From IMG/VR virus record IMGVR_UViG_3300048838_000929, positions 1-45,662 of that record: a stretch of 45,662 nt of DNA; one strand, given 5' to 3'. Shown here piece by piece: positions 1 to 45,662 of this stretch. The DNA comes from a virus. The notes under the pieces are model-generated. The model saw nothing but the letters and a program-made list of their open reading frames with translations. It made no database searches and had not been told where the DNA came from. The position numbers and the translations under genes were made by a program. The first letter of the stretch is position 1, and the number at the start of each line of letters is the position of its first letter.

Positions 1-191
1 CGGTCGGTCGGCGGTCGGTCGGTCGGTCGGTCGGCGGTCGGCGGTCGGTCGGTCGGTCGGTCGGTCGGTCGGTCGGTCGGTCGGTCGGTCGGTCGGTCGG
101 TCGGTCGGCGGTCGGTCGGTCGGTCGGTCGGTCGGCGGTCGGTCGGTCGGTCGGTCGGTCGGTCGGCGGTCGGCGGTCGGCGGTCGGTCGG
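1..191. repeat. CGGT/CGG tandem array
   Basis: A pure array of 41 CGGT units interrupted by nine CGG units. The run lengths of CGGT between CGG units are 2, 5, 1, 16, 6, 7, 1, 1 and 2. It ends at the CAT at 192-194. The array has no stop codon in any frame, so reading frames through it mean nothing. The G-rich strand could form G-quadruplex or hairpin structures. It lies in the middle of the origin-like island once the contig is closed. The irregular CGG interruptions look like replication-slippage products. A role as origin, packaging or partition site is only inferred. Confidence 0.95.
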
Positions 192-440
192 CATCGGGCA
201 CGGTCGATTTAAAAGCCCGCCGCGCGGTCGCCGGTTCGATCGGCCGCGATCGGTCGGCCGATTCGATTCGATCGCACGGAGCACGGTTCGCCGCCGCTTT
301 AAAAGTCCGATCGGTCGGCCGCACGGTTCGGGCACGGTCGCACGGCCGCCGATCGGTAAAACGAAACGGAGCGACCGCGCGTGGACCGATACGGCCGCCG
401 GGTTCGGTTCGGCGGCCGATCGGTTCGCGGTCGCCGGTTT
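192..440. other. Island sequence without a supported gene
   Basis: This low-complexity stretch is built almost entirely from words such as TCGG, TTCG, ATCGG, GCACGG and CGGCCG. The word GCATCGGGCACGGT at the array edge (191-204) recurs at about 44009-44022. Several open frames exist, for example a minus-strand one covering 299-592, but they arise because the vocabulary is poor in stop codons and they overlap the better-supported gene at 441-890. I see no tRNA, although TTCGATC words resemble T-loops. Confidence 0.6.
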
Positions 441-890
441 TTATTTCGCTGCCATCGCTTCACGAACCGCCGCCGCAATAACCGCGCCGATATCGACAGT
501 TTTTCCGGTCGCACCGTTTCCGCGCCGGGCACGGCGCGTTTCCCATGCTTTCCGCGCACGGCGTGAAGCCTCTTCGGCGGTCGGCTTTTCAAAAATCGGT
601 TTCGCTTTCGCGGTCGGTTCGGGCACGGTCGGCACGGCGGCGGCGGCCGGTTCGGTTTTAATCCGATCGACGATTGCTTTTAACTCCGATTCGAGCCCGG
701 GCACGGCCGCGACCGATTCGAGTTTTTCGATTCGTTCGACGATAGCTTTTAACTCCGCAACGACCGTTTTAATCGTCGTTTCGTTCGTCGTTTCCGCCGC
801 TGCTACTCGCGTTTCGATCGCGCCGATTTTCGCAACGATCGTTTCGAGGGTTTTCGCAAAGATTTCGCCGTCACTTTTTTTCGTGGCCAT
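441..890 (-). CDS. Coiled-coil protein with C-terminal KAWETRR motif
   Basis: 149 aa, function unknown. The start is supported by an ACGGAG SD seven bases upstream, in the same CGAAACGGAG context as the other two island genes. Residues 8-80 look like an alpha-helical coiled coil containing two related segments, ELKAIVERI (46-54) and ELKAIVDRI (69-77). An Ala/Pro-rich linker follows, then the basic KAWETRR motif (114-120) and a short amphipathic C-terminal helix. KAWETRR is shared with the genes at 44409-44543 and 44997-45206, which makes a small island-specific family. The codons are drawn from the island's CpG-rich vocabulary and differ from the phage core. A basic helix after a coiled coil would suit DNA binding or oligomeric scaffolding of the repeat region, but that is inference. 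Confidence 0.75.
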   Translation of the reverse strand: MATKKSDGEIFAKTLETIVAKIGAIETRVAAAETTNETTIKTVVAELKAIVERIEKLESVAAVPGLESELKAIVDRIKTEPAAAAVPTVPEPTAKAKPIFEKPTAEEASRRARKAWETRRARRGNGATGKTVDIGAVIAAAVREAMAAK

Positions 891-1135
891 AATAAAAACT
901 CCGTTTCGATTTTCCCGGCCGCGCCGATCGCTGCCGTATAAATTCCGTATCGGTCGATCGTCGAAAAACTTAAGCGAATATTTCGGCCGATCGTCGGTTT
1001 TATATATACGTTATATATATTCGTCGCAAGCGAAAAAAACCGCTTGCTTTTCGCGGTCGTATCGCGTATTTCGATATTAACGGCGTATATACGTTTTATA
1101 TATCGTCGAAGCCAAAAACCGTGCCAAAGGAGGGG
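891..1135. other. AT-rich island border with TATATA tracts and hairpin
   Basis: No gene is supported here. Two TATATA-rich tracts lie about 85 bp apart (roughly 999-1022 and 1084-1108), each containing TATATACG and ending in TCGTCG. Between them GCAAGCG (1026-1032) and CGCTTGC (1041-1047) form a perfect 7-bp stem followed by TTTT, a possible plus-strand terminator. The stretch also carries the upstream region of the minus-strand gene at 441-890. Easily melted DNA beside palindromic sites and repeats would fit an origin unwinding element, but that is inference. Confidence 0.5.
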
Positions 1136-1171
1136 TGTCAGGAAATTAGACAGGTGTCAAAAATTTCGACA
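1136..1171. promoter_or_regulatory. Two tandem TGTC-N9-GACA palindromic sites
   Basis: TGTC-N9-GACA occurs at 1136-1152 and again at 1155-1171, 19 bp apart, with AT-rich centres. Further GACA half-sites follow at 1186 and 1205, keeping an 18-19 bp step. The same 17-bp architecture occurs on the other side of the island (43949-44252). It looks like an operator or iteron set for a dimeric regulator. The genome encodes two ribbon-helix-helix proteins that are candidates. TTGACA within some half-sites could alternatively act as -35 boxes. Confidence 0.6.
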
Positions 1172-1201
1172 GTGTAGTGTTCTTTGACAATTGAATAGAC
1201 G

Positions 1202-1220
1202 TTTGACAGGGAGTGTCAAA
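1202..1220 (+). promoter_or_regulatory. Palindrome enclosing the ribosome-binding site of the DUF5131 gene
   Basis: TTTGACA (1202-1208) and TGTCAAA (1214-1220) form a perfect 7-bp inverted repeat around GGGAG (1209-1213), which is the SD for the ATG at 1224. As RNA it would hold the SD in a 5-nt loop; as DNA it could be an operator related to the TGTC/GACA sites upstream. Either way it points to control of the downstream gene. Confidence 0.6.
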
Positions 1221-1223
1221 ATT

Positions 1224-2087
1224 ATGCTCGGATACGACGAAAATCAGACGCGATCATCAGGCATCGAATGGACTTCGCATACCTGGAACCCATTTGTCGG
1301 GTGTTCGATCAAAAGCGCAGGCTGCGTGAACTGTTATGCCATGGCGTTGGCTGAAAGACTGCAAAAAATGGGTCAGGACGCATACCGTGGAACGACAGAG
1401 ACTACAAAAACCGGCAAAACTGTTTGGACTGGTCGAATAAATCAGTCAAAACTCGATAAACCGGCCAAAATCAAGCAGCCGAGCGTGATTTTTGTAAACA
1501 GCATGTCTGATTTTTTCCACGAAAATGCGACTGATTTGATGCGCATGAGTGCGTTGTCAGTGATGGAGCGTGAAAATCGCCATCAGTATCAGATATTGAC
1601 CAAAAGACCGGAAAATATAGCCAAATTCATGCAGAATATGGGCATTTCCGCGTTTCCTGACAATATCTGGATTGGTGCGACCGTGGAAAGCGGCCTGGTC
1701 AAGAGCAGAATTGATGAAATTCGCAGAATTCCCGCGAAAATCAAATTTTTGTCCATTGAGCCTTTGATTCAACCGATCGGTGAAGCTGATTTCAGCGGAA
1801 TTGATTGGGTGATCTCGGGAGGGGAATCTGGACCTAATTCACGTCAAATGAAGGTGGAATGGGTGGCCGAGGTTCACGAAATGGCCAAAAAACATGGTGT
1901 TCGGCACTTTTTCAAGCAGTATGGACTGCCGCAAAACAATCCATTATGGAATGAAGCGTTGAAACTAGGAGAACATCCTGCGCGATATGTTTCGCAGAAT
2001 GATCCGATAGGAAAAGGTGGGAGCAAACTGTTTGGTGAATACGTGAAGGAATTTCCTGCAAATTTCAGTGTTGCGAACTATCAATGA
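1224..2087 (+). CDS. DUF5131 / phage Gp37-Gp68 family three-cysteine protein
   Basis: 287 aa from the ATG at 1224. A longer frame from TTG at 1191 would run through the palindrome, and the SD favours 1224. Near the N-terminus it has IEWTSHTWNPFVGC followed by C-x6-C-x2-C-Y (Cys27, Cys34, Cys37), and later LTKRPENI, IWIGATVES and ISGGESGP. These are the hallmarks of the Gp37/Gp68 (DUF5131) family, which is suspected to be radical-SAM-like because of the cysteine triplet; its reaction is not known to me. In other genomes the family often lies beside a 'three-Cys-motif partner' (TcmP) protein. Here the closest candidate is the methyltransferase-like gene at 42896-43771, the neighbour on the other side of the island in the circle. 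Confidence 0.9.
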   Translation: MLGYDENQTRSSGIEWTSHTWNPFVGCSIKSAGCVNCYAMALAERLQKMGQDAYRGTTETTKTGKTVWTGRINQSKLDKPAKIKQPSVIFVNSMSDFFHENATDLMRMSALSVMERENRHQYQILTKRPENIAKFMQNMGISAFPDNIWIGATVESGLVKSRIDEIRRIPAKIKFLSIEPLIQPIGEADFSGIDWVISGGESGPNSRQMKVEWVAEVHEMAKKHGVRHFFKQYGLPQNNPLWNEALKLGEHPARYVSQNDPIGKGGSKLFGEYVKEFPANFSVANYQ

Positions 2088-2091
2088 AAAA

Positions 2092-2116
2092 AATGCAGGA
2101 CTGAAAATCCTGCATT
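2092..2116. terminator. Strong hairpin after the DUF5131 gene
   Basis: AATGCAGGA (2092-2100) and TCCTGCATT (2108-2116) form a perfect 9-bp stem with a 7-nt loop, directly after the stop codon at 2087. On the plus strand no T-run follows; on the minus strand the stem is followed by a T-run. It may be a transcript-end stabiliser or a terminator active mainly in the minus direction. Confidence 0.5.
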
Positions 2117-2173
2117 CCATGAAATGGGTTGTAATTTGCTTATAAACCATCGAAACGGAGTCTATGCAGAATT

Positions 2174-2491
2174 ATGAGAAATTCTGAGGCAGAAATCCAG
2201 GAAATAGTTCCAATATCCGAGGTAATTCAAGCTGAAAAAGGCTATTTTTTCAGTCCTGGAGCCTTGCGTGCGTTTCGGTCCACGTATTCTGATGTTGCAT
2301 GGCGATATGCTGGTGGTTTTCTTTTCTGGACTTCAGAAAAATCGCCATCGGCAGGCTCAAAACGCCTATATTCTGTGCGTTTCATGTCAGAACAGGGGCG
2401 AGTTTGCACGATGGGCAAATTTCAGGAATTTTCCTCTGCGCGAGCTGCCGAGCTGCGAATAGCTCTTTTGCTGGCGGGAGGTGAAATTTGA
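2174..2491 (+). CDS. Small phage protein of the 'YFF...WTSE...YSVR' type
   Basis: 105 aa, function unknown. The order of motifs is GYFFSPGALRAF, then FLFWTSEKSP, then RLYSVRF, then GKFQEFSSARAAE. This resembles a widespread family of short phage and plasmid proteins with FF-x-MRFF, FVTSE, YTVR and G-x-F-x-Y segments (possibly the group labelled DUF7447). The assignment rests on motif order only. It is first in a chain of overlapping early genes, its stop overlapping the TTG start of the next one. Confidence 0.75.
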   Translation: MRNSEAEIQEIVPISEVIQAEKGYFFSPGALRAFRSTYSDVAWRYAGGFLFWTSEKSPSAGSKRLYSVRFMSEQGRVCTMGKFQEFSSARAAELRIALLLAGGEI

Positions 2492-2721
2492 AAAATCCTG
2501 AGAAATTCCACGAACAGGACAGAATGCTGGATCCGATCACCTATCACGAATTATTGCTAACGGTGCATTGCAATGAACCTGTGATCAATGCCGAGGTGGT
2601 GAAAAAGGTTTTTCGGCAAATTTTGGAATACAAGATAATTGATGCGCAGGACGCCTTGCAGCGGAATCTGCCAGGATTGGTTGAGGAAGCACTAAGGCGC
2701 AGAAAAGAGAGCGCGGGTTAG
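2488..2721 (+). CDS. Hypothetical early protein, TTG start
   Basis: 77 aa, unrecognised. The TTG start is supported by a GGAGGTG SD at about 2477-2483 and a 4-base overlap with the previous stop. The protein is mostly helical and charged and ends in a basic tail (EEALRRRKESAG). A strong intrinsic terminator follows directly, so this may be the last gene of the first short transcription unit. Confidence 0.65.
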   Translation: MKNPEKFHEQDRMLDPITYHELLLTVHCNEPVINAEVVKKVFRQILEYKIIDAQDALQRNLPGLVEEALRRRKESAG

Positions 2722-2727
2722 AAACTG

Positions 2728-2751
2728 AGGCCTGGGGAACCGGGCCTTTTT
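2728..2751 (+). terminator. Intrinsic terminator or attenuator
   Basis: AGGCCTGG (2728-2735) pairs with CCGGGCCT (2740-2747) as an 8-bp stem with one G-T pair closed by a GGAA tetraloop, followed by TTTTT. A textbook rho-independent terminator between genes on the same strand. Confidence 0.85.
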
Positions 2752-2764
2752 CTGGAGCTGGAAA

Positions 2765-3010
2765 ATGATGAATCGCCATCCTGATGTGATTCAGGCCTGC
2801 CGCGAGGTGAATCGCCTGATTCGTGATCTGGAGGACCGCGGTGTAGTGCAGAATCACGAGGAAGCGTGTTTGCGTGTATCCATGATTTTGCGCTTCGAGA
2901 GCTACAAGGAAATGTATCAGAGTTGCATGAACGCTGTTCGTGCCAAAATCGTGTTGGAGAGGATTCGGGAGCATGATGGACAGTCTCGCACAGCTAAAAT
3001 ACCTGATTGA
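2765..3010 (+). CDS. Hypothetical early protein
   Basis: 81 aa, unrecognised. GGAG lies seven bases before the first of two adjacent ATGs. Predicted all-helical and rich in Arg and Glu; no cysteine motif and no membrane segment. Its last 35 bases overlap the next gene in another frame, typical of a compressed phage early operon. Confidence 0.65.
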   Translation: MMNRHPDVIQACREVNRLIRDLEDRGVVQNHEEACLRVSMILRFESYKEMYQSCMNAVRAKIVLERIREHDGQSRTAKIPD

Positions 3011-3296
3011 TCAAATTCCAGATCCCCTGCTGAGACAGCATTTTCGGAACTGGATTCATGATCATGTGGAGTTGGTGGAAAACATTCAGCGGATTGGGAA
3101 AATCGTGGTCGATTCCTACCGCGGCAACAAGGAGGATTTGATTCGCCACGAGGAAGTGAAACTGTGCAATAAAATCGGCCTTCGTGCCGGCCAGGATTTC
3201 GTCAGGATCTCGCGCACGGAGAACAGGGAATTTGTGGTGCTGAAGGGTGTGGCGTGTGTTCTGAGGTATCCGAAACCGGAGGTGGTTGGTACATGA
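2976..3296 (+). CDS. Hypothetical early protein
   Basis: 106 aa, unrecognised. The open frame extends back to 2940, but the GGGAG at 2967-2971 points to the ATG at 2976 (or the one at 2973). The N-terminal half is helical (LAQLKYLIDQIPDP; a WIHDHVELVENIQ helix) and the C-terminal half is beta-like (DFVRISRTENREFVVLKG). No known domain seen. Confidence 0.6.
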   Translation: MDSLAQLKYLIDQIPDPLLRQHFRNWIHDHVELVENIQRIGKIVVDSYRGNKEDLIRHEEVKLCNKIGLRAGQDFVRISRTENREFVVLKGVACVLRYPKPEVVGT

Positions 3297-3327
3297 TGTA
3301 CCGCGGGGAAATTTTCAGGAGATTCAG

Positions 3328-3498
3328 ATGGCTACCAGGAAGATGAAAAGTGAAGTGGTGATTTTGAAAGTGACAGAGGACGAGAAGAAAAAATTCAACG
3401 ATCTGGCGATTGAGCATTTCGACGGGAACGTGTCAGCCCTGGTTCGATTTCTGATGAAGAAATTCGAGCAGGAGCAGAATCGCCGCAAACGCGCATAG
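3328..3498 (+). CDS. Ribbon-helix-helix DNA-binding protein
   Basis: 56 aa. The ATG at 3328 has AGGAG about seven bases upstream, so the upstream part of the frame (from 3286) is discarded. The pattern EVVILKVTEDEKKKFNDLA, then NVSALVRFLM, is that of MobC/Arc-type ribbon-helix-helix proteins: a short beta strand for the DNA groove, then two helices joined by a G-N-V-S turn. It is clearly related to the protein at 42039-42284, which shares VTEDEKK and GNVS. Likely a small transcriptional or origin-binding regulator. The TGTC-N9-GACA palindromes around the island are plausible targets, but this is not shown. Confidence 0.8.
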   Translation: MATRKMKSEVVILKVTEDEKKKFNDLAIEHFDGNVSALVRFLMKKFEQEQNRRKRA

Positions 3499-3507
3499 GA
3501 GTGAATT

Positions 3508-3762
3508 ATGGCTACGGACTGGAGGACGCTTGACCTCGGAAACCCTGAACACAGAAAGCAGCTTGTTTTGGAGCCGATTTCGTTTGAGGATTTGATAGAA
3601 GAGGCGAAAAGGATTCCTCACTCAAGTCCGCTTCGGGTTGCAGCGTTCATCAAATCACACATTCTGGAATCTGCATTTTCGATCGCTGACAGTCTGGTTG
3701 CTGGATACTGTGATCAGATTTGGGAGATTGCCGAGAGGGAGAGACAGAAAAATGGCGCCTGA
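3508..3762 (+). CDS. Hypothetical early protein
   Basis: 84 aa, unrecognised. GGAG lies before the ATG at 3508. Acidic and helical, with a hydrophobic middle (AAFIKSHILESAFSIADSLVAGY) too polar for a clear membrane helix. Its end overlaps the start of the next gene by 11 bases. Confidence 0.65.
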   Translation: MATDWRTLDLGNPEHRKQLVLEPISFEDLIEEAKRIPHSSPLRVAAFIKSHILESAFSIADSLVAGYCDQIWEIAERERQKNGA

Positions 3763-3943
3763 ACCCACAGCGGTACTTCTCTGTCGTGCGGTGGACCAGT
3801 TTGTTCTGGATCTGACGGAGGATGGGAGTTTGCCTGCTCTGCCTGAAATTACGCAGCAGCACATTCGTTCAAAGGTCGAGCGTTTTGCAGACCGTGTTTT
3901 TGAGCTGGGGTATAACCTTGGTCGAAACAACGAGCTACAATGA
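3752..3943 (+). CDS. Hypothetical early protein
   Basis: 63 aa from the ATG at 3752, within the end of the previous gene; the longer frame from 3638 overlaps that gene completely and is unlikely. Helical, ending GYNLGRNN, a pattern also seen at the end of the gene at 14366-14611 (KGYNLGIK). The shared tail suggests a short structural motif common to two phage proteins of unknown role. Confidence 0.6.
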   Translation: MAPEPTAVLLCRAVDQFVLDLTEDGSLPALPEITQQHIRSKVERFADRVFELGYNLGRNNELQ

Positions 3944-3986
3944 TGGGAGTCCCGGGACTCTGTTCTCGTGGGCGACTCTGAATTTA

Positions 3987-4025
3987 GGGGGATTGGGGTT
4001 TCGGCCTCATTCCCCCGACCAATTT
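3987..4025 (+). terminator. Hairpin with T-run; perfect palindrome just upstream
   Basis: GGGGGATTGGGG (3987-3998) pairs with CCTCATTCCCCC (4005-4016) with one mismatch, and TTTTT lies at 4023-4027. At 3947-3960 the 14-bp sequence GAGTCCCGGGACTC is a perfect palindrome that starts four bases after the stop of the preceding gene. Together they form a terminator or attenuator block before the gene at 4040. Confidence 0.6.
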
Positions 4026-4039
4026 TTAGGGGTAAATCT

Positions 4040-4291
4040 GTGGTTAGGACTTTGGAAGAGGAAGTCGATTTTTTCGACGACGACGACCACGAAATAAACC
4101 TGCTGGTGGAATACCAGTTTGAGCGCCGGAAACTGCCGGAAGGTGATGAGTGGGGATATCTGGGTTATCGAATAATCCGGGCCTGGCTGGATGGGGAAAA
4201 AATCGAGCCTGGCCGTTTGACGGGAAGCCAGCGGGCCAGTGCTCACAACGAAATCTGTGCGAAGAAACCGGACACTCGATTGCTGGACTGA
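4040..4291 (+). CDS. Acidic hypothetical protein, GTG start
   Basis: 83 aa. GTG at 4040 is chosen because AGGGG lies eight bases upstream; the frame is open back to 3968 but that part crosses the terminator-like hairpin. The N-terminus carries a run of acidic residues (EEEVDFFDDDDHE), followed by a beta-like segment (EWGYLGYRIIRAWLDG). No family recognised. A structured untranslated region follows. Confidence 0.55.
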   Translation: MVRTLEEEVDFFDDDDHEINLLVEYQFERRKLPEGDEWGYLGYRIIRAWLDGEKIEPGRLTGSQRASAHNEICAKKPDTRLLD

Positions 4292-4312
4292 GAGAGTTTT
4301 GGCGAGTCCAGG

Positions 4313-4429
4313 AGGGAGGCAACCCTGCAGGCGAAAGGTCTGTGGGTTTTTCCTGTGGGTGCCTCCCAAGGACTCATGGCAACCACGCAGGAGGTGGGCC
4401 ACTGCGTTAGATTGTACCACCCCCTGCCC
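4313..4429 (+). ncRNA. Candidate structured RNA (two long hairpins)
   Basis: No convincing gene lies in 4292-4685 on either strand. Two strong stems occur in it. GGGAGGCA (near 4313) pairs with TGCCTCCC (near 4368) and continues inward with CCC/GGG and CAGG/CCTG around an A- and T-rich loop. Then GCAGGAGGTGG (near 4389) pairs with CCACCCCCTGC (near 4429) with one mismatch. Plus-strand frames across the region are rich in Trp, Cys and Arg and look non-coding. It could be a small regulatory RNA or a long leader; orientation is assumed from the neighbouring genes. The remaining 4430-4623 shows nothing clear. Confidence 0.4.
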
Positions 4430-4623
4430 CCCAACCTATCCAGGTCTTTTTGACTTGGTATGTTTGGAGAACCGGGTTTCGGGAAGGCAGGTCCGAATTT
4501 TTCGATTCAGACTGCAATCCACTGCGAAAAATCCTTCCCAGGCTGGACGCGGCTTTCGAGGAAATCGCCTCGAGCTCACCTTATGGCCGTCTATCATCGG
4601 GTGCTGTTCCATGTCTGATTCCC

Positions 4624-4654
4624 AAAAAAAAGGACCGGGGAAAATCCCAGGTCC
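4624..4654 (-). terminator. Minus-strand intrinsic terminator
   Basis: GGACC-GGG (4632-4640) pairs with CCC-GGTCC (4646-4654). On the minus strand the stem is followed by eight Ts (4631-4624). It lies 32 bases beyond the stop of the minus-strand gene at 4686-4949, marking the end of a short opposing transcript. Confidence 0.75.
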
Positions 4655-4685
4655 CAAGAGACAATCCCTTGCCATCTGTACCGTG

Positions 4686-4949
4686 CTATTTTTTCAGGTT
4701 CAGAAAGCACTGGCTAGTGTCGGGCAGGAAGGCCTCGAAAAAAACATCCAGTGCGAGGTAGGCCGCATCGTCGATGGGAGTGGCGGTTTCCTTCGCCTTT
4801 GCTTTCAGCTTGGCGATAATTTCGTCCTTCTGAGCGCGAACCACAGGCACGAGAAAGCACTGGATCTGGTTTGCGAGTTTTTCGACGTTTTTCTGTGTCA
4901 GTTGTTTGAGCAGGAATTCGACCACGATTCCGATTAGCCAATCTTTCAT
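4686..4949 (-). CDS. Lone minus-strand small protein, possibly membrane-associated
   Basis: 87 aa, starting at the ATG at 4949 with GGGGG six to nine bases upstream; an open frame extends further upstream to 5096 but the SD favours this start. The N-terminus (DWLIGIVVEFLLKQL) is a hydrophobic/amphipathic helix; the C-terminal half has KLKAKAKETATPIDD followed by LALDVFFEAFL, a pattern seen in small phage holin-like or holin-associated proteins. It is the only minus-strand gene inside the early region and has its own TATAAT promoter element (4977-4982) and terminator (4624-4654). This looks like an independently regulated 'moron'-type unit. Function unproven. Confidence 0.65.
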   Translation of the reverse strand: MKDWLIGIVVEFLLKQLTQKNVEKLANQIQCFLVPVVRAQKDEIIAKLKAKAKETATPIDDAAYLALDVFFEAFLPDTSQCFLNLKK

Positions 4950-4976
4950 TTGAGCCCCCAAAGTGTTGGTGCTCCT

Positions 4977-4982
4977 ATTATA
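4977..4982 (-). promoter_or_regulatory. TATAAT -10 element for the gene at 4686-4949
   Basis: A perfect TATAAT reads on the minus strand about 28 bases upstream of the ATG at 4949. The -35 region at the expected distance is poor (no TTGACA), so strength or regulator dependence is uncertain. Confidence 0.5.
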
Positions 4983-5438
4983 CCGTAGATTTGTATTGGC
5001 ATGTTTGCCGTGCGGAATCCGGCAGGAGTAAAATGGAGTTTGCGTCCTCGGTTTGGCTAATTCAAAAAAACGCACGGTCAAATAATTGGCAGGCAAGGGC
5101 TGTAAAAAATCGAGAGGCCGGAAAACTTGTTGAAATTTTTCCCGGCCTCACTCATTTTTCGATCTGAATTTTGATTGATTGCGCAGTTTAAAAAAATTCG
5201 TTGTCCAAACGAAAAACCAGAAACCAGAGCTGATCTTGAAAGTTGTCCAGGCTTTAGATCTACCCTTTGCGTTTCGCTTCGGAGAAAGCAAAATGCTTTT
5301 GTGCTTCTATATCGCCGATGATTCGGCGTCAATGAATTTTCAATCCTCCCAATCAAATTTTCAAGCCTTTTATAATTTAAATGTACGCCATACCCAAAGG
5401 GTGTTTGCGAAATCCTCCAGTCGTTTCGGAGGTGTGGC
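4983..5438. promoter_or_regulatory. Divergent regulatory region before the replication gene
   Basis: This gene-poor region of about 450 bp separates the minus-strand gene from the plus-strand replication gene. GAGGCCGG (5114-5121) and CCGGCCTC (5142-5149) form a perfect 8-bp stem with a 20-nt loop followed by T-rich sequence. A plus-strand TATAAT is at 5371-5376, and the GGAGGTG SD of the next gene is at 5428-5434. The A+T-rich stretch around 5330-5385 could be an unwinding region, since phage initiators are often encoded next to their origin. Open frames within it start at TTG without an SD and are not supported. Confidence 0.5.
5371..5376 (+). promoter_or_regulatory. TATAAT -10 element for the replication gene
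   Basis: A perfect TATAAT followed by an A/T-rich discriminator 62 bases upstream of the ATG at 5439. The sequence 17 bp further upstream does not match TTGACA well. Confidence 0.45.
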
Positions 5439-6488
5439 ATGAGTGCAGCGCCTGCCGTCAAATTTCACAAGCGATCCAACGCGCTCCGCTCTGAATCCAA
5501 ATCCCGCGGCAATTTCGCAATGGTCCCCAAGGAAATCCTTCTGAAAAAGTGGCCTGCTGCCCGGTTCAGAATCTTTACCTACATCCTTGCATGTGCAGAC
5601 GATGCACTGATCTTTTCCTGGACGCTGGCTAGCGAACTGAACCTGTCGCGTTCGACAGTGATCGGTGAAATTAACTGGCTCGTGCGCCATGGGTATCTGG
5701 GTGTCCGCAAGGTTGGGATTAGATGTCCTGACGGATGGCGCGATGCGCATACCTGGGATGTGCTGCCGTCCTCTTCCTGGCGTGAAAAGGCTGAAACCCC
5801 GTCGCGCACCCGCATCCAGAAAACCGGACACGAGCCAGAATTACCTGAAAACGAAAATCCTGATTCCACGCAGGTTTGCGAACCGCAGTGTCAATCGCCC
5901 ACGTCCAGGAAACTGGACACTTTAAAAGACAGAAGAAAATATAAATCCAAAACTAAAGGGGGGAAATCCGCGGGCAATAAAATTGCCCCCCGTGACAAGG
6001 CGAGTGAGGTCACTCCTATTCGTCAAAAAATCACACTCGATTCCCTGGATGCCGATATGAGCGCAGCGATAGACGGACGCGCCATGGGATGCAGGGAACG
6101 GGAGAAGTTTCTGCGAACCCACCTGATCCAGAGATTCAGCCGCGATCAGATTCAGATGGTGATGCGGTGGCGCTCTGGACCGAAAGCGAATTTCTTCATC
6201 AGAGAATTTGGTTACGAATTTTGGCGACCTGCCTATGAATACCAACGCAAACGCTATTGGGACAATCTGCGCAGCCTGGACTACTGGGCACAGCTTATCG
6301 AGCTGGCGAAAACCGAGGCTGGGGTTTCTGAACCTGCCGCGGTCGAGGCCGAACCTGCCCCATCCAATCCCGAGCCTTCAGAGCCCGATTCCCCCCCTCA
6401 GCAGTCGCTTTGGGAATTGCCACTGCCCACGCCAGAGGAAGAAGCCGAAATGCGGGCTGCGTTCCTGGCTGCGATCACGAAGGGGTGA
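5439..6488 (+). CDS. Helix-turn-helix replication protein
   Basis: 349 aa with a GGAGGTG SD and ATG at 5439. Residues about 28-95 contain a winged helix-turn-helix of the kind found in phage replication initiators (HTH_36 type): an ARFRIFTYILACAD helix, then LASELNLSRSTVIGEINWL as the turn and recognition helix, then HGYLGVRKVG as the wing. The middle (about 120-200) is basic and low-complexity. A second folded region (about 205-290) follows, then a Pro/Glu-rich C-terminus (about 295-335). This matches replisome organisers: N-terminal DNA binding and C-terminal recruitment of host helicase or loader. No helicase gene was seen nearby, so host machinery is probably recruited. Confidence 0.75.
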   Translation: MSAAPAVKFHKRSNALRSESKSRGNFAMVPKEILLKKWPAARFRIFTYILACADDALIFSWTLASELNLSRSTVIGEINWLVRHGYLGVRKVGIRCPDGWRDAHTWDVLPSSSWREKAETPSRTRIQKTGHEPELPENENPDSTQVCEPQCQSPTSRKLDTLKDRRKYKSKTKGGKSAGNKIAPRDKASEVTPIRQKITLDSLDADMSAAIDGRAMGCREREKFLRTHLIQRFSRDQIQMVMRWRSGPKANFFIREFGYEFWRPAYEYQRKRYWDNLRSLDYWAQLIELAKTEAGVSEPAAVEAEPAPSNPEPSEPDSPPQQSLWELPLPTPEEEAEMRAAFLAAITKG

Positions 6489-6492
6489 GCCC

Positions 6493-6633
6493 ATGGTGAC
6501 AAAACAGCCCAAGCCATTCCATCATATTCCTGAGCGGGATCGGGTGAAGCCTGGTCCTCAGAAAAAATTCGTGGACGAGCTGATTAGGAAACTGACAGCT
6601 CCCGAGCCGAAGAAGAAGGAGGGGGAAAGGTGA
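6493..6633 (+). CDS. Small basic hypothetical protein
   Basis: 46 aa, ATG at 6493 with AGGGGTGAG upstream; the reading frame upstream belongs to a shadow of the replication gene. Very basic, with Lys/Pro-rich ends and one short helix (KFVDELIRKL). Its stop overlaps the GTG of the next gene. No family recognised. Confidence 0.55.
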   Translation: MVTKQPKPFHHIPERDRVKPGPQKKFVDELIRKLTAPEPKKKEGER

Positions 6634-6887
6634 TTCATTTTTTCATGCGATTTTTAGGCGGAAGTGGGGCAGGCGTGGTGGCTGGTCTGCCAGCGTTTCT
6701 GCTGTCAGCGTCGAGGGAGGAATGTGGCGGGAAATGGGTGGTTGGATTTTCGGAATCTTCAACCACGAACCGGATCACCTGTCAATCCTTCTCGGACTCG
6801 GAAGCAGCACTGCGTGCGATTTCCAACAAGTGCCGCCTTGGGTCAATTGTACGCTACGTTCGTTTTGAGCGGGAGGCCGGCGCATGA
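6630..6887 (+). CDS. Hypothetical protein with hydrophobic N-terminus
   Basis: 85 aa. The GTG at 6630 overlaps the previous stop and follows a GGGGGAAAG SD; the ATG at 6645 is an alternative. Residues about 3-27 (FMRFLGGSGAGVVAGLPAFLL) could be a membrane segment or signal. The remainder (GKWVVGFSES; SEAALRAISNKC) is a compact alpha/beta stretch. Unrecognised. Confidence 0.55.
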   Translation: MIHFFMRFLGGSGAGVVAGLPAFLLSASREECGGKWVVGFSESSTTNRITCQSFSDSEAALRAISNKCRLGSIVRYVRFEREAGA

Positions 6888-7069
6888 AAGGTGAATCGTC
6901 TGAACAGTTTCTGCGTTTGCTCGATATTGGCTGGACCGCTCTGGCGGTGGTTTTCCTGCTGACGATGTATGGCGTGTCGCTGCGTGTGAAAAATCCGCAT
7001 CTCAGTGATCGTGAAATTCATTCCCGCGTGATTGGCTTTTTCTTTGAACACGGAGGCGAGACGCCATGA
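6884..7069 (+). CDS. Small single-span membrane protein
   Basis: 61 aa, starting in a 4-base ATGA overlap. One clear membrane helix (WTALAVVFLLTMYGVSLRV, about residues 17-35) with a cytoplasmic or periplasmic tail of about 25 residues. No family recognised. Part of an overlapping chain of five genes from 6493 to 7712. Confidence 0.65.
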   Translation: MKGESSEQFLRLLDIGWTALAVVFLLTMYGVSLRVKNPHLSDREIHSRVIGFFFEHGGETP

Positions 7070-7326
7070 GGCTTTTAACTCAGGAGGAAGTTTCGATTCT
7101 TCCAGCGGGAACCGAGGTGTGGGTGATCTGGGCCTGGGGTTGGATGCCGAAGCGTTATGTGATTCGGCACCGCGGAGGATTTGCCTGCGCGGTCTGCGAG
7201 GAAACGCCTCAGAAGGTTGCAGGCGTTCTCGGTATGGTGGGGAACACTGTGTTTGACGATCGGGTGTGGATCGCCGAGAAGACGATTCCGGTTCACAGAG
7301 AGCAGGTGGCAGTGTGCATGGCTTGA
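7066..7326 (+). CDS. Hypothetical small protein
   Basis: 86 aa, starting in an ATGA overlap. Beta-rich (VWVIWAWGWMPKRYVI; ACAVCEE) with one C-x2-C, too little to claim a zinc site. It overlaps the start of the nuclease gene. Confidence 0.55.
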   Translation: MRLLTQEEVSILPAGTEVWVIWAWGWMPKRYVIRHRGGFACAVCEETPQKVAGVLGMVGNTVFDDRVWIAEKTIPVHREQVAVCMA

Positions 7327-7712
7327 TTCTGGCTGCGGTTTTGTCTTCGTTCAACAATGTGCAGGTGACGAGGGTTTACGATGGCGACACTTTCATGGTC
7401 AATCTTCCAGCTCAGGCGCCTGTTTTTGGGGAAAACATCAGTGTCCGCATTCTCGGCATTGATACGCCTGAAATTCTGGATGAAAGACCTTGTGCAAGGA
7501 AAGCCGCTCAGGAGGCGCGGGATGCGCTTTCGGGTCTGATGAAGGGTTCCGTGGTGGATCTGGTGAACTGCCAGCGGGACAAGTATTTTCGTCTCGCCTG
7601 TGAGGTGCATCTGGATGGTTGGATGGATGCCGGCGAGGTTTTGCTTTTCATGAATCTCGCAGTTCCGTATGATGGCGGCACGAAACCGAAATGGTACTGT
7701 CGGAGGCCCTGA
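7314..7712 (+). CDS. Staphylococcal nuclease (SNase)-like nuclease
   Basis: 132 aa if started at the GTG at 7314, which has GCAGGTGG upstream; the frame before it overlaps the previous gene. Thermonuclease signatures are present in order: VTRVYDGDTF (Ca2+-binding Asp at about 23-25), VRILGIDTPE (catalytic Arg45 and Glu53), and DKYFRLACEV (Arg93 in place of the usual DKYGR). This is a compact SNase domain that cleaves DNA or RNA. The N-terminus (HGLILAAVLSSF) is hydrophobic and could be a short signal or anchor, so the enzyme might act outside the cytoplasm. Possible roles are host DNA breakdown or processing of recombination intermediates. Confidence 0.85.
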   Translation: MHGLILAAVLSSFNNVQVTRVYDGDTFMVNLPAQAPVFGENISVRILGIDTPEILDERPCARKAAQEARDALSGLMKGSVVDLVNCQRDKYFRLACEVHLDGWMDAGEVLLFMNLAVPYDGGTKPKWYCRRP

Positions 7713-8041
7713 TGAAAACCTATGATCCCAGGAAAGTCAGGATTTCCATAGGCGGTATCGAGATTGAACCTGTGACGGAGGAAATCGCCATGAATGCAGG
7801 CCATCCATCGAATCGAGTCTGTGAGGAAAATCTGGACGATGTTTTCACATATCATGCGGACGCGCGGCGTAATATCCACTACGAAAAGATCCGCGATTCG
7901 GCGAAGGAATTTGCTCGTGCGATTCTTGAAAATTCGCCGGATTGTGCAGATAAGAGCGTTGCGCTCCGAAAGGTTCGTGAAGCGGTAATGGCAGCAAATG
8001 CGGCAGTGGCGCTCGCGCCTGAGTATCCGTGGTCGCAGTGA
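7712..8041 (+). CDS. Acb2/Tad1-like cyclic-nucleotide sponge (predicted anti-CBASS/Thoeris)
   Basis: 109 aa from the ATG at 7712, overlapping the nuclease stop by one base. Residues 41-101 read LDDVFTYH, then YEKIRDSAKEFARAILENSP, then a short Cys/Asp loop, then LRKVREAVMAANAAVAL. This is the pattern of the Acb2 (T4 Vs.4-like) helical-hairpin family, whose hexamers bind and sequester cyclic oligonucleotides made by CBASS, and with Tad1 also ADP-ribose signals of Thoeris. The first 40 residues are not typical of the family: TYDPRKVRISIGGIEI resembles the N-terminus of the tail tube protein encoded at 30910-31338. A strong terminator follows. Family assignment is by motif memory; ligand and host defence are unknown. 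Confidence 0.75.
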   Translation: MKTYDPRKVRISIGGIEIEPVTEEIAMNAGHPSNRVCEENLDDVFTYHADARRNIHYEKIRDSAKEFARAILENSPDCADKSVALRKVREAVMAANAAVALAPEYPWSQ

Positions 8042-8077
8042 GAGAGAGACACCAGTAGTCAGTAAAAGAGTCAGAGG

Positions 8078-8111
8078 CCGCAGGAGGGAATTTTCTTCTT
8101 GCGGTTTTTTT
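8078..8111 (+). terminator. Strong intrinsic terminator
   Basis: CCGCAGGAGGG (from 8078) pairs with TTCTTGCGG (ending 8104), about 11 base pairs counting G-T pairs, followed by seven Ts (8105-8111). It closes the transcription unit ending in the Acb2-like gene. Confidence 0.85.
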
Positions 8112-8166
8112 GTGTGAATCGTAAAAGCGATGCAAGCGTAATTTGATGGAGTGCGCGAAAGTCTGA

Positions 8167-8292
8167 ATGCCTGACGGCACAACGACCGCAGAATCCTCCC
8201 GAGGCATCCCTGCCTTATCCGTTCTGCAGAAATCCCTGGAATGGGAATCCGTCAACCGTCTGTTGAACTGCCTCAAATTTAAGTTTTGTTAG
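8167..8292 (+). CDS. Doubtful 41-aa open frame
   Basis: ATG at 8167 to TAG at 8290-8292, 41 aa with a helical segment (SVLQKSLEWESVNRLLNCL). There is no well-placed SD: GGAG at 8146 is too far away. The only support is that a strong terminator begins eight bases after the stop, so a transcript across this interval ends here. It may be a small gene or part of a non-coding RNA. Confidence 0.25.
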   Translation: MPDGTTTAESSRGIPALSVLQKSLEWESVNRLLNCLKFKFC

Positions 8293-8299
8293 GAATTCA

Positions 8300-8336
8300 G
8301 CGCCGAAACCGTGAGGCCCACGGCGCGATTTTTTTT
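8300..8336 (+). terminator. Intrinsic terminator
   Basis: GCGCCG (8300-8305) pairs with CGGCGC (8321-8326), with a competing inner stem CCGTG/CACGG, followed by eight Ts (8329-8336). This is the second plus-strand terminator within 260 bp, implying a separate short transcript between 8112 and 8336. Confidence 0.75.
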
Positions 8337-8512
8337 CACGCTCGCCTTTCTGCATGGCGAAAAAAAAGCGTGTTGCAATTTTGTTTTCGGTGCTGTAACA
8401 ACGAAAGTGTTTTCGTTGAAAGCCGCTCGGCGTGCGGGACTGGTGAAATACCTGAGCGCCTTGCTTAAATCCTGGAGATGTAAATGTTAGTGTTCCGAGA
8501 AGGGAGCCAGCC
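8337..8512. other. Structured leader upstream of recE-like gene
   Basis: No gene is supported here. CAACGAAA (8399-8406) and TTTCGTTG (8411-8418) form a perfect 8-bp hairpin with loop GTGT. Just upstream, GGCG/CGCC with an A8 run reads as a minus-strand terminator. The GGGAGCC SD of the exonuclease gene is at the end. The region could be a leader controlling recE/recT expression. Confidence 0.45.
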
Positions 8513-9304
8513 ATGGCTCTGATGAAAGATTATTATTCCTACAAAGCCCTCAGCAATTCCGGCATCAAAAGAATTCTGCGATCCCCTGCGCACTTCAAAC
8601 ACTGGCTCTCGGCCGAGCGCAAAATGTCAAAGTCCCTGATTCTCGGGGAATTGGTCCATTATTTTCTCCTGCGTCCCGACCTCGTTGCAGATGAGGTCGC
8701 CGTGTTCGAGAAGGGAAAAACGCTCGACAGCAAACTTGGCAATAAATTTATCCTGAACAACCCGGATAAATTCTGCTGTACCCGCGACCAGTACGAATAT
8801 GCCGAACACGTTTCCAAAACAATCCTGCAGGACAGGCGTGTCAGCCGTTTGATCGGACTGCCCAACGCCAAGCGCGAACACCCGATTATCCAAACAATCA
8901 ATGGAGTGCCCGGAAAAGCACTCTACGATTTGCTCAGTCCCGAAATCATTCTGGATGTGAAAACGCACAGCGACGAAGGCGGATACTTCAATAACGCTGA
9001 AAGTTTCGACGCCAACTTTTTCAAGTATGGCTACGATATTCAGGCCGCATGGTATCAGCGCATGGCTGAAATCTGGGATGGAATGCGCCGCGACGTGCTC
9101 TTTCTGGTGGTCGAAATGGAGGAACCATTCGCCTACACGATTCGGCAGGTTGAGCAGGACGATATGGATTCGGCGTGGACCGATTGCGAACGCGCCATCG
9201 AAATCTATAAGGAATGTCTGGCGACTGACGTTTGGCCTGGTTATCCGTTTGAAATTCGGACCATCAAAAAACCGAAGTGGCGGAAGATGCAGCAAATGGC
9301 ATGA
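8513..9304 (+). CDS. RecE-like 5'-3' exonuclease (DUF3799, PD-(D/E)XK fold)
   Basis: 263 aa, GGGAG SD. The N-terminal YYSYKALSNSGIKRILRSPAHF and GELVHYFLL (His50) are typical of the exonuclease VIII C-terminal domain family. The active-site region has GKALYDLLSP (Asp139) followed by ILDVKTHSDEGG (Asp148, Lys150), i.e. the D-x(n)-D-x-K core, then YDIQAAWYQRM. It should resect double-strand ends to produce 3' single strands for the RecT protein encoded next. Together they supply phage homologous recombination and possibly recombination-dependent replication or genome circularisation. Confidence 0.9.
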   Translation: MALMKDYYSYKALSNSGIKRILRSPAHFKHWLSAERKMSKSLILGELVHYFLLRPDLVADEVAVFEKGKTLDSKLGNKFILNNPDKFCCTRDQYEYAEHVSKTILQDRRVSRLIGLPNAKREHPIIQTINGVPGKALYDLLSPEIILDVKTHSDEGGYFNNAESFDANFFKYGYDIQAAWYQRMAEIWDGMRRDVLFLVVEMEEPFAYTIRQVEQDDMDSAWTDCERAIEIYKECLATDVWPGYPFEIRTIKKPKWRKMQQMA

Positions 9305-9311
9305 ATGCTAA

Positions 9312-9346
9312 AACCCCGCAGGACTGGTGAAGCCTGCAGGGTTTTT
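9312..9346 (+). terminator. Intrinsic terminator between recE-like and downstream genes
   Basis: AACCC-GCAGG (from 9312) pairs with CCTGC-GGGTT (to about 9343) with one C-A mismatch, followed by TTTTT. It starts eight bases after the recE-like stop and lies within the same operon direction, so it is probably an attenuator. Confidence 0.8.
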
Positions 9347-9376
9347 CTCGGATCATTCGACACCTGGAGATGCCCT

Positions 9377-9508
9377 ATGTCCGTAATCAAAATCATAGCG
9401 CGACTGATTCCGTGGCGCAAGCCCTCGTGCGTGAAAAAAAATCCCCAGGTAATGGACACACTCTACCTAACGGGCCGTCAGTGGCTCAATATCCCTATCC
9501 ACAAATGA
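9377..9508 (+). CDS. Small basic hypothetical protein
   Basis: 43 aa, ATG at 9377 with TGGAG at 9364-9368. The N-terminus (SVIKIIARLIPWRK) is an amphipathic basic helix. Unrecognised. The frame upstream crosses the terminator, and the alternative frame from 9370 overlaps recT and is a shadow. Confidence 0.45.
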   Translation: MSVIKIIARLIPWRKPSCVKKNPQVMDTLYLTGRQWLNIPIHK

Positions 9509-9524
9509 AAAAAAGGAGCCAGAC

Positions 9525-10370
9525 ATGGCCAGCGCACCTGCAATCCAGAAACCCAAAACCCCTGAATTCTACCTCGAAACACAGTTTGAGCAGATCAAAA
9601 TGGCACTCCCTCGGCACGTCGATGCAGAGAGGATGCGCCGCATCTGTTTGACGGAACTGCGCAAGAACGACAAATTGCGCGAGGCTGCCAACCGCAACCC
9701 CCTCAGCTTTTTCGGCTCGGTGATCCAGGCTGCACAGCTCGGACTTGAACCAGGATCAGGCCTCGGCCACTGCTACCTGATTCCCTATGGCCAGGAAGTT
9801 CAATTCCAGCTCGGATACCAGGGGATGATCGAACTCGTGATGCGCACAGGAAAACTCGCCAGTCTGAAAACCGGGGTGGTCTGTGACGGCGAACTGTTCA
9901 TCACGGAAACCACGCACGAAGGCGAGATTTTTCGCCACATGCCGGATCTTGAACTGGATATCAGGGACGAGTCAAACATCCGATACGTGTACGCAATCGC
10001 GCGGCTGAAGGGCTCCGAAATCCCGCTCATAGAAATCATGACCAAGGCGCAGGTGAATGCGAACGAGGCCAAAAACCGCAAGGGGCAGAAACGCAGTGGT
10101 CCCTGGAACGATTACTGGCCGGAAATGGCACGTAAAACCGTGTTGCGCAAAATCTATAAAATGCTCCCAAAAAATCCGGAGATGGTGGAGCTGATGGAGC
10201 GCGAGGACGAAGGCAACACGAACATGGCAGACGTTGCCAAACGCGCAGGCCTGGATCGCACCATGGGAGGCAGCAGCCCACAGACGACACGCACAGGAGC
10301 TGCGAGTGTTATGGCCGATATTATGGAAGCCGAAGCAACCGTGACGACAGCCGAGACAAACCCTGTCTGA
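9525..10370 (+). CDS. recT: RecT single-strand annealing protein
   Basis: 281 aa with an AAGGAG SD. It contains the conserved RecT core: FFGSVIQAAQLGLEPGSGLGHCYLIPYG, then FQLGYQGMIELVMRTG, then YAIARLKG, then WPEMARKTVLRKIYKMLP. RecT/Beta-type annealases coat single-stranded DNA and pair complementary strands, here with the RecE-like nuclease encoded immediately upstream. The last about 60 residues are a polar, probably disordered tail. A strong terminator follows the stop. Confidence 0.95.
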   Translation: MASAPAIQKPKTPEFYLETQFEQIKMALPRHVDAERMRRICLTELRKNDKLREAANRNPLSFFGSVIQAAQLGLEPGSGLGHCYLIPYGQEVQFQLGYQGMIELVMRTGKLASLKTGVVCDGELFITETTHEGEIFRHMPDLELDIRDESNIRYVYAIARLKGSEIPLIEIMTKAQVNANEAKNRKGQKRSGPWNDYWPEMARKTVLRKIYKMLPKNPEMVELMEREDEGNTNMADVAKRAGLDRTMGGSSPQTTRTGAASVMADIMEAEATVTTAETNPV

Positions 10371-10382
10371 TTCTCGATAGCG

Positions 10383-10414
10383 GGCGGTGCGGGTGGTTCC
10401 CGCACTGCCTTTTT
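10383..10414 (+). terminator. Strong intrinsic terminator after recT
   Basis: GGCGGTGCGGG (10383-10393) pairs along its full length with CCCGCACTGCC (10399-10409), including one G-T pair; the loop is TGGTT and a T5 run follows (10410-10414). It is among the strongest terminators in the window. Confidence 0.88.
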
Positions 10415-10448
10415 CCCCCACAAATTTCAAAGGCACCTGGAGAAACAA

Positions 10449-10967
10449 ATGCCTCGCACCTACCCGAAAATCCTGCTCGAATTTCACCAAATCGCTGAAC
10501 TGGCACAACTCGCAAGAAACGCAGGGCTGGCCAGGGATGGATACTCGCGTGATGATCAAAATAATTTCCTCAAAATGATGCAGGCCGAGCAGGATTACAC
10601 GGAAAAACTCGTGAAAGAAAATACCGTGCAGAGAGCCGGCGAAACATTTCTCGAAGGAAATCCTCACTGGCTTCCCGAGGACTGCAAAATCGTCTGGACC
10701 GTGCAGAAAAAAGGCCGCCGCTTCCTGCCTCTCGATTTGTCCAGGCGATACCTCGTCTGGCACGTCGCGCCGTGCTGCGGGTGTCGCGCCATGGCCATCA
10801 TGGATCCGGCAGACCAATACCGATACGCCGGCTGCCAGCCCTGCATCAAGGCCTGGGAGGAAGACATGGAGGCGGAATCGCGTCCGCATGTGGAGTACAC
10901 AACGTCCTGCAGAAAATGCGGCAGTTCTGATGTAAACAGGTGCTGGTGTTACGGCGATCCCTATTAA
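10449..10967 (+). CDS. Cysteine-rich hypothetical protein (possible zinc binding)
   Basis: 172 aa with a CTGGAG SD. The N-terminal half is helical. The C-terminal half has two cysteine clusters: PCCGCRAM plus CQPC (about residues 115-135), and CRKCGSSDVNRCWC near the end, which together resemble two zinc-knuckle or ribbon sites. Unrecognised beyond that. It may bind nucleic acid with the adjacent recombination proteins. Confidence 0.65.
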   Translation: MPRTYPKILLEFHQIAELAQLARNAGLARDGYSRDDQNNFLKMMQAEQDYTEKLVKENTVQRAGETFLEGNPHWLPEDCKIVWTVQKKGRRFLPLDLSRRYLVWHVAPCCGCRAMAIMDPADQYRYAGCQPCIKAWEEDMEAESRPHVEYTTSCRKCGSSDVNRCWCYGDPY

Positions 10968-10979
10968 AGAGGTCTGAAC

Positions 10980-11267
10980 ATGCAAAAGGAAAAATGGAGC
11001 GACTGCGATAACGGCGGGAATCCCTCGCGGCCTGAAATCGTCCAAATGTTTCTGGACGCGATAACCAGTCACACGCTGGCGCCAGACGAAATTTACGCCT
11101 ACGTTTTCCTGAAAAACAAACGCGCACACTTCATGACTCTTCCAGCTCCTGCCGGCGAAATCAGGACCGAGATGGGTGCGCGGCTCAGGAAAACCGATGT
11201 GCTGAATCTGGATCTGTCAAAGCGCGGCAAAGGCGTTGTTCGCGTTCACTTTTACGAAGAATACTGA
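10980..11267 (+). CDS. Hypothetical middle-operon protein
   Basis: 95 aa with an AGAGG SD. An alpha/beta protein with PEIVQMFLDAI near residue 20 and a basic C-terminal beta stretch (GKGVVRVHFYEEY). No family recognised. It starts 12 bases after the previous stop and belongs to a tight chain running to 12946. Confidence 0.6.
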   Translation: MQKEKWSDCDNGGNPSRPEIVQMFLDAITSHTLAPDEIYAYVFLKNKRAHFMTLPAPAGEIRTEMGARLRKTDVLNLDLSKRGKGVVRVHFYEEY

Positions 11268-11279
11268 GAGGAAAAAAAC

Positions 11280-11504
11280 ATGGAACCAACTGTAGTTGTT
11301 ATCGGTGAAGGATTCAAATTCAGGAACGCGATGGGCGAGGCCTGGGGATTTGTGAAAAGCCAGCAAATGAAGCATGGCAACGAAACAGCGTTCATCGCCA
11401 TGGCCTACGTCCTCGGAATCGCCTGCAAGTATTCAAAGGACCCGCAGACCTCGCTGCAGAAAGCATACGAGGCCATGAAAAACGGCGTGGAGAGCAGACT
11501 ATGA
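11280..11504 (+). CDS. Hypothetical small protein
   Basis: 74 aa with a GAGAGG SD. Mainly helical (ETAFIAMAYVLGIACKYSKD) without a clear membrane span. Unrecognised. Its stop overlaps the next start in an ATGA. Confidence 0.6.
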   Translation: MEPTVVVIGEGFKFRNAMGEAWGFVKSQQMKHGNETAFIAMAYVLGIACKYSKDPQTSLQKAYEAMKNGVESRL

Positions 11505-11740
11505 CATTCAGCCAGCACACGCTTGGAAAATACTTTCGCAAGGAAGGCAAAATATACAGGCACGTCGTTTACTGTGCCGAGCCCACCGCGACACTTCAAC
11601 TGGTAGGCCACGCCGATCATCAGGTTGGTGGAGCTGTGGGAAGCAGAATCCTGTCGGAATTTGAACCCTTGACCGAAGCTGAGTGCGCACTGCTTGACGA
11701 GGCATTCACTGGCGCCAGCATTCCTGGAGAAAAGGAATGA
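11501..11740 (+). CDS. Hypothetical small protein
   Basis: 79 aa, ATGA overlap at its start. Beta-rich first half (KIYRHVVYCAEPTATLQLVG) and an acidic helical end. Unrecognised; translational coupling with both neighbours is likely. Confidence 0.6.
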   Translation: MTFSQHTLGKYFRKEGKIYRHVVYCAEPTATLQLVGHADHQVGGAVGSRILSEFEPLTEAECALLDEAFTGASIPGEKE

Positions 11741-12015
11741 AAAAAATATCCATGCCGTATGAGGAATATCTGGAGGATGTCGAATCAGCGAAAAATCAGC
11801 TCTATCATGAGCGCGTTGCGCCTGTGATGGATCTTATCGAGGTCGGCGTCAGCGGAGCCAGAACGCACGACGGCGTTCCCCATTGCTACTGGAAATTCCA
11901 GGGAACCGTGGAGGAACTGCTGAACGCGCTCTGCAAAATTCATGGCGTCGATAATCTCCAGCAAACCATGGAGATGCTGGAAAAAAGATTACGAAAACCA
12001 GGGGCGATTGGTTAA
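11737..12015 (+). CDS. Hypothetical small protein
   Basis: 92 aa, ATGA overlap with the previous gene and a GGAG SD. It starts with a helix (YEEYLEDVESAKNQLYHE), followed by a His/Gly-containing loop and a helical end (EELLNALCKIHGVDNLQ). The next gene's ATG follows the stop directly. Unrecognised. Confidence 0.6.
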   Translation: MKKISMPYEEYLEDVESAKNQLYHERVAPVMDLIEVGVSGARTHDGVPHCYWKFQGTVEELLNALCKIHGVDNLQQTMEMLEKRLRKPGAIG

Positions 12016-12276
12016 ATGAATCACGTAGCCGTGATATCAGAAATCATGAGGGATCGTAGCCTTACATTCCAGGCCCGATCACTCTACGCATATCTGTTAA
12101 CAGCTCAGGGCGAAATTCCCTCCCAGAAGGCAATTGCCATGGAAACGGGATGCGCCCTCTCAGTCGTCGCCAAGTATCTGAGGGAGCTGGAGGAAAAAGG
12201 CTGGATCAAACGAAGCCGCATCCGAAACCAGCGAGCACTCCGAACCAGATACGAATTTAAAAGGGAGATGCCATGA
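12016..12276 (+). CDS. Small winged helix-turn-helix protein
   Basis: 86 aa, essentially a single HTH_36-type domain. LTFQARSLYAYLLTAQ is the first helix, PSQKAIAMETGCALSVVAKYL the turn and recognition helix, and LEEKGWIKRSRI the wing. This is the fold found in the N-terminus of the replication protein at 5439-6488, but on its own. It is likely a DNA-binding regulator of the phage operon or an accessory origin-binding protein. Confidence 0.8.
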   Translation: MNHVAVISEIMRDRSLTFQARSLYAYLLTAQGEIPSQKAIAMETGCALSVVAKYLRELEEKGWIKRSRIRNQRALRTRYEFKREMP

Positions 12277-12368
12277 ATTGGGCCGAAGCATTCTTCTATT
12301 CAGTTTGTGTGATTGTTGCCGGATATCTGTTCAAGAAGGTTATGGAGGCCCTTTTAAAACCATGGTGA
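12273..12368 (+). CDS. 31-aa single-span membrane peptide
   Basis: ATGA overlap with the HTH gene and a GGGAG SD (about 12263-12267). One membrane helix (FFYSVCVIVAGYLF) followed by a positively charged amphipathic end (KKVMEALLKPW). One of several tiny membrane proteins in this operon. Function unknown; a toxin-like or holin-accessory role is possible. Confidence 0.55.
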   Translation: MNWAEAFFYSVCVIVAGYLFKKVMEALLKPW

Positions 12369-12377
12369 GGAAAAAAA

Positions 12378-12764
12378 ATGATGAAACCACACGAGGTTTT
12401 CCTGATGAACTTTCTAACCGATGGTGGCCAGGAACAGGGGATCGCCTACCTGCAGGCGCTCGTGGTCTGGCTGGATCACGAAATTCGCTGCGAACGCTAC
12501 GAACAGACGATCGAGAAAGGTATCCATTTCAACCGCGCGGCCTCGTCCTATGCGCGGCGATCCAGGTCCATGGCACTATCCCTGGAGCGCAACATAGAAG
12601 GCCTGACGGAACAATATTCGCGTGCAACCAGGAAGGATGCCGTGGAACTATCGAATAAACTCTCCCTCGCGGATCTGGTGAAGCAGCGCAACCGCCACGC
12701 TGAAATCCTTTCGGCCTATGCCGAGGTGCCAGGGGAACTGAAGAATTATCTGGTGGTCAAATGA
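12378..12764 (+). CDS. Hypothetical helical protein
   Basis: 128 aa, all-helical and charged with a likely coiled coil at about 65-115 (ALSLERNIEGLTEQYSRATR). Its stop overlaps the ATG of the HicA-like gene. Unrecognised. Because it precedes a HicA-like protein it was examined as a HicB antitoxin, but it shows no HicB pattern. Confidence 0.55.
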   Translation: MMKPHEVFLMNFLTDGGQEQGIAYLQALVVWLDHEIRCERYEQTIEKGIHFNRAASSYARRSRSMALSLERNIEGLTEQYSRATRKDAVELSNKLSLADLVKQRNRHAEILSAYAEVPGELKNYLVVK

Positions 12765-12946
12765 AGCGAGGCGAAATGCTCAGGGAATTAAAGGCCAGTG
12801 GCTTTCGCCTGGTTAGAAACGGTCGCCGCCACTCCTACTGGATAAAAGGCTCACAGCGCGTCACCGTCAGCCACGGATCACGCTGGAGCGAGGAAATGAT
12901 TCGTACTCTTTGCATCGCCATCAAAAGGGCAAAATCCGGGGTCTGA
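12761..12946 (+). CDS. hicA-like: HicA-like mRNA interferase family protein, orphan
   Basis: 61 aa, ATGA overlap. MLRELKASGFRLVRNGRRHSYW, then RVTVSHG, then the final helix ETLxxxL-like IRTLCIAIKRA: this is the dsRBD-like HicA/YcfA fold, with the conserved G-x-x-H (His about 24) that acts in mRNA cleavage. No HicB gene is adjacent. It may be a solitary toxin used during takeover, an RNA-binding derivative without toxicity, or a protein controlled by an unrelated partner. Confidence 0.75.
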   Translation: MKRGEMLRELKASGFRLVRNGRRHSYWIKGSQRVTVSHGSRWSEEMIRTLCIAIKRAKSGV

Positions 12947-12962
12947 TCGTCAGGCCCCCTTT
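12938..12962 (+). terminator. Terminator-like hairpin at the end of the HicA-like gene
   Basis: GGGGTCTGA (12938-12946) pairs with TCAGGCCCC (12950-12958) over a 3-nt loop, then CTTT. The 5' arm includes the stop codon of the HicA-like gene. The T-run is short, so it may slow rather than stop polymerase. Confidence 0.55.
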
Positions 12963-12982
12963 ACTTCGAGAAAGGTACACGA

Positions 12983-13558
12983 ATGAAATTCATGATTTTC
13001 GCAATGGCACTCATGGGTGCCGGCACTGCCCAGGCCTCGGACTTCGTTCTGCCAGGAGAGCCGATCCAGGCCGTGCCCATGCACAGCACGAGCGCAATCC
13101 TCCTGTCAGATTTCGTCGAAAATTCCATTCAGCCTGCCGCCGTCCTTCAGGTGCTCTCCATCGACGGACAGCAGATTATCCTTGTCGAGCGCGATGGGAA
13201 ACACGCCGCACTCGTCAGCCAGGAAATCATGGATCGGCTGACGCTCCGCATCGAAGGTGAGGGACAGGATAAAAAGCAGCAGGGCGGATACTGCGACAGC
13301 TCCTGCATTGATGATGCAGTAGGAAAAGGCCTCTCAGGATCGCTCGGAGGCGCAAAGGATGGTGCAGTCGTCGGCGCTGCAGTCGGAGCTGGAGCAGGCG
13401 CTTACGTCGGCGGGCTCCCAGGCGCAGGCCTCGGCGGATTTATTGGTGGTGGTGTCGGCGCAGTTGGCGGTGGCGCAGTTGGCGGAACCGCTGGCGCCAT
13501 CGAAGGTTACAACACATGCGAAAAGGAGAAACACGACAAATGCAAAGACGGGAAATGA
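12983..13558 (+). CDS. Secreted protein with glycine-zipper C-terminus
   Basis: 191 aa. A classical signal peptide (KFMIFAMALMGAGTAQAS, cleavage about residue 19) shows export. Residues 20-90 form a beta-rich domain (AAVLQVLSIDGQQIILVE). Two cysteines (CDSSC, about 108-112) lie before a long Gly/Ala segment (about 115-175) of repeated G-x3-G steps, a glycine zipper that could insert in or span a membrane. A short Cys-containing tail follows. Similar architecture occurs in outer-membrane and pore-type proteins. Encoded just before a three-span membrane protein, so a lysis or superinfection-exclusion role is possible. Function unproven. Confidence 0.7.
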   Translation: MKFMIFAMALMGAGTAQASDFVLPGEPIQAVPMHSTSAILLSDFVENSIQPAAVLQVLSIDGQQIILVERDGKHAALVSQEIMDRLTLRIEGEGQDKKQQGGYCDSSCIDDAVGKGLSGSLGGAKDGAVVGAAVGAGAGAYVGGLPGAGLGGFIGGGVGAVGGGAVGGTAGAIEGYNTCEKEKHDKCKDGK

Positions 13559-13842
13559 TACTCACAGCGGAAAATTTAGTTCGTCTGGTTCCGGCAGTGG
13601 TTTTCCTTCTGAACTGCTACGCCATCGGAATTATCGCGGATCTCGCAGGGAATACCATGGCCGCTATCGTCTGTGGCACAAATTCAGCAGTGATCGGATT
13701 CGCCACAATCAAATGGACCGGAATTTATCAGCCCAATATGCAAAAGTGGGAAATCAAAGGATTCAGAATCGGAGGCATGATTGCCTTGATTTTCGGCCTC
13801 GTTCTCGCCACAGTCGGACTGGTGAACATGATTTATACATAG
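13540..13842 (+). CDS. Three-span membrane protein, holin candidate
   Basis: 100 aa from the ATG at 13540 (AGGAGAAAC upstream); an upstream ATG at 13516 lies within the previous gene. Three membrane helices: LVRLVPAVVFLLNCYAIGII (about 10-32), AAIVCGTNSAVIGFATI (about 38-58) and GGMIALIFGLVLATVGLV (about 76-97). Length and topology match class I holins, which permeabilise the inner membrane at lysis, but no sequence-specific signature was recognised. Confidence 0.6.
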   Translation: MQRREMILTAENLVRLVPAVVFLLNCYAIGIIADLAGNTMAAIVCGTNSAVIGFATIKWTGIYQPNMQKWEIKGFRIGGMIALIFGLVLATVGLVNMIYT

Positions 13843-13851
13843 GAGTATTCA

Positions 13852-14076
13852 ATGCCTGAATTGACCAAGCGCGAACACTTCGCTCTGGAAATCGCAAAGG
13901 CCATGTGCAATGGCAACATGAAAATCAAACGCGACGTGGACGATCTCGTCAAGGGTGCGATTCGCGCTGCTGACGCCATGCTGGCTGAACTGGAAAAACC
14001 AGTGGAACAGCCGCCAGTGGATGCGCCTGAAAAGGAAAAAGGCAAAGGACACGACAAGGACAAGGACGAGGACTGA
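13852..14076 (+). CDS. Small phage protein with 'LTKREHFA' start
   Basis: 74 aa. LTKREHFALEIAKAM followed by AIRAADAMLAELEK matches a very common family of short phage proteins (typically TKREYFAAMAMQGL...ADALIAEL) of unknown function. The C-terminal 25 residues are a Pro/Lys/Glu/Asp-rich disordered tail. Confidence 0.7.
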   Translation: MPELTKREHFALEIAKAMCNGNMKIKRDVDDLVKGAIRAADAMLAELEKPVEQPPVDAPEKEKGKGHDKDKDED

Positions 14077-14078
14077 TC

Positions 14079-14357
14079 ATGAAAATGGGTGACGCAAGCT
14101 TTCCGATTAAAATTCTGGCCGCCGCTGCCATAGGATCCAGCGCCATATCTGCAATCGTCGCAACTGTGCTCATGGTGATGAAGGATCCCGAGGTTGCACG
14201 GCTCGAAATGGATCACGAGGCCTGTGTCACCCAATGCGTGACCATTCTAAGGGACAAACAGGTTTTTCCTGACTTTCAGCAAATGGTCAATGAATGCTCC
14301 AGGAAATTTGGCGCCGGGTGCTTCCTGGTGAGCGAAAAACTGAACGAAAAAAAATGA
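14079..14357 (+). CDS. Single-span membrane protein with cysteine-rich domain
   Basis: 92 aa. A membrane helix near the N-terminus (ILAAAAIGSSAISAIVATVLMV, about 12-33) is followed by a domain with four cysteines (CVTQC, CSRKFGAGC) that could form disulfides outside the cytoplasm. The layout is compatible with a spanin-type or exclusion protein, but there is no family match. Confidence 0.6.
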   Translation: MKMGDASFPIKILAAAAIGSSAISAIVATVLMVMKDPEVARLEMDHEACVTQCVTILRDKQVFPDFQQMVNECSRKFGAGCFLVSEKLNEKK

Positions 14358-14365
14358 GGCTCCCC

Positions 14366-14611
14366 ATGGACGATATTCAGCAGCTCATGAACCTGTGCAT
14401 AAAAATCGTCGGCTCTGACCACATCGGCGAAATGGGTGAAGCCGCCAGAAACGATGTTCACGATTCACTGCTCGCGCTCGCAACGCAGAGCACACCAATT
14501 CCCAAGGAAACCTACGAAAACCTCGTGGGAAACATGCTGCTCTATTATCTGACAGGACTTCTGAAGGGGTATAACCTTGGAATCAAAATGGCAGCCGATC
14601 GAGAATTATAG
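14366..14611 (+). CDS. Hypothetical small protein
   Basis: 81 aa from the ATG at 14366 with GAGG six bases upstream; the ATG at 14354, overlapping the previous stop, is an alternative. Helical, ending LLKGYNLGIK, like the tail of the protein at 3752-3943. Unrecognised. Confidence 0.55.
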   Translation: MDDIQQLMNLCIKIVGSDHIGEMGEAARNDVHDSLLALATQSTPIPKETYENLVGNMLLYYLTGLLKGYNLGIKMAADREL

Positions 14612-14810
14612 AGGCATCGGAAAACGCGCTCTTTTTGTCGATGCAGACGATTTTATTTTCACCGGAGAAGGGTTTCCTGACTACTCACGAAAATCTGATT
14701 TCGTCTTTCTTGACGATGCGAATTTCAAATTTGAACCAACCCATTTCATGCCCTTGCCGGAACCGCCAAAGAGGAAAAAGAACAATGACGGAGTTTTTGC
14801 TAACAGATAA
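14577..14810 (+). CDS. DUF551-like small protein
   Basis: 77 aa with TTG start at 14577 (AAGGGG upstream), overlapping the previous gene by 35 bases. It begins ESKWQPIENY and ends THFMPLPEPPK, the two hallmarks of the DUF551 family of phage proteins ('W-x-PIE' and 'HWMPLPEPP'). Function unknown. The acidic centre (VDADDFIFTGEGFPDY) is atypical in length. Confidence 0.7.
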   Translation: MESKWQPIENYRGIGKRALFVDADDFIFTGEGFPDYSRKSDFVFLDDANFKFEPTHFMPLPEPPKRKKNNDGVFANR

Positions 14811-14985
14811 CGTGATCCACCGCATTCAGGGAATTCAGGCCATCTACAACAAATTCCGCGAGCAATGCGTGGAAAAAGGCTATGAAGACGCACACACGGT
14901 CGCCTACGATCTGACAGTGGTCTACCTGGAGCAAACCAGGAAAAACACGATCGCCATGACCAAGGTGAACACCGATGGAAATTGA
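14785..14985 (+). CDS. Hypothetical small helical protein
   Basis: 66 aa from the ATG at 14785 (GAGGAAAAAG upstream), overlapping the DUF551-like gene; the longer frame from 14635 is a shadow of it. All-helical (HRIQGIQAIYNKFREQCVEKG). Unrecognised. Confidence 0.55.
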   Translation: MTEFLLTDNVIHRIQGIQAIYNKFREQCVEKGYEDAHTVAYDLTVVYLEQTRKNTIAMTKVNTDGN

Positions 14986-15208
14986 ACACGTCAGTCTCGC
15001 AATAAGCACCGGGACACTCTTCGTTCTGATTTACCTCGTCTGGTATCTGCAAAGACTTCAGGCGCAAATTCATGAGCTGAGGAAGCGAAACGCTCAAGCG
15101 CAGCCGCAGCAGGATAAAGCCGAACTGCCAGCATGGGGCAGAAATGTTCACCTGGATAAACCGCCAGGAACGCGCATCTCCGAAATCGAGGAAAGGAAAA
15201 CGCACTGA
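14975..15208 (+). CDS. N-terminally anchored small protein (spanin-like layout)
   Basis: 77 aa. A membrane helix at about 7-24 (LAISTGTLFVLIYLVWYL) is followed by a charged helical stretch (QRLQAQIHELRKRNAQAQ) and a polar Pro-containing tail. One membrane anchor plus a coiled-coil periplasmic part is the layout of an inner-membrane spanin (Rz), but the coiled coil is short and no embedded o-spanin with a lipobox was found. Its ATG overlaps the previous gene by 11 bases. Confidence 0.55.
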   Translation: MEIEHVSLAISTGTLFVLIYLVWYLQRLQAQIHELRKRNAQAQPQQDKAELPAWGRNVHLDKPPGTRISEIEERKTH

Positions 15209-15618
15209 TGGAACTGAACCGCGAACAACTCGACAAGCTGAAACGAAACTACCTGAATTCACGCGGAATCGGCGTGGATCTTTTCTTTCCCGGGACAGAG
15301 AAGTACCGCGAGGAATTGGAAAAGTTCAAAGACGAAATGGCGGCGAAGTGGAAGCTGGAGGATATGATGAAGGCCTTCCCTCGGGAGAGGTTTTTCCTCG
15401 AACACAACCGCGAGAAAGGCCAGGAAATTTCGCGTTTCGATTTAGGCCATGGCTGGCTCTACACCAGAACCGTCTGGAGCGGCGATAACATCGACGGCAG
15501 CATGGTCTTTGTTCCGAAGCAGGAAGTGGAGCTGGCAGAGGAACCCAGTATCATCTCCAGCGTGGCTGAAGGCTCGCTGAGGGTGGAACGCAGGGACATT
15601 GACGACGAGACGTTTTAA
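15208..15618 (+). CDS. Hypothetical charged protein
   Basis: 136 aa, ATG overlapping the previous stop by one base. The N-terminal half is highly charged and helical (REQLDKLKRNYLNSRGIG; EELEKFKDEMAAKWK). The C-terminal half is beta-like (GWLYTRTVWSGDNIDGSMVFVP). No family recognised. Confidence 0.6.
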   Translation: MELNREQLDKLKRNYLNSRGIGVDLFFPGTEKYREELEKFKDEMAAKWKLEDMMKAFPRERFFLEHNREKGQEISRFDLGHGWLYTRTVWSGDNIDGSMVFVPKQEVELAEEPSIISSVAEGSLRVERRDIDDETF

Positions 15619-15746
15619 GAGGCTCCCTGACCCGATCCATGCGTGGATGAACCGCGGACAGGGAGCGAAAGAAAAGCAAACCCCACCACACGCTCCCATT
15701 ATCCCACGATCTGAAAACGTGGTGCAGCACGGGTTTTTGGCTTATC

Positions 15747-15914
15747 ATGAAGGGGAACCACAAAGGTCCCAAAAAAATGATGGAAGAGAAAAACCCCTCG
15801 AAGAAAAAAGCGGCGATCACCTTCGCCATCGCTATCAGCGTTCCTGCCCTGACAGAAATCGTCATCGGTTTCGTGAAAGTTGCTGCCGCCATCATTCGGG
15901 AATTCATGCGCTGA
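15747..15914 (+). CDS. Small basic membrane protein
   Basis: 55 aa from the ATG at 15747; the adjacent ATGs at 15777/15780 would give a 44-45-aa form and are equally plausible because neither site has a strong SD. A Lys-rich N-terminus (NPSKKKA) precedes one membrane helix (ITFAIAISVPALTEIVIGF). The 128 bases before it hold no supported gene. Confidence 0.45.
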   Translation: MKGNHKGPKKMMEEKNPSKKKAAITFAIAISVPALTEIVIGFVKVAAAIIREFMR

Positions 15915-15939
15915 TTTTGCATGGAACCACTATTTTTGC

Positions 15940-15968
15940 AGGACAAAACCACCGCAGTATTTTATAAT
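15940..15968 (+). promoter_or_regulatory. Candidate sigma70-type promoter
   Basis: AGGACA (15940-15945), 17 bp, then TATAAT (15963-15968). It lies in the gene-free stretch 15915-16116 and points to the small membrane gene at 16117. It could switch on the last early/lysis genes separately. Confidence 0.45.
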
Positions 15969-16116
15969 TCCGCAAAATGCAGTCCTTACAATTTTGATTC
16001 CGTCAGGTTGAATTGGTTATCAACAGCGTGCTGTGGAAAATTTGGCCGTGGCGGGCGACAATCATCAGGTGGTTTTTTTTGCAGGCAGTTCAATCTTACA
16101 AAGGGCCAGGAATAAA

Positions 16117-16332
16117 ATGCAACCCGCACTCTACCTTTCCATGTTCGACGGCGTAAACTGCTATTCCCGCAAAGACGTGAAACGCGCAAAGAAGAAAAAA
16201 ATCTGGGAGCGCATCGGAAAAACCGTGGCCTACGGAGCAGCTATTCTGGCCGCTGCAGTCGGTGGGGAAAACTTCATGGAGTACGCAACCGTCTCCGCTG
16301 CCCTCTGCCTCACCCTGGAGTGCCTGAGATAA
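16117..16332 (+). CDS. Small membrane protein (one or two spans)
   Basis: 71 aa from the ATG at 16117 with an AGGA SD; the frame upstream from 16033 lacks a start signal. A basic patch (RKDVKRAKKKKIWERIG) precedes two short hydrophobic segments (TVAYGAAILAAAV and TVSAALCLTLECL). Holin-like in size, unassigned. A possible own promoter is at 15940-15968. Confidence 0.55.
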   Translation: MQPALYLSMFDGVNCYSRKDVKRAKKKKIWERIGKTVAYGAAILAAAVGGENFMEYATVSAALCLTLECLR

Positions 16333-16506
16333 TTTCCAGCCAGGTCTTCCCCATCGAGGTCCCGGTTCCACACCGCAAGGGCCGTAGTTTTTTCATGCCC
16401 TGAATCACCACCATGGGAATAACTCCAAAAACCATAACCGCGTGTTTACTCCAAATATCCCCCGAAGGTATAACCAGAAAAACGCCCACCCACAGGAGAA
16501 AATCCA

Positions 16507-16776
16507 ATGCCGGTGAATCGGAAAATCGACAATGACCAAATGAACAAACCGTTTTTGGAAAAAGGCGCAGAAGTGATTTGCCCAAACTGCAAAAAGTTTC
16601 AGGCCAGGGTGACGCAAAATATCCCCTACGGCACAGGCCTGAAATCCAGCATGTTCGAGGGACCAGCCATAAAAAAAGGAGCGCCAATGAAATGCGTGGA
16701 ATGCGGAATGCCCTGGTTCCTGGTAGCGACAGGACAAATCCACCTGAAAGGCGGGTGGTTTCCAAAATCCAGTTGA
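16507..16776 (+). CDS. Zinc-ribbon-like small protein
   Basis: 89 aa with an AGGAG SD. CPNC (about 25-28) and CVEC (about 63-66) make a four-cysteine zinc ribbon with about 35 intervening residues. Unknown partner; such proteins often bind nucleic acid. The 174 bases before it (16333-16506) show no supported gene. Confidence 0.65.
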   Translation: MPVNRKIDNDQMNKPFLEKGAEVICPNCKKFQARVTQNIPYGTGLKSSMFEGPAIKKGAPMKCVECGMPWFLVATGQIHLKGGWFPKSS

Positions 16777-16823
16777 GCTAAAATTTATTCTTCAGTTTCC
16801 CTATAGAAAAAAGAAAAATGAGT

Positions 16824-16858
16824 TGCGGCCTGCGAGTAAAACCCACAGGCCGCATTTT
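16824..16858 (+). terminator. Intrinsic terminator
   Basis: TGCGGCCTG (16824-16832) pairs perfectly with CAGGCCGCA (16846-16854), followed by TTTT. It ends the unit containing the zinc-ribbon gene. Confidence 0.8.
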
Positions 16859-16882
16859 ACTTTCAAAGGATCGCGCAAAAGG

Positions 16883-17014
16883 GTGACGAACTACAAACTC
16901 GTGAAGCTCATCGTGGACAGAATCGAACAGGCGATCATTGCCAAGGCTTGCCTCTATTGTATCTCGAAGATCCTCGGCGTGCTAGGACCCCTCCTGGCCT
17001 GGATTTTCAGCTAA
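16883..17014 (+). CDS. 43-aa amphipathic/membrane peptide, GTG start
   Basis: GTG at 16883; AAAGGA at about 16865 is a distant SD, and the longer frame from 16823 crosses the terminator. An amphipathic basic first half is followed by a hydrophobic helix (ILGVLGPLLAWIF). It is the last plus-strand gene: its stop overlaps the end of the convergent late operon by a few bases. Confidence 0.4.
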   Translation: MTNYKLVKLIVDRIEQAIIAKACLYCISKILGVLGPLLAWIFS

Positions 17015-17357
17015 GTGATTCCTCGACTTTCAGCGATTCCTGAAATTTGAATTTGAAAACCTTCCCGCTGATTGTCAGGTCAATCTGAAAATCAATTCTG
17101 TCACCGTCAGCCAGCGTATCGGTGAAAACCGAATCCAGAATAATATTGATCAAACCGGATCCTGCCGGCGAGACGATTTCAATATCGCCGTCCGCCAGCG
17201 TCACAGACGAAACTCCGTTGTCGCTGTTTTTGAACGTCGCCACGATCGCTGTGCAATTCGTCAAATCCAGTGGAGCACCGGATTTCTTGCGAAAGGCAAA
17301 GGGAATCGTGCGGTCCTCGCCACGAATGAGACTGATTTCCCCCTGAGTACGAGCCAT
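17007..17357 (-). CDS. Tail-fibre/baseplate-associated Ig-like protein
   Basis: 116 aa with a GGAGG SD. The start RGEDRTIPFAFRKKSGAPLDLTNCT and ATFKN pattern is that of small phage 'BppU-like' or Ig-like structural domains, predicted all-beta. It is the last gene of the late operon, beyond the fibre genes, so a fibre accessory or decoration role is likely. Confidence 0.65.
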   Translation of the reverse strand: MARTQGEISLIRGEDRTIPFAFRKKSGAPLDLTNCTAIVATFKNSDNGVSSVTLADGDIEIVSPAGSGLINIILDSVFTDTLADGDRIDFQIDLTISGKVFKFKFQESLKVEESLS

Positions 17358-17374
17358 AAAAATTCCTCCTTTGC

Positions 17375-17731
17375 TTATTCGCAGATTATTTCGCCAACAA
17401 TCACATCGTCCTCGATAACGGCCAGGACTTCCTCTCCATCAATCCGGTCAACCTCCTGAAGCGAATAGACCTCTTCCGCCTTCGCCACCAGTGTCGTCCC
17501 GTCTGATTCAAAAATCGAAAAAACAGCGTGGACGTTCGCCGTCTCAGGCATCGCCAAAGCACTGCTGGCATAATATCCAGGACTGCCGGGAACCAGCGTA
17601 AGTGCCAGCGCAGCCTCAATCTCGGTGTATGGGTTCAGCGTGAAAATGCGAGCGCGAACAACATAGTCAGTTGCTTCGTCGCTCACAGCCACAAACAATG
17701 GAATCGGTTCTGCGAGTTTTACTGGGATCAT
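17375..17731 (-). CDS. Fibre-associated beta protein
   Basis: 118 aa, predicted beta-rich (YVVRARIFT; GSPGYYASSALAMPETANVHAVFSIFESDGT). It resembles small Ig-like domains found next to phage tail fibres. Paired with the gene at 17007 and directly after the collagen-like fibre gene. Confidence 0.6.
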   Translation of the reverse strand: MIPVKLAEPIPLFVAVSDEATDYVVRARIFTLNPYTEIEAALALTLVPGSPGYYASSALAMPETANVHAVFSIFESDGTTLVAKAEEVYSLQEVDRIDGEEVLAVIEDDVIVGEIICE

Positions 17732-17733
17732 TT

Positions 17734-18813
17734 TTAAGAAGTCCTATAGATTTGATATCCATGATAGTCGATTAAAAATCCTTTAGATGTTGCAAGACCA
17801 ACAAGTCCTATTAACTGTGGACCATAAACAATATTTGCAGGCATCAATGGTGCAAAGTTCGATAGGGTTGCAATCAAAACATCATTGACATAACCTTGAT
17901 AAGTTATCGACCCGACGTTAAGTGTTACGACAATCTTAACTTTCATTGAGTTTGTTCGTGTCGCATCAAAAGTCGTATCGACCCAGGTGGAATTATTGTT
18001 GGCCGTTCGTGTTCGCCAGTACCATCGGTTGGTCGTTGGTGCAATTCCATTGCATTGTATGCCAAACCAAAAATCATTCGATTGATACGCATCATCATTT
18101 AAGCCAAAAGCAGAACCAGGATTAAGACCCTCAAAGAAAGCTGAGTCATTAACAGATTGAAGGTCGTTGTGCATTCCAAGCTTAGAATGAAAAACTATCT
18201 TTTGAATGGGCAAAGCCACCATGGAGCCGCCATTCGTGGAAAACGAAAATCCATTTGAGGATATGCCGCTTCTTCCGCCCTGTCCGGTCACTAGAAATTG
18301 TAGCTGGCCCCATGCTTGGCGAAGAATATCCCATCCTGCTGAATGCTGAACAGATGCCGATCCGCTGGAATACATATTTCCCATGGCTTTGGTATATATC
18401 GGGTTGGTCCCTTGGTAGGTCGCGTAATCATCCCATTCAGAAATTATAAGCGGTTCGAGAGGTTCACCACCACCGCCGCCGCCAGTTGGCGCATCAATCC
18501 ACTCGACATCGTAATCTGTATCGCTCGCTTTCGCTGCGATCTGCCCTGTCGTGCCGCCAGGAGCCAAACCAGGACCAGCGGGACCTGTGTCGCCAGTTGC
18601 ACCTGCGGCACCGGCAGGGCCTTCCGGGCCTTGAATATTTCCCTGGAGTGTCCACGTTCCGGCAATCAGTTCGTAAATATCTCCCGTCGCAGTATCAAGA
18701 TAATGATCACCATTCGCCTGACCGGAAATAGTACCAGGAGCACCGGCATCGCTATACCAGCGCGAACCAGGACCGCCTCCACCTCCACCTCCACCAATTA
18801 TCGCCAAAGTCAT
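17734..18813 (-). CDS. Tail fibre with collagen-like segment
   Basis: 359 aa. N-terminal Gly-rich start (IIGGGGGGGGPGSRWYSDAG), then a short domain (DHYLDTATGDIYELIAGTW), then collagen-like G-x-x triplets (about 59-85, GPEGPAGAAGATGDTGPAGP), then GGTTGQIAAKASDTDYDVEW, a motif common in phage fibre proteins. A second Gly run leads to a C-terminal about 240-residue beta-sandwich-like domain that is probably the receptor-binding part. The G-x-x segment should form a trimeric stalk. The two possible glycosyltransferases encoded upstream could modify it (inference). A+T content of the C-terminal part is higher than in its neighbours, suggesting recent domain exchange. Confidence 0.8.
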   Translation of the reverse strand: MTLAIIGGGGGGGGPGSRWYSDAGAPGTISGQANGDHYLDTATGDIYELIAGTWTLQGNIQGPEGPAGAAGATGDTGPAGPGLAPGGTTGQIAAKASDTDYDVEWIDAPTGGGGGGEPLEPLIISEWDDYATYQGTNPIYTKAMGNMYSSGSASVQHSAGWDILRQAWGQLQFLVTGQGGRSGISSNGFSFSTNGGSMVALPIQKIVFHSKLGMHNDLQSVNDSAFFEGLNPGSAFGLNDDAYQSNDFWFGIQCNGIAPTTNRWYWRTRTANNNSTWVDTTFDATRTNSMKVKIVVTLNVGSITYQGYVNDVLIATLSNFAPLMPANIVYGPQLIGLVGLATSKGFLIDYHGYQIYRTS

Positions 18814-19301
18814 GCGCTCATCTCCCAGTGCTTTGAAAGCTGACGACGGAATTCAAAAATCGCGTCCACATACGCCTGATTCTGAAATTTCCCATCGTCA
18901 GTCAGTTTCACGTTTCCTGCGTTATAGGCGCAAAGCGCCTTTGCGATATCGTTGTTGTATCGCTCCATCTGGTAGAGAAAATATCGCACGCCATGATCGA
19001 ACGCCACACGTTCTGCCCAGCAAAGGCTCATCAGCGGTCCTTTGAAACCCTGCCAGCGTGCGGTCCCTCCCATCACCTGAAGCAGCCCATAGGAAAACGA
19101 CTGGAGCTGCAATTCAGTCGCAAAACTGATATTCAGCTCCCGCGAGTTTTCCTTCACCTGCCACGGCCACTGGTAGCCAGATTCAAACCGCACTGCCCAT
19201 GGATCCAGCGCACTTTCGCGCATCGCCATGGCCAGAAGTGTTTCCCTGATTTCGCGCGGAAGTTCCCGCGTCCAATCCTTGATGCGTGCGATAATTTCCA
19301 T
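18810..19301 (-). CDS. Lytic transglycosylase (SLT family), candidate endolysin
   Basis: 163 aa. Catalytic region MAMRESALDPWAVR (Glu29), then SYGLLQVMGGTARWQG (about 70-85) and ALCAYNAGNV (about 122-131) followed by NQAYVDAIF: the ES-GLLQ-AYNAG series of soluble lytic transglycosylases, which cleave peptidoglycan glycan strands. No signal peptide. It lies in the tail-fibre cassette with 4-base overlaps on both sides, so it is either the endolysin or a virion-associated lysin. It is the only peptidoglycan enzyme I recognised in the genome. Confidence 0.85.
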   Translation of the reverse strand: MEIIARIKDWTRELPREIRETLLAMAMRESALDPWAVRFESGYQWPWQVKENSRELNISFATELQLQSFSYGLLQVMGGTARWQGFKGPLMSLCWAERVAFDHGVRYFLYQMERYNNDIAKALCAYNAGNVKLTDDGKFQNQAYVDAIFEFRRQLSKHWEMSA

Positions 19302-19951
19302 TACGTCCTCAAAATATTGCTTTCAGTGAAGTCTGGCAGAAACGCGCGTTTTTTTGTGCCGAGTTTCGCGTGGAGCTGCGCACCAATGCTGTCCTGCTGG
19401 GTTGGCTGTGGCAGTCCGCCATTCGCTTTCAGCCACGAGTAGACGAAACCGGAAACACTGATTTCCTGTGGCGAAGCAGGATTCCAGACACGCAGGCCTC
19501 CAGGAAGCGTGGTTTCGGTTCGGCTGGCAGGAACACTCAGCGCCGCCGCTGCTTCAGGAGACAGAAGGCTTGACCAGACAGTGTTGCCAGTATCGTCCTC
19601 AGAAATCGCCTCGGAAATTGCACGCTGCCAGTTGTTGTCCTCGGGAAACGTAAGGCCTGGATAGTAGACAACGATATCGCTTGGCTGCGCGGAAATCACA
19701 TTCTGCAAAACCCAATTGAACGCATAAATAGCGTCGGAATTTGCTGGCGCCTCGCAGTAGCGAATGCGGTTGCGCTCGCATTTGCTCACAAGTAGCTCGC
19801 GGGCCTCTTCAGGATTCGCGTCTGGGTAATTCAGATTCACAAAATAATCAGCCGCACGAAACGCGCGTTCGCGGGTTGCTATGAGCTGATCCAAAGACTG
19901 AATCAGTTTCTCCACAGGTTCCTTGCCAACGATTACAACGCGGGTATTCAT
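19301..19951 (-). CDS. Possible glycosyltransferase-like protein in the fibre cassette
   Basis: 216 aa. Layout is Rossmann/GT-A-like: VVIVGKEPVEKLIQSLDQL at the start, a region with many Asn/Ala (NSDAIYAFNWVLQNV), then SDIVVYYPGLTFPEDNNW where a GT2 enzyme would carry its D-x-D. The metal-binding Asp pair is not clear, so activity is uncertain. It overlaps the GT9 gene by 4 bases, suggesting they act together. Identification is tentative. Confidence 0.45.
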   Translation of the reverse strand: MNTRVVIVGKEPVEKLIQSLDQLIATRERAFRAADYFVNLNYPDANPEEARELLVSKCERNRIRYCEAPANSDAIYAFNWVLQNVISAQPSDIVVYYPGLTFPEDNNWQRAISEAISEDDTGNTVWSSLLSPEAAAALSVPASRTETTLPGGLRVWNPASPQEISVSGFVYSWLKANGGLPQPTQQDSIGAQLHAKLGTKKRAFLPDFTESNILRT

Positions 19952-20943
19952 ATCTGACTCCTGAGCTGAGAGAGGAAAAAGGGAATTTCCTCTGGTGATG
20001 GAAGAATCCGCTGCATCATCTCCGGCGTGCAGAATTCGATGGAAACCTCGTCTTTCTGTACCGGCGACCAGCTCATATAATTATAGAGCCCATCGTGGCC
20101 AAAGTCTTTCATGCGCCAGCCGAATTGCCCTTTGCGCCAGTGATACAGGAAATCCGGATGCTTGCAGCTCGCCACAAATGCGATAAAGGCCTCGCCAGCG
20201 GCAGCAATATGAATCGGGCTGGAATCGTTGGTCACAACGAATTTGCAGCCTTTTAGCAATGCCACCAATTCTGATACAGAAAGCTGATCACGAAGGTCGA
20301 TCACATCATCCCGAACGATCGGCACATATCCCAGGGTTTCATCCACGTTTTTCCCAATCAGGCAAACGTCGAAACCATAAAAATGCAGGCTGTCGATCAC
20401 TGAATTCCACCACTCAACCGGAAACGTCTTCGACTGCCAGTGGCGCCCTGCGTGGACAACAACCAGATTTTGCTTGTGCCTCAGAACATGGTGAATAGGC
20501 GAGCTCGCGTCCAGATCAAATTCTGGAAGGCGAACCTGCTTGGCGGAATTAGGGAGCTGGCAACGTAAAGTGGAAACTGAAATGTAGTCCACGCAATGAA
20601 GCAATGGGTGAGTGTAAAACTCCCAGTTCAGACTTCTGACGGGACGAATCGTATCGAGAACATAGAAATCATTTTCGTCAACTTCCCCTGGTCGATAAGC
20701 ACGGCACGGGAGATGCGAAAAAAGTTCAGGCATATCAGTCTGAATCGAAATCGAAACACTGAGGAAATTCTGGATCGCAAACGCGATAACAGGCTCGGCG
20801 CATACAACGTCACCGAGCCCGCCAGGAAGCTTGAAAAGCCAGCGTTTGTCAGTTCCACGCTGGAGAGCATGAAAGACCCGAAAACTCGGAATCTCCCATG
20901 CAGGAATTGTTGCCTTGTCAGATGGCGTAGGGATTGGGTTCAT
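19948..20943 (-). CDS. GT9 (heptosyltransferase-like) glycosyltransferase
   Basis: 331 aa, close to the family length. Motifs of GT-B heptosyltransferases: WLFKLPGGLGDVVCAEPVI (GGLGD 41-45), VVVHAGRHWQSKTFPVEWW (162-178, like HPGS...KRWP), and VVTNDSSPIHIAAAGEAFI (236-254, the D-S-x-x-x-H-I-A-A nucleotide-sugar site). Family members transfer heptose or related sugars onto LPS core. In a phage it could modify host surface LPS to exclude competitors or decorate the phage's own fibre. Being between the RCC1 tail protein and the lysin, with overlapping ends, it is co-expressed late with the fibres. Confidence 0.85.
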   Translation of the reverse strand: MNPIPTPSDKATIPAWEIPSFRVFHALQRGTDKRWLFKLPGGLGDVVCAEPVIAFAIQNFLSVSISIQTDMPELFSHLPCRAYRPGEVDENDFYVLDTIRPVRSLNWEFYTHPLLHCVDYISVSTLRCQLPNSAKQVRLPEFDLDASSPIHHVLRHKQNLVVVHAGRHWQSKTFPVEWWNSVIDSLHFYGFDVCLIGKNVDETLGYVPIVRDDVIDLRDQLSVSELVALLKGCKFVVTNDSSPIHIAAAGEAFIAFVASCKHPDFLYHWRKGQFGWRMKDFGHDGLYNYMSWSPVQKDEVSIEFCTPEMMQRILPSPEEIPFFLSQLRSQI

Positions 20944-22271
20944 TTCACGTATTCCAGTACCATGATGTTATAGCCGGAATTGTGGCAGATGATTTCGTTT
21001 CCGAATTTCACGACACCAGCTCCGACCGTGATTGCGTAGGAAGTGCCAGGGGTCACGTCCACATATTCTCTTGCCACCGCAATTTTCGAGAAATTTGTGT
21101 CAAAACGCTGGTTGCCAACCATCTGAACTGGCGAACGCTGAATAGTGGTTGTTCCGTTACCTATAGCGCCGTCGAGGTTGTCACCCCAAACCCACAATGT
21201 TCCGTCAGCCTTCAGACCTGCATAGAAAAAATCGCCTGCATTGCAGTGGATAAACGTATGCCCACCTATAACAGCGGTCGGGCTGGAAACCTCCGTGTAA
21301 CCCACATTTCCAACACCCAACTCGCCATCGAGGTCCAAACCCCATGCCCAGGCTGCGCCACTCGAATCCAGGCCAAGGACCATGTTGGATCCGCTCGAAA
21401 TGTGCATCCACGTCGCAGGTCCTGCCACCTGTGTCGGCGTGCTCCGACTCCCGCTGCCAGGAATTCCCAGCTCCCAACTTCCATTGGATCCAGCCGCATA
21501 AAGCGTCCCGTCGTCCGCCAGAAAAAACGATGTGCTGGCGAGGGTGGCGGAAAGCATCTTCCACGTCTTGGCAGGAGTCGTCACCTGCACAGGAGAACTG
21601 CGGGTGGTTGTATCACCGAGGCCGAGCTGGCCGTTTGCGTTGTATCCCCAGCCATAGGCATTGCCAGCCTCACTGATTGCCATGGACCAGTCGGAACCCG
21701 CTTCGACGAATTTAAACTTCAGATTGTTCAGTACACGAACCGGCGTGCTTTTGGCCACGTTCGTCCCATCGCCAAGCTGGTAAGAGCTGTTGTTGCCCCA
21801 TGCCCATAGATAACCGTCCTGGTCGATTCCAAGGCTGTGAGTGCCGCCGCCTGCCACCATTTTGAAACGAACCCCGGTGGCCACCTGAACAGGAAATGAT
21901 TTGTTGGAGCCTGAATTGTCACCAAGGCGACCGTTCAGGCCGGAACCCCATGCCCAGCACCGTCCCTGCTCATCGAGAGCAAAGAAGTGATAGCCACCGT
22001 TTGCCACGCTTTTGAATTTCGGCCAGGGATTTGTGGGAATCACAGGCGAACTTTTCGACGCCGTTGTGCTATCACCCAATTCGCCAGAACCACTGTACCC
22101 CCAAGTCCAGAGCTGCCCGTCCTGCCCGAGAGCTAGCGAGGTTGAAAAACCTGCGCGGATTTTCTGGCTCAATTCCCGTGAATCAAAAACCGAAACCAGG
22201 ACTTTTGTCACGCCGCCTGGAGCTGTCCAGTTGGAATCGGCCGAATACTGCTTGATAATGCGGTTGCTCAT
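20940..22271 (-). CDS. Tail-tip protein with seven RCC1-type propeller repeats
   Basis: 443 aa. Seven repeats of the W-x-WG-x(3-5)-G-x-LG type (for example LWTWGYSGSGELGD, CWAWGSGLNGRLGD, YGWGYNANGQLGLGD, LWVWGDNLDGAIGNG) predict one seven-bladed RCC1 beta-propeller. The flanks are not RCC1: the N-terminus (SNWTAPGGVTKVLVSVFD) and C-terminus (YVDVTPGTSYAITVGAGVV) are the two halves of a Gly-rich phage fibre-tip domain (normally a T-x-PAGVTKV half and a PGTSYxVTVGAGG half). The propeller thus seems inserted where that domain's glycine-rich loops would be. Likely receptor-binding or adhesin-like. Confidence 0.85.
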   Translation of the reverse strand: MSNRIIKQYSADSNWTAPGGVTKVLVSVFDSRELSQKIRAGFSTSLALGQDGQLWTWGYSGSGELGDSTTASKSSPVIPTNPWPKFKSVANGGYHFFALDEQGRCWAWGSGLNGRLGDNSGSNKSFPVQVATGVRFKMVAGGGTHSLGIDQDGYLWAWGNNSSYQLGDGTNVAKSTPVRVLNNLKFKFVEAGSDWSMAISEAGNAYGWGYNANGQLGLGDTTTRSSPVQVTTPAKTWKMLSATLASTSFFLADDGTLYAAGSNGSWELGIPGSGSRSTPTQVAGPATWMHISSGSNMVLGLDSSGAAWAWGLDLDGELGVGNVGYTEVSSPTAVIGGHTFIHCNAGDFFYAGLKADGTLWVWGDNLDGAIGNGTTTIQRSPVQMVGNQRFDTNFSKIAVAREYVDVTPGTSYAITVGAGVVKFGNEIICHNSGYNIMVLEYVK

Positions 22272-22283
22272 GATTGCCTCCGT

Positions 22284-22781
22284 TTAAATGAAGAACCAGT
22301 CCGTTCCGTCAGAAACGATCGTCCATTTGCCCCAATTTGCCTCAAGCGTGTAGTTCGCCGCCACACCTTCAATTTTCTCGCTGCCTGCCCGAGCCAGGGT
22401 AATGGCGTTCGTCCCTGCCTGACCGGTCTTGTCCTTCATTGTGAAGCGTAGGCCTGATGCCGGCGTCGGCAAATTTATTGTTCTGGCTGCACTGGTGTCC
22501 ACCAGCAGAATCGCTCGCGTATCCGCGGCCGTCAGCGTCAGAGGCGAGGAACTGACTGCCGTCACAGGCTCGTCAGTAAGCGCGATAACGTCGTCTGTCA
22601 CTTCCTCGAAATACTTGTTCCAGGCGTCCTGAGTGTTAAACAGCCAGTTGAAGTGCGAGGCATACGGCGCCTCCAAATCAGCCCAGCCGGCGATCTGTTT
22701 TGCTCCAGATGGCTGGATTACGTTCGTTCCAGGATCAGGGTTTGACACGCACCATTCCAGGTGATCTGCTGGCTTTACCAT
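22284..22781 (-). CDS. Tail fibre-type protein
   Basis: 165 aa. N-terminus with PDPGTNVIQPSGAKQIAGW and FNWLFNTQDAWNKYFEE, then a beta domain with ILLVDTSAARTINLPTP, FTMKDKTGQAGTNAITLARAGS and WTIVSDGTDWFFI, typical of phage tail fibre C-terminal regions. Position between baseplate gene gpI and the RCC1 protein suggests it links fibre to baseplate. Confidence 0.7.
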   Translation of the reverse strand: MVKPADHLEWCVSNPDPGTNVIQPSGAKQIAGWADLEAPYASHFNWLFNTQDAWNKYFEEVTDDVIALTDEPVTAVSSSPLTLTAADTRAILLVDTSAARTINLPTPASGLRFTMKDKTGQAGTNAITLARAGSEKIEGVAANYTLEANWGKWTIVSDGTDWFFI

Positions 22782-22785
22782 TTAT

Positions 22786-23373
22786 CTAGCTCCTTCTGAG
22801 TAAAGTTGGAAATTTACCGCTGCCAAATCCTGCGCTCGGGATGTCAGGATGCGTCGATGGGCCAAACAGAAAACTCGGTCCTGGATCGGCGTAAAAGCCA
22901 AGTGTGTCGAGCGCCACACCCGCGAGAATCGCTCGCTGGATGTTATCGTACAGAAAATCTGGATCGCCTGTTGGATCTGCTCCGTCAGACATCAGGGAAA
23001 TCGAGCAAACGTCAAGGCGCTGAAAGTGGCAAACATCAGCACCCGTGATCAGTTTGAAAATCGCCTTGATCGCCACAGGATCACCCTGCGAGTTGTTGAT
23101 TGCGATTTTGACCAGAATCAGAACGCGGTAAAGATCATCTGAATAACCGAGGCGGGACTGGCCAACGGTATGGCCGATTTCGTCAAGCTGCACACCAGAC
23201 GCGTCCTCGATCCATCGGTTATCGTTCCAGTCAATCGCCGCATCCTCGATTTCCTGGAGGCCTGTTACAAATGAAGTCAGAAAAGCCTGGAAATTAGGCT
23301 TTTCCTTGTACCGCTCCAAAATCCGCGCCAGGGCCTCGGCTACGTGGTCTGTGTTATGAATGATTTCCGCCAT
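22786..23373 (-). CDS. Baseplate wedge protein, DUF2612/gpI-like
   Basis: 195 aa. GVQLDEIGHTVGQSRLGYSDDLYRVLILVKIAINNSQGDPVAI is the DUF2612 signature. The N-terminal helical part (ALARILERYKEKPNFQAFL) fits the gpI role of joining baseplate wedge to fibres. Encoded directly after the baseplate J gene, the standard order. Confidence 0.85.
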   Translation of the reverse strand: MAEIIHNTDHVAEALARILERYKEKPNFQAFLTSFVTGLQEIEDAAIDWNDNRWIEDASGVQLDEIGHTVGQSRLGYSDDLYRVLILVKIAINNSQGDPVAIKAIFKLITGADVCHFQRLDVCSISLMSDGADPTGDPDFLYDNIQRAILAGVALDTLGFYADPGPSFLFGPSTHPDIPSAGFGSGKFPTLLRRS

Positions 23374-23376
23374 GCC

Positions 23377-24876
23377 TTACACCACCGTTACGTTAATAGT
23401 GATGCGGCTCGTGTCAAACTTCGCACGCTGGCTGTTGGAAATCGTGATGTTATCGCTGAGAGTAGGCAAAGCCGCTGTTCCGATTTTGACCGTCACATCC
23501 ACGATGCCTGGATAGTCCTCGTCGTTGTTCAAAACGCTAACCAGTTTCGGGAAGACGATCACGTCGTCACCCACCTGAAGATCCGCACCCCATTCCACGA
23601 TTGCCGCCTTGATATCATCAGCACCACTGGAAATCGGGAATTCATCGGTCACGTCGATATCGAGAATGATATGGATATCCACTTCAGTCGGCCGCGAGAA
23701 TTTCATTGTCTGGTTGAATCCATCCTCGTCAACATGGATAACTGTTTCCGTGCCGTGCGTGGCGATCCCACCTCCCACTGCCTTCCACAGTTTTTCGGCG
23801 ATTTCTGCATCAGTTCCGCCTTCCACAACCGCCTCCACAGAATTAGGAGGCCGACCATCGCCATCGACGATTTTGGTTTTGTTGATATAAACCGTGCAAG
23901 AGGTCACGTCCTCCAGCTCCAGGATTTTCGCCTTGATTGCCTCGGGAGTACCGGCGCCTGCTTTTGCAATCTGCTGGACACGCCTGATTTTCAGTTCCGC
24001 ATCCGATTCAGGTTCCAGCCCCAAGGTCGCATCGAGAGGGTTGGTGACAGAATCCCAGCCCGAAACTGCAGTTTCAATCACAGTCAGCTTTCCTGCCAGC
24101 GCAATCGTCGCTCCCACGGATTCAGCAGTCGCGGTGCCTGTCCCATTCGGGAGAGCGCCAGGGGTGGTTTCCGCTATCGAAGGAGTGATATCACCAACCG
24201 CCACACCATCCGAACTGAGGGTGTTGGATCCCACCGTTATCAGCTCCTTGGGTTGCTCCGCATCGGCACCAGCAAACGTGACCACGAAACCTGCGCCGAC
24301 CGTTCCCGTGACGTTAACTGTATTTATGGTGGAAAGTGCTTCCAGAGCGGCCTTTACCGCTGCGGCCGAAACGTTATGCGCCAAAGCCGATGTGGACTCG
24401 CCATCGAAAACGAGCGTGAATGTTCCACCGACAGGGGTTCCGCTGAAAGTGATGGTCTGGACTTCTGAGGTTCCTGCGCCGATCAGGATATCTGCGTCAG
24501 TCACGAATCGCGCATCAGTATTGTCCTCGACAGAAACCACGGAAAGAGCTGGAACAGTCGTGCCGGCTGTTCCGATACATTTGATTCCCACCGTGGATTT
24601 TGTACCCTTCTGCTTCACGATGCCGTTATAAGCCACCGCGTTCTGCAGCGATACATCCTCTGCCCAACGAACATAGCTCGCGTTATAAAGCTGCTCAAAC
24701 AATTCCCACAACAGCGATTCACGCTCTGAGTAAATGCCCACGAGCTGACCAAAAGGCCCGCGTGGGTCCAAATCAATTCCGGCACCAAAAATGCCTTGTA
24801 GAGCTGCTTCCTGCTCAAGCTTGATATCTGCCAGACGCTTGGGAACAAAACCCGCAGGGGTTACACCATAAACCAT
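23377..24876 (-). CDS. Baseplate J-like protein with inserted repeat domain
   Basis: 499 aa. The N-terminus (GAGIDLDPRGPFGQLVGIYSERES) and central/C-terminal parts are those of baseplate J wedge proteins (family usually about 350-400 aa). The extra length is an insertion at about 118-225: ITFSGTPVGGTFTLVFDGES, SAAAVKAALEAL, VNVTGTVGAGFVVTFAG, a known Ig-like or surface repeat of about 85 residues seen in phage structural proteins. It may expose a surface-binding patch on the wedge. Confidence 0.85.
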   Translation of the reverse strand: MVYGVTPAGFVPKRLADIKLEQEAALQGIFGAGIDLDPRGPFGQLVGIYSERESLLWELFEQLYNASYVRWAEDVSLQNAVAYNGIVKQKGTKSTVGIKCIGTAGTTVPALSVVSVEDNTDARFVTDADILIGAGTSEVQTITFSGTPVGGTFTLVFDGESTSALAHNVSAAAVKAALEALSTINTVNVTGTVGAGFVVTFAGADAEQPKELITVGSNTLSSDGVAVGDITPSIAETTPGALPNGTGTATAESVGATIALAGKLTVIETAVSGWDSVTNPLDATLGLEPESDAELKIRRVQQIAKAGAGTPEAIKAKILELEDVTSCTVYINKTKIVDGDGRPPNSVEAVVEGGTDAEIAEKLWKAVGGGIATHGTETVIHVDEDGFNQTMKFSRPTEVDIHIILDIDVTDEFPISSGADDIKAAIVEWGADLQVGDDVIVFPKLVSVLNNDEDYPGIVDVTVKIGTAALPTLSDNITISNSQRAKFDTSRITINVTVV

Positions 24877-24888
24877 CGCCGCCTCCTT

Positions 24889-25257
24889 TCAGGATTCCAG
24901 GGTAATCTGTTCATCAAAATCTATGATTCCCGCCACCGTCTGAGCCGTGAATGTGACCGCCAGTGTTCGCGTGGCTTTGTCGTATTCAGAATCATAGGAA
25001 ATCAGAGAGAGGACGCCATCGCTGTTAACGATAACATCCATGATCAGCGCATCGACCTTCGCCACTGTCACCTGCTTGGAAAGAATTTCCGTGAACCACG
25101 GTACTCCCAGCGTTGTATCCAGAAACCACTCTCCCTCGAATGTTTCGAGATTTCGGAGAATGATCTGGCGGATTTCCTCGTGGCCGGTCGCCACCTTCAA
25201 ATTGTTCGTGGTGTGATCGAATTCGATATCACCGTCTGAATTGATGAAAAGATTCAT
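24889..25257 (-). CDS. Baseplate wedge gp25-like (GPW/DUF2634)
   Basis: 122 aa. NNLKVATGHEEIRQIILRNLETFEGEWFLDTTLGVPW is the gp25/GPW signature, including the E-x-W conserved near the start of the sheath-nucleating region. It would initiate sheath assembly at the baseplate. Normal length. Confidence 0.88.
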   Translation of the reverse strand: MNLFINSDGDIEFDHTTNNLKVATGHEEIRQIILRNLETFEGEWFLDTTLGVPWFTEILSKQVTVAKVDALIMDVIVNSDGVLSLISYDSEYDKATRTLAVTFTAQTVAGIIDFDEQITLES

Positions 25258-25802
25258 ATAAGTGAAACCCCTGCAGCAGTTAATGCGGTTGGTGGACCAA
25301 GCGAGTTTGAACCGGAAATCGTCACCGTCAGCATTAGAAACGCCTGACGCATAACAACTGGAAACTGACAGGCGCCGGCAGTGCTGACTGGTGTCAGCGC
25401 CGCGAGCTGCGCAGCAATATAGGACTTCGCCGCTGATATCGAGGCAACGTCAATCACAGTGGAGGAAATCGCAGAAAATGTGTTTGCAGTGGTTTTCGGT
25501 TCTCCAACAAAGGCACCTGTCGCCACCACCATCGTCGAGGCCAGAATCGCCGTTTCCCAGGCATTGGAAATAACACCGAGGCCTGAACCGGATAAAGCAG
25601 CCTGGAAAGCTGCAGCGTTGAATGTGAAGGATCCGGCTGGAACGCCGGCAGAGGCATAAACCGTGGAGCACTTCAGGAGATCATCGGTCAGGTCAGAAAA
25701 AAAAAGAGCCAGATTTGCCTTCCAGCTCGTGTCGGCGACGGCAGGCATTTTCGTTGGATCTGCGTAGGCTGATTGCCATGCTGCGGAATTTGCCAGTGCC
25801 AT
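25254..25802 (-). CDS. Baseplate-region hypothetical structural protein
   Basis: 182 aa, rich in Ala and Ser (FTFNAAAFQAALSGSG; AAKSYIAAQLAALTP), without a recognised domain. Overlaps the gp25-like gene by 4 bases and follows the spike gene, so a baseplate or spike-cap role is likely from context only. Confidence 0.6.
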   Translation of the reverse strand: MALANSAAWQSAYADPTKMPAVADTSWKANLALFFSDLTDDLLKCSTVYASAGVPAGSFTFNAAAFQAALSGSGLGVISNAWETAILASTMVVATGAFVGEPKTTANTFSAISSTVIDVASISAAKSYIAAQLAALTPVSTAGACQFPVVMRQAFLMLTVTISGSNSLGPPTALTAAGVSLI

Positions 25803-25803
25803 G

Positions 25804-26544
25804 TCACACCAATATCTGATTGAGTTTCGTCAAAATTTTGTCGAGCGCCGTCACGATATTGACGAAAGGTGTCGAATTTATGACAGTGCTCGTCGGTCCC
25901 AAAGGATGCGCAAAAGTCATGGTCTGGATTTCAGTGGAAATTTTCTTCGCCTCTGTCAGGCCTTCCTTCACCAGCGTCAAAAGATCGACGGAACCATTGC
26001 CGATACTGGCCTTTCCGTCCTTCGTCAGTTTGATCTTTCCTTTGACGCAATCCACGTCAACGTATTCGTCTTTTTTCAGCGTGATCCGCGAACCGCCATA
26101 TTTGATCTGCAGTGCGGTCCTGTCCGTCTTGATCGTTCTGTTGATGGGGTAGCTGCCAGGATACGCAATCGCATCGGAAATGTGGTGCATCCGTGGATCG
26201 CCTGTCAGATCAGTTCGACCATCGGTTTTCCACTTTTCCAGTGAACGCTGAGAAAACCATAAGGTAACAAAATCACCCGGCGCGATCGGCAGCGAAATAA
26301 TAGCATCGCCTGCGCGAGGATCGGCGAGTGGTACACCTTCAATGATCGGAAGTGAAACGGGCTGATCACTGTCAACATATTTCCTCTTGAAGCAGGGAGC
26401 CACAGACAAAAGGCCTGTAGCTTCGTCAACGCTGACAACCCTCGCGGGCATACACACATTCAGAAGTGCAAGACGGTCGTCCAGCATGTCCTCGATAATC
26501 TGCATCAAACTCGGCGTTTCAGAAATGTGGCGATTGCTGCTCAT
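25804..26544 (-). CDS. Baseplate central spike (Gp138-N type)
   Basis: 246 aa. The OB-fold-like N-terminus (VCMPARVVSVDEATGLLSVAPCFKRK and IIEGVPLADPRAGDAIISLPIAPGD, WFSQRSLEKW) matches the Gp138 membrane-puncturing spike family. The C-terminal third (ITLKKDEYVDVDCVKGKIKLTKDGKASIGN) should be the beta-helical needle, ending in a short helical tail. It would pierce the outer membrane upon contraction. Confidence 0.85.
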   Translation of the reverse strand: MSSNRHISETPSLMQIIEDMLDDRLALLNVCMPARVVSVDEATGLLSVAPCFKRKYVDSDQPVSLPIIEGVPLADPRAGDAIISLPIAPGDFVTLWFSQRSLEKWKTDGRTDLTGDPRMHHISDAIAYPGSYPINRTIKTDRTALQIKYGGSRITLKKDEYVDVDCVKGKIKLTKDGKASIGNGSVDLLTLVKEGLTEAKKISTEIQTMTFAHPLGPTSTVINSTPFVNIVTALDKILTKLNQILV

Positions 26545-27398
26545 AGCACCTTGCTTTCAATGTGGCATTTGAAGTCACCTTCGGAGGTATCCCCTGAAAA
26601 CTGAACTGAGTTGATTTGCACAAGTCCGTTGTAGGAAAGATTGTTTTGCAGACGAATCAATCCCCCTGGTTTCAAATGCGGAATCAGCAGAGTGTCGAAC
26701 TCCAGGCCTTTTTCGGTGCGAATGGGACTTGAAAGAAGGCCTGTCGTTGGGCTGATCACAGCCGCGGTTCCCGGCAGCGATTCTTCTGCATCCATGATCT
26801 GAACTGTTCCACCCTGGATCGACCAGAAAAAGTTATATTTCAGCGAGAAATTATCGAGAATATCTTTGATCGGCCCCGACAGGGAAAGTCCGTGCTGAAC
26901 GATATCTGTCGTGATCGGCGATTTCACAAATCCGAGTGGCAGACCCAGTTTTTTGACAACATCCATAACAACCGTCTGCATCGGCGTTCCAGCCTTATAC
27001 GATTTCTCGAATGTGCCTGTCCGGATTTCAGTCTTGCCATCCACAAGCTTGAACTTACTGATCCAGTCGGGCGATTGATACTCAGAGCCACCCGAGGCAT
27101 ACCCCGAAAATATCTGGCGAGTGAGAGCCTGATAACCGGCTGACAGCTCGATATAAAGACCGTCCTGGGAAACTTTTCCATCTTTCTCGGGAGGTACTTC
27201 ACAGAATTTCCTCACATCAGCATTCAGGTTGAAAATTTCGACCGTCCCATCATTTGGCTTTGACGAGTTGGTCTTGGTCACATCAAAACGCACGCGAAGG
27301 CCTTCGACCTTCACAAAATCCCGCGTTTTCAGGTTCACGAGTTTGACCAGCGCACGACGCAGAAAAAGCTGCTGCAGGGTTTTTTGCGTTTCTGCCAT
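26541..27398 (-). CDS. Baseplate hub protein
   Basis: 285 aa, overlapping the spike gene by 4 bases. VKVEGLRVRFDVTKTNSSKPNDGTVEIFNL and ELSAGYQALTRQIFSGYA are features of the hub of gpD/gp44-like proteins (first two domains), followed by a linker that carries the spike. The order tape measure, Dit-like, plug, hub, spike is the standard one for this type of tail. Confidence 0.8.
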   Translation of the reverse strand: MAETQKTLQQLFLRRALVKLVNLKTRDFVKVEGLRVRFDVTKTNSSKPNDGTVEIFNLNADVRKFCEVPPEKDGKVSQDGLYIELSAGYQALTRQIFSGYASGGSEYQSPDWISKFKLVDGKTEIRTGTFEKSYKAGTPMQTVVMDVVKKLGLPLGFVKSPITTDIVQHGLSLSGPIKDILDNFSLKYNFFWSIQGGTVQIMDAEESLPGTAAVISPTTGLLSSPIRTEKGLEFDTLLIPHLKPGGLIRLQNNLSYNGLVQINSVQFSGDTSEGDFKCHIESKVL

Positions 27399-27403
27399 GG
27401 TAT

Positions 27404-27724
27404 TTACTCGCTTTCGATATAAACCAGTTTCACATCGCGGCCAAACGTCTCGCGGTCAGGATTTCGGCTCTGACCACTTTCGTCGTAGCAGAAAAAAGTG
27501 CCAGGCGGTTTTCCATCCACAACGAAGCCATTGATCAGGGGAATCCCTGTGAGCATCGGAATGCCCATCAAAATCGGTTCCTCGGATTCATTCAGAATAT
27601 TCATGAGCCAGCGATCCATCCTCGTATTGAAGCGAAATTCGAGGATATAAACCGCATCCTCCAGAGCAATCTGGAATTTGTAGAACGAAGTATCATTTGA
27701 TACCGGGATTTCGAGGACTGCCAT
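27404..27724 (-). CDS. Baseplate plug-type protein (DUF6983-like)
   Basis: 106 aa. IPVSNDTSFYKFQIALEDAVYILEFRFNTRMDRWLMNILNE and MGIPMLTGIPLI match the small 'plug' family with a conserved RMGRW-like motif (here RMDRW) and a downstream G-x-PL. Position between Dit-like and hub genes agrees. Confidence 0.7.
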   Translation of the reverse strand: MAVLEIPVSNDTSFYKFQIALEDAVYILEFRFNTRMDRWLMNILNESEEPILMGIPMLTGIPLINGFVVDGKPPGTFFCYDESGQSRNPDRETFGRDVKLVYIESE

Positions 27725-28492
27725 TTAAAACCCCCCAAACAGGTCGTCAAGTTCAGACGTTAGTTCTGTCACGCCGCTGACGGTTTTGGCTTTCGGGTCC
27801 TCGGGACCTTGGCGGCCTTTGTCAACTTTGGTTGACGCCGAGTTTGCGGCCTGAATCCCTTTGACGTAATCTCCATCGACCTTTCCTACTGTCAGACTGA
27901 CTATGTTCACCTTTTCACAGGTCAGGGAAAAACGCAGCGAGCGACCATCACTGGCCGACTGTGGAAACGAAAGCTGCGTGATTACCATATTTTCATACAG
28001 GCGCTTTCCTGCCTCACCCTTCTGAAAAAAAGTCCTGATCAGAAAAGGCTTTCGCTCATCCCGCGCCGAAATGAGCGTTTGCATGGCCACCTGTGGATAA
28101 GTCCCATCGTCGCGGCTTTTGGAAGTACCGCTGATTTTTGAACCAAGCTTGGATCCCAGAGCTGCACCGAGGCCTGATCCGACCAGGCCGGCGCCACCCA
28201 CCTTGGTCCGTGATCCGGCGTCACCCAGAAGACCGGCAGCAACACCAGTCAAAATTGCGCTGACCTCGGTTTTGATATCACCGATCGGCGACTCGGAAAT
28301 GATGCCCTCGATTTTCAAAACCAGAGGCTCAAGATTCACATGGTCGGAAATCAGGGAACCGCCCTGAATCGGATGTTTCGTCACAGATGCGGCCAGATCC
28401 GTCATAAGCTGAACCGTACAGTCCACAACAATTTCCTCACCAATTTTGGTGCGGAATGCTTCGCGGCCAAAAACGAACGATGCTATGCCCAT
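27725..28492 (-). CDS. Dit-like tail protein
   Basis: 255 aa. The N-terminal part has VTKHPIQGGSLISDHVNLEPLVLKIEG, the 'T-x-HPV-x-x-G-x-x-I-x-DHV' signature of the Dit-like family, and FLIRTFFQKGEAGKRLYENMVITQLSF the second half. A Gly/Ala-rich stretch (about 78-118) interrupts the domain. The tail (DPKAKTVSGVTELTSE) is disordered. Connects tape measure/tube to the hub. Confidence 0.8.
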   Translation of the reverse strand: MGIASFVFGREAFRTKIGEEIVVDCTVQLMTDLAASVTKHPIQGGSLISDHVNLEPLVLKIEGIISESPIGDIKTEVSAILTGVAAGLLGDAGSRTKVGGAGLVGSGLGAALGSKLGSKISGTSKSRDDGTYPQVAMQTLISARDERKPFLIRTFFQKGEAGKRLYENMVITQLSFPQSASDGRSLRFSLTCEKVNIVSLTVGKVDGDYVKGIQAANSASTKVDKGRQGPEDPKAKTVSGVTELTSELDDLFGGF

Positions 28493-28495
28493 CGC

Positions 28496-30217
28496 TTACT
28501 CCACAATTTTTTTGCCAGCCATATCGCCCATGAATTGCAGGTCCTCCTTCGTTTTCTTTTTCAGCGAATCGAAGAAAACCTGTTCCGCAGCTTCCTTGCT
28601 GAGGCCGTTCGCATTGATCGTATTGTTGTGCGTGATGCTGACCTGCTGCTGCATCGGGGCTCCTGCCGTCTGAGCCGCCATTTGCGTGCTCGGACCGATC
28701 CCGGCCTGGAAGGGATTTACTGTCAACGCCTGACCTACTCCCGGCAGGAATGGGTTGTTGAACATGCCTGCGAACGCATTCCAGCCCTCGCGGATTGAAT
28801 CGCCAAACGGCAGACTACCGATCAGTCCGTCAGCCATTCCAAGCATGTTCCCGATTTCCTGGTTAAGCCAGGCAATCACGTCACGAATGAGCTGGACAGG
28901 CGTGAACAGTGCCTGCTTGAAAACATTGGAAATGTTGTCCGCAAGTTTCACGAAAAATCCGAGCAGGCGCCCGGTCATTGAATCCTTGCCTTCAAGGAAT
29001 CCTGCGAAATCGTCCAGAAGGAGTGCAGGCAGGCGAACAATGATGGAGATGGCTTTCCCGAATTTCTTCAGGCCCCAAAGAGCGCCGTCAAACACCTTGC
29101 CCAGAAATGAACCCTCTTTGCCAACAAAGCCAAGAGATGTCGCAATTCTCGCAAATGCGTTGGCCATCATCAGAGCCTGATTCACAGGGCTGATTTTCCA
29201 AATTTCCTTCAGAAACCCGGCGAAACCTCCGAGGTATCCTGTGACGGCTTTCACATAGGGAGTCAGAGCCTTGTATGCCTTCAAAAGACCTTTGGCGCCA
29301 TCGGCGAACATGATCATGAAGTCAACCGCTTCGGTCTTGATCCACTCCCGGTTTGCTTCCACCCATTTCAGAAATTCCTGAGCCAGTTCCTTGACTGTCG
29401 GAAGTACCGCCGTTCCGATCTGCGTACCGAGAACCTGAAAATAGTCCGATATGTTCGAGAAAACCCCAAAAAGGGATTTCGACTGATTGATCATCATATT
29501 CGTGTAAATGCCACTGCCTGTCGTCAGCGCAGTGATCGCTTTATTCACGTCAGCAAAGCGAACCTTGCCCTGTTCGATCATTTTGTAAATGGCTTCCTCA
29601 GTGACGCCGAATTGGTTTGCAAGCGCCTTGAGCATGGGAACGCCGTTTTCCAGGAGCATGTTCAGTTCTTCCATCGTAACCCGGCCTTTGACCTGCATTT
29701 TGCCAAAGGCTTTGGTTATGATCGGAAGTTTTTCAACACCAACGCCAGCAGCCATATCGCCAAGCCGTGTGAGCGTTGGAATGATATCCTCTGCAGCGGT
29801 TCCGAAACCCAGCAAGGTCCGCGCCGCCTGAATCAGTTGCTCCTGTTCAAACGGCGTTTTGATTGCGAAGCTCTGGATATCGCCAATCAGTTTTTTCGCT
29901 TTTTCTGTGGACTTCAGCATGGTGGCAAATGCGATTTCACTCTGTTCCATCGCACCCGCAGAGGTCAGAACCGATTTCGTGAATGCGCCAAAGGCATAAG
30001 CGGTTCCGCCGAGTGCGGCGACCGTTGCTGCCCAGCCCATCCTGATTTTGTTGAAGCCGCCTACAACATTTTCGACGGCTCCTGTGAGGCCTCCGGTGGC
30101 AGGATTTACTCCGCGCATCTGTTGGCCCATCTTTCCAAGCATTTTTTCTGCCCGGTGCAGGCCATTCGTGTCTACATCGTATTTGATCTTCGTTACCAGT
30201 TCGCGCAGAGTAGCCAC
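28496..30217 (-). CDS. Tail tape measure protein
   Basis: 573 aa. The N-terminal helical region and the conserved block SEIAFATMLKSTEKAKKLIGDIQSFA / TPFEQEQLIQAARTLLGFG / GRVTMEELNMLLENGVPMLKALA belong to the tape-measure N-terminal domain (TIGR02675 type). Several hydrophobic helices lie in the centre (AFGAFTKSVL; YLGGFAGFLKEI), as expected for a protein injected into the membrane. The short length predicts a tail of less than 100 nm. Confidence 0.9.
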   Translation of the reverse strand: MATLRELVTKIKYDVDTNGLHRAEKMLGKMGQQMRGVNPATGGLTGAVENVVGGFNKIRMGWAATVAALGGTAYAFGAFTKSVLTSAGAMEQSEIAFATMLKSTEKAKKLIGDIQSFAIKTPFEQEQLIQAARTLLGFGTAAEDIIPTLTRLGDMAAGVGVEKLPIITKAFGKMQVKGRVTMEELNMLLENGVPMLKALANQFGVTEEAIYKMIEQGKVRFADVNKAITALTTGSGIYTNMMINQSKSLFGVFSNISDYFQVLGTQIGTAVLPTVKELAQEFLKWVEANREWIKTEAVDFMIMFADGAKGLLKAYKALTPYVKAVTGYLGGFAGFLKEIWKISPVNQALMMANAFARIATSLGFVGKEGSFLGKVFDGALWGLKKFGKAISIIVRLPALLLDDFAGFLEGKDSMTGRLLGFFVKLADNISNVFKQALFTPVQLIRDVIAWLNQEIGNMLGMADGLIGSLPFGDSIREGWNAFAGMFNNPFLPGVGQALTVNPFQAGIGPSTQMAAQTAGAPMQQQVSITHNNTINANGLSKEAAEQVFFDSLKKKTKEDLQFMGDMAGKKIVE

Positions 30218-30229
30218 CGGAGACTCCTT

Positions 30230-30430
30230 TCACGTTTTCTTGCTGCGTTCGATGATTTTTTTCTGATAGTAGGCGTCGGCCTCAGCTTTTAAATCCAGAG
30301 CCTCGTGGGCATCGTAAAGGTCTGTGATGCTCCACGAGGTCAGAATTTCCGTCAGAGTCGCAATGCCTTCCATCACTGGCCGCCAGATCAACCAATTCAC
30401 ATTGATTGGCCCGGGATCGTAAGGAGGCAC
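30230..30430 (-). CDS. Second half of tail assembly chaperone (frameshift extension)
   Basis: 66 aa if started at the GTG at 30430, but this reading frame is open upstream to the slippery site at 30472-30478 in the preceding gene. It is therefore probably made as the C-terminal 80 residues of a 206-aa fusion (GT-type product). PPYDPGPINVNWLIWRPVMEGI and EALDLKAEADAYYQKK are typical of such extensions. It binds the tape measure during tail assembly. A separately started product cannot be excluded. Confidence 0.8.
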   Translation of the reverse strand: MPPYDPGPINVNWLIWRPVMEGIATLTEILTSWSITDLYDAHEALDLKAEADAYYQKKIIERSKKT

Positions 30431-30432
30431 AT

Positions 30433-30849
30433 TCAGGAAATTGCCTGTCCTAATTGACCGCGGGCGGCGTCTAAAAAATCGGCGTACTGATACTTCAAAA
30501 TCTCAAGCACAAGCTTGTGAAGGTGAAGCAGCCTGCCCTGGAAATGAATCTGATAGACGAGTGGACCTTTCATGGTTACAACGTCTGTCGTCATTTCGCG
30601 GAGGCGTGCAGCGTATTCCTTGGGAGCGAGAACCTTGCTTAGATTCTGTGTCACGGAATCGAGAAAGCGCAGAGCGAGGTCAATATCGTTCTTTGTTTCC
30701 TCGACTGAATCTGTGACGGAGTACGCAGCGCGAAATGATGGCCCGAATGTCTCCAGAATCCAGGCCAACACTTCGGCTGCTTTGTCCACCGGCCAGTGGC
30801 CAAGTGTGTACTCTTCTCCATCAATGCTCACTTGCTTTGTCGTTCTCAT
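30433..30849 (-). CDS. Tail assembly chaperone (G-type)
   Basis: 138 aa. Begins RTTKQVSIDGEEYTLGHWPVDKAAEVLAWILETFG, the pattern of the small chaperone encoded before tape measure genes in DUF3383-type myoviruses. The last 12 codons after the slippery site are specific to the unshifted product. The upstream neighbour is the tube gene. Confidence 0.8.
   Translation of the reverse strand: MRTTKQVSIDGEEYTLGHWPVDKAAEVLAWILETFGPSFRAAYSVTDSVEETKNDIDLALRFLDSVTQNLSKVLAPKEYAARLREMTTDVVTMKGPLVYQIHFQGRLLHLHKLVLEILKYQYADFLDAARGQLGQAIS
30472..30478 (-). other. Programmed minus-1 frameshift site T TTT TTA
   Basis: On the minus strand codons 124-126 of the chaperone read GAT TTT TTA, so T TTT TTA is in the correct X XXY YYZ phase for a minus-1 slip. 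Continuing at AGA in the minus-1 frame leads without a stop into the downstream frame (30430-30230). This matches the lambda G/GT strategy conserved next to tape measure genes. A GC-rich stretch follows and could form a stimulatory structure. Confidence 0.85.
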
Positions 30850-30909
30850 AATTGCCCAATCTCTTTGAAAGTAAAAAAAATATCGCCTGTTCGATCAAAA
30901 GCCCTGGTA

Positions 30910-31338
30910 TCAGGTCGGCTGGCCGCCAACGAACTGGATCAGTTCATGTGTTTCAATGATCCACTCGCGGGTGCCGTTTTCCTTGCTGTATTCAACGCGC
31001 GATGGACGCACAACCCAGCTTTCCGTCGATTCGCAAAGAGTGGCGCCACCAACCTCTCTCACGATCACGGGGAATTTGCCACTGTTGCTCAATTCGTCTG
31101 CTTGCGCATATCCGCTCAGGATATCGTTGGTTGCTGACGATTGCATGAGCGTCAGAGTGTATTTGCCGGATTTGTTGTTGCTCTTGACGCGAGCGCCTTC
31201 ACCGGATGCGCCGACATTGGTGGTCCACATATCCTCGTTGCGCTCAACACTCAGAAAAGTGCCGTCAGCAAAACCTGCTGCGATATGCGATCCCAGTGCG
31301 ATAATCACATTTTTCGGATCGTAGGTTGAAACTCCCAT
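30910..31338 (-). CDS. Tail tube protein (DUF3277)
   Basis: 142 aa. STYDPKNVIIALGSHIAAGFADGTFLSVERNEDMW is the start signature of DUF3277 tube proteins, and KSGKYTLTLMQSSATNDILS, then a strand-rich end, complete the beta-barrel. Hexamer rings form the inner tube around which the sheath protein (encoded next) assembles. Confidence 0.9.
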   Translation of the reverse strand: MGVSTYDPKNVIIALGSHIAAGFADGTFLSVERNEDMWTTNVGASGEGARVKSNNKSGKYTLTLMQSSATNDILSGYAQADELSNSGKFPVIVREVGGATLCESTESWVVRPSRVEYSKENGTREWIIETHELIQFVGGQPT

Positions 31339-31367
31339 TTTTTTCTCCTATGGCAGTGGAAGTTGAA

Positions 31368-32405
31368 TTAGAGAACCACGCGACCGGCAATGGTCGTTTT
31401 GTGGATCGCGCCAGCCAGGGTTGCCTGAAATTCAACGTCAGGCAGAATGCGGTTGCCTTTGTTTGCCGTGCTGATTTCAGAAACCAGAGGTGCAGTGACT
31501 GTGAATTGCGGATCTTCTGCCAGAACCTTGTTTGTCACCGATCGCCGTAAGGCTTCACGAACAGCACCAACGACAACGGTAATTCCGGCATTAGTGTATT
31601 CGATCTTCTCGCTGTTCACGAGTTTTCCGAAAATTCGCGCTTCCATGTCAACCGTCAGATCGTCGATCCCAACAATCACGTCTGCCCATTCTCCCGATGC
31701 GACCTTTCCGCCTTCAGTGATGTTCAGGCCGGCGCGAGTGGTGTAGACAAATGCGTTGTAGCCCAGAGCGTACCCCTTTTGCTGGGAGGTCAGCGCATCA
31801 GCCGCGAGGCCTGCAAGCGTTTTGTAGACGTATGTACTGGCTCCAGGAGTTTTGGCGAACTGAAGACCGAGCAGGCACGCTTCCGGCCAGGTGGTGGCAG
31901 CCAGCGAGTGATAGAAACAGATTGTGCGCTCGTAGCCAGCGTTTTTGAGGCTGTATGCGACGTTGCTGGTGGTGGTGGCAGTCAGGATATTCGCAGCAGA
32001 AGAGGCCGTGGCGAACAGCTTTACACGGGCTTCAACCCAGGCAGCCACTGCGAGGACAATGGCGTCAGTCCGGCTTTCGATTGCCACACCATACCAGTCG
32101 TCGTTCACGAGAACCGCAGCGTCCAGAGCTTCAACAAAAGTTTCAGGTGCAGTGAGGTCAACTGCGGTCACATAGAGACGGGTGGGACGCGGATTCTGGC
32201 TGAAATAGAGCGTGGCGAACTCCTTCGCTTCAGTGCTCAGATCAGCGTCTGCGTCAGTTTCTGTGGCTGACGCGTAGGAGCGGATTCGCTCACTGCCGAA
32301 ATCGGTGGTACTGGAGACGAAATTCACCCAGCCGAATCCGGCCTGTGATGGGACTTTTGTTTCCCTTGTGATGGCTATGTTTACGATATCACTCAAACCT
32401 GACAT
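31368..32405 (-). CDS. Tail sheath protein (DUF3383)
   Basis: 345 aa. VNIAITRETKVPSQAGFGWVNFV at the start and an alpha/beta body with RPTRLYVTAVDL, WYGVAIESRTDAIVLAVAAWVEAR and NIITEGGKVASGEWADVIVG-like segments identify the DUF3383 sheath family. Contraction of the sheath drives the tube through the envelope. Its presence defines the phage as a myovirus. Confidence 0.9.
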   Translation of the reverse strand: MSGLSDIVNIAITRETKVPSQAGFGWVNFVSSTTDFGSERIRSYASATETDADADLSTEAKEFATLYFSQNPRPTRLYVTAVDLTAPETFVEALDAAVLVNDDWYGVAIESRTDAIVLAVAAWVEARVKLFATASSAANILTATTTSNVAYSLKNAGYERTICFYHSLAATTWPEACLLGLQFAKTPGASTYVYKTLAGLAADALTSQQKGYALGYNAFVYTTRAGLNITEGGKVASGEWADVIVGIDDLTVDMEARIFGKLVNSEKIEYTNAGITVVVGAVREALRRSVTNKVLAEDPQFTVTAPLVSEISTANKGNRILPDVEFQATLAGAIHKTTIAGRVVL

Positions 32406-32423
32406 GCTGGCCTCCTCCTGTGG

Positions 32424-33005
32424 TTAAGGCACATTGATTGTAAATTCGTCAACTGTATGATCTGAACCATCCGGCGAGCTGGCAACGCCACCAACCACCA
32501 CATGCTCAATCGTTCCAGTCGTCAGAGCCTCCTGAACGCGAACAGACATGCGAACGTCAAAAACAGCCTTTGGAACGAAAATGTTTTCCTCCAGCTCGGT
32601 TGTGTCCACGATGTTCTGCCATTCGACGATTCCGATTCCTGCAGCTCGAAACGATTCAGCATGTTCAGGATCTTCCAGAGCCCACTGAATGTCAGCGAGC
32701 AGGCTTGTAGCGCGAACGCCTGACGATTTTGTCCCGTCGAACGCAGAGCCTGTCGCCTTGATGGAAACCGTGAATTCACGGAAACCAATTCGGTAGAAAC
32801 ATTCGTCTGCTTCGCTCCATCGGCGTTCGTCGAGGGTTCCGACCTTCACGAAGCTTGTGAGCAGCTTGAAACTGACGTAAGGCCCCAAAGGCCTCGGATC
32901 GTGCTGTTCATCAAAAACCACAGGGTATTTCGGGCTTGCCTGCTTCAGAAATTTGAAGAGGAAGTCCCGAACATCGTTCATCCGTTTTTCGACTGGATTG
33001 CTCAT
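32424..33005 (-). CDS. Tail terminator / neck protein
   Basis: 193 aa. DVRDFLFKFLKQASPKYPVVFDEQHDPRPLGPYVSFKLL and REFTVSIKATGS-like strands fit the gpU-like/neck terminator proteins encoded just before the sheath. The C-terminal end (VVVGGVASSPDGSD) is an extra loop. It caps the tail and joins it to the head connector. Confidence 0.65.
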   Translation of the reverse strand: MSNPVEKRMNDVRDFLFKFLKQASPKYPVVFDEQHDPRPLGPYVSFKLLTSFVKVGTLDERRWSEADECFYRIGFREFTVSIKATGSAFDGTKSSGVRATSLLADIQWALEDPEHAESFRAAGIGIVEWQNIVDTTELEENIFVPKAVFDVRMSVRVQEALTTGTIEHVVVGGVASSPDGSDHTVDEFTINVP

Positions 33006-33379
33006 TTATCAGCAACTTTCACTGCGACGGTTTCAAAATGGCCAAGCGACGGGTGACGGAAAGATCCCTGCGACTTTGCCTCATACATGACGCCATTGAT
33101 TTCAATACGATCGGCCTTCTGACCTGTAGAAGGATCATCAAGCAGAATTTCATCAACAGAGAATATTTTGACCGCATCCGTTTTCCTGACAAGTCCGCCT
33201 GTTCCATTGGATTCATGCAGAAAGTCCGTTTGAATGGGCTGGACGCTCGCCAGCATGGAAAATGTTTCTTTCAGCTTTGCCGTGAAAACGCCGCCACGGT
33301 GCTCGCCTCGGCCATAGCGGTAAATTCTGATTGGTTTATCGTTGCGGGCGAATTTCTGGATCATTGCTGCAAGTGCCAT
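33002..33379 (-). CDS. Head-tail joining protein (hypothetical)
   Basis: 125 aa, overlapping the terminator gene by 4 bases. Beta-rich (IRIYRYGRGEHRGGVFTAKLKE; ADRIEINGVMYEAKSQG). No family name recalled with certainty; the context and size suggest a head-closure or stopper protein. Confidence 0.55.
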   Translation of the reverse strand: MALAAMIQKFARNDKPIRIYRYGRGEHRGGVFTAKLKETFSMLASVQPIQTDFLHESNGTGGLVRKTDAVKIFSVDEILLDDPSTGQKADRIEINGVMYEAKSQGSFRHPSLGHFETVAVKVADK

Positions 33380-33381
33380 GA

Positions 33382-33963
33382 TTAGTCACCTCCCTTTTTT
33401 TCCACCAGATATCGAATTGATGCTCGAAGCTGTCCGGTGTCAATCAGTGGATTGCTTGATTTCTTTCGACGGATGGTGCTTGGCGCATTCGGAGGAACGC
33501 GCAGAGTGGTTATCTTGCGTTTGATGTCAGATTCGATTTTCAGCCCAAGGATATTAAGGCTGCTGATCACGTCCTGTTGCTTGAGGTACATCAGCAAAAT
33601 GAGCTGTTCAGCCAGCTTGGAGTATTTGCGTACATTCTCGTCCCAGGTCGAACGAATGAAAGAACGCTCAGGAGCGTATCGCGTTCCGAACTCATGCCAG
33701 AACGCGATTTCTGCGACGTAAACAGGGGTTTTCTGCTGGATGGGCCCCTGCATTCTGCGCTTGCGATTTTGCTGTTCCCCTACATGATGCCCCTCGGAGG
33801 CCTGGACTCCGATTTTCACATGCGGCTTGTTTTCTTCAATGTACTGCACCTGCTTGACGTAATGGTCAAAACCCCGATCTTTCACAGTCGTTTGAAACGA
33901 AATAGACCGGCCTTTCCCGGTCAGCATTTCCGCCAGTTCCCGCGCTGTCGGGATTTTTGCCAT
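33382..33963 (-). CDS. HK97 gp10-like / virion morphogenesis neck protein
   Basis: 193 aa. VYVAEIAFWHEFGTRYAPERSFIRSTWDEN and PPNAPSTIRRKKSSNPLIDTGQLRASI are the two conserved blocks of the gp10-like tail-completion family ('A-x-x-HEFGT...PxRxFLR' and 'NPLIDTGxLRxSI'). It acts at the head-tail interface. Confidence 0.8.
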   Translation of the reverse strand: MAKIPTARELAEMLTGKGRSISFQTTVKDRGFDHYVKQVQYIEENKPHVKIGVQASEGHHVGEQQNRKRRMQGPIQQKTPVYVAEIAFWHEFGTRYAPERSFIRSTWDENVRKYSKLAEQLILLMYLKQQDVISSLNILGLKIESDIKRKITTLRVPPNAPSTIRRKKSSNPLIDTGQLRASIRYLVEKKGGD

Positions 33964-33965
33964 GA

Positions 33966-34310
33966 TCAGCTCCGTACAAGAGGTGTCACCACAACGGAAT
34001 TTCTGAGAGAGAGGAATTCAGCGCCGTAGCTCGTTGCAAGGTACTGATCGTGTTTTGCATCGGACTTTGGCGAGCTGTACTGCGTGCTGATTTCGCCGAT
34101 CTGTTCACGAACAACCGCACCGGCTACACCGGCACGGCCACTCATTGTAAGCAGATGGGCAGCGAGATAAGCCACGCCAGCGTCGTACTTGTCTCCCCAG
34201 ACTTCCGCATCGAGCTTCAGTTTTGCGATGTCGATAAACACCGTGATATCGTCACTCGATTTGGTTTTAAATTCCGGGGCTATGGCTTGAACGTAGGCTG
34301 GCGTGCTCAT
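33966..34310 (-). CDS. Head-tail connector (DUF4054)
   Basis: 114 aa. YVQAIAPEFKTKSSDDITVFIDIAKLKLDAEVWGDKYDAGVAYLAAHLL is the DUF4054 signature: a small helical connector forming the ring below the portal. The gly-rich loop GRAGVAGAVVREQIGEISTQY follows. Confidence 0.85.
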   Translation of the reverse strand: MSTPAYVQAIAPEFKTKSSDDITVFIDIAKLKLDAEVWGDKYDAGVAYLAAHLLTMSGRAGVAGAVVREQIGEISTQYSSPKSDAKHDQYLATSYGAEFLSLRNSVVVTPLVRS

Positions 34311-34313
34311 GTG

Positions 34314-34706
34314 TTATTCCTCGTCGTCGTCTGATTTTTTTGTGCGTTCTGCGATCCGCTGTTCAGCCTGCTTGAGCTGTTCCTCGATCACTGCCGCTAC
34401 TGTTTTGCGCGATTCTGTTTTCAGCCACTGACGCAGAAGAACGGGATCATATGTGTCCCGCGCTATTTGCTTTGCTTCGGCTGTACCAAAGTCAGCCAAA
34501 GATGAAGTGGATTCTGGATCCACTGAATCCTTTTCGGAAACCACCTTCATAAGGCCGGAATCCACGCGACGCTTGAAGTTTTTATTTTCCATCAGATCAT
34601 CCCAAACCGCTTTTGACAGTTCGTTGGTCCCTGGAACGAACATGAACACGGAACCGTTCTTGCCAAATGCCCGTAGAACATTCGGGTTTTTGTAATGAAC
34701 CAGCAC
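34314..34706 (-). CDS. Hypothetical head-region protein
   Basis: 130 aa. LVHYKNPNVLRAFGKNGSVFMFVPGTNELSKAVWDDL at the N-terminus and a charged helical C-terminus ending in an acidic patch. Unrecognised; located between capsid and connector genes, so it may be a head fibre base, decoration or assembly factor. Confidence 0.6.
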   Translation of the reverse strand: MLVHYKNPNVLRAFGKNGSVFMFVPGTNELSKAVWDDLMENKNFKRRVDSGLMKVVSEKDSVDPESTSSLADFGTAEAKQIARDTYDPVLLRQWLKTESRKTVAAVIEEQLKQAEQRIAERTKKSDDDEE

Positions 34707-34755
34707 GGTTTTTCTCCTATCGCGCGATGTTTAAAGATCAGCCTTGAAAATGAAT

Positions 34756-34780
34756 GGCCAGGGCACAAAAGGCCCTGACC
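34756..34780 (-). terminator. Hairpin downstream of the major capsid gene
   Basis: On the minus strand GGTCAGGGC pairs with GCCCTGGCC (8 of 9 positions) 17 bases beyond the capsid stop. No T-run follows directly, so it may be a partial terminator or a 3'-end stabiliser keeping capsid mRNA abundant. Confidence 0.4.
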
Positions 34781-34796
34781 AAAAAATCACAAAAAA

Positions 34797-35723
34797 TCAG
34801 GGAGCGTCGAGGTCGTCTGTTTTCGCCTGCGACAGCGGGTAAGGCATGATCACGCCGCCGCAACGCTCATGGCATGGAACTTTGTAAGCCAAGCCTTTGG
34901 GCTGTGGTTCAAAGGTTTCAAACTCCTGAGTGATCGCCAGCCAGAATTTCATCACATTCCGGTCGTAGACGATACCGAGCGAACGCGCAAGGTTTCCGCC
35001 GCTGTTGGCACTGTCCAGCTCCGCAAGCCAGTCAACCGACTGAATGAACGGATTCGACTTCAGGAAGAAATCGAGGATCGTTGTGTCAGAGGTCGAGCTG
35101 CGTGGCTTCGATGCGATGTGAGTGTAATACTTCACAGGCAAAAGAAGCGTGTTCGGTGCTTCAGTGGTTTTGCTGTTGTCGATGGGAGCATTGGCGAGCT
35201 TGTTCAGATCGTCAATGATTTCGTCAGCGGTGGTGGTGGCATTCAGCCAGTCACCATTTGCCAGTGTGACATCTGGAATGTTGCTGTTGGTGAGCCAGCC
35301 GGGAACGCCGAACTGCGCATCACCGAACAGAGCCAAATCGCGCTCCTTCTGCATGATCGCGCGACGGGCTGCATCAGCTTTCGACTGCTGAAGAGGCTTG
35401 CCGGTTTTGGCTGCAGCGCGGATTTCCTGCACGGAATACTGGAACGCAGCGCCGAGAGACTGAATCTCGGAGGTGAATTTTTTGCCCAGCAGTTCGATGG
35501 ATGGGAAATCGTTGCTGTAGTCGCGCACGATTTTCGCGTAACCAACAGAATCGTACTGGTGGTACACGATGAATTCGTCTGCAGGGTGGCCATCGAACGA
35601 AACAGGAATCACTTCGCGCTGGCGTAGAGTGGGGTATTTCACATCATAGGTCTGTGCCTTGACGGTTTCCAATTCCTGACTGAAAAAGATCGACTCGTTG
35701 TCGTCGAGGTGCGCAAATTTCAT
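34797..35723 (-). CDS. Major capsid protein (DUF2184-like)
   Basis: 308 aa with a GGAGGC SD. SIFFSQELETVKAQTYDVKYP near the start and SLGAAFQYSVQEIRAAAKTGKPL, then ALFGDAQFGVPGWLTN, then PKGLAYKVPCHERCGGVIM near the end, are typical of the DUF2184 'major capsid protein 20' family with the HK97 fold. No long N-terminal delta domain is present, so scaffolding is probably separate, agreeing with the nested scaffold in the DUF2213 gene upstream. Confidence 0.85.
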   Translation of the reverse strand: MKFAHLDDNESIFFSQELETVKAQTYDVKYPTLRQREVIPVSFDGHPADEFIVYHQYDSVGYAKIVRDYSNDFPSIELLGKKFTSEIQSLGAAFQYSVQEIRAAAKTGKPLQQSKADAARRAIMQKERDLALFGDAQFGVPGWLTNSNIPDVTLANGDWLNATTTADEIIDDLNKLANAPIDNSKTTEAPNTLLLPVKYYTHIASKPRSSTSDTTILDFFLKSNPFIQSVDWLAELDSANSGGNLARSLGIVYDRNVMKFWLAITQEFETFEPQPKGLAYKVPCHERCGGVIMPYPLSQAKTDDLDAP

Positions 35724-35771
35724 CTAAGGAGCCTCCAAATTGAAAAATCGTGATTTCGTGCTTATGGGTGA

Positions 35772-36233
35772 TTAAACAGCCTGAGTGAACGCCGCGAGCA
35801 CAAGGCCGAGGCTCGTATCAACAGCCTTGCACTTCAAAGGCGCTGCGAGGTTGCTGGCGCTGGTTGCAGTCAGTTTGCCAGTTGCTGCTGCCACGTCCAC
35901 ATAAAGAGTGGCGCCAACCGTTGGAGCGGTTCCGTTGTAAGGAGCCCAGATTTCGCCAAAGCTCATCACGTTGACTGCATCATCATCAGGATAGTGCGGA
36001 TCAGAGGTGGCCGAATCGTGTGAGCGGAATTGCGTGAGAGTGGCAATACCAAGAAAAGTGTCTCCAGCAGTGGCGACCAGCTTACACTGATTTGATCCAG
36101 TGCCTTTCACGACTGCGTAACCAAACTTCACATTGCCTTCGGCAGCGTAAGTGTCGATTTTGCTGTCACGCAAAGGATAAGCGACCATACCTGCGCGGGC
36201 TGCACTTGGATTCATGGAAACGGACGATTGCAT
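35772..36233 (-). CDS. Capsid cement/decoration protein (DUF2190-like)
   Basis: 153 aa. MNPSAARAGMVAYPLRDSKIDTYAAEGNVKFGYAVVKGTGSNQCKL and FLGIATLTQFRSHDSA, with a beta-rich body and VGATLYVDVAAATGKLT. This arrangement is that of small cement proteins encoded between scaffold/protease and capsid. It would stabilise the expanded head. Confidence 0.8.
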   Translation of the reverse strand: MQSSVSMNPSAARAGMVAYPLRDSKIDTYAAEGNVKFGYAVVKGTGSNQCKLVATAGDTFLGIATLTQFRSHDSATSDPHYPDDDAVNVMSFGEIWAPYNGTAPTVGATLYVDVAAATGKLTATSASNLAAPLKCKAVDTSLGLVLAAFTQAV

Positions 36234-36277
36234 GAAAAACCTCCAAAAAAGGAAAATGCGGTGAAACCTTGGAAAAA

Positions 36278-36844
36278 TTACTTTTGGGTTCTGCCGATGT
36301 TTACGGTCCAGGCCTGGGAATCGCGCTTCATTCTTTCCGCGCGAACCTCTGCAGCAGTTTTTGGCTGCTGAGTGTCGCCGCGAGCGTTGTCCTTCGCCTG
36401 TTGTTTCATTTTTTCAACTGCTCCACCGGCCTCCTTTTCTTCCATCAGGTGATCAAGGCGGGCACGCAGGTACACGGTGTCCTTTCCGTCTGCCTTGAAT
36501 TCTGGATTTCGCTTTTGCAGAAGTTTCACGATGATTTCGTCATCGGAAAGCGCCGTCAGGTCGCCGTCGATTTTTTTCGAGGCGAACGTGATCAGCTTGA
36601 TGCGGTCGTTCACGCGAGCGTCGAAAGCAGCCTTGTCGTCGAGTTTCGCTTTCGTGCTTGTCAGTTCCTCAGAAACTGAATCGCACTTCGCCTGCAGTTG
36701 GGATTTCTCCTTGCCGGCGTCCTCCACGGATTTTTTCAGTTCCTCGATTTGATCTGCGTCGGCCTTCATTTGTGCGACGACAGCATTGTATGCCGCATCG
36801 CTATCAAATTTGACTTCAACGCCCTTGATCACCAAAACTTTCAT
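36278..36844 (-). CDS. Nested scaffold protein (internal start in the DUF2213 gene)
   Basis: 188 aa, in the same frame as the larger protein. The AAAGGAG SD with 5-base spacing before ATG at 36844 is one of the best SDs in the late operon and would be unlikely by chance inside a gene. The product starts KVLVIKGVEVKFDSDAAY and contains the coiled coil, with no protease domain. Phage lambda (C/Nu3) sets a precedent for scaffold made this way. Confidence 0.7.
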   Translation of the reverse strand: MKVLVIKGVEVKFDSDAAYNAVVAQMKADADQIEELKKSVEDAGKEKSQLQAKCDSVSEELTSTKAKLDDKAAFDARVNDRIKLITFASKKIDGDLTALSDDEIIVKLLQKRNPEFKADGKDTVYLRARLDHLMEEKEAGGAVEKMKQQAKDNARGDTQQPKTAAEVRAERMKRDSQAWTVNIGRTQK

Positions 36845-37453
36845 AATTTCTCCTTTGGGTGTGTTGTCCTGACCATCAGCATGATCAGTGTCGATTTCCA
36901 GGTATGAATCAAATCGCATTACCTCTTCATTCTGTCCATCGAGATGCAGACGAATGTCAGGACCTGCACGACCTTTTTTCACAACTGCAACATGGTTGTA
37001 CCGAATGTTGCGCTGGATTGCATCGTAGTGCTGACCGTTGAACACCCCAGGTTTCCACTCCAGGTCGCACATATAGCCACAGGAAACCTCGCGTTTTGAA
37101 TCGGCGTCGATTTCATCAATTGTGGCTTTGTCCATAATGGTTGCAAACGTCTTAAGAGTGTTGCGCTCACGGACTACAGTATCAGAGGTGAACCCCACTG
37201 TGTACTGCTTGGCGTTGGAAGCGTTCACCATTTCCTTGGGGTGGGTGTTTGTAACCGGCACGCCTTGAAGTGAATTCACGGAATCCTGATGGAAAACTTC
37301 ATCGACCGGCCGCAGCTCGCGCCACTCTTTGCCTTTCTGGTCTTTGTAGACGAAAATTCCCGCTCTCGTGGCTGAGAGGGGTAATTTCAGGAAACCATTG
37401 TCCAGCCGCTGAACCTGCCCGGTCTGGGCAAAATCAAGCCTTTCGACCAACAT
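36278..37453 (-). CDS. DUF2213 capsid protease-scaffold protein
   Basis: 391 aa. Residues about 1-180 form the DUF2213 domain: GVPVTNTHPKEMV, YTVGFTSDTV, TIDEIDADSKREVSCGYMCDLEW, RNIRYNHVAVVKKGRAG; it is considered a prohead protease. From about 200 the sequence becomes a coiled coil (QIEELKKSVEDAGKEKSQLQ; SEELTSTKAKLD), typical of scaffold, ending in a basic tail. An excellent internal start (ATG at 36844 with AAAGGAG five bases upstream) would produce the scaffold part alone, a nested C/Nu3-type arrangement. Confidence 0.85.
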   Translation of the reverse strand: MLVERLDFAQTGQVQRLDNGFLKLPLSATRAGIFVYKDQKGKEWRELRPVDEVFHQDSVNSLQGVPVTNTHPKEMVNASNAKQYTVGFTSDTVVRERNTLKTFATIMDKATIDEIDADSKREVSCGYMCDLEWKPGVFNGQHYDAIQRNIRYNHVAVVKKGRAGPDIRLHLDGQNEEVMRFDSYLEIDTDHADGQDNTPKGEIMKVLVIKGVEVKFDSDAAYNAVVAQMKADADQIEELKKSVEDAGKEKSQLQAKCDSVSEELTSTKAKLDDKAAFDARVNDRIKLITFASKKIDGDLTALSDDEIIVKLLQKRNPEFKADGKDTVYLRARLDHLMEEKEAGGAVEKMKQQAKDNARGDTQQPKTAAEVRAERMKRDSQAWTVNIGRTQK

Positions 37454-37510
37454 TGCTTTGTCACTCCCTGAGTTTGTATAGACACGTTAGCACAAACTTT
37501 TCCCCTGGTT

Positions 37511-38476
37511 CTACTCGTCTTCATCGAAATCCAGCAGATCGGTAATGATGGGCTCTGCATAGCACCGGCACTGATAATCGTTTCCCGGGTGGCCAATTTC
37601 AGGCGGTGGCTGCTCTCCGTCCTCGGGATTCCACGCGAAAATCTTTCCTTCCAGTTTCCGGTGGGAGTCCCTGACCCGCTCGTCGAGCGATGTTCGCCAT
37701 TTGTAGCGCCAGATTCCTACGTTTGTTTGGCGCATTTTGGAAATCTGGCCATTCAGCTTTCCAATCTGGTCGCGGGCTACAAGCCTTGCCCGGTAGGGCA
37801 CCGAAAAACCAGGCACCCAGTTTGTTTTCCTCTGGTCCCGGCCTACCCAGTGGTCCTGAAGGCCTTGGCGCAATTCCTGCCAGGAAAACCCATTTCTGAA
37901 TGCGTCCGTCACCATCTTTTCGATTATGGCTGCCTCTCCGTCTGCGAGGTTCACGCAGAGCGCCACGTTTTGCTTTACCCAGAGGTTGACGGCCGCACTC
38001 ATGGATTTGTCCATTTCAAGCAGATCCACACCGAGAACGTGTTTGACGACTTTCCGTGACTGCTGCTTATTCCAGGCGTCAACATTGGTCGCCACCTTCA
38101 GCATTTCGGCTTCCTTCTGCGTGATGCGGCCAGCAAACTTTACAAGGATTCCAGCCATGATCCGCGTGAGCGAAGAAAGAAAATCGTCCTGCCTCATTTT
38201 GATTCCGAATTCCTGGGAAAACTCCCTGGCCATAGGCTCAAGCTGCGGGAACAGGTCCTGCTCCATTATATCGCGCAGCTCATCAAACAGGGATACCAGG
38301 AGCTTTTCGTACTTTCTTTCAATCAGCCTGGGATAAATCTGGATCGGCAGGCGTTTTCTGAGCGTCTGCGGTTTTCTGATTTTTCGGGGTGTCCCAAAGA
38401 CGATTGCCATTTTTCCATCCAAAAATCTGAGAATTTGTGAAATGCTGGAGGAACGTGTAATTTTCTGCGAAGTCAA
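37511..38476 (-). CDS. Minor head protein (SPP1 gp7 / Mu F-like)
   Basis: 321 aa. The C-terminal part has ARLVARDQIGKLNGQISKMRQTNVG, IWRYKWRTSLDERVRDSHRKLEGKIFAWN and GHPGNDYQCRCYAEPI, the conserved F-like head morphogenesis pattern (ARDQ, W-x-T-x-x-D-x-R-x-x-H, PG-x-x-x-x-CRC). The N-terminal 200 residues are helical. Encoded after the portal as usual; it may be injected with the DNA. Confidence 0.88.
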   Translation of the reverse strand: MTSQKITRSSSISQILRFLDGKMAIVFGTPRKIRKPQTLRKRLPIQIYPRLIERKYEKLLVSLFDELRDIMEQDLFPQLEPMAREFSQEFGIKMRQDDFLSSLTRIMAGILVKFAGRITQKEAEMLKVATNVDAWNKQQSRKVVKHVLGVDLLEMDKSMSAAVNLWVKQNVALCVNLADGEAAIIEKMVTDAFRNGFSWQELRQGLQDHWVGRDQRKTNWVPGFSVPYRARLVARDQIGKLNGQISKMRQTNVGIWRYKWRTSLDERVRDSHRKLEGKIFAWNPEDGEQPPPEIGHPGNDYQCRCYAEPIITDLLDFDEDE

Positions 38477-38533
38477 GGAAGACGGTCAGGACCGGGGGAA
38501 GGGCGTTTGTTTCCTCCCGGTCTTTTTTTGTCT

Positions 38534-39976
38534 TCAGGCAGACCGTTCTGATTTTTTCGACGGTGCCTTTTCCGGCTGTGGTTCCTCTTCAGGTTCCGGT
38601 TTCTGATCTTCCTCGCGCTCGAAATAAAGTTTGGTGTCGTGGGAGTATTGGCCTGTGGAGAATCTGGAGACTGCGACTTCATCCGGGGAAACCACCTGCC
38701 GGTCGATGTAGATTCCATCAATTTCGGCCTGAAGTTTTCGCTGCTGCATGGTGTCTGTGAGGGAGTCCTGCCAGAGGGGGCAAAAGCTCAGGTCCCAGTC
38801 TTTCGGAACGTCGCCCTTTGTTGGCCCATTCTTGCTTTTGAGAACGAGAGAAACGAAAGCCTTGAGCGGTGCCTTGAGTTGCTGTTCCTGTTTCCGCGCA
38901 ACAAAATCGTAATAATCACGATGTTCAGATTTTCCGCGATCCCCCATTCCCCCGCCAGGAGCCTCCCCAAGGAGCACAGTATGAGGATATGAGCTGGCAG
39001 CCACCATCCGTTCCTCCATTTTACGGATGATTTCTTCAATTCCAGAAAGGTTGGTGGTTTTTCGTTCAAACTCTTCATCGTCTGCAATGATAGTGGCGTT
39101 GATGATGGAGCGGGATAATTCGACCATATCAATTCTATCGTAGAGTAGCTGTTTTCCATCCTTGGAGCTGATGAGGTCAGCAAGATTTTTGATCTTGAAA
39201 ACTGCCTGTGCGAAGTCCTGCATGAGTGATGCTACGGAATCGTGGGTAGTGGAGTAGTTGCGGATCGTTCCATAAATTTTGCTGAGGACGGAATCAGACC
39301 AATAATGGTTTTGGATGAATTCCCTGCGTGGGAGTGAAGCGCCATCGAATCGGAGCAGGCGCGATGCGTGAATCATTGTGAATTTATCGGTGGACCCCTG
39401 GCGCGTGTTTCTGGGATTGAATCTGTAGAGGACCGGCAGGCCATAGCCAGGTTTCGTCGGATCGTCCTGGATCAGTTCCGCCTGCAGTTCCCAGCGCGAG
39501 AGGACTGTCATGAAATGGAAATCGGTCACGCGCTCGAAATCCAGTTCCTCGGATGGATCTGAACCGCCGTCGTCCACTCCCAGGAGTATGGCACTTCCGC
39601 CATAAAGACGAGCCCAGGACAGGGCTTTGCCGAAATGTTCGCGCCACTGCAGGTTTTCGTCGAAGTGTTTCATGATTTCGAGGATTTTTTCGTCGCTCCA
39701 GCTTGGCGAGGAAAGTTTGAATCCTTCGCGCAGCATATCCTCTGGCAGGGTGTCCACGATTTTTGCGGCCATGGCGTCTGCAGAGTAAACGGCCTCGGCA
39801 TCCATTTCTGAGAGCAGATAGGCCTTTGGCACTGCCGCGACTTTTTTGTCCTTGTAGAGGATATTCAGGCCGGTAAACGTGTTCTCCCAGTTGTCTCTGC
39901 GGGAGGCTCTGACCATGGTCTTTGTCTGGCGCGGTGTTTGGCCATGTTTGTCTGTATACGTCTTGACGCGCGGCAT
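38534..39976 (-). CDS. Portal protein (DUF1073-like)
   Basis: 480 aa. WENTFTGLNILYKDK, AKIVDTLPEDMLREGF, ALSWARLYGGSAILLGVDDGG, and AASSYPHTVLLGEAPGGGM are features of the DUF1073 portal family. The last 30 residues are an acidic/basic Pro-rich tail (EREEDQKPEPEEEPQPEK). The dodecameric portal is the packaging and ejection channel. Some database labels link the DUF1073 domain to anti-CBASS Acb1, but no Acb1 nuclease motif is visible here. Confidence 0.88.
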   Translation of the reverse strand: MPRVKTYTDKHGQTPRQTKTMVRASRRDNWENTFTGLNILYKDKKVAAVPKAYLLSEMDAEAVYSADAMAAKIVDTLPEDMLREGFKLSSPSWSDEKILEIMKHFDENLQWREHFGKALSWARLYGGSAILLGVDDGGSDPSEELDFERVTDFHFMTVLSRWELQAELIQDDPTKPGYGLPVLYRFNPRNTRQGSTDKFTMIHASRLLRFDGASLPRREFIQNHYWSDSVLSKIYGTIRNYSTTHDSVASLMQDFAQAVFKIKNLADLISSKDGKQLLYDRIDMVELSRSIINATIIADDEEFERKTTNLSGIEEIIRKMEERMVAASSYPHTVLLGEAPGGGMGDRGKSEHRDYYDFVARKQEQQLKAPLKAFVSLVLKSKNGPTKGDVPKDWDLSFCPLWQDSLTDTMQQRKLQAEIDGIYIDRQVVSPDEVAVSRFSTGQYSHDTKLYFEREEDQKPEPEEEPQPEKAPSKKSERSA

Positions 39977-39978
39977 TT

Positions 39979-41451
39979 TTAGTCCTTCCTGAGTAGTTTC
40001 CTGAGATAATTATTCTCGGATCTTGAGAGTCTGTCCAGCGCCTGGCTGCAGGCATCAACCTGATCGTCATGGGAACCGCGGGGGAATGCTGTGAATTCGT
40101 CCACGAAATCCTCGACTGGAAAGGTGGCGAAATCCGGGTGGGGGATGTGGACATTGCCGGCCTCGATCTGAGGACTGATGGCCACCACACGCGCGATTTT
40201 GGAATCCCTGGGTTTTATCCCGAGGATTCCGCTCATTTTCTGGCTCAGGAGCTGGATCACAGCAATTCCGTTGGCGCCCTCTTCTATCAGTTTGGTGTGA
40301 GCGCGGGGGTATTTTGCGGCAGCTATCTTCATCATCTGAACTGTCTTGATCACGTCCATGTGCCCGCGGATCTGATCAATCAGATACTTGTTCACGCCTT
40401 TTCTGGCCCAGACCTGAATGACCACGTAATCGCTGGTATCCAGATCCTTGAAAGCCGCATCGAGTGAAATCAGCCATTCCTCAAATTCGTCATCCTCTGG
40501 CCTGAATTTGTAGTAGCGCCACCAGGATGAAACGACGAGGTTTCCACCATCAATTTTCGGCCTTTGCTGGTAGAGCGCATTCCAAATGATGGAGCCCACG
40601 TCTTTTTTGATGCGGAGCAGTTCCTGTTCGTTTGACTTGAACTGTGGCCAGAGCGCCTGATTCAGTTCGCGTGGATCGTCTGGATGCAGTTCCTCCATCT
40701 TATCGCTGATGGCTGGGAAATTTATCACTTCCCACTGTGTAGCCTCGGGATCGCGTTGGGCCTTGGTGAGCAGATATCCTGCAAGGTCGTCGTCGTGCCA
40801 GCGGGTGTGCATGATGATGATGGAACTGCGCCTGGAAACACGAGTCTGCGCAACCGCACCATACCAGTCCTTCACCTTTTGCCTGTAATTCGGATTCATG
40901 GCGTCTGCGAGGTCTTTGAATGGATCATCGACGATGAAAAGTGGATCCGCTGTTTTCCCTGTGGTGGCGCCACCGACACCAACTGTATAGAGGTATCCGC
41001 CTTTGGATGTTTCCACCAGCTCCGCGGTCTTTTTCAGCTTCAGCCCCTTGATAGGTCCGATGCGAGTTTCAGGGAAAATCTGTCTGTAAACGTCAGAGGC
41101 CATAATTCTCTGCGCATCCCTGTTGAATCCATGCGCGAGTGAGGCCGCATAGGAGGCGAGAATGATTTTTCCATTCGGCACATTTCCCAGCACCCATGGC
41201 GGCAGAAAGCGCGAAACGACTTCGCTTTTTCCATACTGTGGTGGGACTGTCAGGATTATGCGTGCGCCGGGTTCCTCGATAATTCTGGAGAACCGTTCGC
41301 ACATCAGGAAGTGGTGGAAATTGATTTCGTAGTCCGGCCTGACAGCCAGAATCATGTGCAGGAGTGATTCACGAGCCAGGAGGATATCGCGCCTCCTTTG
41401 TGCTCTGACCAGCTCCTTTTCGTCTTCCAGCTCGATCGGTTCTGCGCTCAC
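39979..41451 (-). CDS. terL: Terminase large subunit
   Basis: 490 aa. ATPase: ARIILTVPPQYGKSEVVSRF (Walker A-like PPQYGKS, about 82) and LFIVDDPFKDLADA (Walker B). C-terminal RNase H-like nuclease: LISLDAAFKDLDTSDYVVIQVW and RGSHDDQVDACSQAL supply the acidic residues. Motor and nuclease for packaging. Overlaps the small subunit gene by 4 bases. Confidence 0.95.
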   Translation of the reverse strand: MSAEPIELEDEKELVRAQRRRDILLARESLLHMILAVRPDYEINFHHFLMCERFSRIIEEPGARIILTVPPQYGKSEVVSRFLPPWVLGNVPNGKIILASYAASLAHGFNRDAQRIMASDVYRQIFPETRIGPIKGLKLKKTAELVETSKGGYLYTVGVGGATTGKTADPLFIVDDPFKDLADAMNPNYRQKVKDWYGAVAQTRVSRRSSIIIMHTRWHDDDLAGYLLTKAQRDPEATQWEVINFPAISDKMEELHPDDPRELNQALWPQFKSNEQELLRIKKDVGSIIWNALYQQRPKIDGGNLVVSSWWRYYKFRPEDDEFEEWLISLDAAFKDLDTSDYVVIQVWARKGVNKYLIDQIRGHMDVIKTVQMMKIAAAKYPRAHTKLIEEGANGIAVIQLLSQKMSGILGIKPRDSKIARVVAISPQIEAGNVHIPHPDFATFPVEDFVDEFTAFPRGSHDDQVDACSQALDRLSRSENNYLRKLLRKD

Positions 41452-41924
41452 TTTTTGGTTTTCCCTTTGGCTTTCTCCACCAGTGTTTGCTCGTAATCCG
41501 AAACGTCCCTGGTTTTGAGTTTCACGCCTGCGAAACGGCTCTGGCGCTTGTCAATTTCCGCCTGGAGCTGTTCGAGGGTCAGTTCGTCCAGCGGGTCCTT
41601 CTTGTCTTCGTGGACTGCCTCCACCTTATCCACCTGCCCGAGGTACTGTTTCCCTAACCAGATCAGCATTACGATGTTTCCGTCCATCGCTTTCTGAAAC
41701 TGCTTGCGGCGCAATGATATTTTCCCGTTGGCTCTCTTTTGCTCTGAAATCTGGGAAAATTTGAGTCCGTAATGTTCTTCGCACCTTGCCTGTATGGTTT
41801 TCACGTCCACATTGTAGAAGGAAGCTACTTCCTCCAAAGTACACTGGATTCCGAGTAAACTTTCAAACTGCTTGAAATCCTCTTCAGATACGGGTCCGCG
41901 AGGTTTAGGCCCACGTTTTGCCAT
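41448..41924 (-). CDS. terS: Terminase small subunit
   Basis: 158 aa. Basic N-terminus (AKRGPKPRGPVSEEDFKQFE), then an HTH-like DNA-binding segment (CTLEEVASFYNVDVKTIQARC) and the ISLRRKQFQKAMDGNIVMLIWLGKQYLGQ block typical of small terminases, followed by an acidic then basic helical tail. It is the first gene of the late operon, so the late promoter should lie in 41925-42038. Confidence 0.85.
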   Translation of the reverse strand: MAKRGPKPRGPVSEEDFKQFESLLGIQCTLEEVASFYNVDVKTIQARCEEHYGLKFSQISEQKRANGKISLRRKQFQKAMDGNIVMLIWLGKQYLGQVDKVEAVHEDKKDPLDELTLEQLQAEIDKRQSRFAGVKLKTRDVSDYEQTLVEKAKGKTKK

Positions 41925-41983
41925 TTTGGCTCTCCCAAAAAATGAGGCTCTTTCCGAAATCAGCGCATTCGATGTATGAATAT

Positions 41984-41996
41984 ATTACAGTGTAAT
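41984..41996. promoter_or_regulatory. Perfect palindrome in the divergent terminase/RHH intergenic
   Basis: ATTACA (41984-41989) G TGTAAT (41991-41996) sits in an AT-rich stretch between terS (minus) and the ribbon-helix-helix gene (plus). It is positioned to control both late transcription and the RHH gene. A small RHH dimer encoded immediately beside it is an obvious candidate binder. Confidence 0.55.
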
Positions 41997-42038
41997 TTAG
42001 TATATACAATCATGGCCAACAACAAAGTGACGTGAAAA

Positions 42039-42284
42039 ATGAAAAAAACCGCCAGCTCAGAGGCCGATGGCTCTCCAGGTATCGAACTGCGCACTCGTCA
42101 GTGTATAAACAAAGCGCGAAAGGCGAGCAAGCGCCAACAGGCCAAAAAACCCAATCGGGAGAACAAGATCATTCTTCGCGTCACGGAGGATGAGAAAAAG
42201 GCGATTGAGCAGCAGGCCGGGAAACATGCCAATGGCAACGTGTCTGAGTGGATTCGGATTGCGTCCATAATTTTTGAACCTTGA
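42039..42284 (+). CDS. Ribbon-helix-helix (MobC/Arc-like) protein
   Basis: 81 aa. The C-terminal half ENKIILRVTEDEKKAIEQQAGKHANGNVSEWIR is a ribbon-helix-helix domain (beta strand at about 43-48, G-N-V-S-E-W turn, second helix), related to the protein at 3328-3498. The N-terminal about 40 residues are basic and probably disordered. Its SD is weak. It stands beside a perfect palindrome (41984-41996), so it likely regulates itself and the late operon or acts in DNA partition or packaging. Confidence 0.8.
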   Translation: MKKTASSEADGSPGIELRTRQCINKARKASKRQQAKKPNRENKIILRVTEDEKKAIEQQAGKHANGNVSEWIRIASIIFEP

Positions 42285-42296
42285 AAGGTAGTGGAA

Positions 42297-42887
42297 ATGA
42301 GTGAAGCAGCTATGAGCGCGAAAGGCCTGGAGCATGTGGAGGACATGAAAATCGAGTGGGTTGACCTTGAGGTGGTGAAGGCTTACCACAAAAACCCACG
42401 CAAAAACGACCAGACTGTGGACGAGCTGGCGAAGTGGATTTCCAAGGTTGGCTGGCGTCAGCCGATCGTGGTGGACAAGGACAAGGTGATCGTGGTTGGT
42501 CACACCCGCTGGAAGGCCGCGAAAAAATTGGGCTGCAAGCGTGTTCCGATTCATGTGGCTGAAAACCTCACCAAGGCTCAGATCAAAGCATACCGCATTG
42601 CCGACAACCGGGTACATGAGCTGTCGGAGTGGGAAGGCGATTTACTGAAACAGGAATTGGACGAACTTGTTCAGATGGATTCCCTGTTTGACCTGAATTT
42701 CATGAATTTCAGCCTGCAGGAAATTGACGAAAAGGGAAAGGAGGAATCCTGGGATTTTTCTGAGGTTCAGGACCAGACTGTTATTACGATCACGGTTCCA
42801 TTGGCGAAACAGCCGGAAGTCATGTCCGCATTGAAAAAGGCTGGAATCAGTCAGGAAGAAATTTCGCTCACCAACATCAAGAAGTGA
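42297..42887 (+). CDS. ParB N-terminal domain protein
   Basis: 196 aa from the ATG at 42297 (AAAGG SD). Core motifs: NPRKNDQTVDELAKWI (33-48), RQPIVVDKDKVIVVGHTRWKAAKKLG (54-79) and AQIKAYRIADNRVHELSEW (94-112). This is the ParB/Srx fold as found in phage proteins, often fused to or beside DNA methyltransferases. The HTH and dimerisation domains of chromosomal ParB are missing. The C-terminus (KQPEVMSALKKAGISQEEI) is helical. It may bind nucleotides (CTPase-like) or act as a nuclease; here it precedes a methyltransferase-fold gene. Confidence 0.85.
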   Translation: MSEAAMSAKGLEHVEDMKIEWVDLEVVKAYHKNPRKNDQTVDELAKWISKVGWRQPIVVDKDKVIVVGHTRWKAAKKLGCKRVPIHVAENLTKAQIKAYRIADNRVHELSEWEGDLLKQELDELVQMDSLFDLNFMNFSLQEIDEKGKEESWDFSEVQDQTVITITVPLAKQPEVMSALKKAGISQEEISLTNIKK

Positions 42888-42895
42888 GGCGTGAA

Positions 42896-43771
42896 ATGAA
42901 AGAGAATATCAGGATAGACATAGTTCATCCTCCAGGCAGCAGTGGAATTGGGACTGATGATATTCCTGTGGCGCATGATCTGCCTGAAGTTGCGGAATTG
43001 CAGAAAGAGAAGAAATACAAGCTGAAGCTTCCGCGCGTTGTTCACAAGAAAATCCATATTTCCAAAGAGAACAGTTCTGCGGAGCAGAAGGTGAATCTGA
43101 GGAAACGCATACTTGCAGAATTGGGAGTGGAAAACCCTAGAATTCTTGATGCGTATTGCGCTCATGGTCAAATGTGGAAGACTGCATATGATTCGACTGA
43201 AAACTATGTGGGACTGGATCAGAAGCTTTTCTTTGATGAGCGGAAAACTGTGGTTTGCGACAACACGCGGTATCTCAGAATGGTTGACGTGGACCAGTTT
43301 GATGTATTTGATCTTGATGCGTTCGGCAATCCATTTGAGTGTTTGTATATAATCGTGAATCGTCTGAAATGGAGCAGAACAGATCGTGTGGCTGTATTCC
43401 TCACAGACGGTACTGCGTGGAATGCCAAGCGGAATGCGCAGCCGAAAGGGTTCATGCACTGGCTTGGTGCAGAACACCGCGATAAATCTCAGTATCGGAT
43501 GCGTGATCCATTCATCAAGACTGCGATCATCAAAGCTGCGGAAATCTGTGGTGCCGAGCTTGGGCAGGTGCAGGCGATCATGAAAACTGCTGGATGTGCG
43601 ATGCGGTATATTGGATACGTGATGCACAAAAGTCCAATATCTCAGATTTCAGCGGAAAAAAATGAGACGGAAAACGGTGGAATCAGTGTTTCCGAGGAAA
43701 CGTCTCAAAAACCGCTGATTTCTGCGAACGTGTCAGAAATCACGGATCCAAAAGAGCTGATTTACAAATAA
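42896..43771 (+). CDS. Trm1/TcmP-like methyltransferase-fold protein
   Basis: 291 aa from the ATG at 42896 (GAGG six bases upstream). Class I SAM-dependent methyltransferase layout: motif I-like ILDAYCAHGQMWKTAYD (83-99), an acidic strand end VGLDQK, then VVCDNTRYL, and a motif IV-like FDVFDLDAFGNPFECLY (135-151), similar to the D-x-DPFGSP of Trm1 tRNA guanine-26 methyltransferases and to the DPFG of 'three-Cys-motif partner' (TcmP) proteins. The usual catalytic Pro is replaced by Ala in DLDAFGNP. AVFLTDGTAWNAKRN follows. It reads towards the island and, across it, the DUF5131 gene. Substrate unknown. Confidence 0.65.
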   Translation: MKENIRIDIVHPPGSSGIGTDDIPVAHDLPEVAELQKEKKYKLKLPRVVHKKIHISKENSSAEQKVNLRKRILAELGVENPRILDAYCAHGQMWKTAYDSTENYVGLDQKLFFDERKTVVCDNTRYLRMVDVDQFDVFDLDAFGNPFECLYIIVNRLKWSRTDRVAVFLTDGTAWNAKRNAQPKGFMHWLGAEHRDKSQYRMRDPFIKTAIIKAAEICGAELGQVQAIMKTAGCAMRYIGYVMHKSPISQISAEKNETENGGISVSEETSQKPLISANVSEITDPKELIYK

Positions 43772-43948
43772 ATGCAGATTTTCTGCAAAATGGTTGTTTC
43801 ACGCCAGTTCCACGAACAGCGGAAATCACGAAAAACCGCTGATTTTGGACTTTTCTGCAGAGAAAACACACAAAATCACGGTATTTTTGGAATGATGCTT
43901 GCATAAAAATGTCAACCTGCAAAAACTCATCGCTGCATGGCATCCGGC

Positions 43949-44252
43949 TGTCGAATAGTTTGACAGTCGGGTGTCGCCTCGGTTTCCACCGTCAAGTTTT
44001 TAGACAGCGCATCGGGCACGGTATATGCCGCTATATGAGGCCATATATGGCGCCTATATTGGCTTATACGGCGGCCTAATCGGTCGGTTAATACCGATAT
44101 GGCCGATAGGGTTCGGCTCGATCGGCGGGCTGATTTGCGGCCTTAAAACCCGGGTGCCCGCCAACGTGATTTCATTTGGAATTTTCGGCACGAAATCTTT
44201 CACGCGGTAAGGCTGTCGATTAAATAGACGGTCGGTGTCCGGTCGCTTGACG
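43949..44252. promoter_or_regulatory. Cluster of TGTC-N9-GAC(A/G) sites at the right island border
   Basis: TGTC-N9-GACA at 43949-43965; CGTC-N9-GACA at 43990-44006; TGTC-N9-GACG at 44214-44230 and again at 44236-44252 (22 bp apart). Between them lies a TATATA-rich stretch (about 44017-44057). This mirrors the left border, where the same sites (1136-1171) flank TATATA tracts. The interval contains a 61-codon open frame (44025-44210) without an SD that I do not accept as a gene. Confidence 0.55.
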
Positions 44253-44408
44253 GTCGATGGGGTTCGCGCGTGCGCGTATCGTTGCCGGTCGTTCGTCGTT
44301 CGTTGGGGTTCGATTCGTATCGGCGGCGGTCGATGGGGTTCGGTCGGGGTTCGATCGGCGGTCGGCACAGTGGAAAAACCCGCCATTCCCTCGGCGGTTT
44401 TTCGATTC

Positions 44409-44543
44409 TTACTCGGCGGATTTTTTCCGCGTTTCCCATGCTTTCTTCGCGGCGGCCGATCGTTTCGCTTTCTTCGCCTCATCGTTCGCGCGGCGGGTTT
44501 CCCAAGCTTTTTTCGCGGCGGTAACATTTTTTTCGTTTTTCAT
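44409..44543 (-). CDS. Two-copy KAWETRR mini-protein
   Basis: 44 aa; start at the ATG at 44543, seven bases after CGGAG; another ATG at 44549 is too close to the SD. The protein reads as a short leader (KNEKNV) and two copies of AAKKAWETR(R/K) at about 9-18 and 31-40, very basic and probably all-helical. The start KNEKxV-AAKKAW is shared with the gene at 44997-45206. DNA encoding the first motif is part of a 22-bp exact repeat with that gene (44483-44504 and 45017-45038). Role unknown; nucleic acid binding is plausible. Confidence 0.65.
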   Translation of the reverse strand: MKNEKNVTAAKKAWETRRANDEAKKAKRSAAAKKAWETRKKSAE

Positions 44544-44996
44544 TTTCATTCTCCGTTTCGATTTCGTTTCCGGCGAACCGTTCGCCGTTCATATAAAGCT
44601 TATCGGTCGATCGGCGGAAAACTTTAGGCCGATACGAAAATTTTTTTCGGTAAGATTTTGAACCGGGGTTCGGGTATCGTCGGCCGGTCGGTGCCCGGTC
44701 GCGCGGCGGTCGTATCGTCGGCCGGTCGCACGGAGCACGGTTCGCCGATCGGGAAACGGCCGCGCGGTTCGATCGGCGGCCGGGGTTCGATCGGTCGGCC
44801 GGGTTCGGCGGTTCGATCGCACGGCGGCCGGTTTCCGGGCATCGCATCGGGGTTCGGCGCGGCGGTCGGTGCCCGGTCGCACGGTCGGCCGATCGGCGGC
44901 GGCCGGGTTCGGCATCGGTGCCCGGAGCACGGCGGCGGTTCGGCCTGAAACGAAACGGCCGGAAATTTTTCCCGGCCGCTCGATTAAATTCGACGA
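44544..44996. other. Island sequence without a supported gene
   Basis: Composed of TCGG, TTCGG, GCACGG and GCCCGG words. Long open frames appear on both strands, but they are Arg/Pro-rich products of the vocabulary, without SDs, and are rejected. No hairpin with a T-run was seen except the GC-rich inverted words common to the region. Confidence 0.55.
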
Positions 44997-45206
44997 TTAA
45001 CCCGCGATCAACACGGCGTTCGCGCGGCGGGTTTCCCACGCTTTATAAGCCGCCTCGCTCGCTTTCGCCGCACGCTTATTTTCACGAATCGTTTCCCACG
45101 CTTTCAACGCCGCCGCGCGGGCTTTTTCACGGCGCTTATTTTCACGAATCGTAACCCAAGCTTTTTTCGCGGCCAAAACCATTTTTTCGTTTTTCATCGT
45201 TTCCAT
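44997..45206 (-). CDS. Three-copy KAWETRR repeat protein
   Basis: 69 aa; the ATG at 45206 follows CGGAG (a CGTTT microsatellite precedes it on the plus strand). After an 11-residue leader come three 20-residue units: AAKKAWVTIRENKRREKARA, AALKAWETIRENKRAAKASE and AAYKAWETRRANAVLIAG. The repeat is also visible in DNA: a 20-bp word recurs at 45073-45092 and 45133-45152, exactly 60 bp apart. Highly basic and helical. Together with the one-copy (441-890) and two-copy (44409-44543) proteins it forms a series. Function unknown. Confidence 0.7.
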   Translation of the reverse strand: METMKNEKMVLAAKKAWVTIRENKRREKARAAALKAWETIRENKRAAKASEAAYKAWETRRANAVLIAG

Positions 45207-45535
45207 TTTTTTTCTCCGTTTCGTTTCGTTTCGTTTCATCGTTTCACAAGATATATAATGCAGGCCGCGTGCCGCACGGGTTTCACGGAGTTATTAGGCG
45301 GTTAGGGAAAACGGTCGGTGCCTAAAGACTTGACGGCAAAAGGTAATGATATGGCGAAATGCGGTCGCAAACCCGCGCCGTGATTAGGGTGCCGGGATTT
45401 CGACAGCGACTAATCGTTAGGCGGTTCGCCGGGGTTCGTCGGCTTATATATTCGGCCGGGGTTCGATCGGTGCCGGTCGGCCGGTCGGTGCCCGGGGTTC
45501 GGGGTTCGGGGTTCGGGGTTCGATCGGTTCGGGCA
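45207..45535. other. Island sequence next to the array, no supported gene
   Basis: Contains (CGTTT) repeats (about 45215-45239), ATATATAATG near 45250, two TTAGGCGGTT words (about 45293 and 45416), and further on the G-quadruplex motif at 45494-45518. Several short open frames lack start signals. AT-rich spots and G-rich repeats next to the CGGT array would fit an origin, but nothing proves it. Confidence 0.5.
45494..45518 (+). other. Perfect G-quadruplex motif (GGGGTTC)n
   Basis: GGGG at 45494-45497, 45501-45504, 45508-45511 and 45515-45518, separated by TTC each time: four G4 tracts with uniform 3-nt loops, predicted to fold as a very stable intramolecular quadruplex. It lies 18 bp before the CGGT array on the G-rich strand. 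Confidence 0.85.
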
Positions 45536-45662
45536 CGGTCGGTCGGCGGTCGGTCGGTCGGTCGGTCGGCGGTCGGCGGTCGGTCGGTCGGTCGGTCGGT
45601 CGGTCGGTCGGTCGGTCGGTCGGTCGGTCGGTCGGTCGGTCGGCGGTCGGTCGGTCGGTCGG
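45536..45662. repeat. 127-bp terminal direct repeat (copy of 1-127)
   Basis: Parsing both ends into CGGT and CGG units gives the same series (2, 5, 1, 16, then four CGGT and a final CGG), so 45536-45662 is identical to 1-127. The copies are direct, not inverted. A length of exactly 127 equals a common maximum k-mer size of short-read assemblers, so this is best read as the overlap of a circular assembly path, giving a true length of 45,535 bp. A biological terminal redundancy of this size is the less likely alternative. Confidence 0.93.

Follow-up and report, generated by a model that had tools for sequence, protein, structure and literature searches.

The window analysed here is the whole of an IMG/VR virus record, 45,662 bases long. 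It carries genes for a portal, a terminase, a tail sheath, a tape measure, a baseplate hub, baseplate J and a DUF2612 baseplate protein, a set that identifies the virus as a phage with a contractile tail. Immediately behind the genes for baseplate J and the DUF2612 protein, and on the minus strand like them, lies a gene for an RCC1 protein nested between the two halves of a fibre domain. The features of this region are as follows.

19948-20943, minus strand: GT9-family glycosyltransferase (PF01075), linked to RCC1 genes across loci
20940-22271, minus strand: nested RCC1 protein, 443 residues, probably a fibre tip (intact reading frame, Pfam RCC1, AlphaFold2 model, 86% identical copy in contig L001)
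20943-21086, minus strand: C-terminal half of the predicted TNF-like base, residues 396-443, five strands (alignments, AlphaFold2, HMM)
21105-22166, minus strand: seven-repeat RCC1 beta-propeller, about residues 36-389 (Pfam, repeat HMM, match to UVR8 with Z 26.8)
22182-22271, minus strand: N-terminal half of the predicted TNF-like base, residues 1-30, strands 4-9, 13-16 and 23-30 (alignments, AlphaFold2, HMM)
22284-22781, minus strand: upstream short fibre, 165 residues, to which the nested protein presumably attaches; the C-terminal domain of this fibre is also found ahead of ordinary Gly-rich tips (L004, L050)
22786-23373, minus strand: baseplate protein (DUF2612 in Pfam, baseplate in PHROGs)
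23377-24876, minus strand: baseplate J-like protein, baseplate wedge (Pfam, PHROGs)

The start codon of the GT9 gene overlaps the stop codon of the nested RCC1 gene. Farther along the same gene run, downstream of GT9, are a 216-residue protein of unassigned function (19301-19951) and a transglycosylase (SLT) domain protein (18810-19301, minus strand), and the protein at 17734-18813 has weak tail-fibre PHROG matches. The nested RCC1 protein lies within a tail-fibre and baseplate module, the location characteristic of phage receptor-binding proteins.

A single intact open reading frame, whose ATG is preceded by GGAGG, encodes the protein. Pfam finds seven RCC1 stretches in it (PF00415, E=4.8e-54) and a repeat HMM likewise counts seven, spanning residues 37-381, which agrees with the seven RCC1-like repeats read from the sequence in the first-pass annotation and makes up a closed propeller of about seven repeats. 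The 330 residues given there for the distance between the end motifs must be corrected: the separation is 379 residues, and the RCC1 part occupies about 345-355 of them. The copy in L001 keeps an identical gene order. Between it and the window protein pN is 0.10 against a pS of 0.70, with synonymous sites near saturation, and pN is uniformly low across both ends and the propeller. These values indicate a genuine reading frame that purifying selection strongly constrains.

The ends carry one conserved motif each, WTAPGGVTKVLV at the N end (residues 15-26, positions 22194-22229) and VTPGTSYAITVGAG at the C end (residues 406-419, positions 21015-21056). Their nearest counterparts lie in contigs L004 and L050, phage contigs in which a fibre domain 57% identical to that of the window's upstream gene stands ahead of a tandem pair of ordinary Gly-rich tip genes (L004:4232-5702 and L050:3872-5351). 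Since the upstream fibre domain is shared, these ordinary tips occupy the same gene position as the nested protein. Aligned with the window ends, the L050 and L004 proteins score 54-72 at the N end and 57-70 at the C end, and none of 2000 shuffles scored as high. The L050 match is not circular, because that contig was retrieved solely through its upstream fibre gene. The C end of the more distant nested protein in L048, taken alone, was not significant against L004 and L050.

HMMs of the two ends, built from 28 nested proteins (the distinct loci, the window and tandem copies), also recover ordinary Gly-rich proteins. With the C-end HMM these have E values of 8e-6 to 2e-2, while shuffled decoys reach 0.63 or worse; the C-end test is not circular, as the loci were not picked on the C-end motif, and the N-end test is partly so for L006-L036. 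Alignments, AlphaFold2 and HMMs agree in placing the WTxPxGV and VxPGxxYxV strands in that order on a beta-sandwich framework, as in tips of the Pam3 gp24 type. The split-domain search proposed in the first-pass annotation thus succeeded with HMMs of the ends, which find Gly-rich phage proteins, and fell short in Pfam: Gly_rich_2 (PF21722) gave nothing with the intact protein and 19.2 bits, against a cut-off of 24.3, with the ends joined by a poly-G spacer (E=1.3e-3). Assignment of the joined ends to a Pfam or PHROGs family was considered and rejected as too weak, PF21722 appearing only with the poly-G spacer and phrog_863 at an E value of about 1e-3.

The structural models locate the insertion. 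In an AlphaFold2 model built on three nested sequences (mean pLDDT 60.8; 63-87 blockwise in the end domain), the two ends fold into one beta domain whose strand order equals that of the canonical tip. Its strands run at residues 4-9, 13-16 and 23-30, then, after the propeller, at 400-405, 411-415, 419-423, 426-431 and 435-442. A model of the ordinary tip of L004 (mean pLDDT 49) has strands at 4-9, 14-17 and 24-30, a glycine loop at 31-52, strands at 53-59, 65-69, 89-91 and 95-97 and, after a long glycine region, a last strand at 236-242. With the order equal, the propeller falls in the first loop, which joins strand 3 to strand 4, and the other glycine-rich regions have been reduced to turns of three residues. 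The stacked distal glycine-rich loops of Pam3 gp24 were not found in the nested protein, which has the propeller or three-residue turns in their place.

Among solved structures the L004 model comes closest to the Pam3 fibre (Z 15.5 over 177 residues; Foldseek E 9e-5); next are a tail-tip protein of mycobacteriophage Bxb1 and, from ALK and LTK, the TNF-like glycine-rich domains. The search list of the nested model itself is filled by RCC1 chains, and the Pam3 link of its ends runs through the canonical L004 model. UVR8 aligns to the nested model with Z 26.8 over the propeller only, residues 36-389; in this model the ends are neither blades of the propeller nor an unrelated domain, the two outcomes named in the first-pass annotation as refuting it, and form a separate, tip-like one. 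Bacterial PLL-type lectins also match the propeller, with a score of about 24 and 10% identity, a likeness that may reflect only the common seven-bladed form. These models support the view that what is conserved as the base is a TNF-like beta-sandwich, as in Pam3 gp24, rather than the glycine lattice itself.

The spacing of the end motifs leads to the same site. They are 362-533 residues apart in nested proteins. Of 17 ordinary proteins, 16 have them 26-42 apart, and in the remaining one, L023, the value of 283 seems to come from pairing motifs of two domains in one repeated protein. This difference indicates that all nested members share one insertion point. The first-pass annotation had supposed that a propeller stands where ordinary versions have glycine-rich loops, and spacing and strand order uphold this for the first glycine loop. 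The remainder of that picture is modified, in that the base is a TNF-like sandwich and the protein belongs to a family rather than being a single oddity.

The conserved end stretches are short, about 17 and 18 residues, and the ends of intact nested proteins have no match in Pfam, PHROGs or NCBIfam, as might be expected if they were linkers flanking an ordinary RCC1 protein and had come to resemble Gly-rich tips by convergence of short motifs. The shuffle and decoy tests and the equal strand order argue against this, as does an alignment of 24 members in which the end motifs are invariant, with P18 and V21 at the N end and V406, P408 and G409 at the C end among the invariant columns. Furthermore, the upstream domain is shared with ordinary tips, and RCC1 fibres that lack these ends score nothing. 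Convergence is therefore highly improbable, and the two ends are best read, as first proposed, as halves of one Gly-rich-type fibre-tip framework.

Scans that took in neighbouring genes revealed 28 nested proteins at 25 distinct loci, the window included. Three sets appear to be copies of one sequence (L066/L067/L068, L075/L076 and L062/L083), and 24 distinct loci, L001 and L048 among them, remain besides the window. A GT9 query returned 34 loci, in 28 of which a nested RCC1 gene lies directly upstream. L048 came from searching with the upstream fibre domain; its nested protein is 36% identical to that of the window, and the gene order is kept. Across the nested loci that order is short fibre, nested RCC1 protein, GT9 glycosyltransferase. 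The HMM counts six to nine repeats in nested members; on these sequences blade number may vary within the family, and low counts could be missed repeats. Three loci (L054, L069 and L072) have tandem pairs of nested RCC1 genes, which could provide alternative or mixed tips. Other searches returned few nested proteins. A DNA pattern joining WTxPxGV to W.WG repeats gave, among viral contigs, only L001 as a nested case, the rest being ordinary Gly-rich or chance matches. Run on 84,980 species genomes, it gave one chance match (L046), although so strict a pattern may pass over nested genes there. Against isolated phages, tblastn with the RCC1 protein returned only RCC1 fibres without nested ends.

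Relatives of the upstream fibre tie the protein to the tail. The nested protein of L061 has a fibre domain of its own at the N-terminus, which shares 63% identity with the upstream fibre that L073 encodes as a separate gene, and in L072 there are two long fibre-fused nested copies. The L061 fusion is good evidence that fibre and nested protein work together in the tail. Some related upstream fibres also match the N-terminal domain of T4 gp9/10 weakly, just under the Pfam cut-off. A location in the tail is well supported by these observations. The PHROG matches of the window protein (4219, 7220 and 16766) nonetheless fall under DNA, RNA and nucleotide metabolism, the PHROGs category of phage RCC1 proteins, and the phAPEC6 paper suggested a role in ordering packaged DNA (PMC7247149). 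A protein whose RCC1 part acts on DNA or chromatin-like structures, its ends being incidental, is scarcely credible at this position: the gene stands between fibre and glycosyltransferase genes in the nested loci, beside baseplate genes in the window, it is fused to a fibre in L061, and its base has a fibre-tip fold. The tail context argues for a tail function against the PHROGs category, and a tail-tip reading is available for phage RCC1 proteins filed under DNA metabolism.

The GT9 neighbour matches PF01075 at E=2.5e-13, and its nearest solved structure is 1PSW (E=5.6e-5). Against the equivalogs for LPS heptosyltransferases I, II and III its best score is 32 bits with a cut-off of 170, so far below that its substrate cannot be named. 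The gene is present in three nested contigs chosen not only through GT9. Contigs that carry ordinary Gly-rich tips lack it, as do five that have other RCC1 genes, and in isolated phages the enzyme had no match. Remote relatives in L078 (5293-8012) and L081 (80-3712) are fused to an apparent GT8-type domain, and each fusion lies directly before an RCC1 gene without end motifs. This suggests that the enzyme is partnered with the propeller and not with the base. Across loci, the pairwise distances among GT9 proteins and those among nested proteins are correlated (r 0.64; none of 2000 permutations as high), as expected for genes inherited together. The steady link, which extends to these two non-nested RCC1 genes, points to a directly testable enzyme-adhesin pair.

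These findings are best explained by a model, to which we give a probability of about 0.7, in which the protein is the distal tip of the tail fibre of a contractile-tailed phage, with an RCC1 propeller in place of the first glycine loop and a receptor-binding function. The observations above show the split base, the site of the insertion, the order of the genes and, in relatives, fusion with the fibre: the two ends pair to form the TNF-like beta-sandwich that is the base of Pam3-type fibre tips, and a complete seven-bladed propeller stands in the loop that follows strand 3, which is glycine-rich in ordinary tips. The first and last strands of the propeller are adjacent in its closing blade, which would let it hang on the loop without disturbing the base. 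Three subunits would most likely sit non-covalently on the 165-residue fibre, their propellers turned towards the host surface, with the propeller faces binding the receptor; the name adhesin presumes this last step. The neighbouring GT9 enzyme may modify the propeller or the host glycan that it contacts, the least certain step of the model. If the model is correct, a common type of phage fibre tip can exchange the part that touches the host for a whole propeller at a fixed loop, and is not limited to point changes there.

Fast-changing tips are typical of receptor-binding proteins. The faster propeller change expected of an arms race was not found, close pairs having a dN/dS of 0.054 in the propeller and 0.044 in the ends, and this is a real gap in the argument for receptor binding. 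Strong, uniform purifying selection without excess change in the propeller would suit a propeller that caps the tail tip for structure or protection, or that decorates it as an accessory with weak glycan binding. The host-specific contact would then fall to a different fibre, such as the protein at 17734-18813 with its weak tail-fibre PHROG matches; the tandem copies likewise suggest dispensable or additive roles. In Pam3 gp24, however, loops like the replaced one are the proposed points of host contact (PMC9608196), and the tail fibres of PollyC and Littlefix terminate in RCC1 propellers, so that such a cap or decoration is unlikely. A receptor-binding tip remains the preferred reading.

A comparison with known systems shows which parts are shared. 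The Pam3 cyanophage fibre gp24 (PDB 7YPX), which combines a TNF-like and a glycine-rich domain and whose loops are proposed to bind the host (PMC9608196), has the same base, as judged through the canonical relative. Gp24 further possesses a helical shaft, and its six loops hold 12 glycine-rich motifs; the nested protein, in contrast, has no shaft, a propeller in loop 1 and turns for the other loops. The Gly_rich_2-like ordinary tips of L004 and L050 have homologous ends and differ in their short glycine-rich loop (26-27 residues between motifs in the best-matching copies) and in the lack of GT9 on their contigs. UVR8, human RCC1 and the HERC RLDs share the seven-bladed fold at about 25% identity, yet are eukaryotic and serve other functions. 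We know of no eukaryotic RCC1-family protein inserted in a fibre domain.

Phage RCC1 proteins have been detected as virion components by mass spectrometry in GAP32 and W70 (PMC5259590, PMC11370258), and very long RCC1 repeat proteins occur in other phages too. Clostridioides phage LIBA6276 (L045) encodes a 1627-residue RCC1 protein (619-7011) between tail-fibre genes, with a protein annotated as glycine rich a few genes beyond. Other phage contigs (L052, L089 and L090) have RCC1-repeat open frames of 1950-2445 residues, preceded in L052 and L090 by a gene for a 168-residue protein.

Enzyme-adhesin pairs are known from TibA/TibC and AIDA-I/Aah, autotransporter adhesins glycosylated by a heptosyltransferase (PMC4358343). 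An adhesin accompanied by a heptosyltransferase-like enzyme is no more than a suggestive parallel, since the substrate in those pairs is an autotransporter, whereas modification of the tip in the nested loci is hypothetical. A tentative and rather doubtful extension would make the TNF-like base a plug-in socket whose first loop carries whole binding domains, here an RCC1 head of about seven to nine repeats with a dedicated GT9 enzyme glycosylating the propeller, the phage counterpart of these autotransporter adhesin and heptosyltransferase pairs.

In a literature search that covered mostly journals outside subscription, no account of an RCC1 propeller inside a TNF-like fibre tip was found, nor any paper combining RCC1 repeats, phage and receptor-binding protein. 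Known related cases are PollyC gp38, SeaP2 and Littlefix gp88 of Pseudomonas phages, in which an RCC1 propeller is likewise part of a tail fibre; in PollyC gp38, which has a T7 fibre N-domain, and in SeaP2 it stands at the end of a T7-type fibre. These propellers are fused end to end at the C-terminus, are not nested and have no TNF-like ends. RCC1 at tail-fibre ends was already known in isolated phages, and what is new here is its insertion inside a TNF-like base.

Follow-up and report, generated by a model that had tools for sequence, protein, structure and literature searches.

The locus and its limits

The window, i.e. the whole stretch of 45,662 nt that was analysed (record IMGVR_UViG_3300048838_000929), holds the 45.5 kb genome of a bacterial virus, a circle of 45,535 bases in which an island of ∼2.7 kb with an alien vocabulary lies across the contig end. 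A two-state, second-order Markov model was applied to the circle, started from the limits of an earlier, sequence-only reading (43949 and 1135) and decoded with the Viterbi algorithm; it returned one alien segment only, with a log-likelihood gain of 633 nats. The left half of this segment runs from the change point at 43968 to 45535 and joins the right half, 1 to the change point at 1109, across the contig end. Island and core are separated by a strand-symmetric dinucleotide distance of 0.34, compared with a mean of 0.05 and a maximum of 0.085 for 2.5 kb core windows; across 66 other loci the most deviant 2.5 kb window lies ≤0.18 from the rest of its locus. The sequence-only reading had described a sharply different island with sharp transitions at about 43950 and 1135, and both statements are confirmed, with the transitions placed at 43968 and 1109.

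The host is a divergent, contractile-tailed phage. It carries a contractile-tail gene set (sheath and baseplate J) and genes for a portal, TerL, RecT, exonuclease VIII, an Acb2/Tad1 hairpin protein and a ParB-N protein; all named phages are distant from it (TerL ∼39% and portal ∼32%, the best among the matches listed), and no TerL relative above 42% identity was found in the searches. The Acb2/Tad1 hairpin-domain protein (7691–8041; Pfam E = 5e-12) is likely to be a sponge against CBASS/Thoeris signalling, and an RCC1-repeat β-propeller protein among the tail genes (20940–22271; E = 4e-72) is probably receptor-binding or fibre-like. The island is flanked on one side by rightward genes ending at 43771 and on the other by a rightward DUF5131 gene (open reading frame 1191–2087, likely ATG at 1224). 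The ParB-like (ParB-N) gene lies nearby at 42291–42887. In the gene directly after it (42896–43771), motifs like those of class I methyltransferases can be seen by eye (LDAYCAHGQMW and DLDAFG); with its limits taken as 42884–43771, this neighbour gave no relative and no family match in the searches. An initiator-like gene at 5439–6488, with a weak match to phrog_270 (E = 2e-4), is 4.3 kb from the island.

Composition of the island

In the island dialect the base after a C is nearly always G or C, and CA/TG and AG/CT are avoided, in genes and repeats alike. Relative to expectation, CpG stands at 1.99×, TG/CA at 0.41, AG/CT at 0.33 and AA/TT at 1.85; the CpG excess and the depletion of TG/CA and AG/CT are shared by coding and non-coding island DNA, and the bias is weaker in the part adjoining the left border (TG 0.52). 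CTGG/CCAG, TCTG/CAGA and TCCT/AGGA do not occur at all, where the core predicts 27–33 of each (33 for CTGG/CCAG). CAG/CTG is ninefold rarer than in the core and CCG/CGG 3.6-fold commoner, and the strongest contrast between island and core is that of CAG with CGG (38-fold). The rarity of CTG and CAG reported from the letters alone is borne out by these counts, and the CpG-rich words listed in that reading (CGGTCGG, TTCGG, CGATCG, GCACGG and CGGCCG) are confirmed: eight words derived from them together make up 39% of the non-coding DNA of the island versus 2.5% of the core.

The third-position G+C content of the island genes is the same as that of the core genes (0.586 in both), and the difference of the island is therefore neighbour-dependent. 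Leucine is never encoded by CTG (0 of 8 codons, compared with 142 of 322 in the core), codons for Gln, His and Cys are absent, and 34 of 59 Ala codons are GCG. For the three island genes, a null was constructed by holding the amino acids fixed and drawing synonymous codons at core frequencies; it is rejected by 6–9 s.d., with CG observed 130 times (77 ± 6 expected), CA+TG 43 times (86 ± 6) and CAG+CTG three times (25 ± 4). Across the codon junctions of the same genes C|A and C|T occur once each, with 28.7 and 10.1, respectively, expected from the core. The claim that even the genes use the island vocabulary is upheld by the codon counts and by this null. Low complexity as the whole explanation is rejected because the bias is present at synonymous sites of coding DNA, and codon preference is rejected because non-coding DNA carries the identical bias.

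Genes, array and repeats

Three leftward genes with KAW-E-T-R-R motifs lie in the island, opposite in orientation to their rightward neighbours. All are on the minus strand: a small basic protein of 46 residues with two KAWETR motifs (44409–44549; start at 44549 or at the better-spaced 44543), a small basic protein of 69 residues with three KAW-T-R/I-R motifs (44997–45206; with a 60 bp internal DNA repeat) and a coiled-coil-like protein of 149 residues with one KAWETRRARR motif (441–890; with a GGAG ribosome site before it, the protein being supported by alignment and by a low-confidence helical model). A common leader, CGAAACGGAG, found upstream of all three by direct reading, puts a GGAG ribosome site before each, which argues that the three open reading frames are real genes. 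The 69-residue protein is predicted to be a single long helix (AlphaFold pLDDT of 86 from a single sequence with no alignment, modelled without the first Met). No solved structure was found by sequence match to the island proteins, and the helical model likewise gave no match when used to search for similar folds. The three proteins had been described as a private family, a claim that does not hold: the KAWxT(R/I)R motif also occurs in small proteins of two other phages (L091 and L092) and within nuclease-like proteins of two more loci (L058 and L065). The scan of the island for promoter and terminator consensus sequences gave counts at the chance level, with no pair above chance, and no structured RNA or tRNA was found.

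The simple repeat array of the sequence-only reading is present as ∼50 irregular CGGT/CGG units on the plus strand at 1–191 (TRF and unit decoding). As 45536–45662 repeats 1–127 exactly, this second copy is the assembly end overlap (127-base terminal identity, plus strand) and the array is one stretch of ∼190 bp, not two. The contig ends within the array. Closure of the circle depends solely on this overlap, which lies wholly inside the repeat units; assemblers commonly use a maximum k-mer of 127 bases, which suggests this as the source of the overlap length. No 80-base word occurs twice in the array, and the irregular order of the units makes the overlap fairly specific. The core junctions at 43968 and 1109 lie in complex sequence more than 900 bases from the array and are independent of the overlap. 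The circular overlap had been taken as proof that the island is physically part of the genome; the overlap is real, but what links each half to the core is the continuity of the contig.

The quadruplex motif noted previously is also present (three GGGGTTC units followed by GGGG; 45494–45518, plus strand) and is the only one in a pattern scan, with none in the core. A non-coding block at 44663–44948 consists of dispersed repeats (CGGTCGGTGCCCGGTCGC.CGG and GGTTCGATCGG), and word repeats in the non-coding island DNA exceed those of an order-3 Markov model of the same DNA: 53 repeated 14-mers were counted versus a mean of 2.6 and a maximum of 15 in the model.

Border sites

Exact TGTC-N9-GACA sites occur in the window only at 43949, 1136 and 1155. 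With one mismatch allowed the count is at the chance level, 19 versus 17.4 expected over the window. The left copy (43949–43965) is held in a border hairpin at 43941–43974 with a 15 bp stem (fold of 43940–44110, z = −3.9), and a second left border site, CGTC-N9-GACA at 43989–44009, forms an 86% inverted repeat (18/21) with a relative inside the island at 45316–45336. At 44211–44235 the left border site recurs in decayed form, identical to 43946–43970 at 20 of 25 positions and with CAG changed to CGG. These interior relatives of two left-border elements are better than any obtained in 300 Markov simulations (0/300 as good), and by their sequences the left border sites and the island interior appear to share ancestry. 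The two exact palindromes on the right (1136–1171) lie just outside the border, upstream of the DUF5131 gene, and no relatives of them were found inside the island. The border palindromes resemble one another by inspection and no target duplication was seen. The borders had been called symmetrical, with palindromes outside and TATATA tracts inside. Palindromes are indeed present at both borders, and TATATA tracts lie along the inner side of the right one (1001–1102), but the left has ATATAT and TATATG instead of TATATA, so that the symmetry is only rough.

Searches for relatives

The sequence-only reading had proposed a search for the same island in phages or plasmids; no DNA relative emerged from 50,697 phage and 72,556 plasmid records, the plasmid search being made with the left half of the island only. 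A three-word pattern gave 51 matches in 84,980 species genomes, none with the composition of the island, although a donor without those exact words would escape this pattern. Scans of virus contigs for KAWETRRAN, GGTTCGATCGGTCGG, paired GTTCGATCGG and CGGT arrays gave no second island. Haloarchaeal loci (Halorubrum and Natronoglomus) were considered as a source and rejected: CG is ∼1.5 but AG is 0.8 and GA is 1.6, which does not match. The possibility that the island is a transition-mutated copy of core DNA was also rejected; in purine/pyrimidine coding, which ignores transitions, the longest match is 27, with controls at 27–31. Literature searches on islands of deviant composition or on tetranucleotide arrays in phage genomes turned up nothing relevant.

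An island 15-mer led to L023 (IMGVR_UViG_3300033516_000099), part of an unrelated virus contig of 31.5 kb. The 10.5 kb fetched (1–10539; 46% GC) show a milder form of the island dialect throughout, with CG at 2.0, AG at 0.53 and TG at 0.72 (0.41 in the island), and the codon junctions follow it (C|A 0.54, C|T 0.42 and C|G 1.86). At the protein level no match between L023 and the window was found. Named phages gave no hit for its tail-like protein, and its Sak4-like protein has matches (∼40%, covering 45% of the protein) in phages that infect many different hosts.

CGGT arrays are also present in unrelated virus contigs (L152, L184 and L069–L072), some with related words, and their flanks are ordinary; the fetched stretches of L182 and L184 also stop inside such arrays. 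In several virus contigs (L068–L072) the DNA is ordinary apart from a CGGTCGG/CGG array and an adjacent GC-rich block, and at 1–890 of L152, a 37 kb virus contig, two blocks of GGTCGGTCGATCG-type repeats flank ∼380 bp of ordinary DNA.

Origin of the island

The alien character of the island DNA within this genome is strongly supported, synonymous codon positions included. Our leading account, held with middling confidence, treats the island as a moron-like accessory module acquired from an unsampled donor replicon that shares its dialect. Foreign origin is the best-supported explanation and accounts jointly for the sharp borders, the orientation of the genes and the bias in coding and non-coding DNA. 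The module would have arrived from another replicon into the rightward early region of the phage, where its genes would be read leftward, each from a ribosome site of its own. The island vocabulary would mark the replicon where the module evolved, in which nearly every C precedes G or C, and would still be un-ameliorated towards that of the phage; replicons with such a signature exist, as L023 shows a milder form along 10.5 kb. Judging from basic, helical sequence and neighbourhood, the three small KAW-repeat proteins may be DNA-binding, with the neighbouring repeats and palindromes as targets that they organize or regulate, and the dispersed repeats probably grew by slippage and local duplication. 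The single sharp segment, a dinucleotide distance beyond that of any core window or of the 66 other loci, the bias at synonymous sites with third-position G+C equal to the core, the milder dialect of L023, the opposite orientation and the lack of core-derived trace support acquisition. Against it stand the searches of phages, plasmids and species genomes, in which no donor or second copy was found, the milder dialect of L023, which shares no genes with the island, and the mild zone nearest the left border; the decayed relatives of the left-border palindromes inside the island fit a local origin equally well. The sequence-only reading had offered a captured replicon or origin module: capture is the best-supported part, albeit with no donor found, whereas the replicon or origin part is unsupported, with no replication protein found among the island open reading frames.

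The same reading had offered a special mutational regime as its alternative, and we consider regional mutation or selection in place unlikely. Resident cis-acting phage DNA would have moved steadily from CA/TG and AG/CT to CG- and GG-type dinucleotides, while short words multiplied by slippage. In favour of such a history are the decayed interior relatives of the border sites, with CAG changed to CGG, the CAG versus CGG contrast as the strongest of all, the surplus of non-coding 14-mers and the milder left border zone. Against it are the sharp borders and a purine/pyrimidine comparison that shows no trace of mutated core sequence; L023 displays the rule over a long stretch, so that no local process is needed, and we know of no agent that produces such a context rule. 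In-place conversion is thus weaker than foreign origin, and it seems improbable that a palindrome-bounded phage segment came under its own neighbour-dependent regime, its genes and non-coding DNA being rewritten to a C-then-G vocabulary with the adjoining DNA unaffected.

It is similarly doubtful that the island is foremost a functional cis-acting region (partition/centromere-like, origin or packaging), the repeats and palindromes being targets of the island's own KAW proteins or of the nearby ParB-like protein and the vocabulary a by-product of binding-site selection. Support for such a region comes from some seven related palindromes located in the island or at its edges, the CGGT array, quadruplex motif and TATATA tracts, the ParB-like gene and the recurrence of CGGT arrays in unrelated contigs. 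This reading nevertheless leaves the synonymous-site bias of the genes unexplained and has to contend with a one-mismatch palindrome count at the chance level. Moreover, phage ParB-N domains are often found in nuclease- or methyltransferase-linked proteins rather than in partition (the search matches include both kinds), the initiator-like gene is distant, and an origin function is supported by none of the tests run. Finally, during assembly the array could have caused DNA from a different replicon to be attached at the ends of the phage genome, as a contig that ends inside an array, a closure of 127 array bases and the similar ends of L182 and L184 might suggest. Such an artefact is very improbable: both core junctions lie far from the array in complex sequence, no 80-base word is repeated within it, and the two halves share genes, leader and vocabulary.

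The rule that C precedes G or C, present in genes, synonymous sites and spacer together with an unchanged third-position G+C content, makes a clean signature that depends on neighbouring bases. An acquired island would point to a group of replicons marked in this way, L023 being one virus that shows it; an island made in place would represent a mutation regime confined to one bounded part of a phage genome.

Comparison with known systems

As an acquired module, the island is most readily compared with the morons of temperate phages, which likewise have a foreign composition (here 0.34 versus a core maximum of 0.085), are self-contained, are oriented opposite to the neighbouring phage genes and have their own ribosome sites. 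It differs from them in being mostly non-coding and repetitive, in having no promoter/terminator pair above chance and no known cargo function, and in its far more extreme signature. The initiator gene of a captured replicon is absent from the module, no transposase or recombinase domain, as in a transposable element, was found in the island proteins, and the two small KAW proteins gave no NUMOD profile match even at E = 10. The KAW-T-R-R proteins of L091, L092, L058 and L065 share the basic KAWxT(R/I)R motif, which is sometimes repeated and in L058 and L065 sits inside GIY-YIG/HNH-like nucleases (family assigned by eye), but they have ordinary composition and are not encoded by three clustered genes. 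The arrays of L152, L184 and L069–L072 resemble that of the island in their CGGT/CGG units, in some related words and in lying outside obvious genes, but their flanks are of ordinary composition with no TG/CA depletion, and no KAW genes occur in the part fetched. L023, at 46% GC, is milder, shares no genes with the island and has no KAW proteins in the part fetched, but it follows the same neighbour rule along the fetched 10.5 kb, including at its codon junctions.

Follow-up and report, generated by a model that had tools for sequence, protein, structure and literature searches.

The viral record and its CpG-rich island

The window, by which we mean the whole stretch of DNA analysed here, corresponds to the whole of one virus record in IMG/VR (45,662 bp). 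Phage genes are present in it for a terminase, a portal protein, a head protease, a tape measure protein, RecT and a DUF3799 nuclease-like protein. The record is classed as linear, and both of its ends lie inside one CGGT array, which occupies positions 1-191 and 45536-45662 in the same orientation. The genome is therefore probably circular or permuted and was broken within the array by the assembler. On this reading the CpG-rich island described below begins near position 43,900, crosses the array and ends near position 1,130.

The island is cryptically simple DNA in which short repeats are abundant. Over its two parts (43900-45662 and 1-1130), the dinucleotides TG, CT and AG are scarce and CG occurs at about twice the expected frequency. 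This signature is graded: it peaks in the array and fades roughly symmetrically over about 1-1.7 kb on either side, whether the DNA is coding or not. The likelier cause would be a process centred on the array, rather than an import of foreign DNA. Palindromes of the form TGTC-N9-GACA were observed at both edges of the island (at 1136, 1155 and 43949, with weaker ones at 44214 and 44236) and at only one other position in the record (25870), and near-copies within the island have GACG in place of GACA. The palindromes look like operators of one regulator.

One side of the island is flanked by a DUF5131 gene (1191-2087), the product of which has a weak rSAM_mob_pairA match and does not carry the repeat unit that is the subject of this study. 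On the other side, the gene at 42884-43771 (295 aa) contains a stretch that by eye resembles the start of a SAM-methyltransferase, and its product matched no Pfam, PHROGs or NCBIfam family. A search for close relatives of the phage, by which the genes might be dated, gave no useful one: identity of the terminase relatives did not exceed 42%, a single relative by DUF5131 reached 53%, and none was found for the 42884-43771 gene. The island DNA had no match among annotated phages, and none of the 11 matches of island words in other viral contigs had the island signature.

Three small genes carry all six units of the record

As originally predicted, three genes of the island encode proteins in which a basic unit, AAxKAWETRR, occurs once, twice and three times, and all three open reading frames translate accordingly. 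A unit profile of 21 positions, built from 39 units, was run over the whole record and agreed with these copy numbers. It found exactly six units in the 45.7 kb, all of them in the island and all on the minus strand, which is the strand that had been assigned to the three genes.

The two-copy gene (44409-44543, minus strand) encodes 44 aa with a net charge of +9 and a pI of 10.4. Its unit 1 lies at 44466-44525 (profile E 3.1e-9) and its unit 2 at 44406-44462 (E 5.1e-7), the latter match extending over the stop codon. The three-copy gene (44997-45206, minus strand) encodes 69 aa with a net charge of +10 and a pI of 10.6, and has unit 1 (KAWVTIRE) at 45120-45179 (E 1.0e-7), unit 2 (KAWETIRE) at 45060-45119 (E 4.0e-8) and unit 3 (KAWETRRAN) at 45012-45062 (E 1.6e-9). 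Both proteins are thus strongly basic and are made of little but the unit. The one-copy gene (441-890, minus strand) encodes a protein of 149 aa with a helical N-terminal half and a proline-rich linker, followed by the unit (RARKAWETRRAR; 516-566, E 1.7e-5). The one-copy protein gave a structure model of low confidence (pLDDT 56). The three-copy protein was modelled by AlphaFold as one helix spanning residues 2-68 (pLDDT 87), the input being a single sequence rich in A, K, E and R, of a kind for which AlphaFold tends to give a helix whether or not there is one.

As a null test, the profile was rebuilt without the window's own units and was run on 1000 Markov-simulated islands of the same composition. 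The best scores in the simulations were 10-12 bits, with a maximum of 12.2, and the best unit of every gene scored above this (17.6-29.2 bits). The units of the two-copy gene scored 29.2 and 23.3 bits, those of the three-copy gene 28.9, 17.6 and 7.3 bits (the weak one being unit 1), and the unit of the one-copy gene 17.6 bits.

The start context that the three genes had been said to have in common was also confirmed. The sequence AAACGGAG is located 7-8 nt before all three starts on the minus strand, at 44551-44558 for the two-copy gene (start codon 7 nt after it), at 45214-45221 for the three-copy gene and at 899-906 for the one-copy gene. It is also found upstream of phage genes outside the island (20940-22271 and about 2174-2491), which identifies it as a translation signal of the phage itself, as opposed to a mark of the island.

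Local duplication and coding selection

Both repeats on which a birth by duplication had been proposed were recovered. The three-copy gene contains a tandem repeat at 45031-45164 (2.2 copies, 81%), in which two 60-bp repeats (45031-45150, minus strand) are 80% alike. The 22-bp exact match between the two-copy gene (44483-44504) and the three-copy gene (45017-45038), which encodes WETRRAN on the minus strand, was longer than any exact match in simulated pairs of islands (at most 18 bp). Also common to the two genes are a leader of 27 nt (85%) and 43 nt of DNA for the N-terminus (88%). Up to the TGG codon, unit 1 of the two-copy gene is identical over 19 bp to its counterpart in the three-copy gene, a match that the first reading of the sequence had missed, and from the TGG codon onward it is identical over 22 bp to unit 3. 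The 19-bp match before this codon and the 22-bp match after it indicate that the three-copy gene corresponds to unit 1 with two 60-bp copies inserted after TGG. These alignments give good support to a paralogy of the two genes, which differ by an insertion of 2 x 60 bp at one point. A link of the one-copy gene to this series by duplication is weakly supported, by an exact match of 18 bp with unit 2 of the two-copy gene, also missed at first, of a length that occurred in 0 and in 4 of 1000 simulations. The proposed origin by repeat duplication thus holds for the two larger members of the series, and weakly for the one-copy gene.

An absence of coding selection had been named in advance as a result that would speak against the prediction; what was observed was an excess of third-position changes. 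Pairwise differences among the six unit cores numbered 13 at the first, 18 at the second and 52 at the third codon position, and pN/pS was below 1 in 14 of the 15 unit pairs; as the pairs are short and mutually dependent, both measures are support and not proof. The synonymous bias of the three genes (0.61-0.71) is the island's own, where phage codons would be expected to give 0.45-0.51 for these proteins, so the genes have evolved within the island for some time. They also lack Gln, His and Cys.

In other phages, the codon similarity of units was 0.35 within one phage and 0.34 between phages, while the amino acids were kept. As the codons of units within a phage are no closer than those between phages, selection or old ancestry, and not recent copying, accounts for the constancy of the unit's amino acids in those phages. 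Recent copying of unit DNA inside a phage was consequently ruled out for those phages, and was kept as an explanation for this window.

The unit is an end-tag on unrelated phage proteins

A search with the AAxKAWETRR DNA pattern detected 41 other stretches, on viral contigs, in which the unit lies in an open frame. Since the core is fixed by the pattern, its conservation is in part built in; the position of the unit in the protein, the company that it keeps and the variety of its codons are not. The unit-carrying proteins include clamp-loader AAA proteins, RadC, a tyrosine integrase, NUMOD3 proteins, an ATP-dependent DNA ligase and an ADP-ribosyltransferase; this last and many proteins of unknown type are without a known DNA role. 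In 30 of the 39 ORFs listed, some of which are interrelated, a unit starts within 30 residues of one of the protein ends, and it is C-terminal on the clamp loaders of several phages. Some phages have the unit on several unrelated proteins; in one (G034), five different proteins, including a clamp loader and a DNA ligase, bear it terminally or close to an end. AAxKAWETRR is a reusable end-tag on many unrelated DNA-handling phage proteins and is not specific to the array.

Multiple copies were also found elsewhere. A DUF5131 protein on a bacterial contig (L086:1814-3373) has three KAWETRR-type units at its C-terminus. On two viral contigs with differing upstream genes, the same 46-aa three-unit protein is encoded directly upstream of TnpB (OrfB_IS605, Cas12f1-like), at L071:2370-2507 and at about L073:6663-6803 (minus strand), and together with TnpB the three-unit gene may form a mobile cassette of two genes. 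The unit is rare in cellular genomes: the two-unit pattern occurred at one locus in a collection of 84,980 species, and the unit profile matched in one of the 294 genomes of the phylum that holds this locus.

Known families gave no counterpart. Searches of the three proteins against Pfam and PHROGs (and of the one-copy protein against NCBIfam) returned only chance-level or coiled-coil-type matches, and PHROGs gave no match for the tandem proteins of L071, L065 and L087. Relatives of the one-copy protein were absent from viral contigs and annotated phages; tblastn with the two- and three-copy proteins in phages, and with the three-copy protein in plasmids, also gave none, these sequences being too short and divergent. 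Searches of the PDB by sequence and by unit profile gave no relative, and a literature search for KAWETRR and its variants gave no relevant match.

The genes had been thought to occur only beside the array, and thus perhaps to encode proteins that bind it, with scattered homologues lacking such arrays as the finding that would count against this. Such homologues are what was found, on unrelated viral contigs. Not even (CGGT)4 was present in any of the 39 unit-bearing viral records, the 21 viral records that contain a (CGGT)9 array were all without a unit (at E 0.001), and at none of the other loci examined near a unit was the island dinucleotide signature as strong as here. The association with the array was seen in this record only, and the claim of a tie to the array is not supported and is dropped.

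Possible function of the unit

We give roughly even chances to the unit being a portable, basic, nucleic-acid-binding helix that was multiplied here by local duplication, the tandem copies having a dose effect; helix, binding and dose effect are what we infer. In favour of this reading are the net charges of +9 and +10, the modelled helix of the three-copy protein and the DNA-handling enzymes among the carriers of the unit; against it are the Glu and Trp of the unit, the tagged proteins that have no known DNA role, and the negative searches for a solved relative and for profiles of DNA-binding families. Each unit would be a helix that binds nucleic acid weakly and largely independently of sequence. 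At the end of an enzyme it would tether that enzyme to DNA, while the proteins made only of tandem units (two- and three-copy) would coat or bridge DNA with an affinity that depends on copy number. In this phage the two paralogues arose one from the other by local duplication in the repeat-prone, CpG-saturated island, and duplication inside the island would explain their place beside the array without array-specific binding. More broadly, AAxKAWETRR may be an uncatalogued end-tag that brings replication, repair and mobile-element proteins to a common target, either phage DNA or a shared partner, with tandem proteins that tune or cross-link by copy number; we think this plausible, if a little more doubtful than the nucleic-acid-binding helix.

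The main rival to a nucleic-acid-binding helix is a docking tag for a putative common protein partner, such as a clamp, SSB or a host factor, for which the tandem proteins would be scaffolds or decoys. The five different tagged proteins of G034, clamp loader and ligase among them, and the C-terminal units on clamp loaders of several phages are in keeping with docking. However, tandem proteins that are nearly all unit fit nucleic acid better, as do Lys/Ala-rich neighbours (L048, L106) and the place of the unit among NUMOD3 motifs in L049, and we consider docking a rather unlikely reading, albeit a serious one. A mobile cassette of which the small genes are a leftover or helper part is suggested by the three-copy protein directly before TnpB in L071 and L073, by the DUF5131 fusion with three copies in L086 (DUF5131 being of the radical-SAM mobile-pair type) and by the DUF5131 gene that flanks the island here, with its weak rSAM_mob_pairA match. 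That gene is untagged, though, and no TnpB or homing endonuclease was found among the window's searched genes; one nearby pair is thin evidence, and this origin appears improbable.

Specific binding of the CGGT array or of the CpG-rich island, for example in a segregation or packaging complex, would agree with the basic character of the proteins, with the presence of genes and array together in this record and with the absence of units outside the island. Set against this are the counts of the other viral records in which array and unit occur together (0/39 and 0/21) and the finding that no other locus examined near a unit has as strong an island signature, and we rate such binding as improbable, like the cassette. 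Least probable of all is that the ORFs are by-products of repeat-rich, compositionally odd DNA and encode no functional protein. Such ORFs might be expected in an island that is cryptically simple and rich in short repeats, and the genes do share its synonymous bias and lack three amino acids. Yet the amino acids of the unit match those in proteins of unrelated phages written in other codons, island-like random DNA never came near the unit scores, differences are concentrated at third codon positions, and one shared, well-placed start context precedes each of the three genes.

Should the tag bind DNA or a common partner, phages would have in it a cheap means of recruiting unrelated enzymes (clamp loader, ligase, integrase, a TnpB neighbour) to one place, and its presence would then give a clue to what many phage proteins without annotation do. 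The 1-2-3 series offers a clean natural set in which copy number could be compared with affinity.

Comparison with known systems

Replication proteins are known to have short docking tails, such as the PIP box and the C-terminal tail of SSB. KAWETRR resembles these as one short, mostly terminal motif on several replication proteins of a genome, and differs from them in being basic and in forming stand-alone tandem proteins. AT-hooks and histone-H1-like basic tails are portable, basic and repeated, and are appended to proteins or stand alone; KAWETRR shares all of this, but has a fixed Trp and Glu, has no GRP core and is predicted to be helical and not extended. Its Glu and Trp also set the unit apart from a simple polybasic tail.

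In the homing endonuclease I-TevI, the extended DNA-binding end includes a helix that binds the minor groove (PMC1564403). NUMOD3 (PF07460) and the minor-groove helix of I-TevI-type enzymes are, like the unit, short, basic, helical and repeated end-modules in phage mobile genes, and KAWETRR units co-occur with NUMOD3 in L045 and L049 (with L082 just below the cut-off), whereas KAWETRR units are also found on replication proteins and alone. None of the three proteins matched the NUMOD3 model, even at E values as high as 10, nor did profiles of other DNA-binding families match them. The KER domain of CAF-1, a single long helix with abundant Lys, Glu and Arg, is an example of a lone helix able to bind DNA, for which it needs both its positive charges and its helical form (PMC10335832). 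The three-copy phage protein would be similar in form if it is the one 67-residue helix of its single-sequence model; KER is eukaryotic and without a KAW unit, no sequence relation is claimed, and DNA binding by the phage protein is putative. Both parallels to the phage helix are offered as analogies.

CGGT arrays of several other viral contigs were also seen to have a recurrent neighbour. In L010, L014, L016, L023, L026 and L027, an array of (CGGT)9-12 is followed by a common element, approximately CGGTCAAGG-N20-TGTCAA, beside varying genes. By its appearance, this element is a mobile or regulatory piece that these contigs share.
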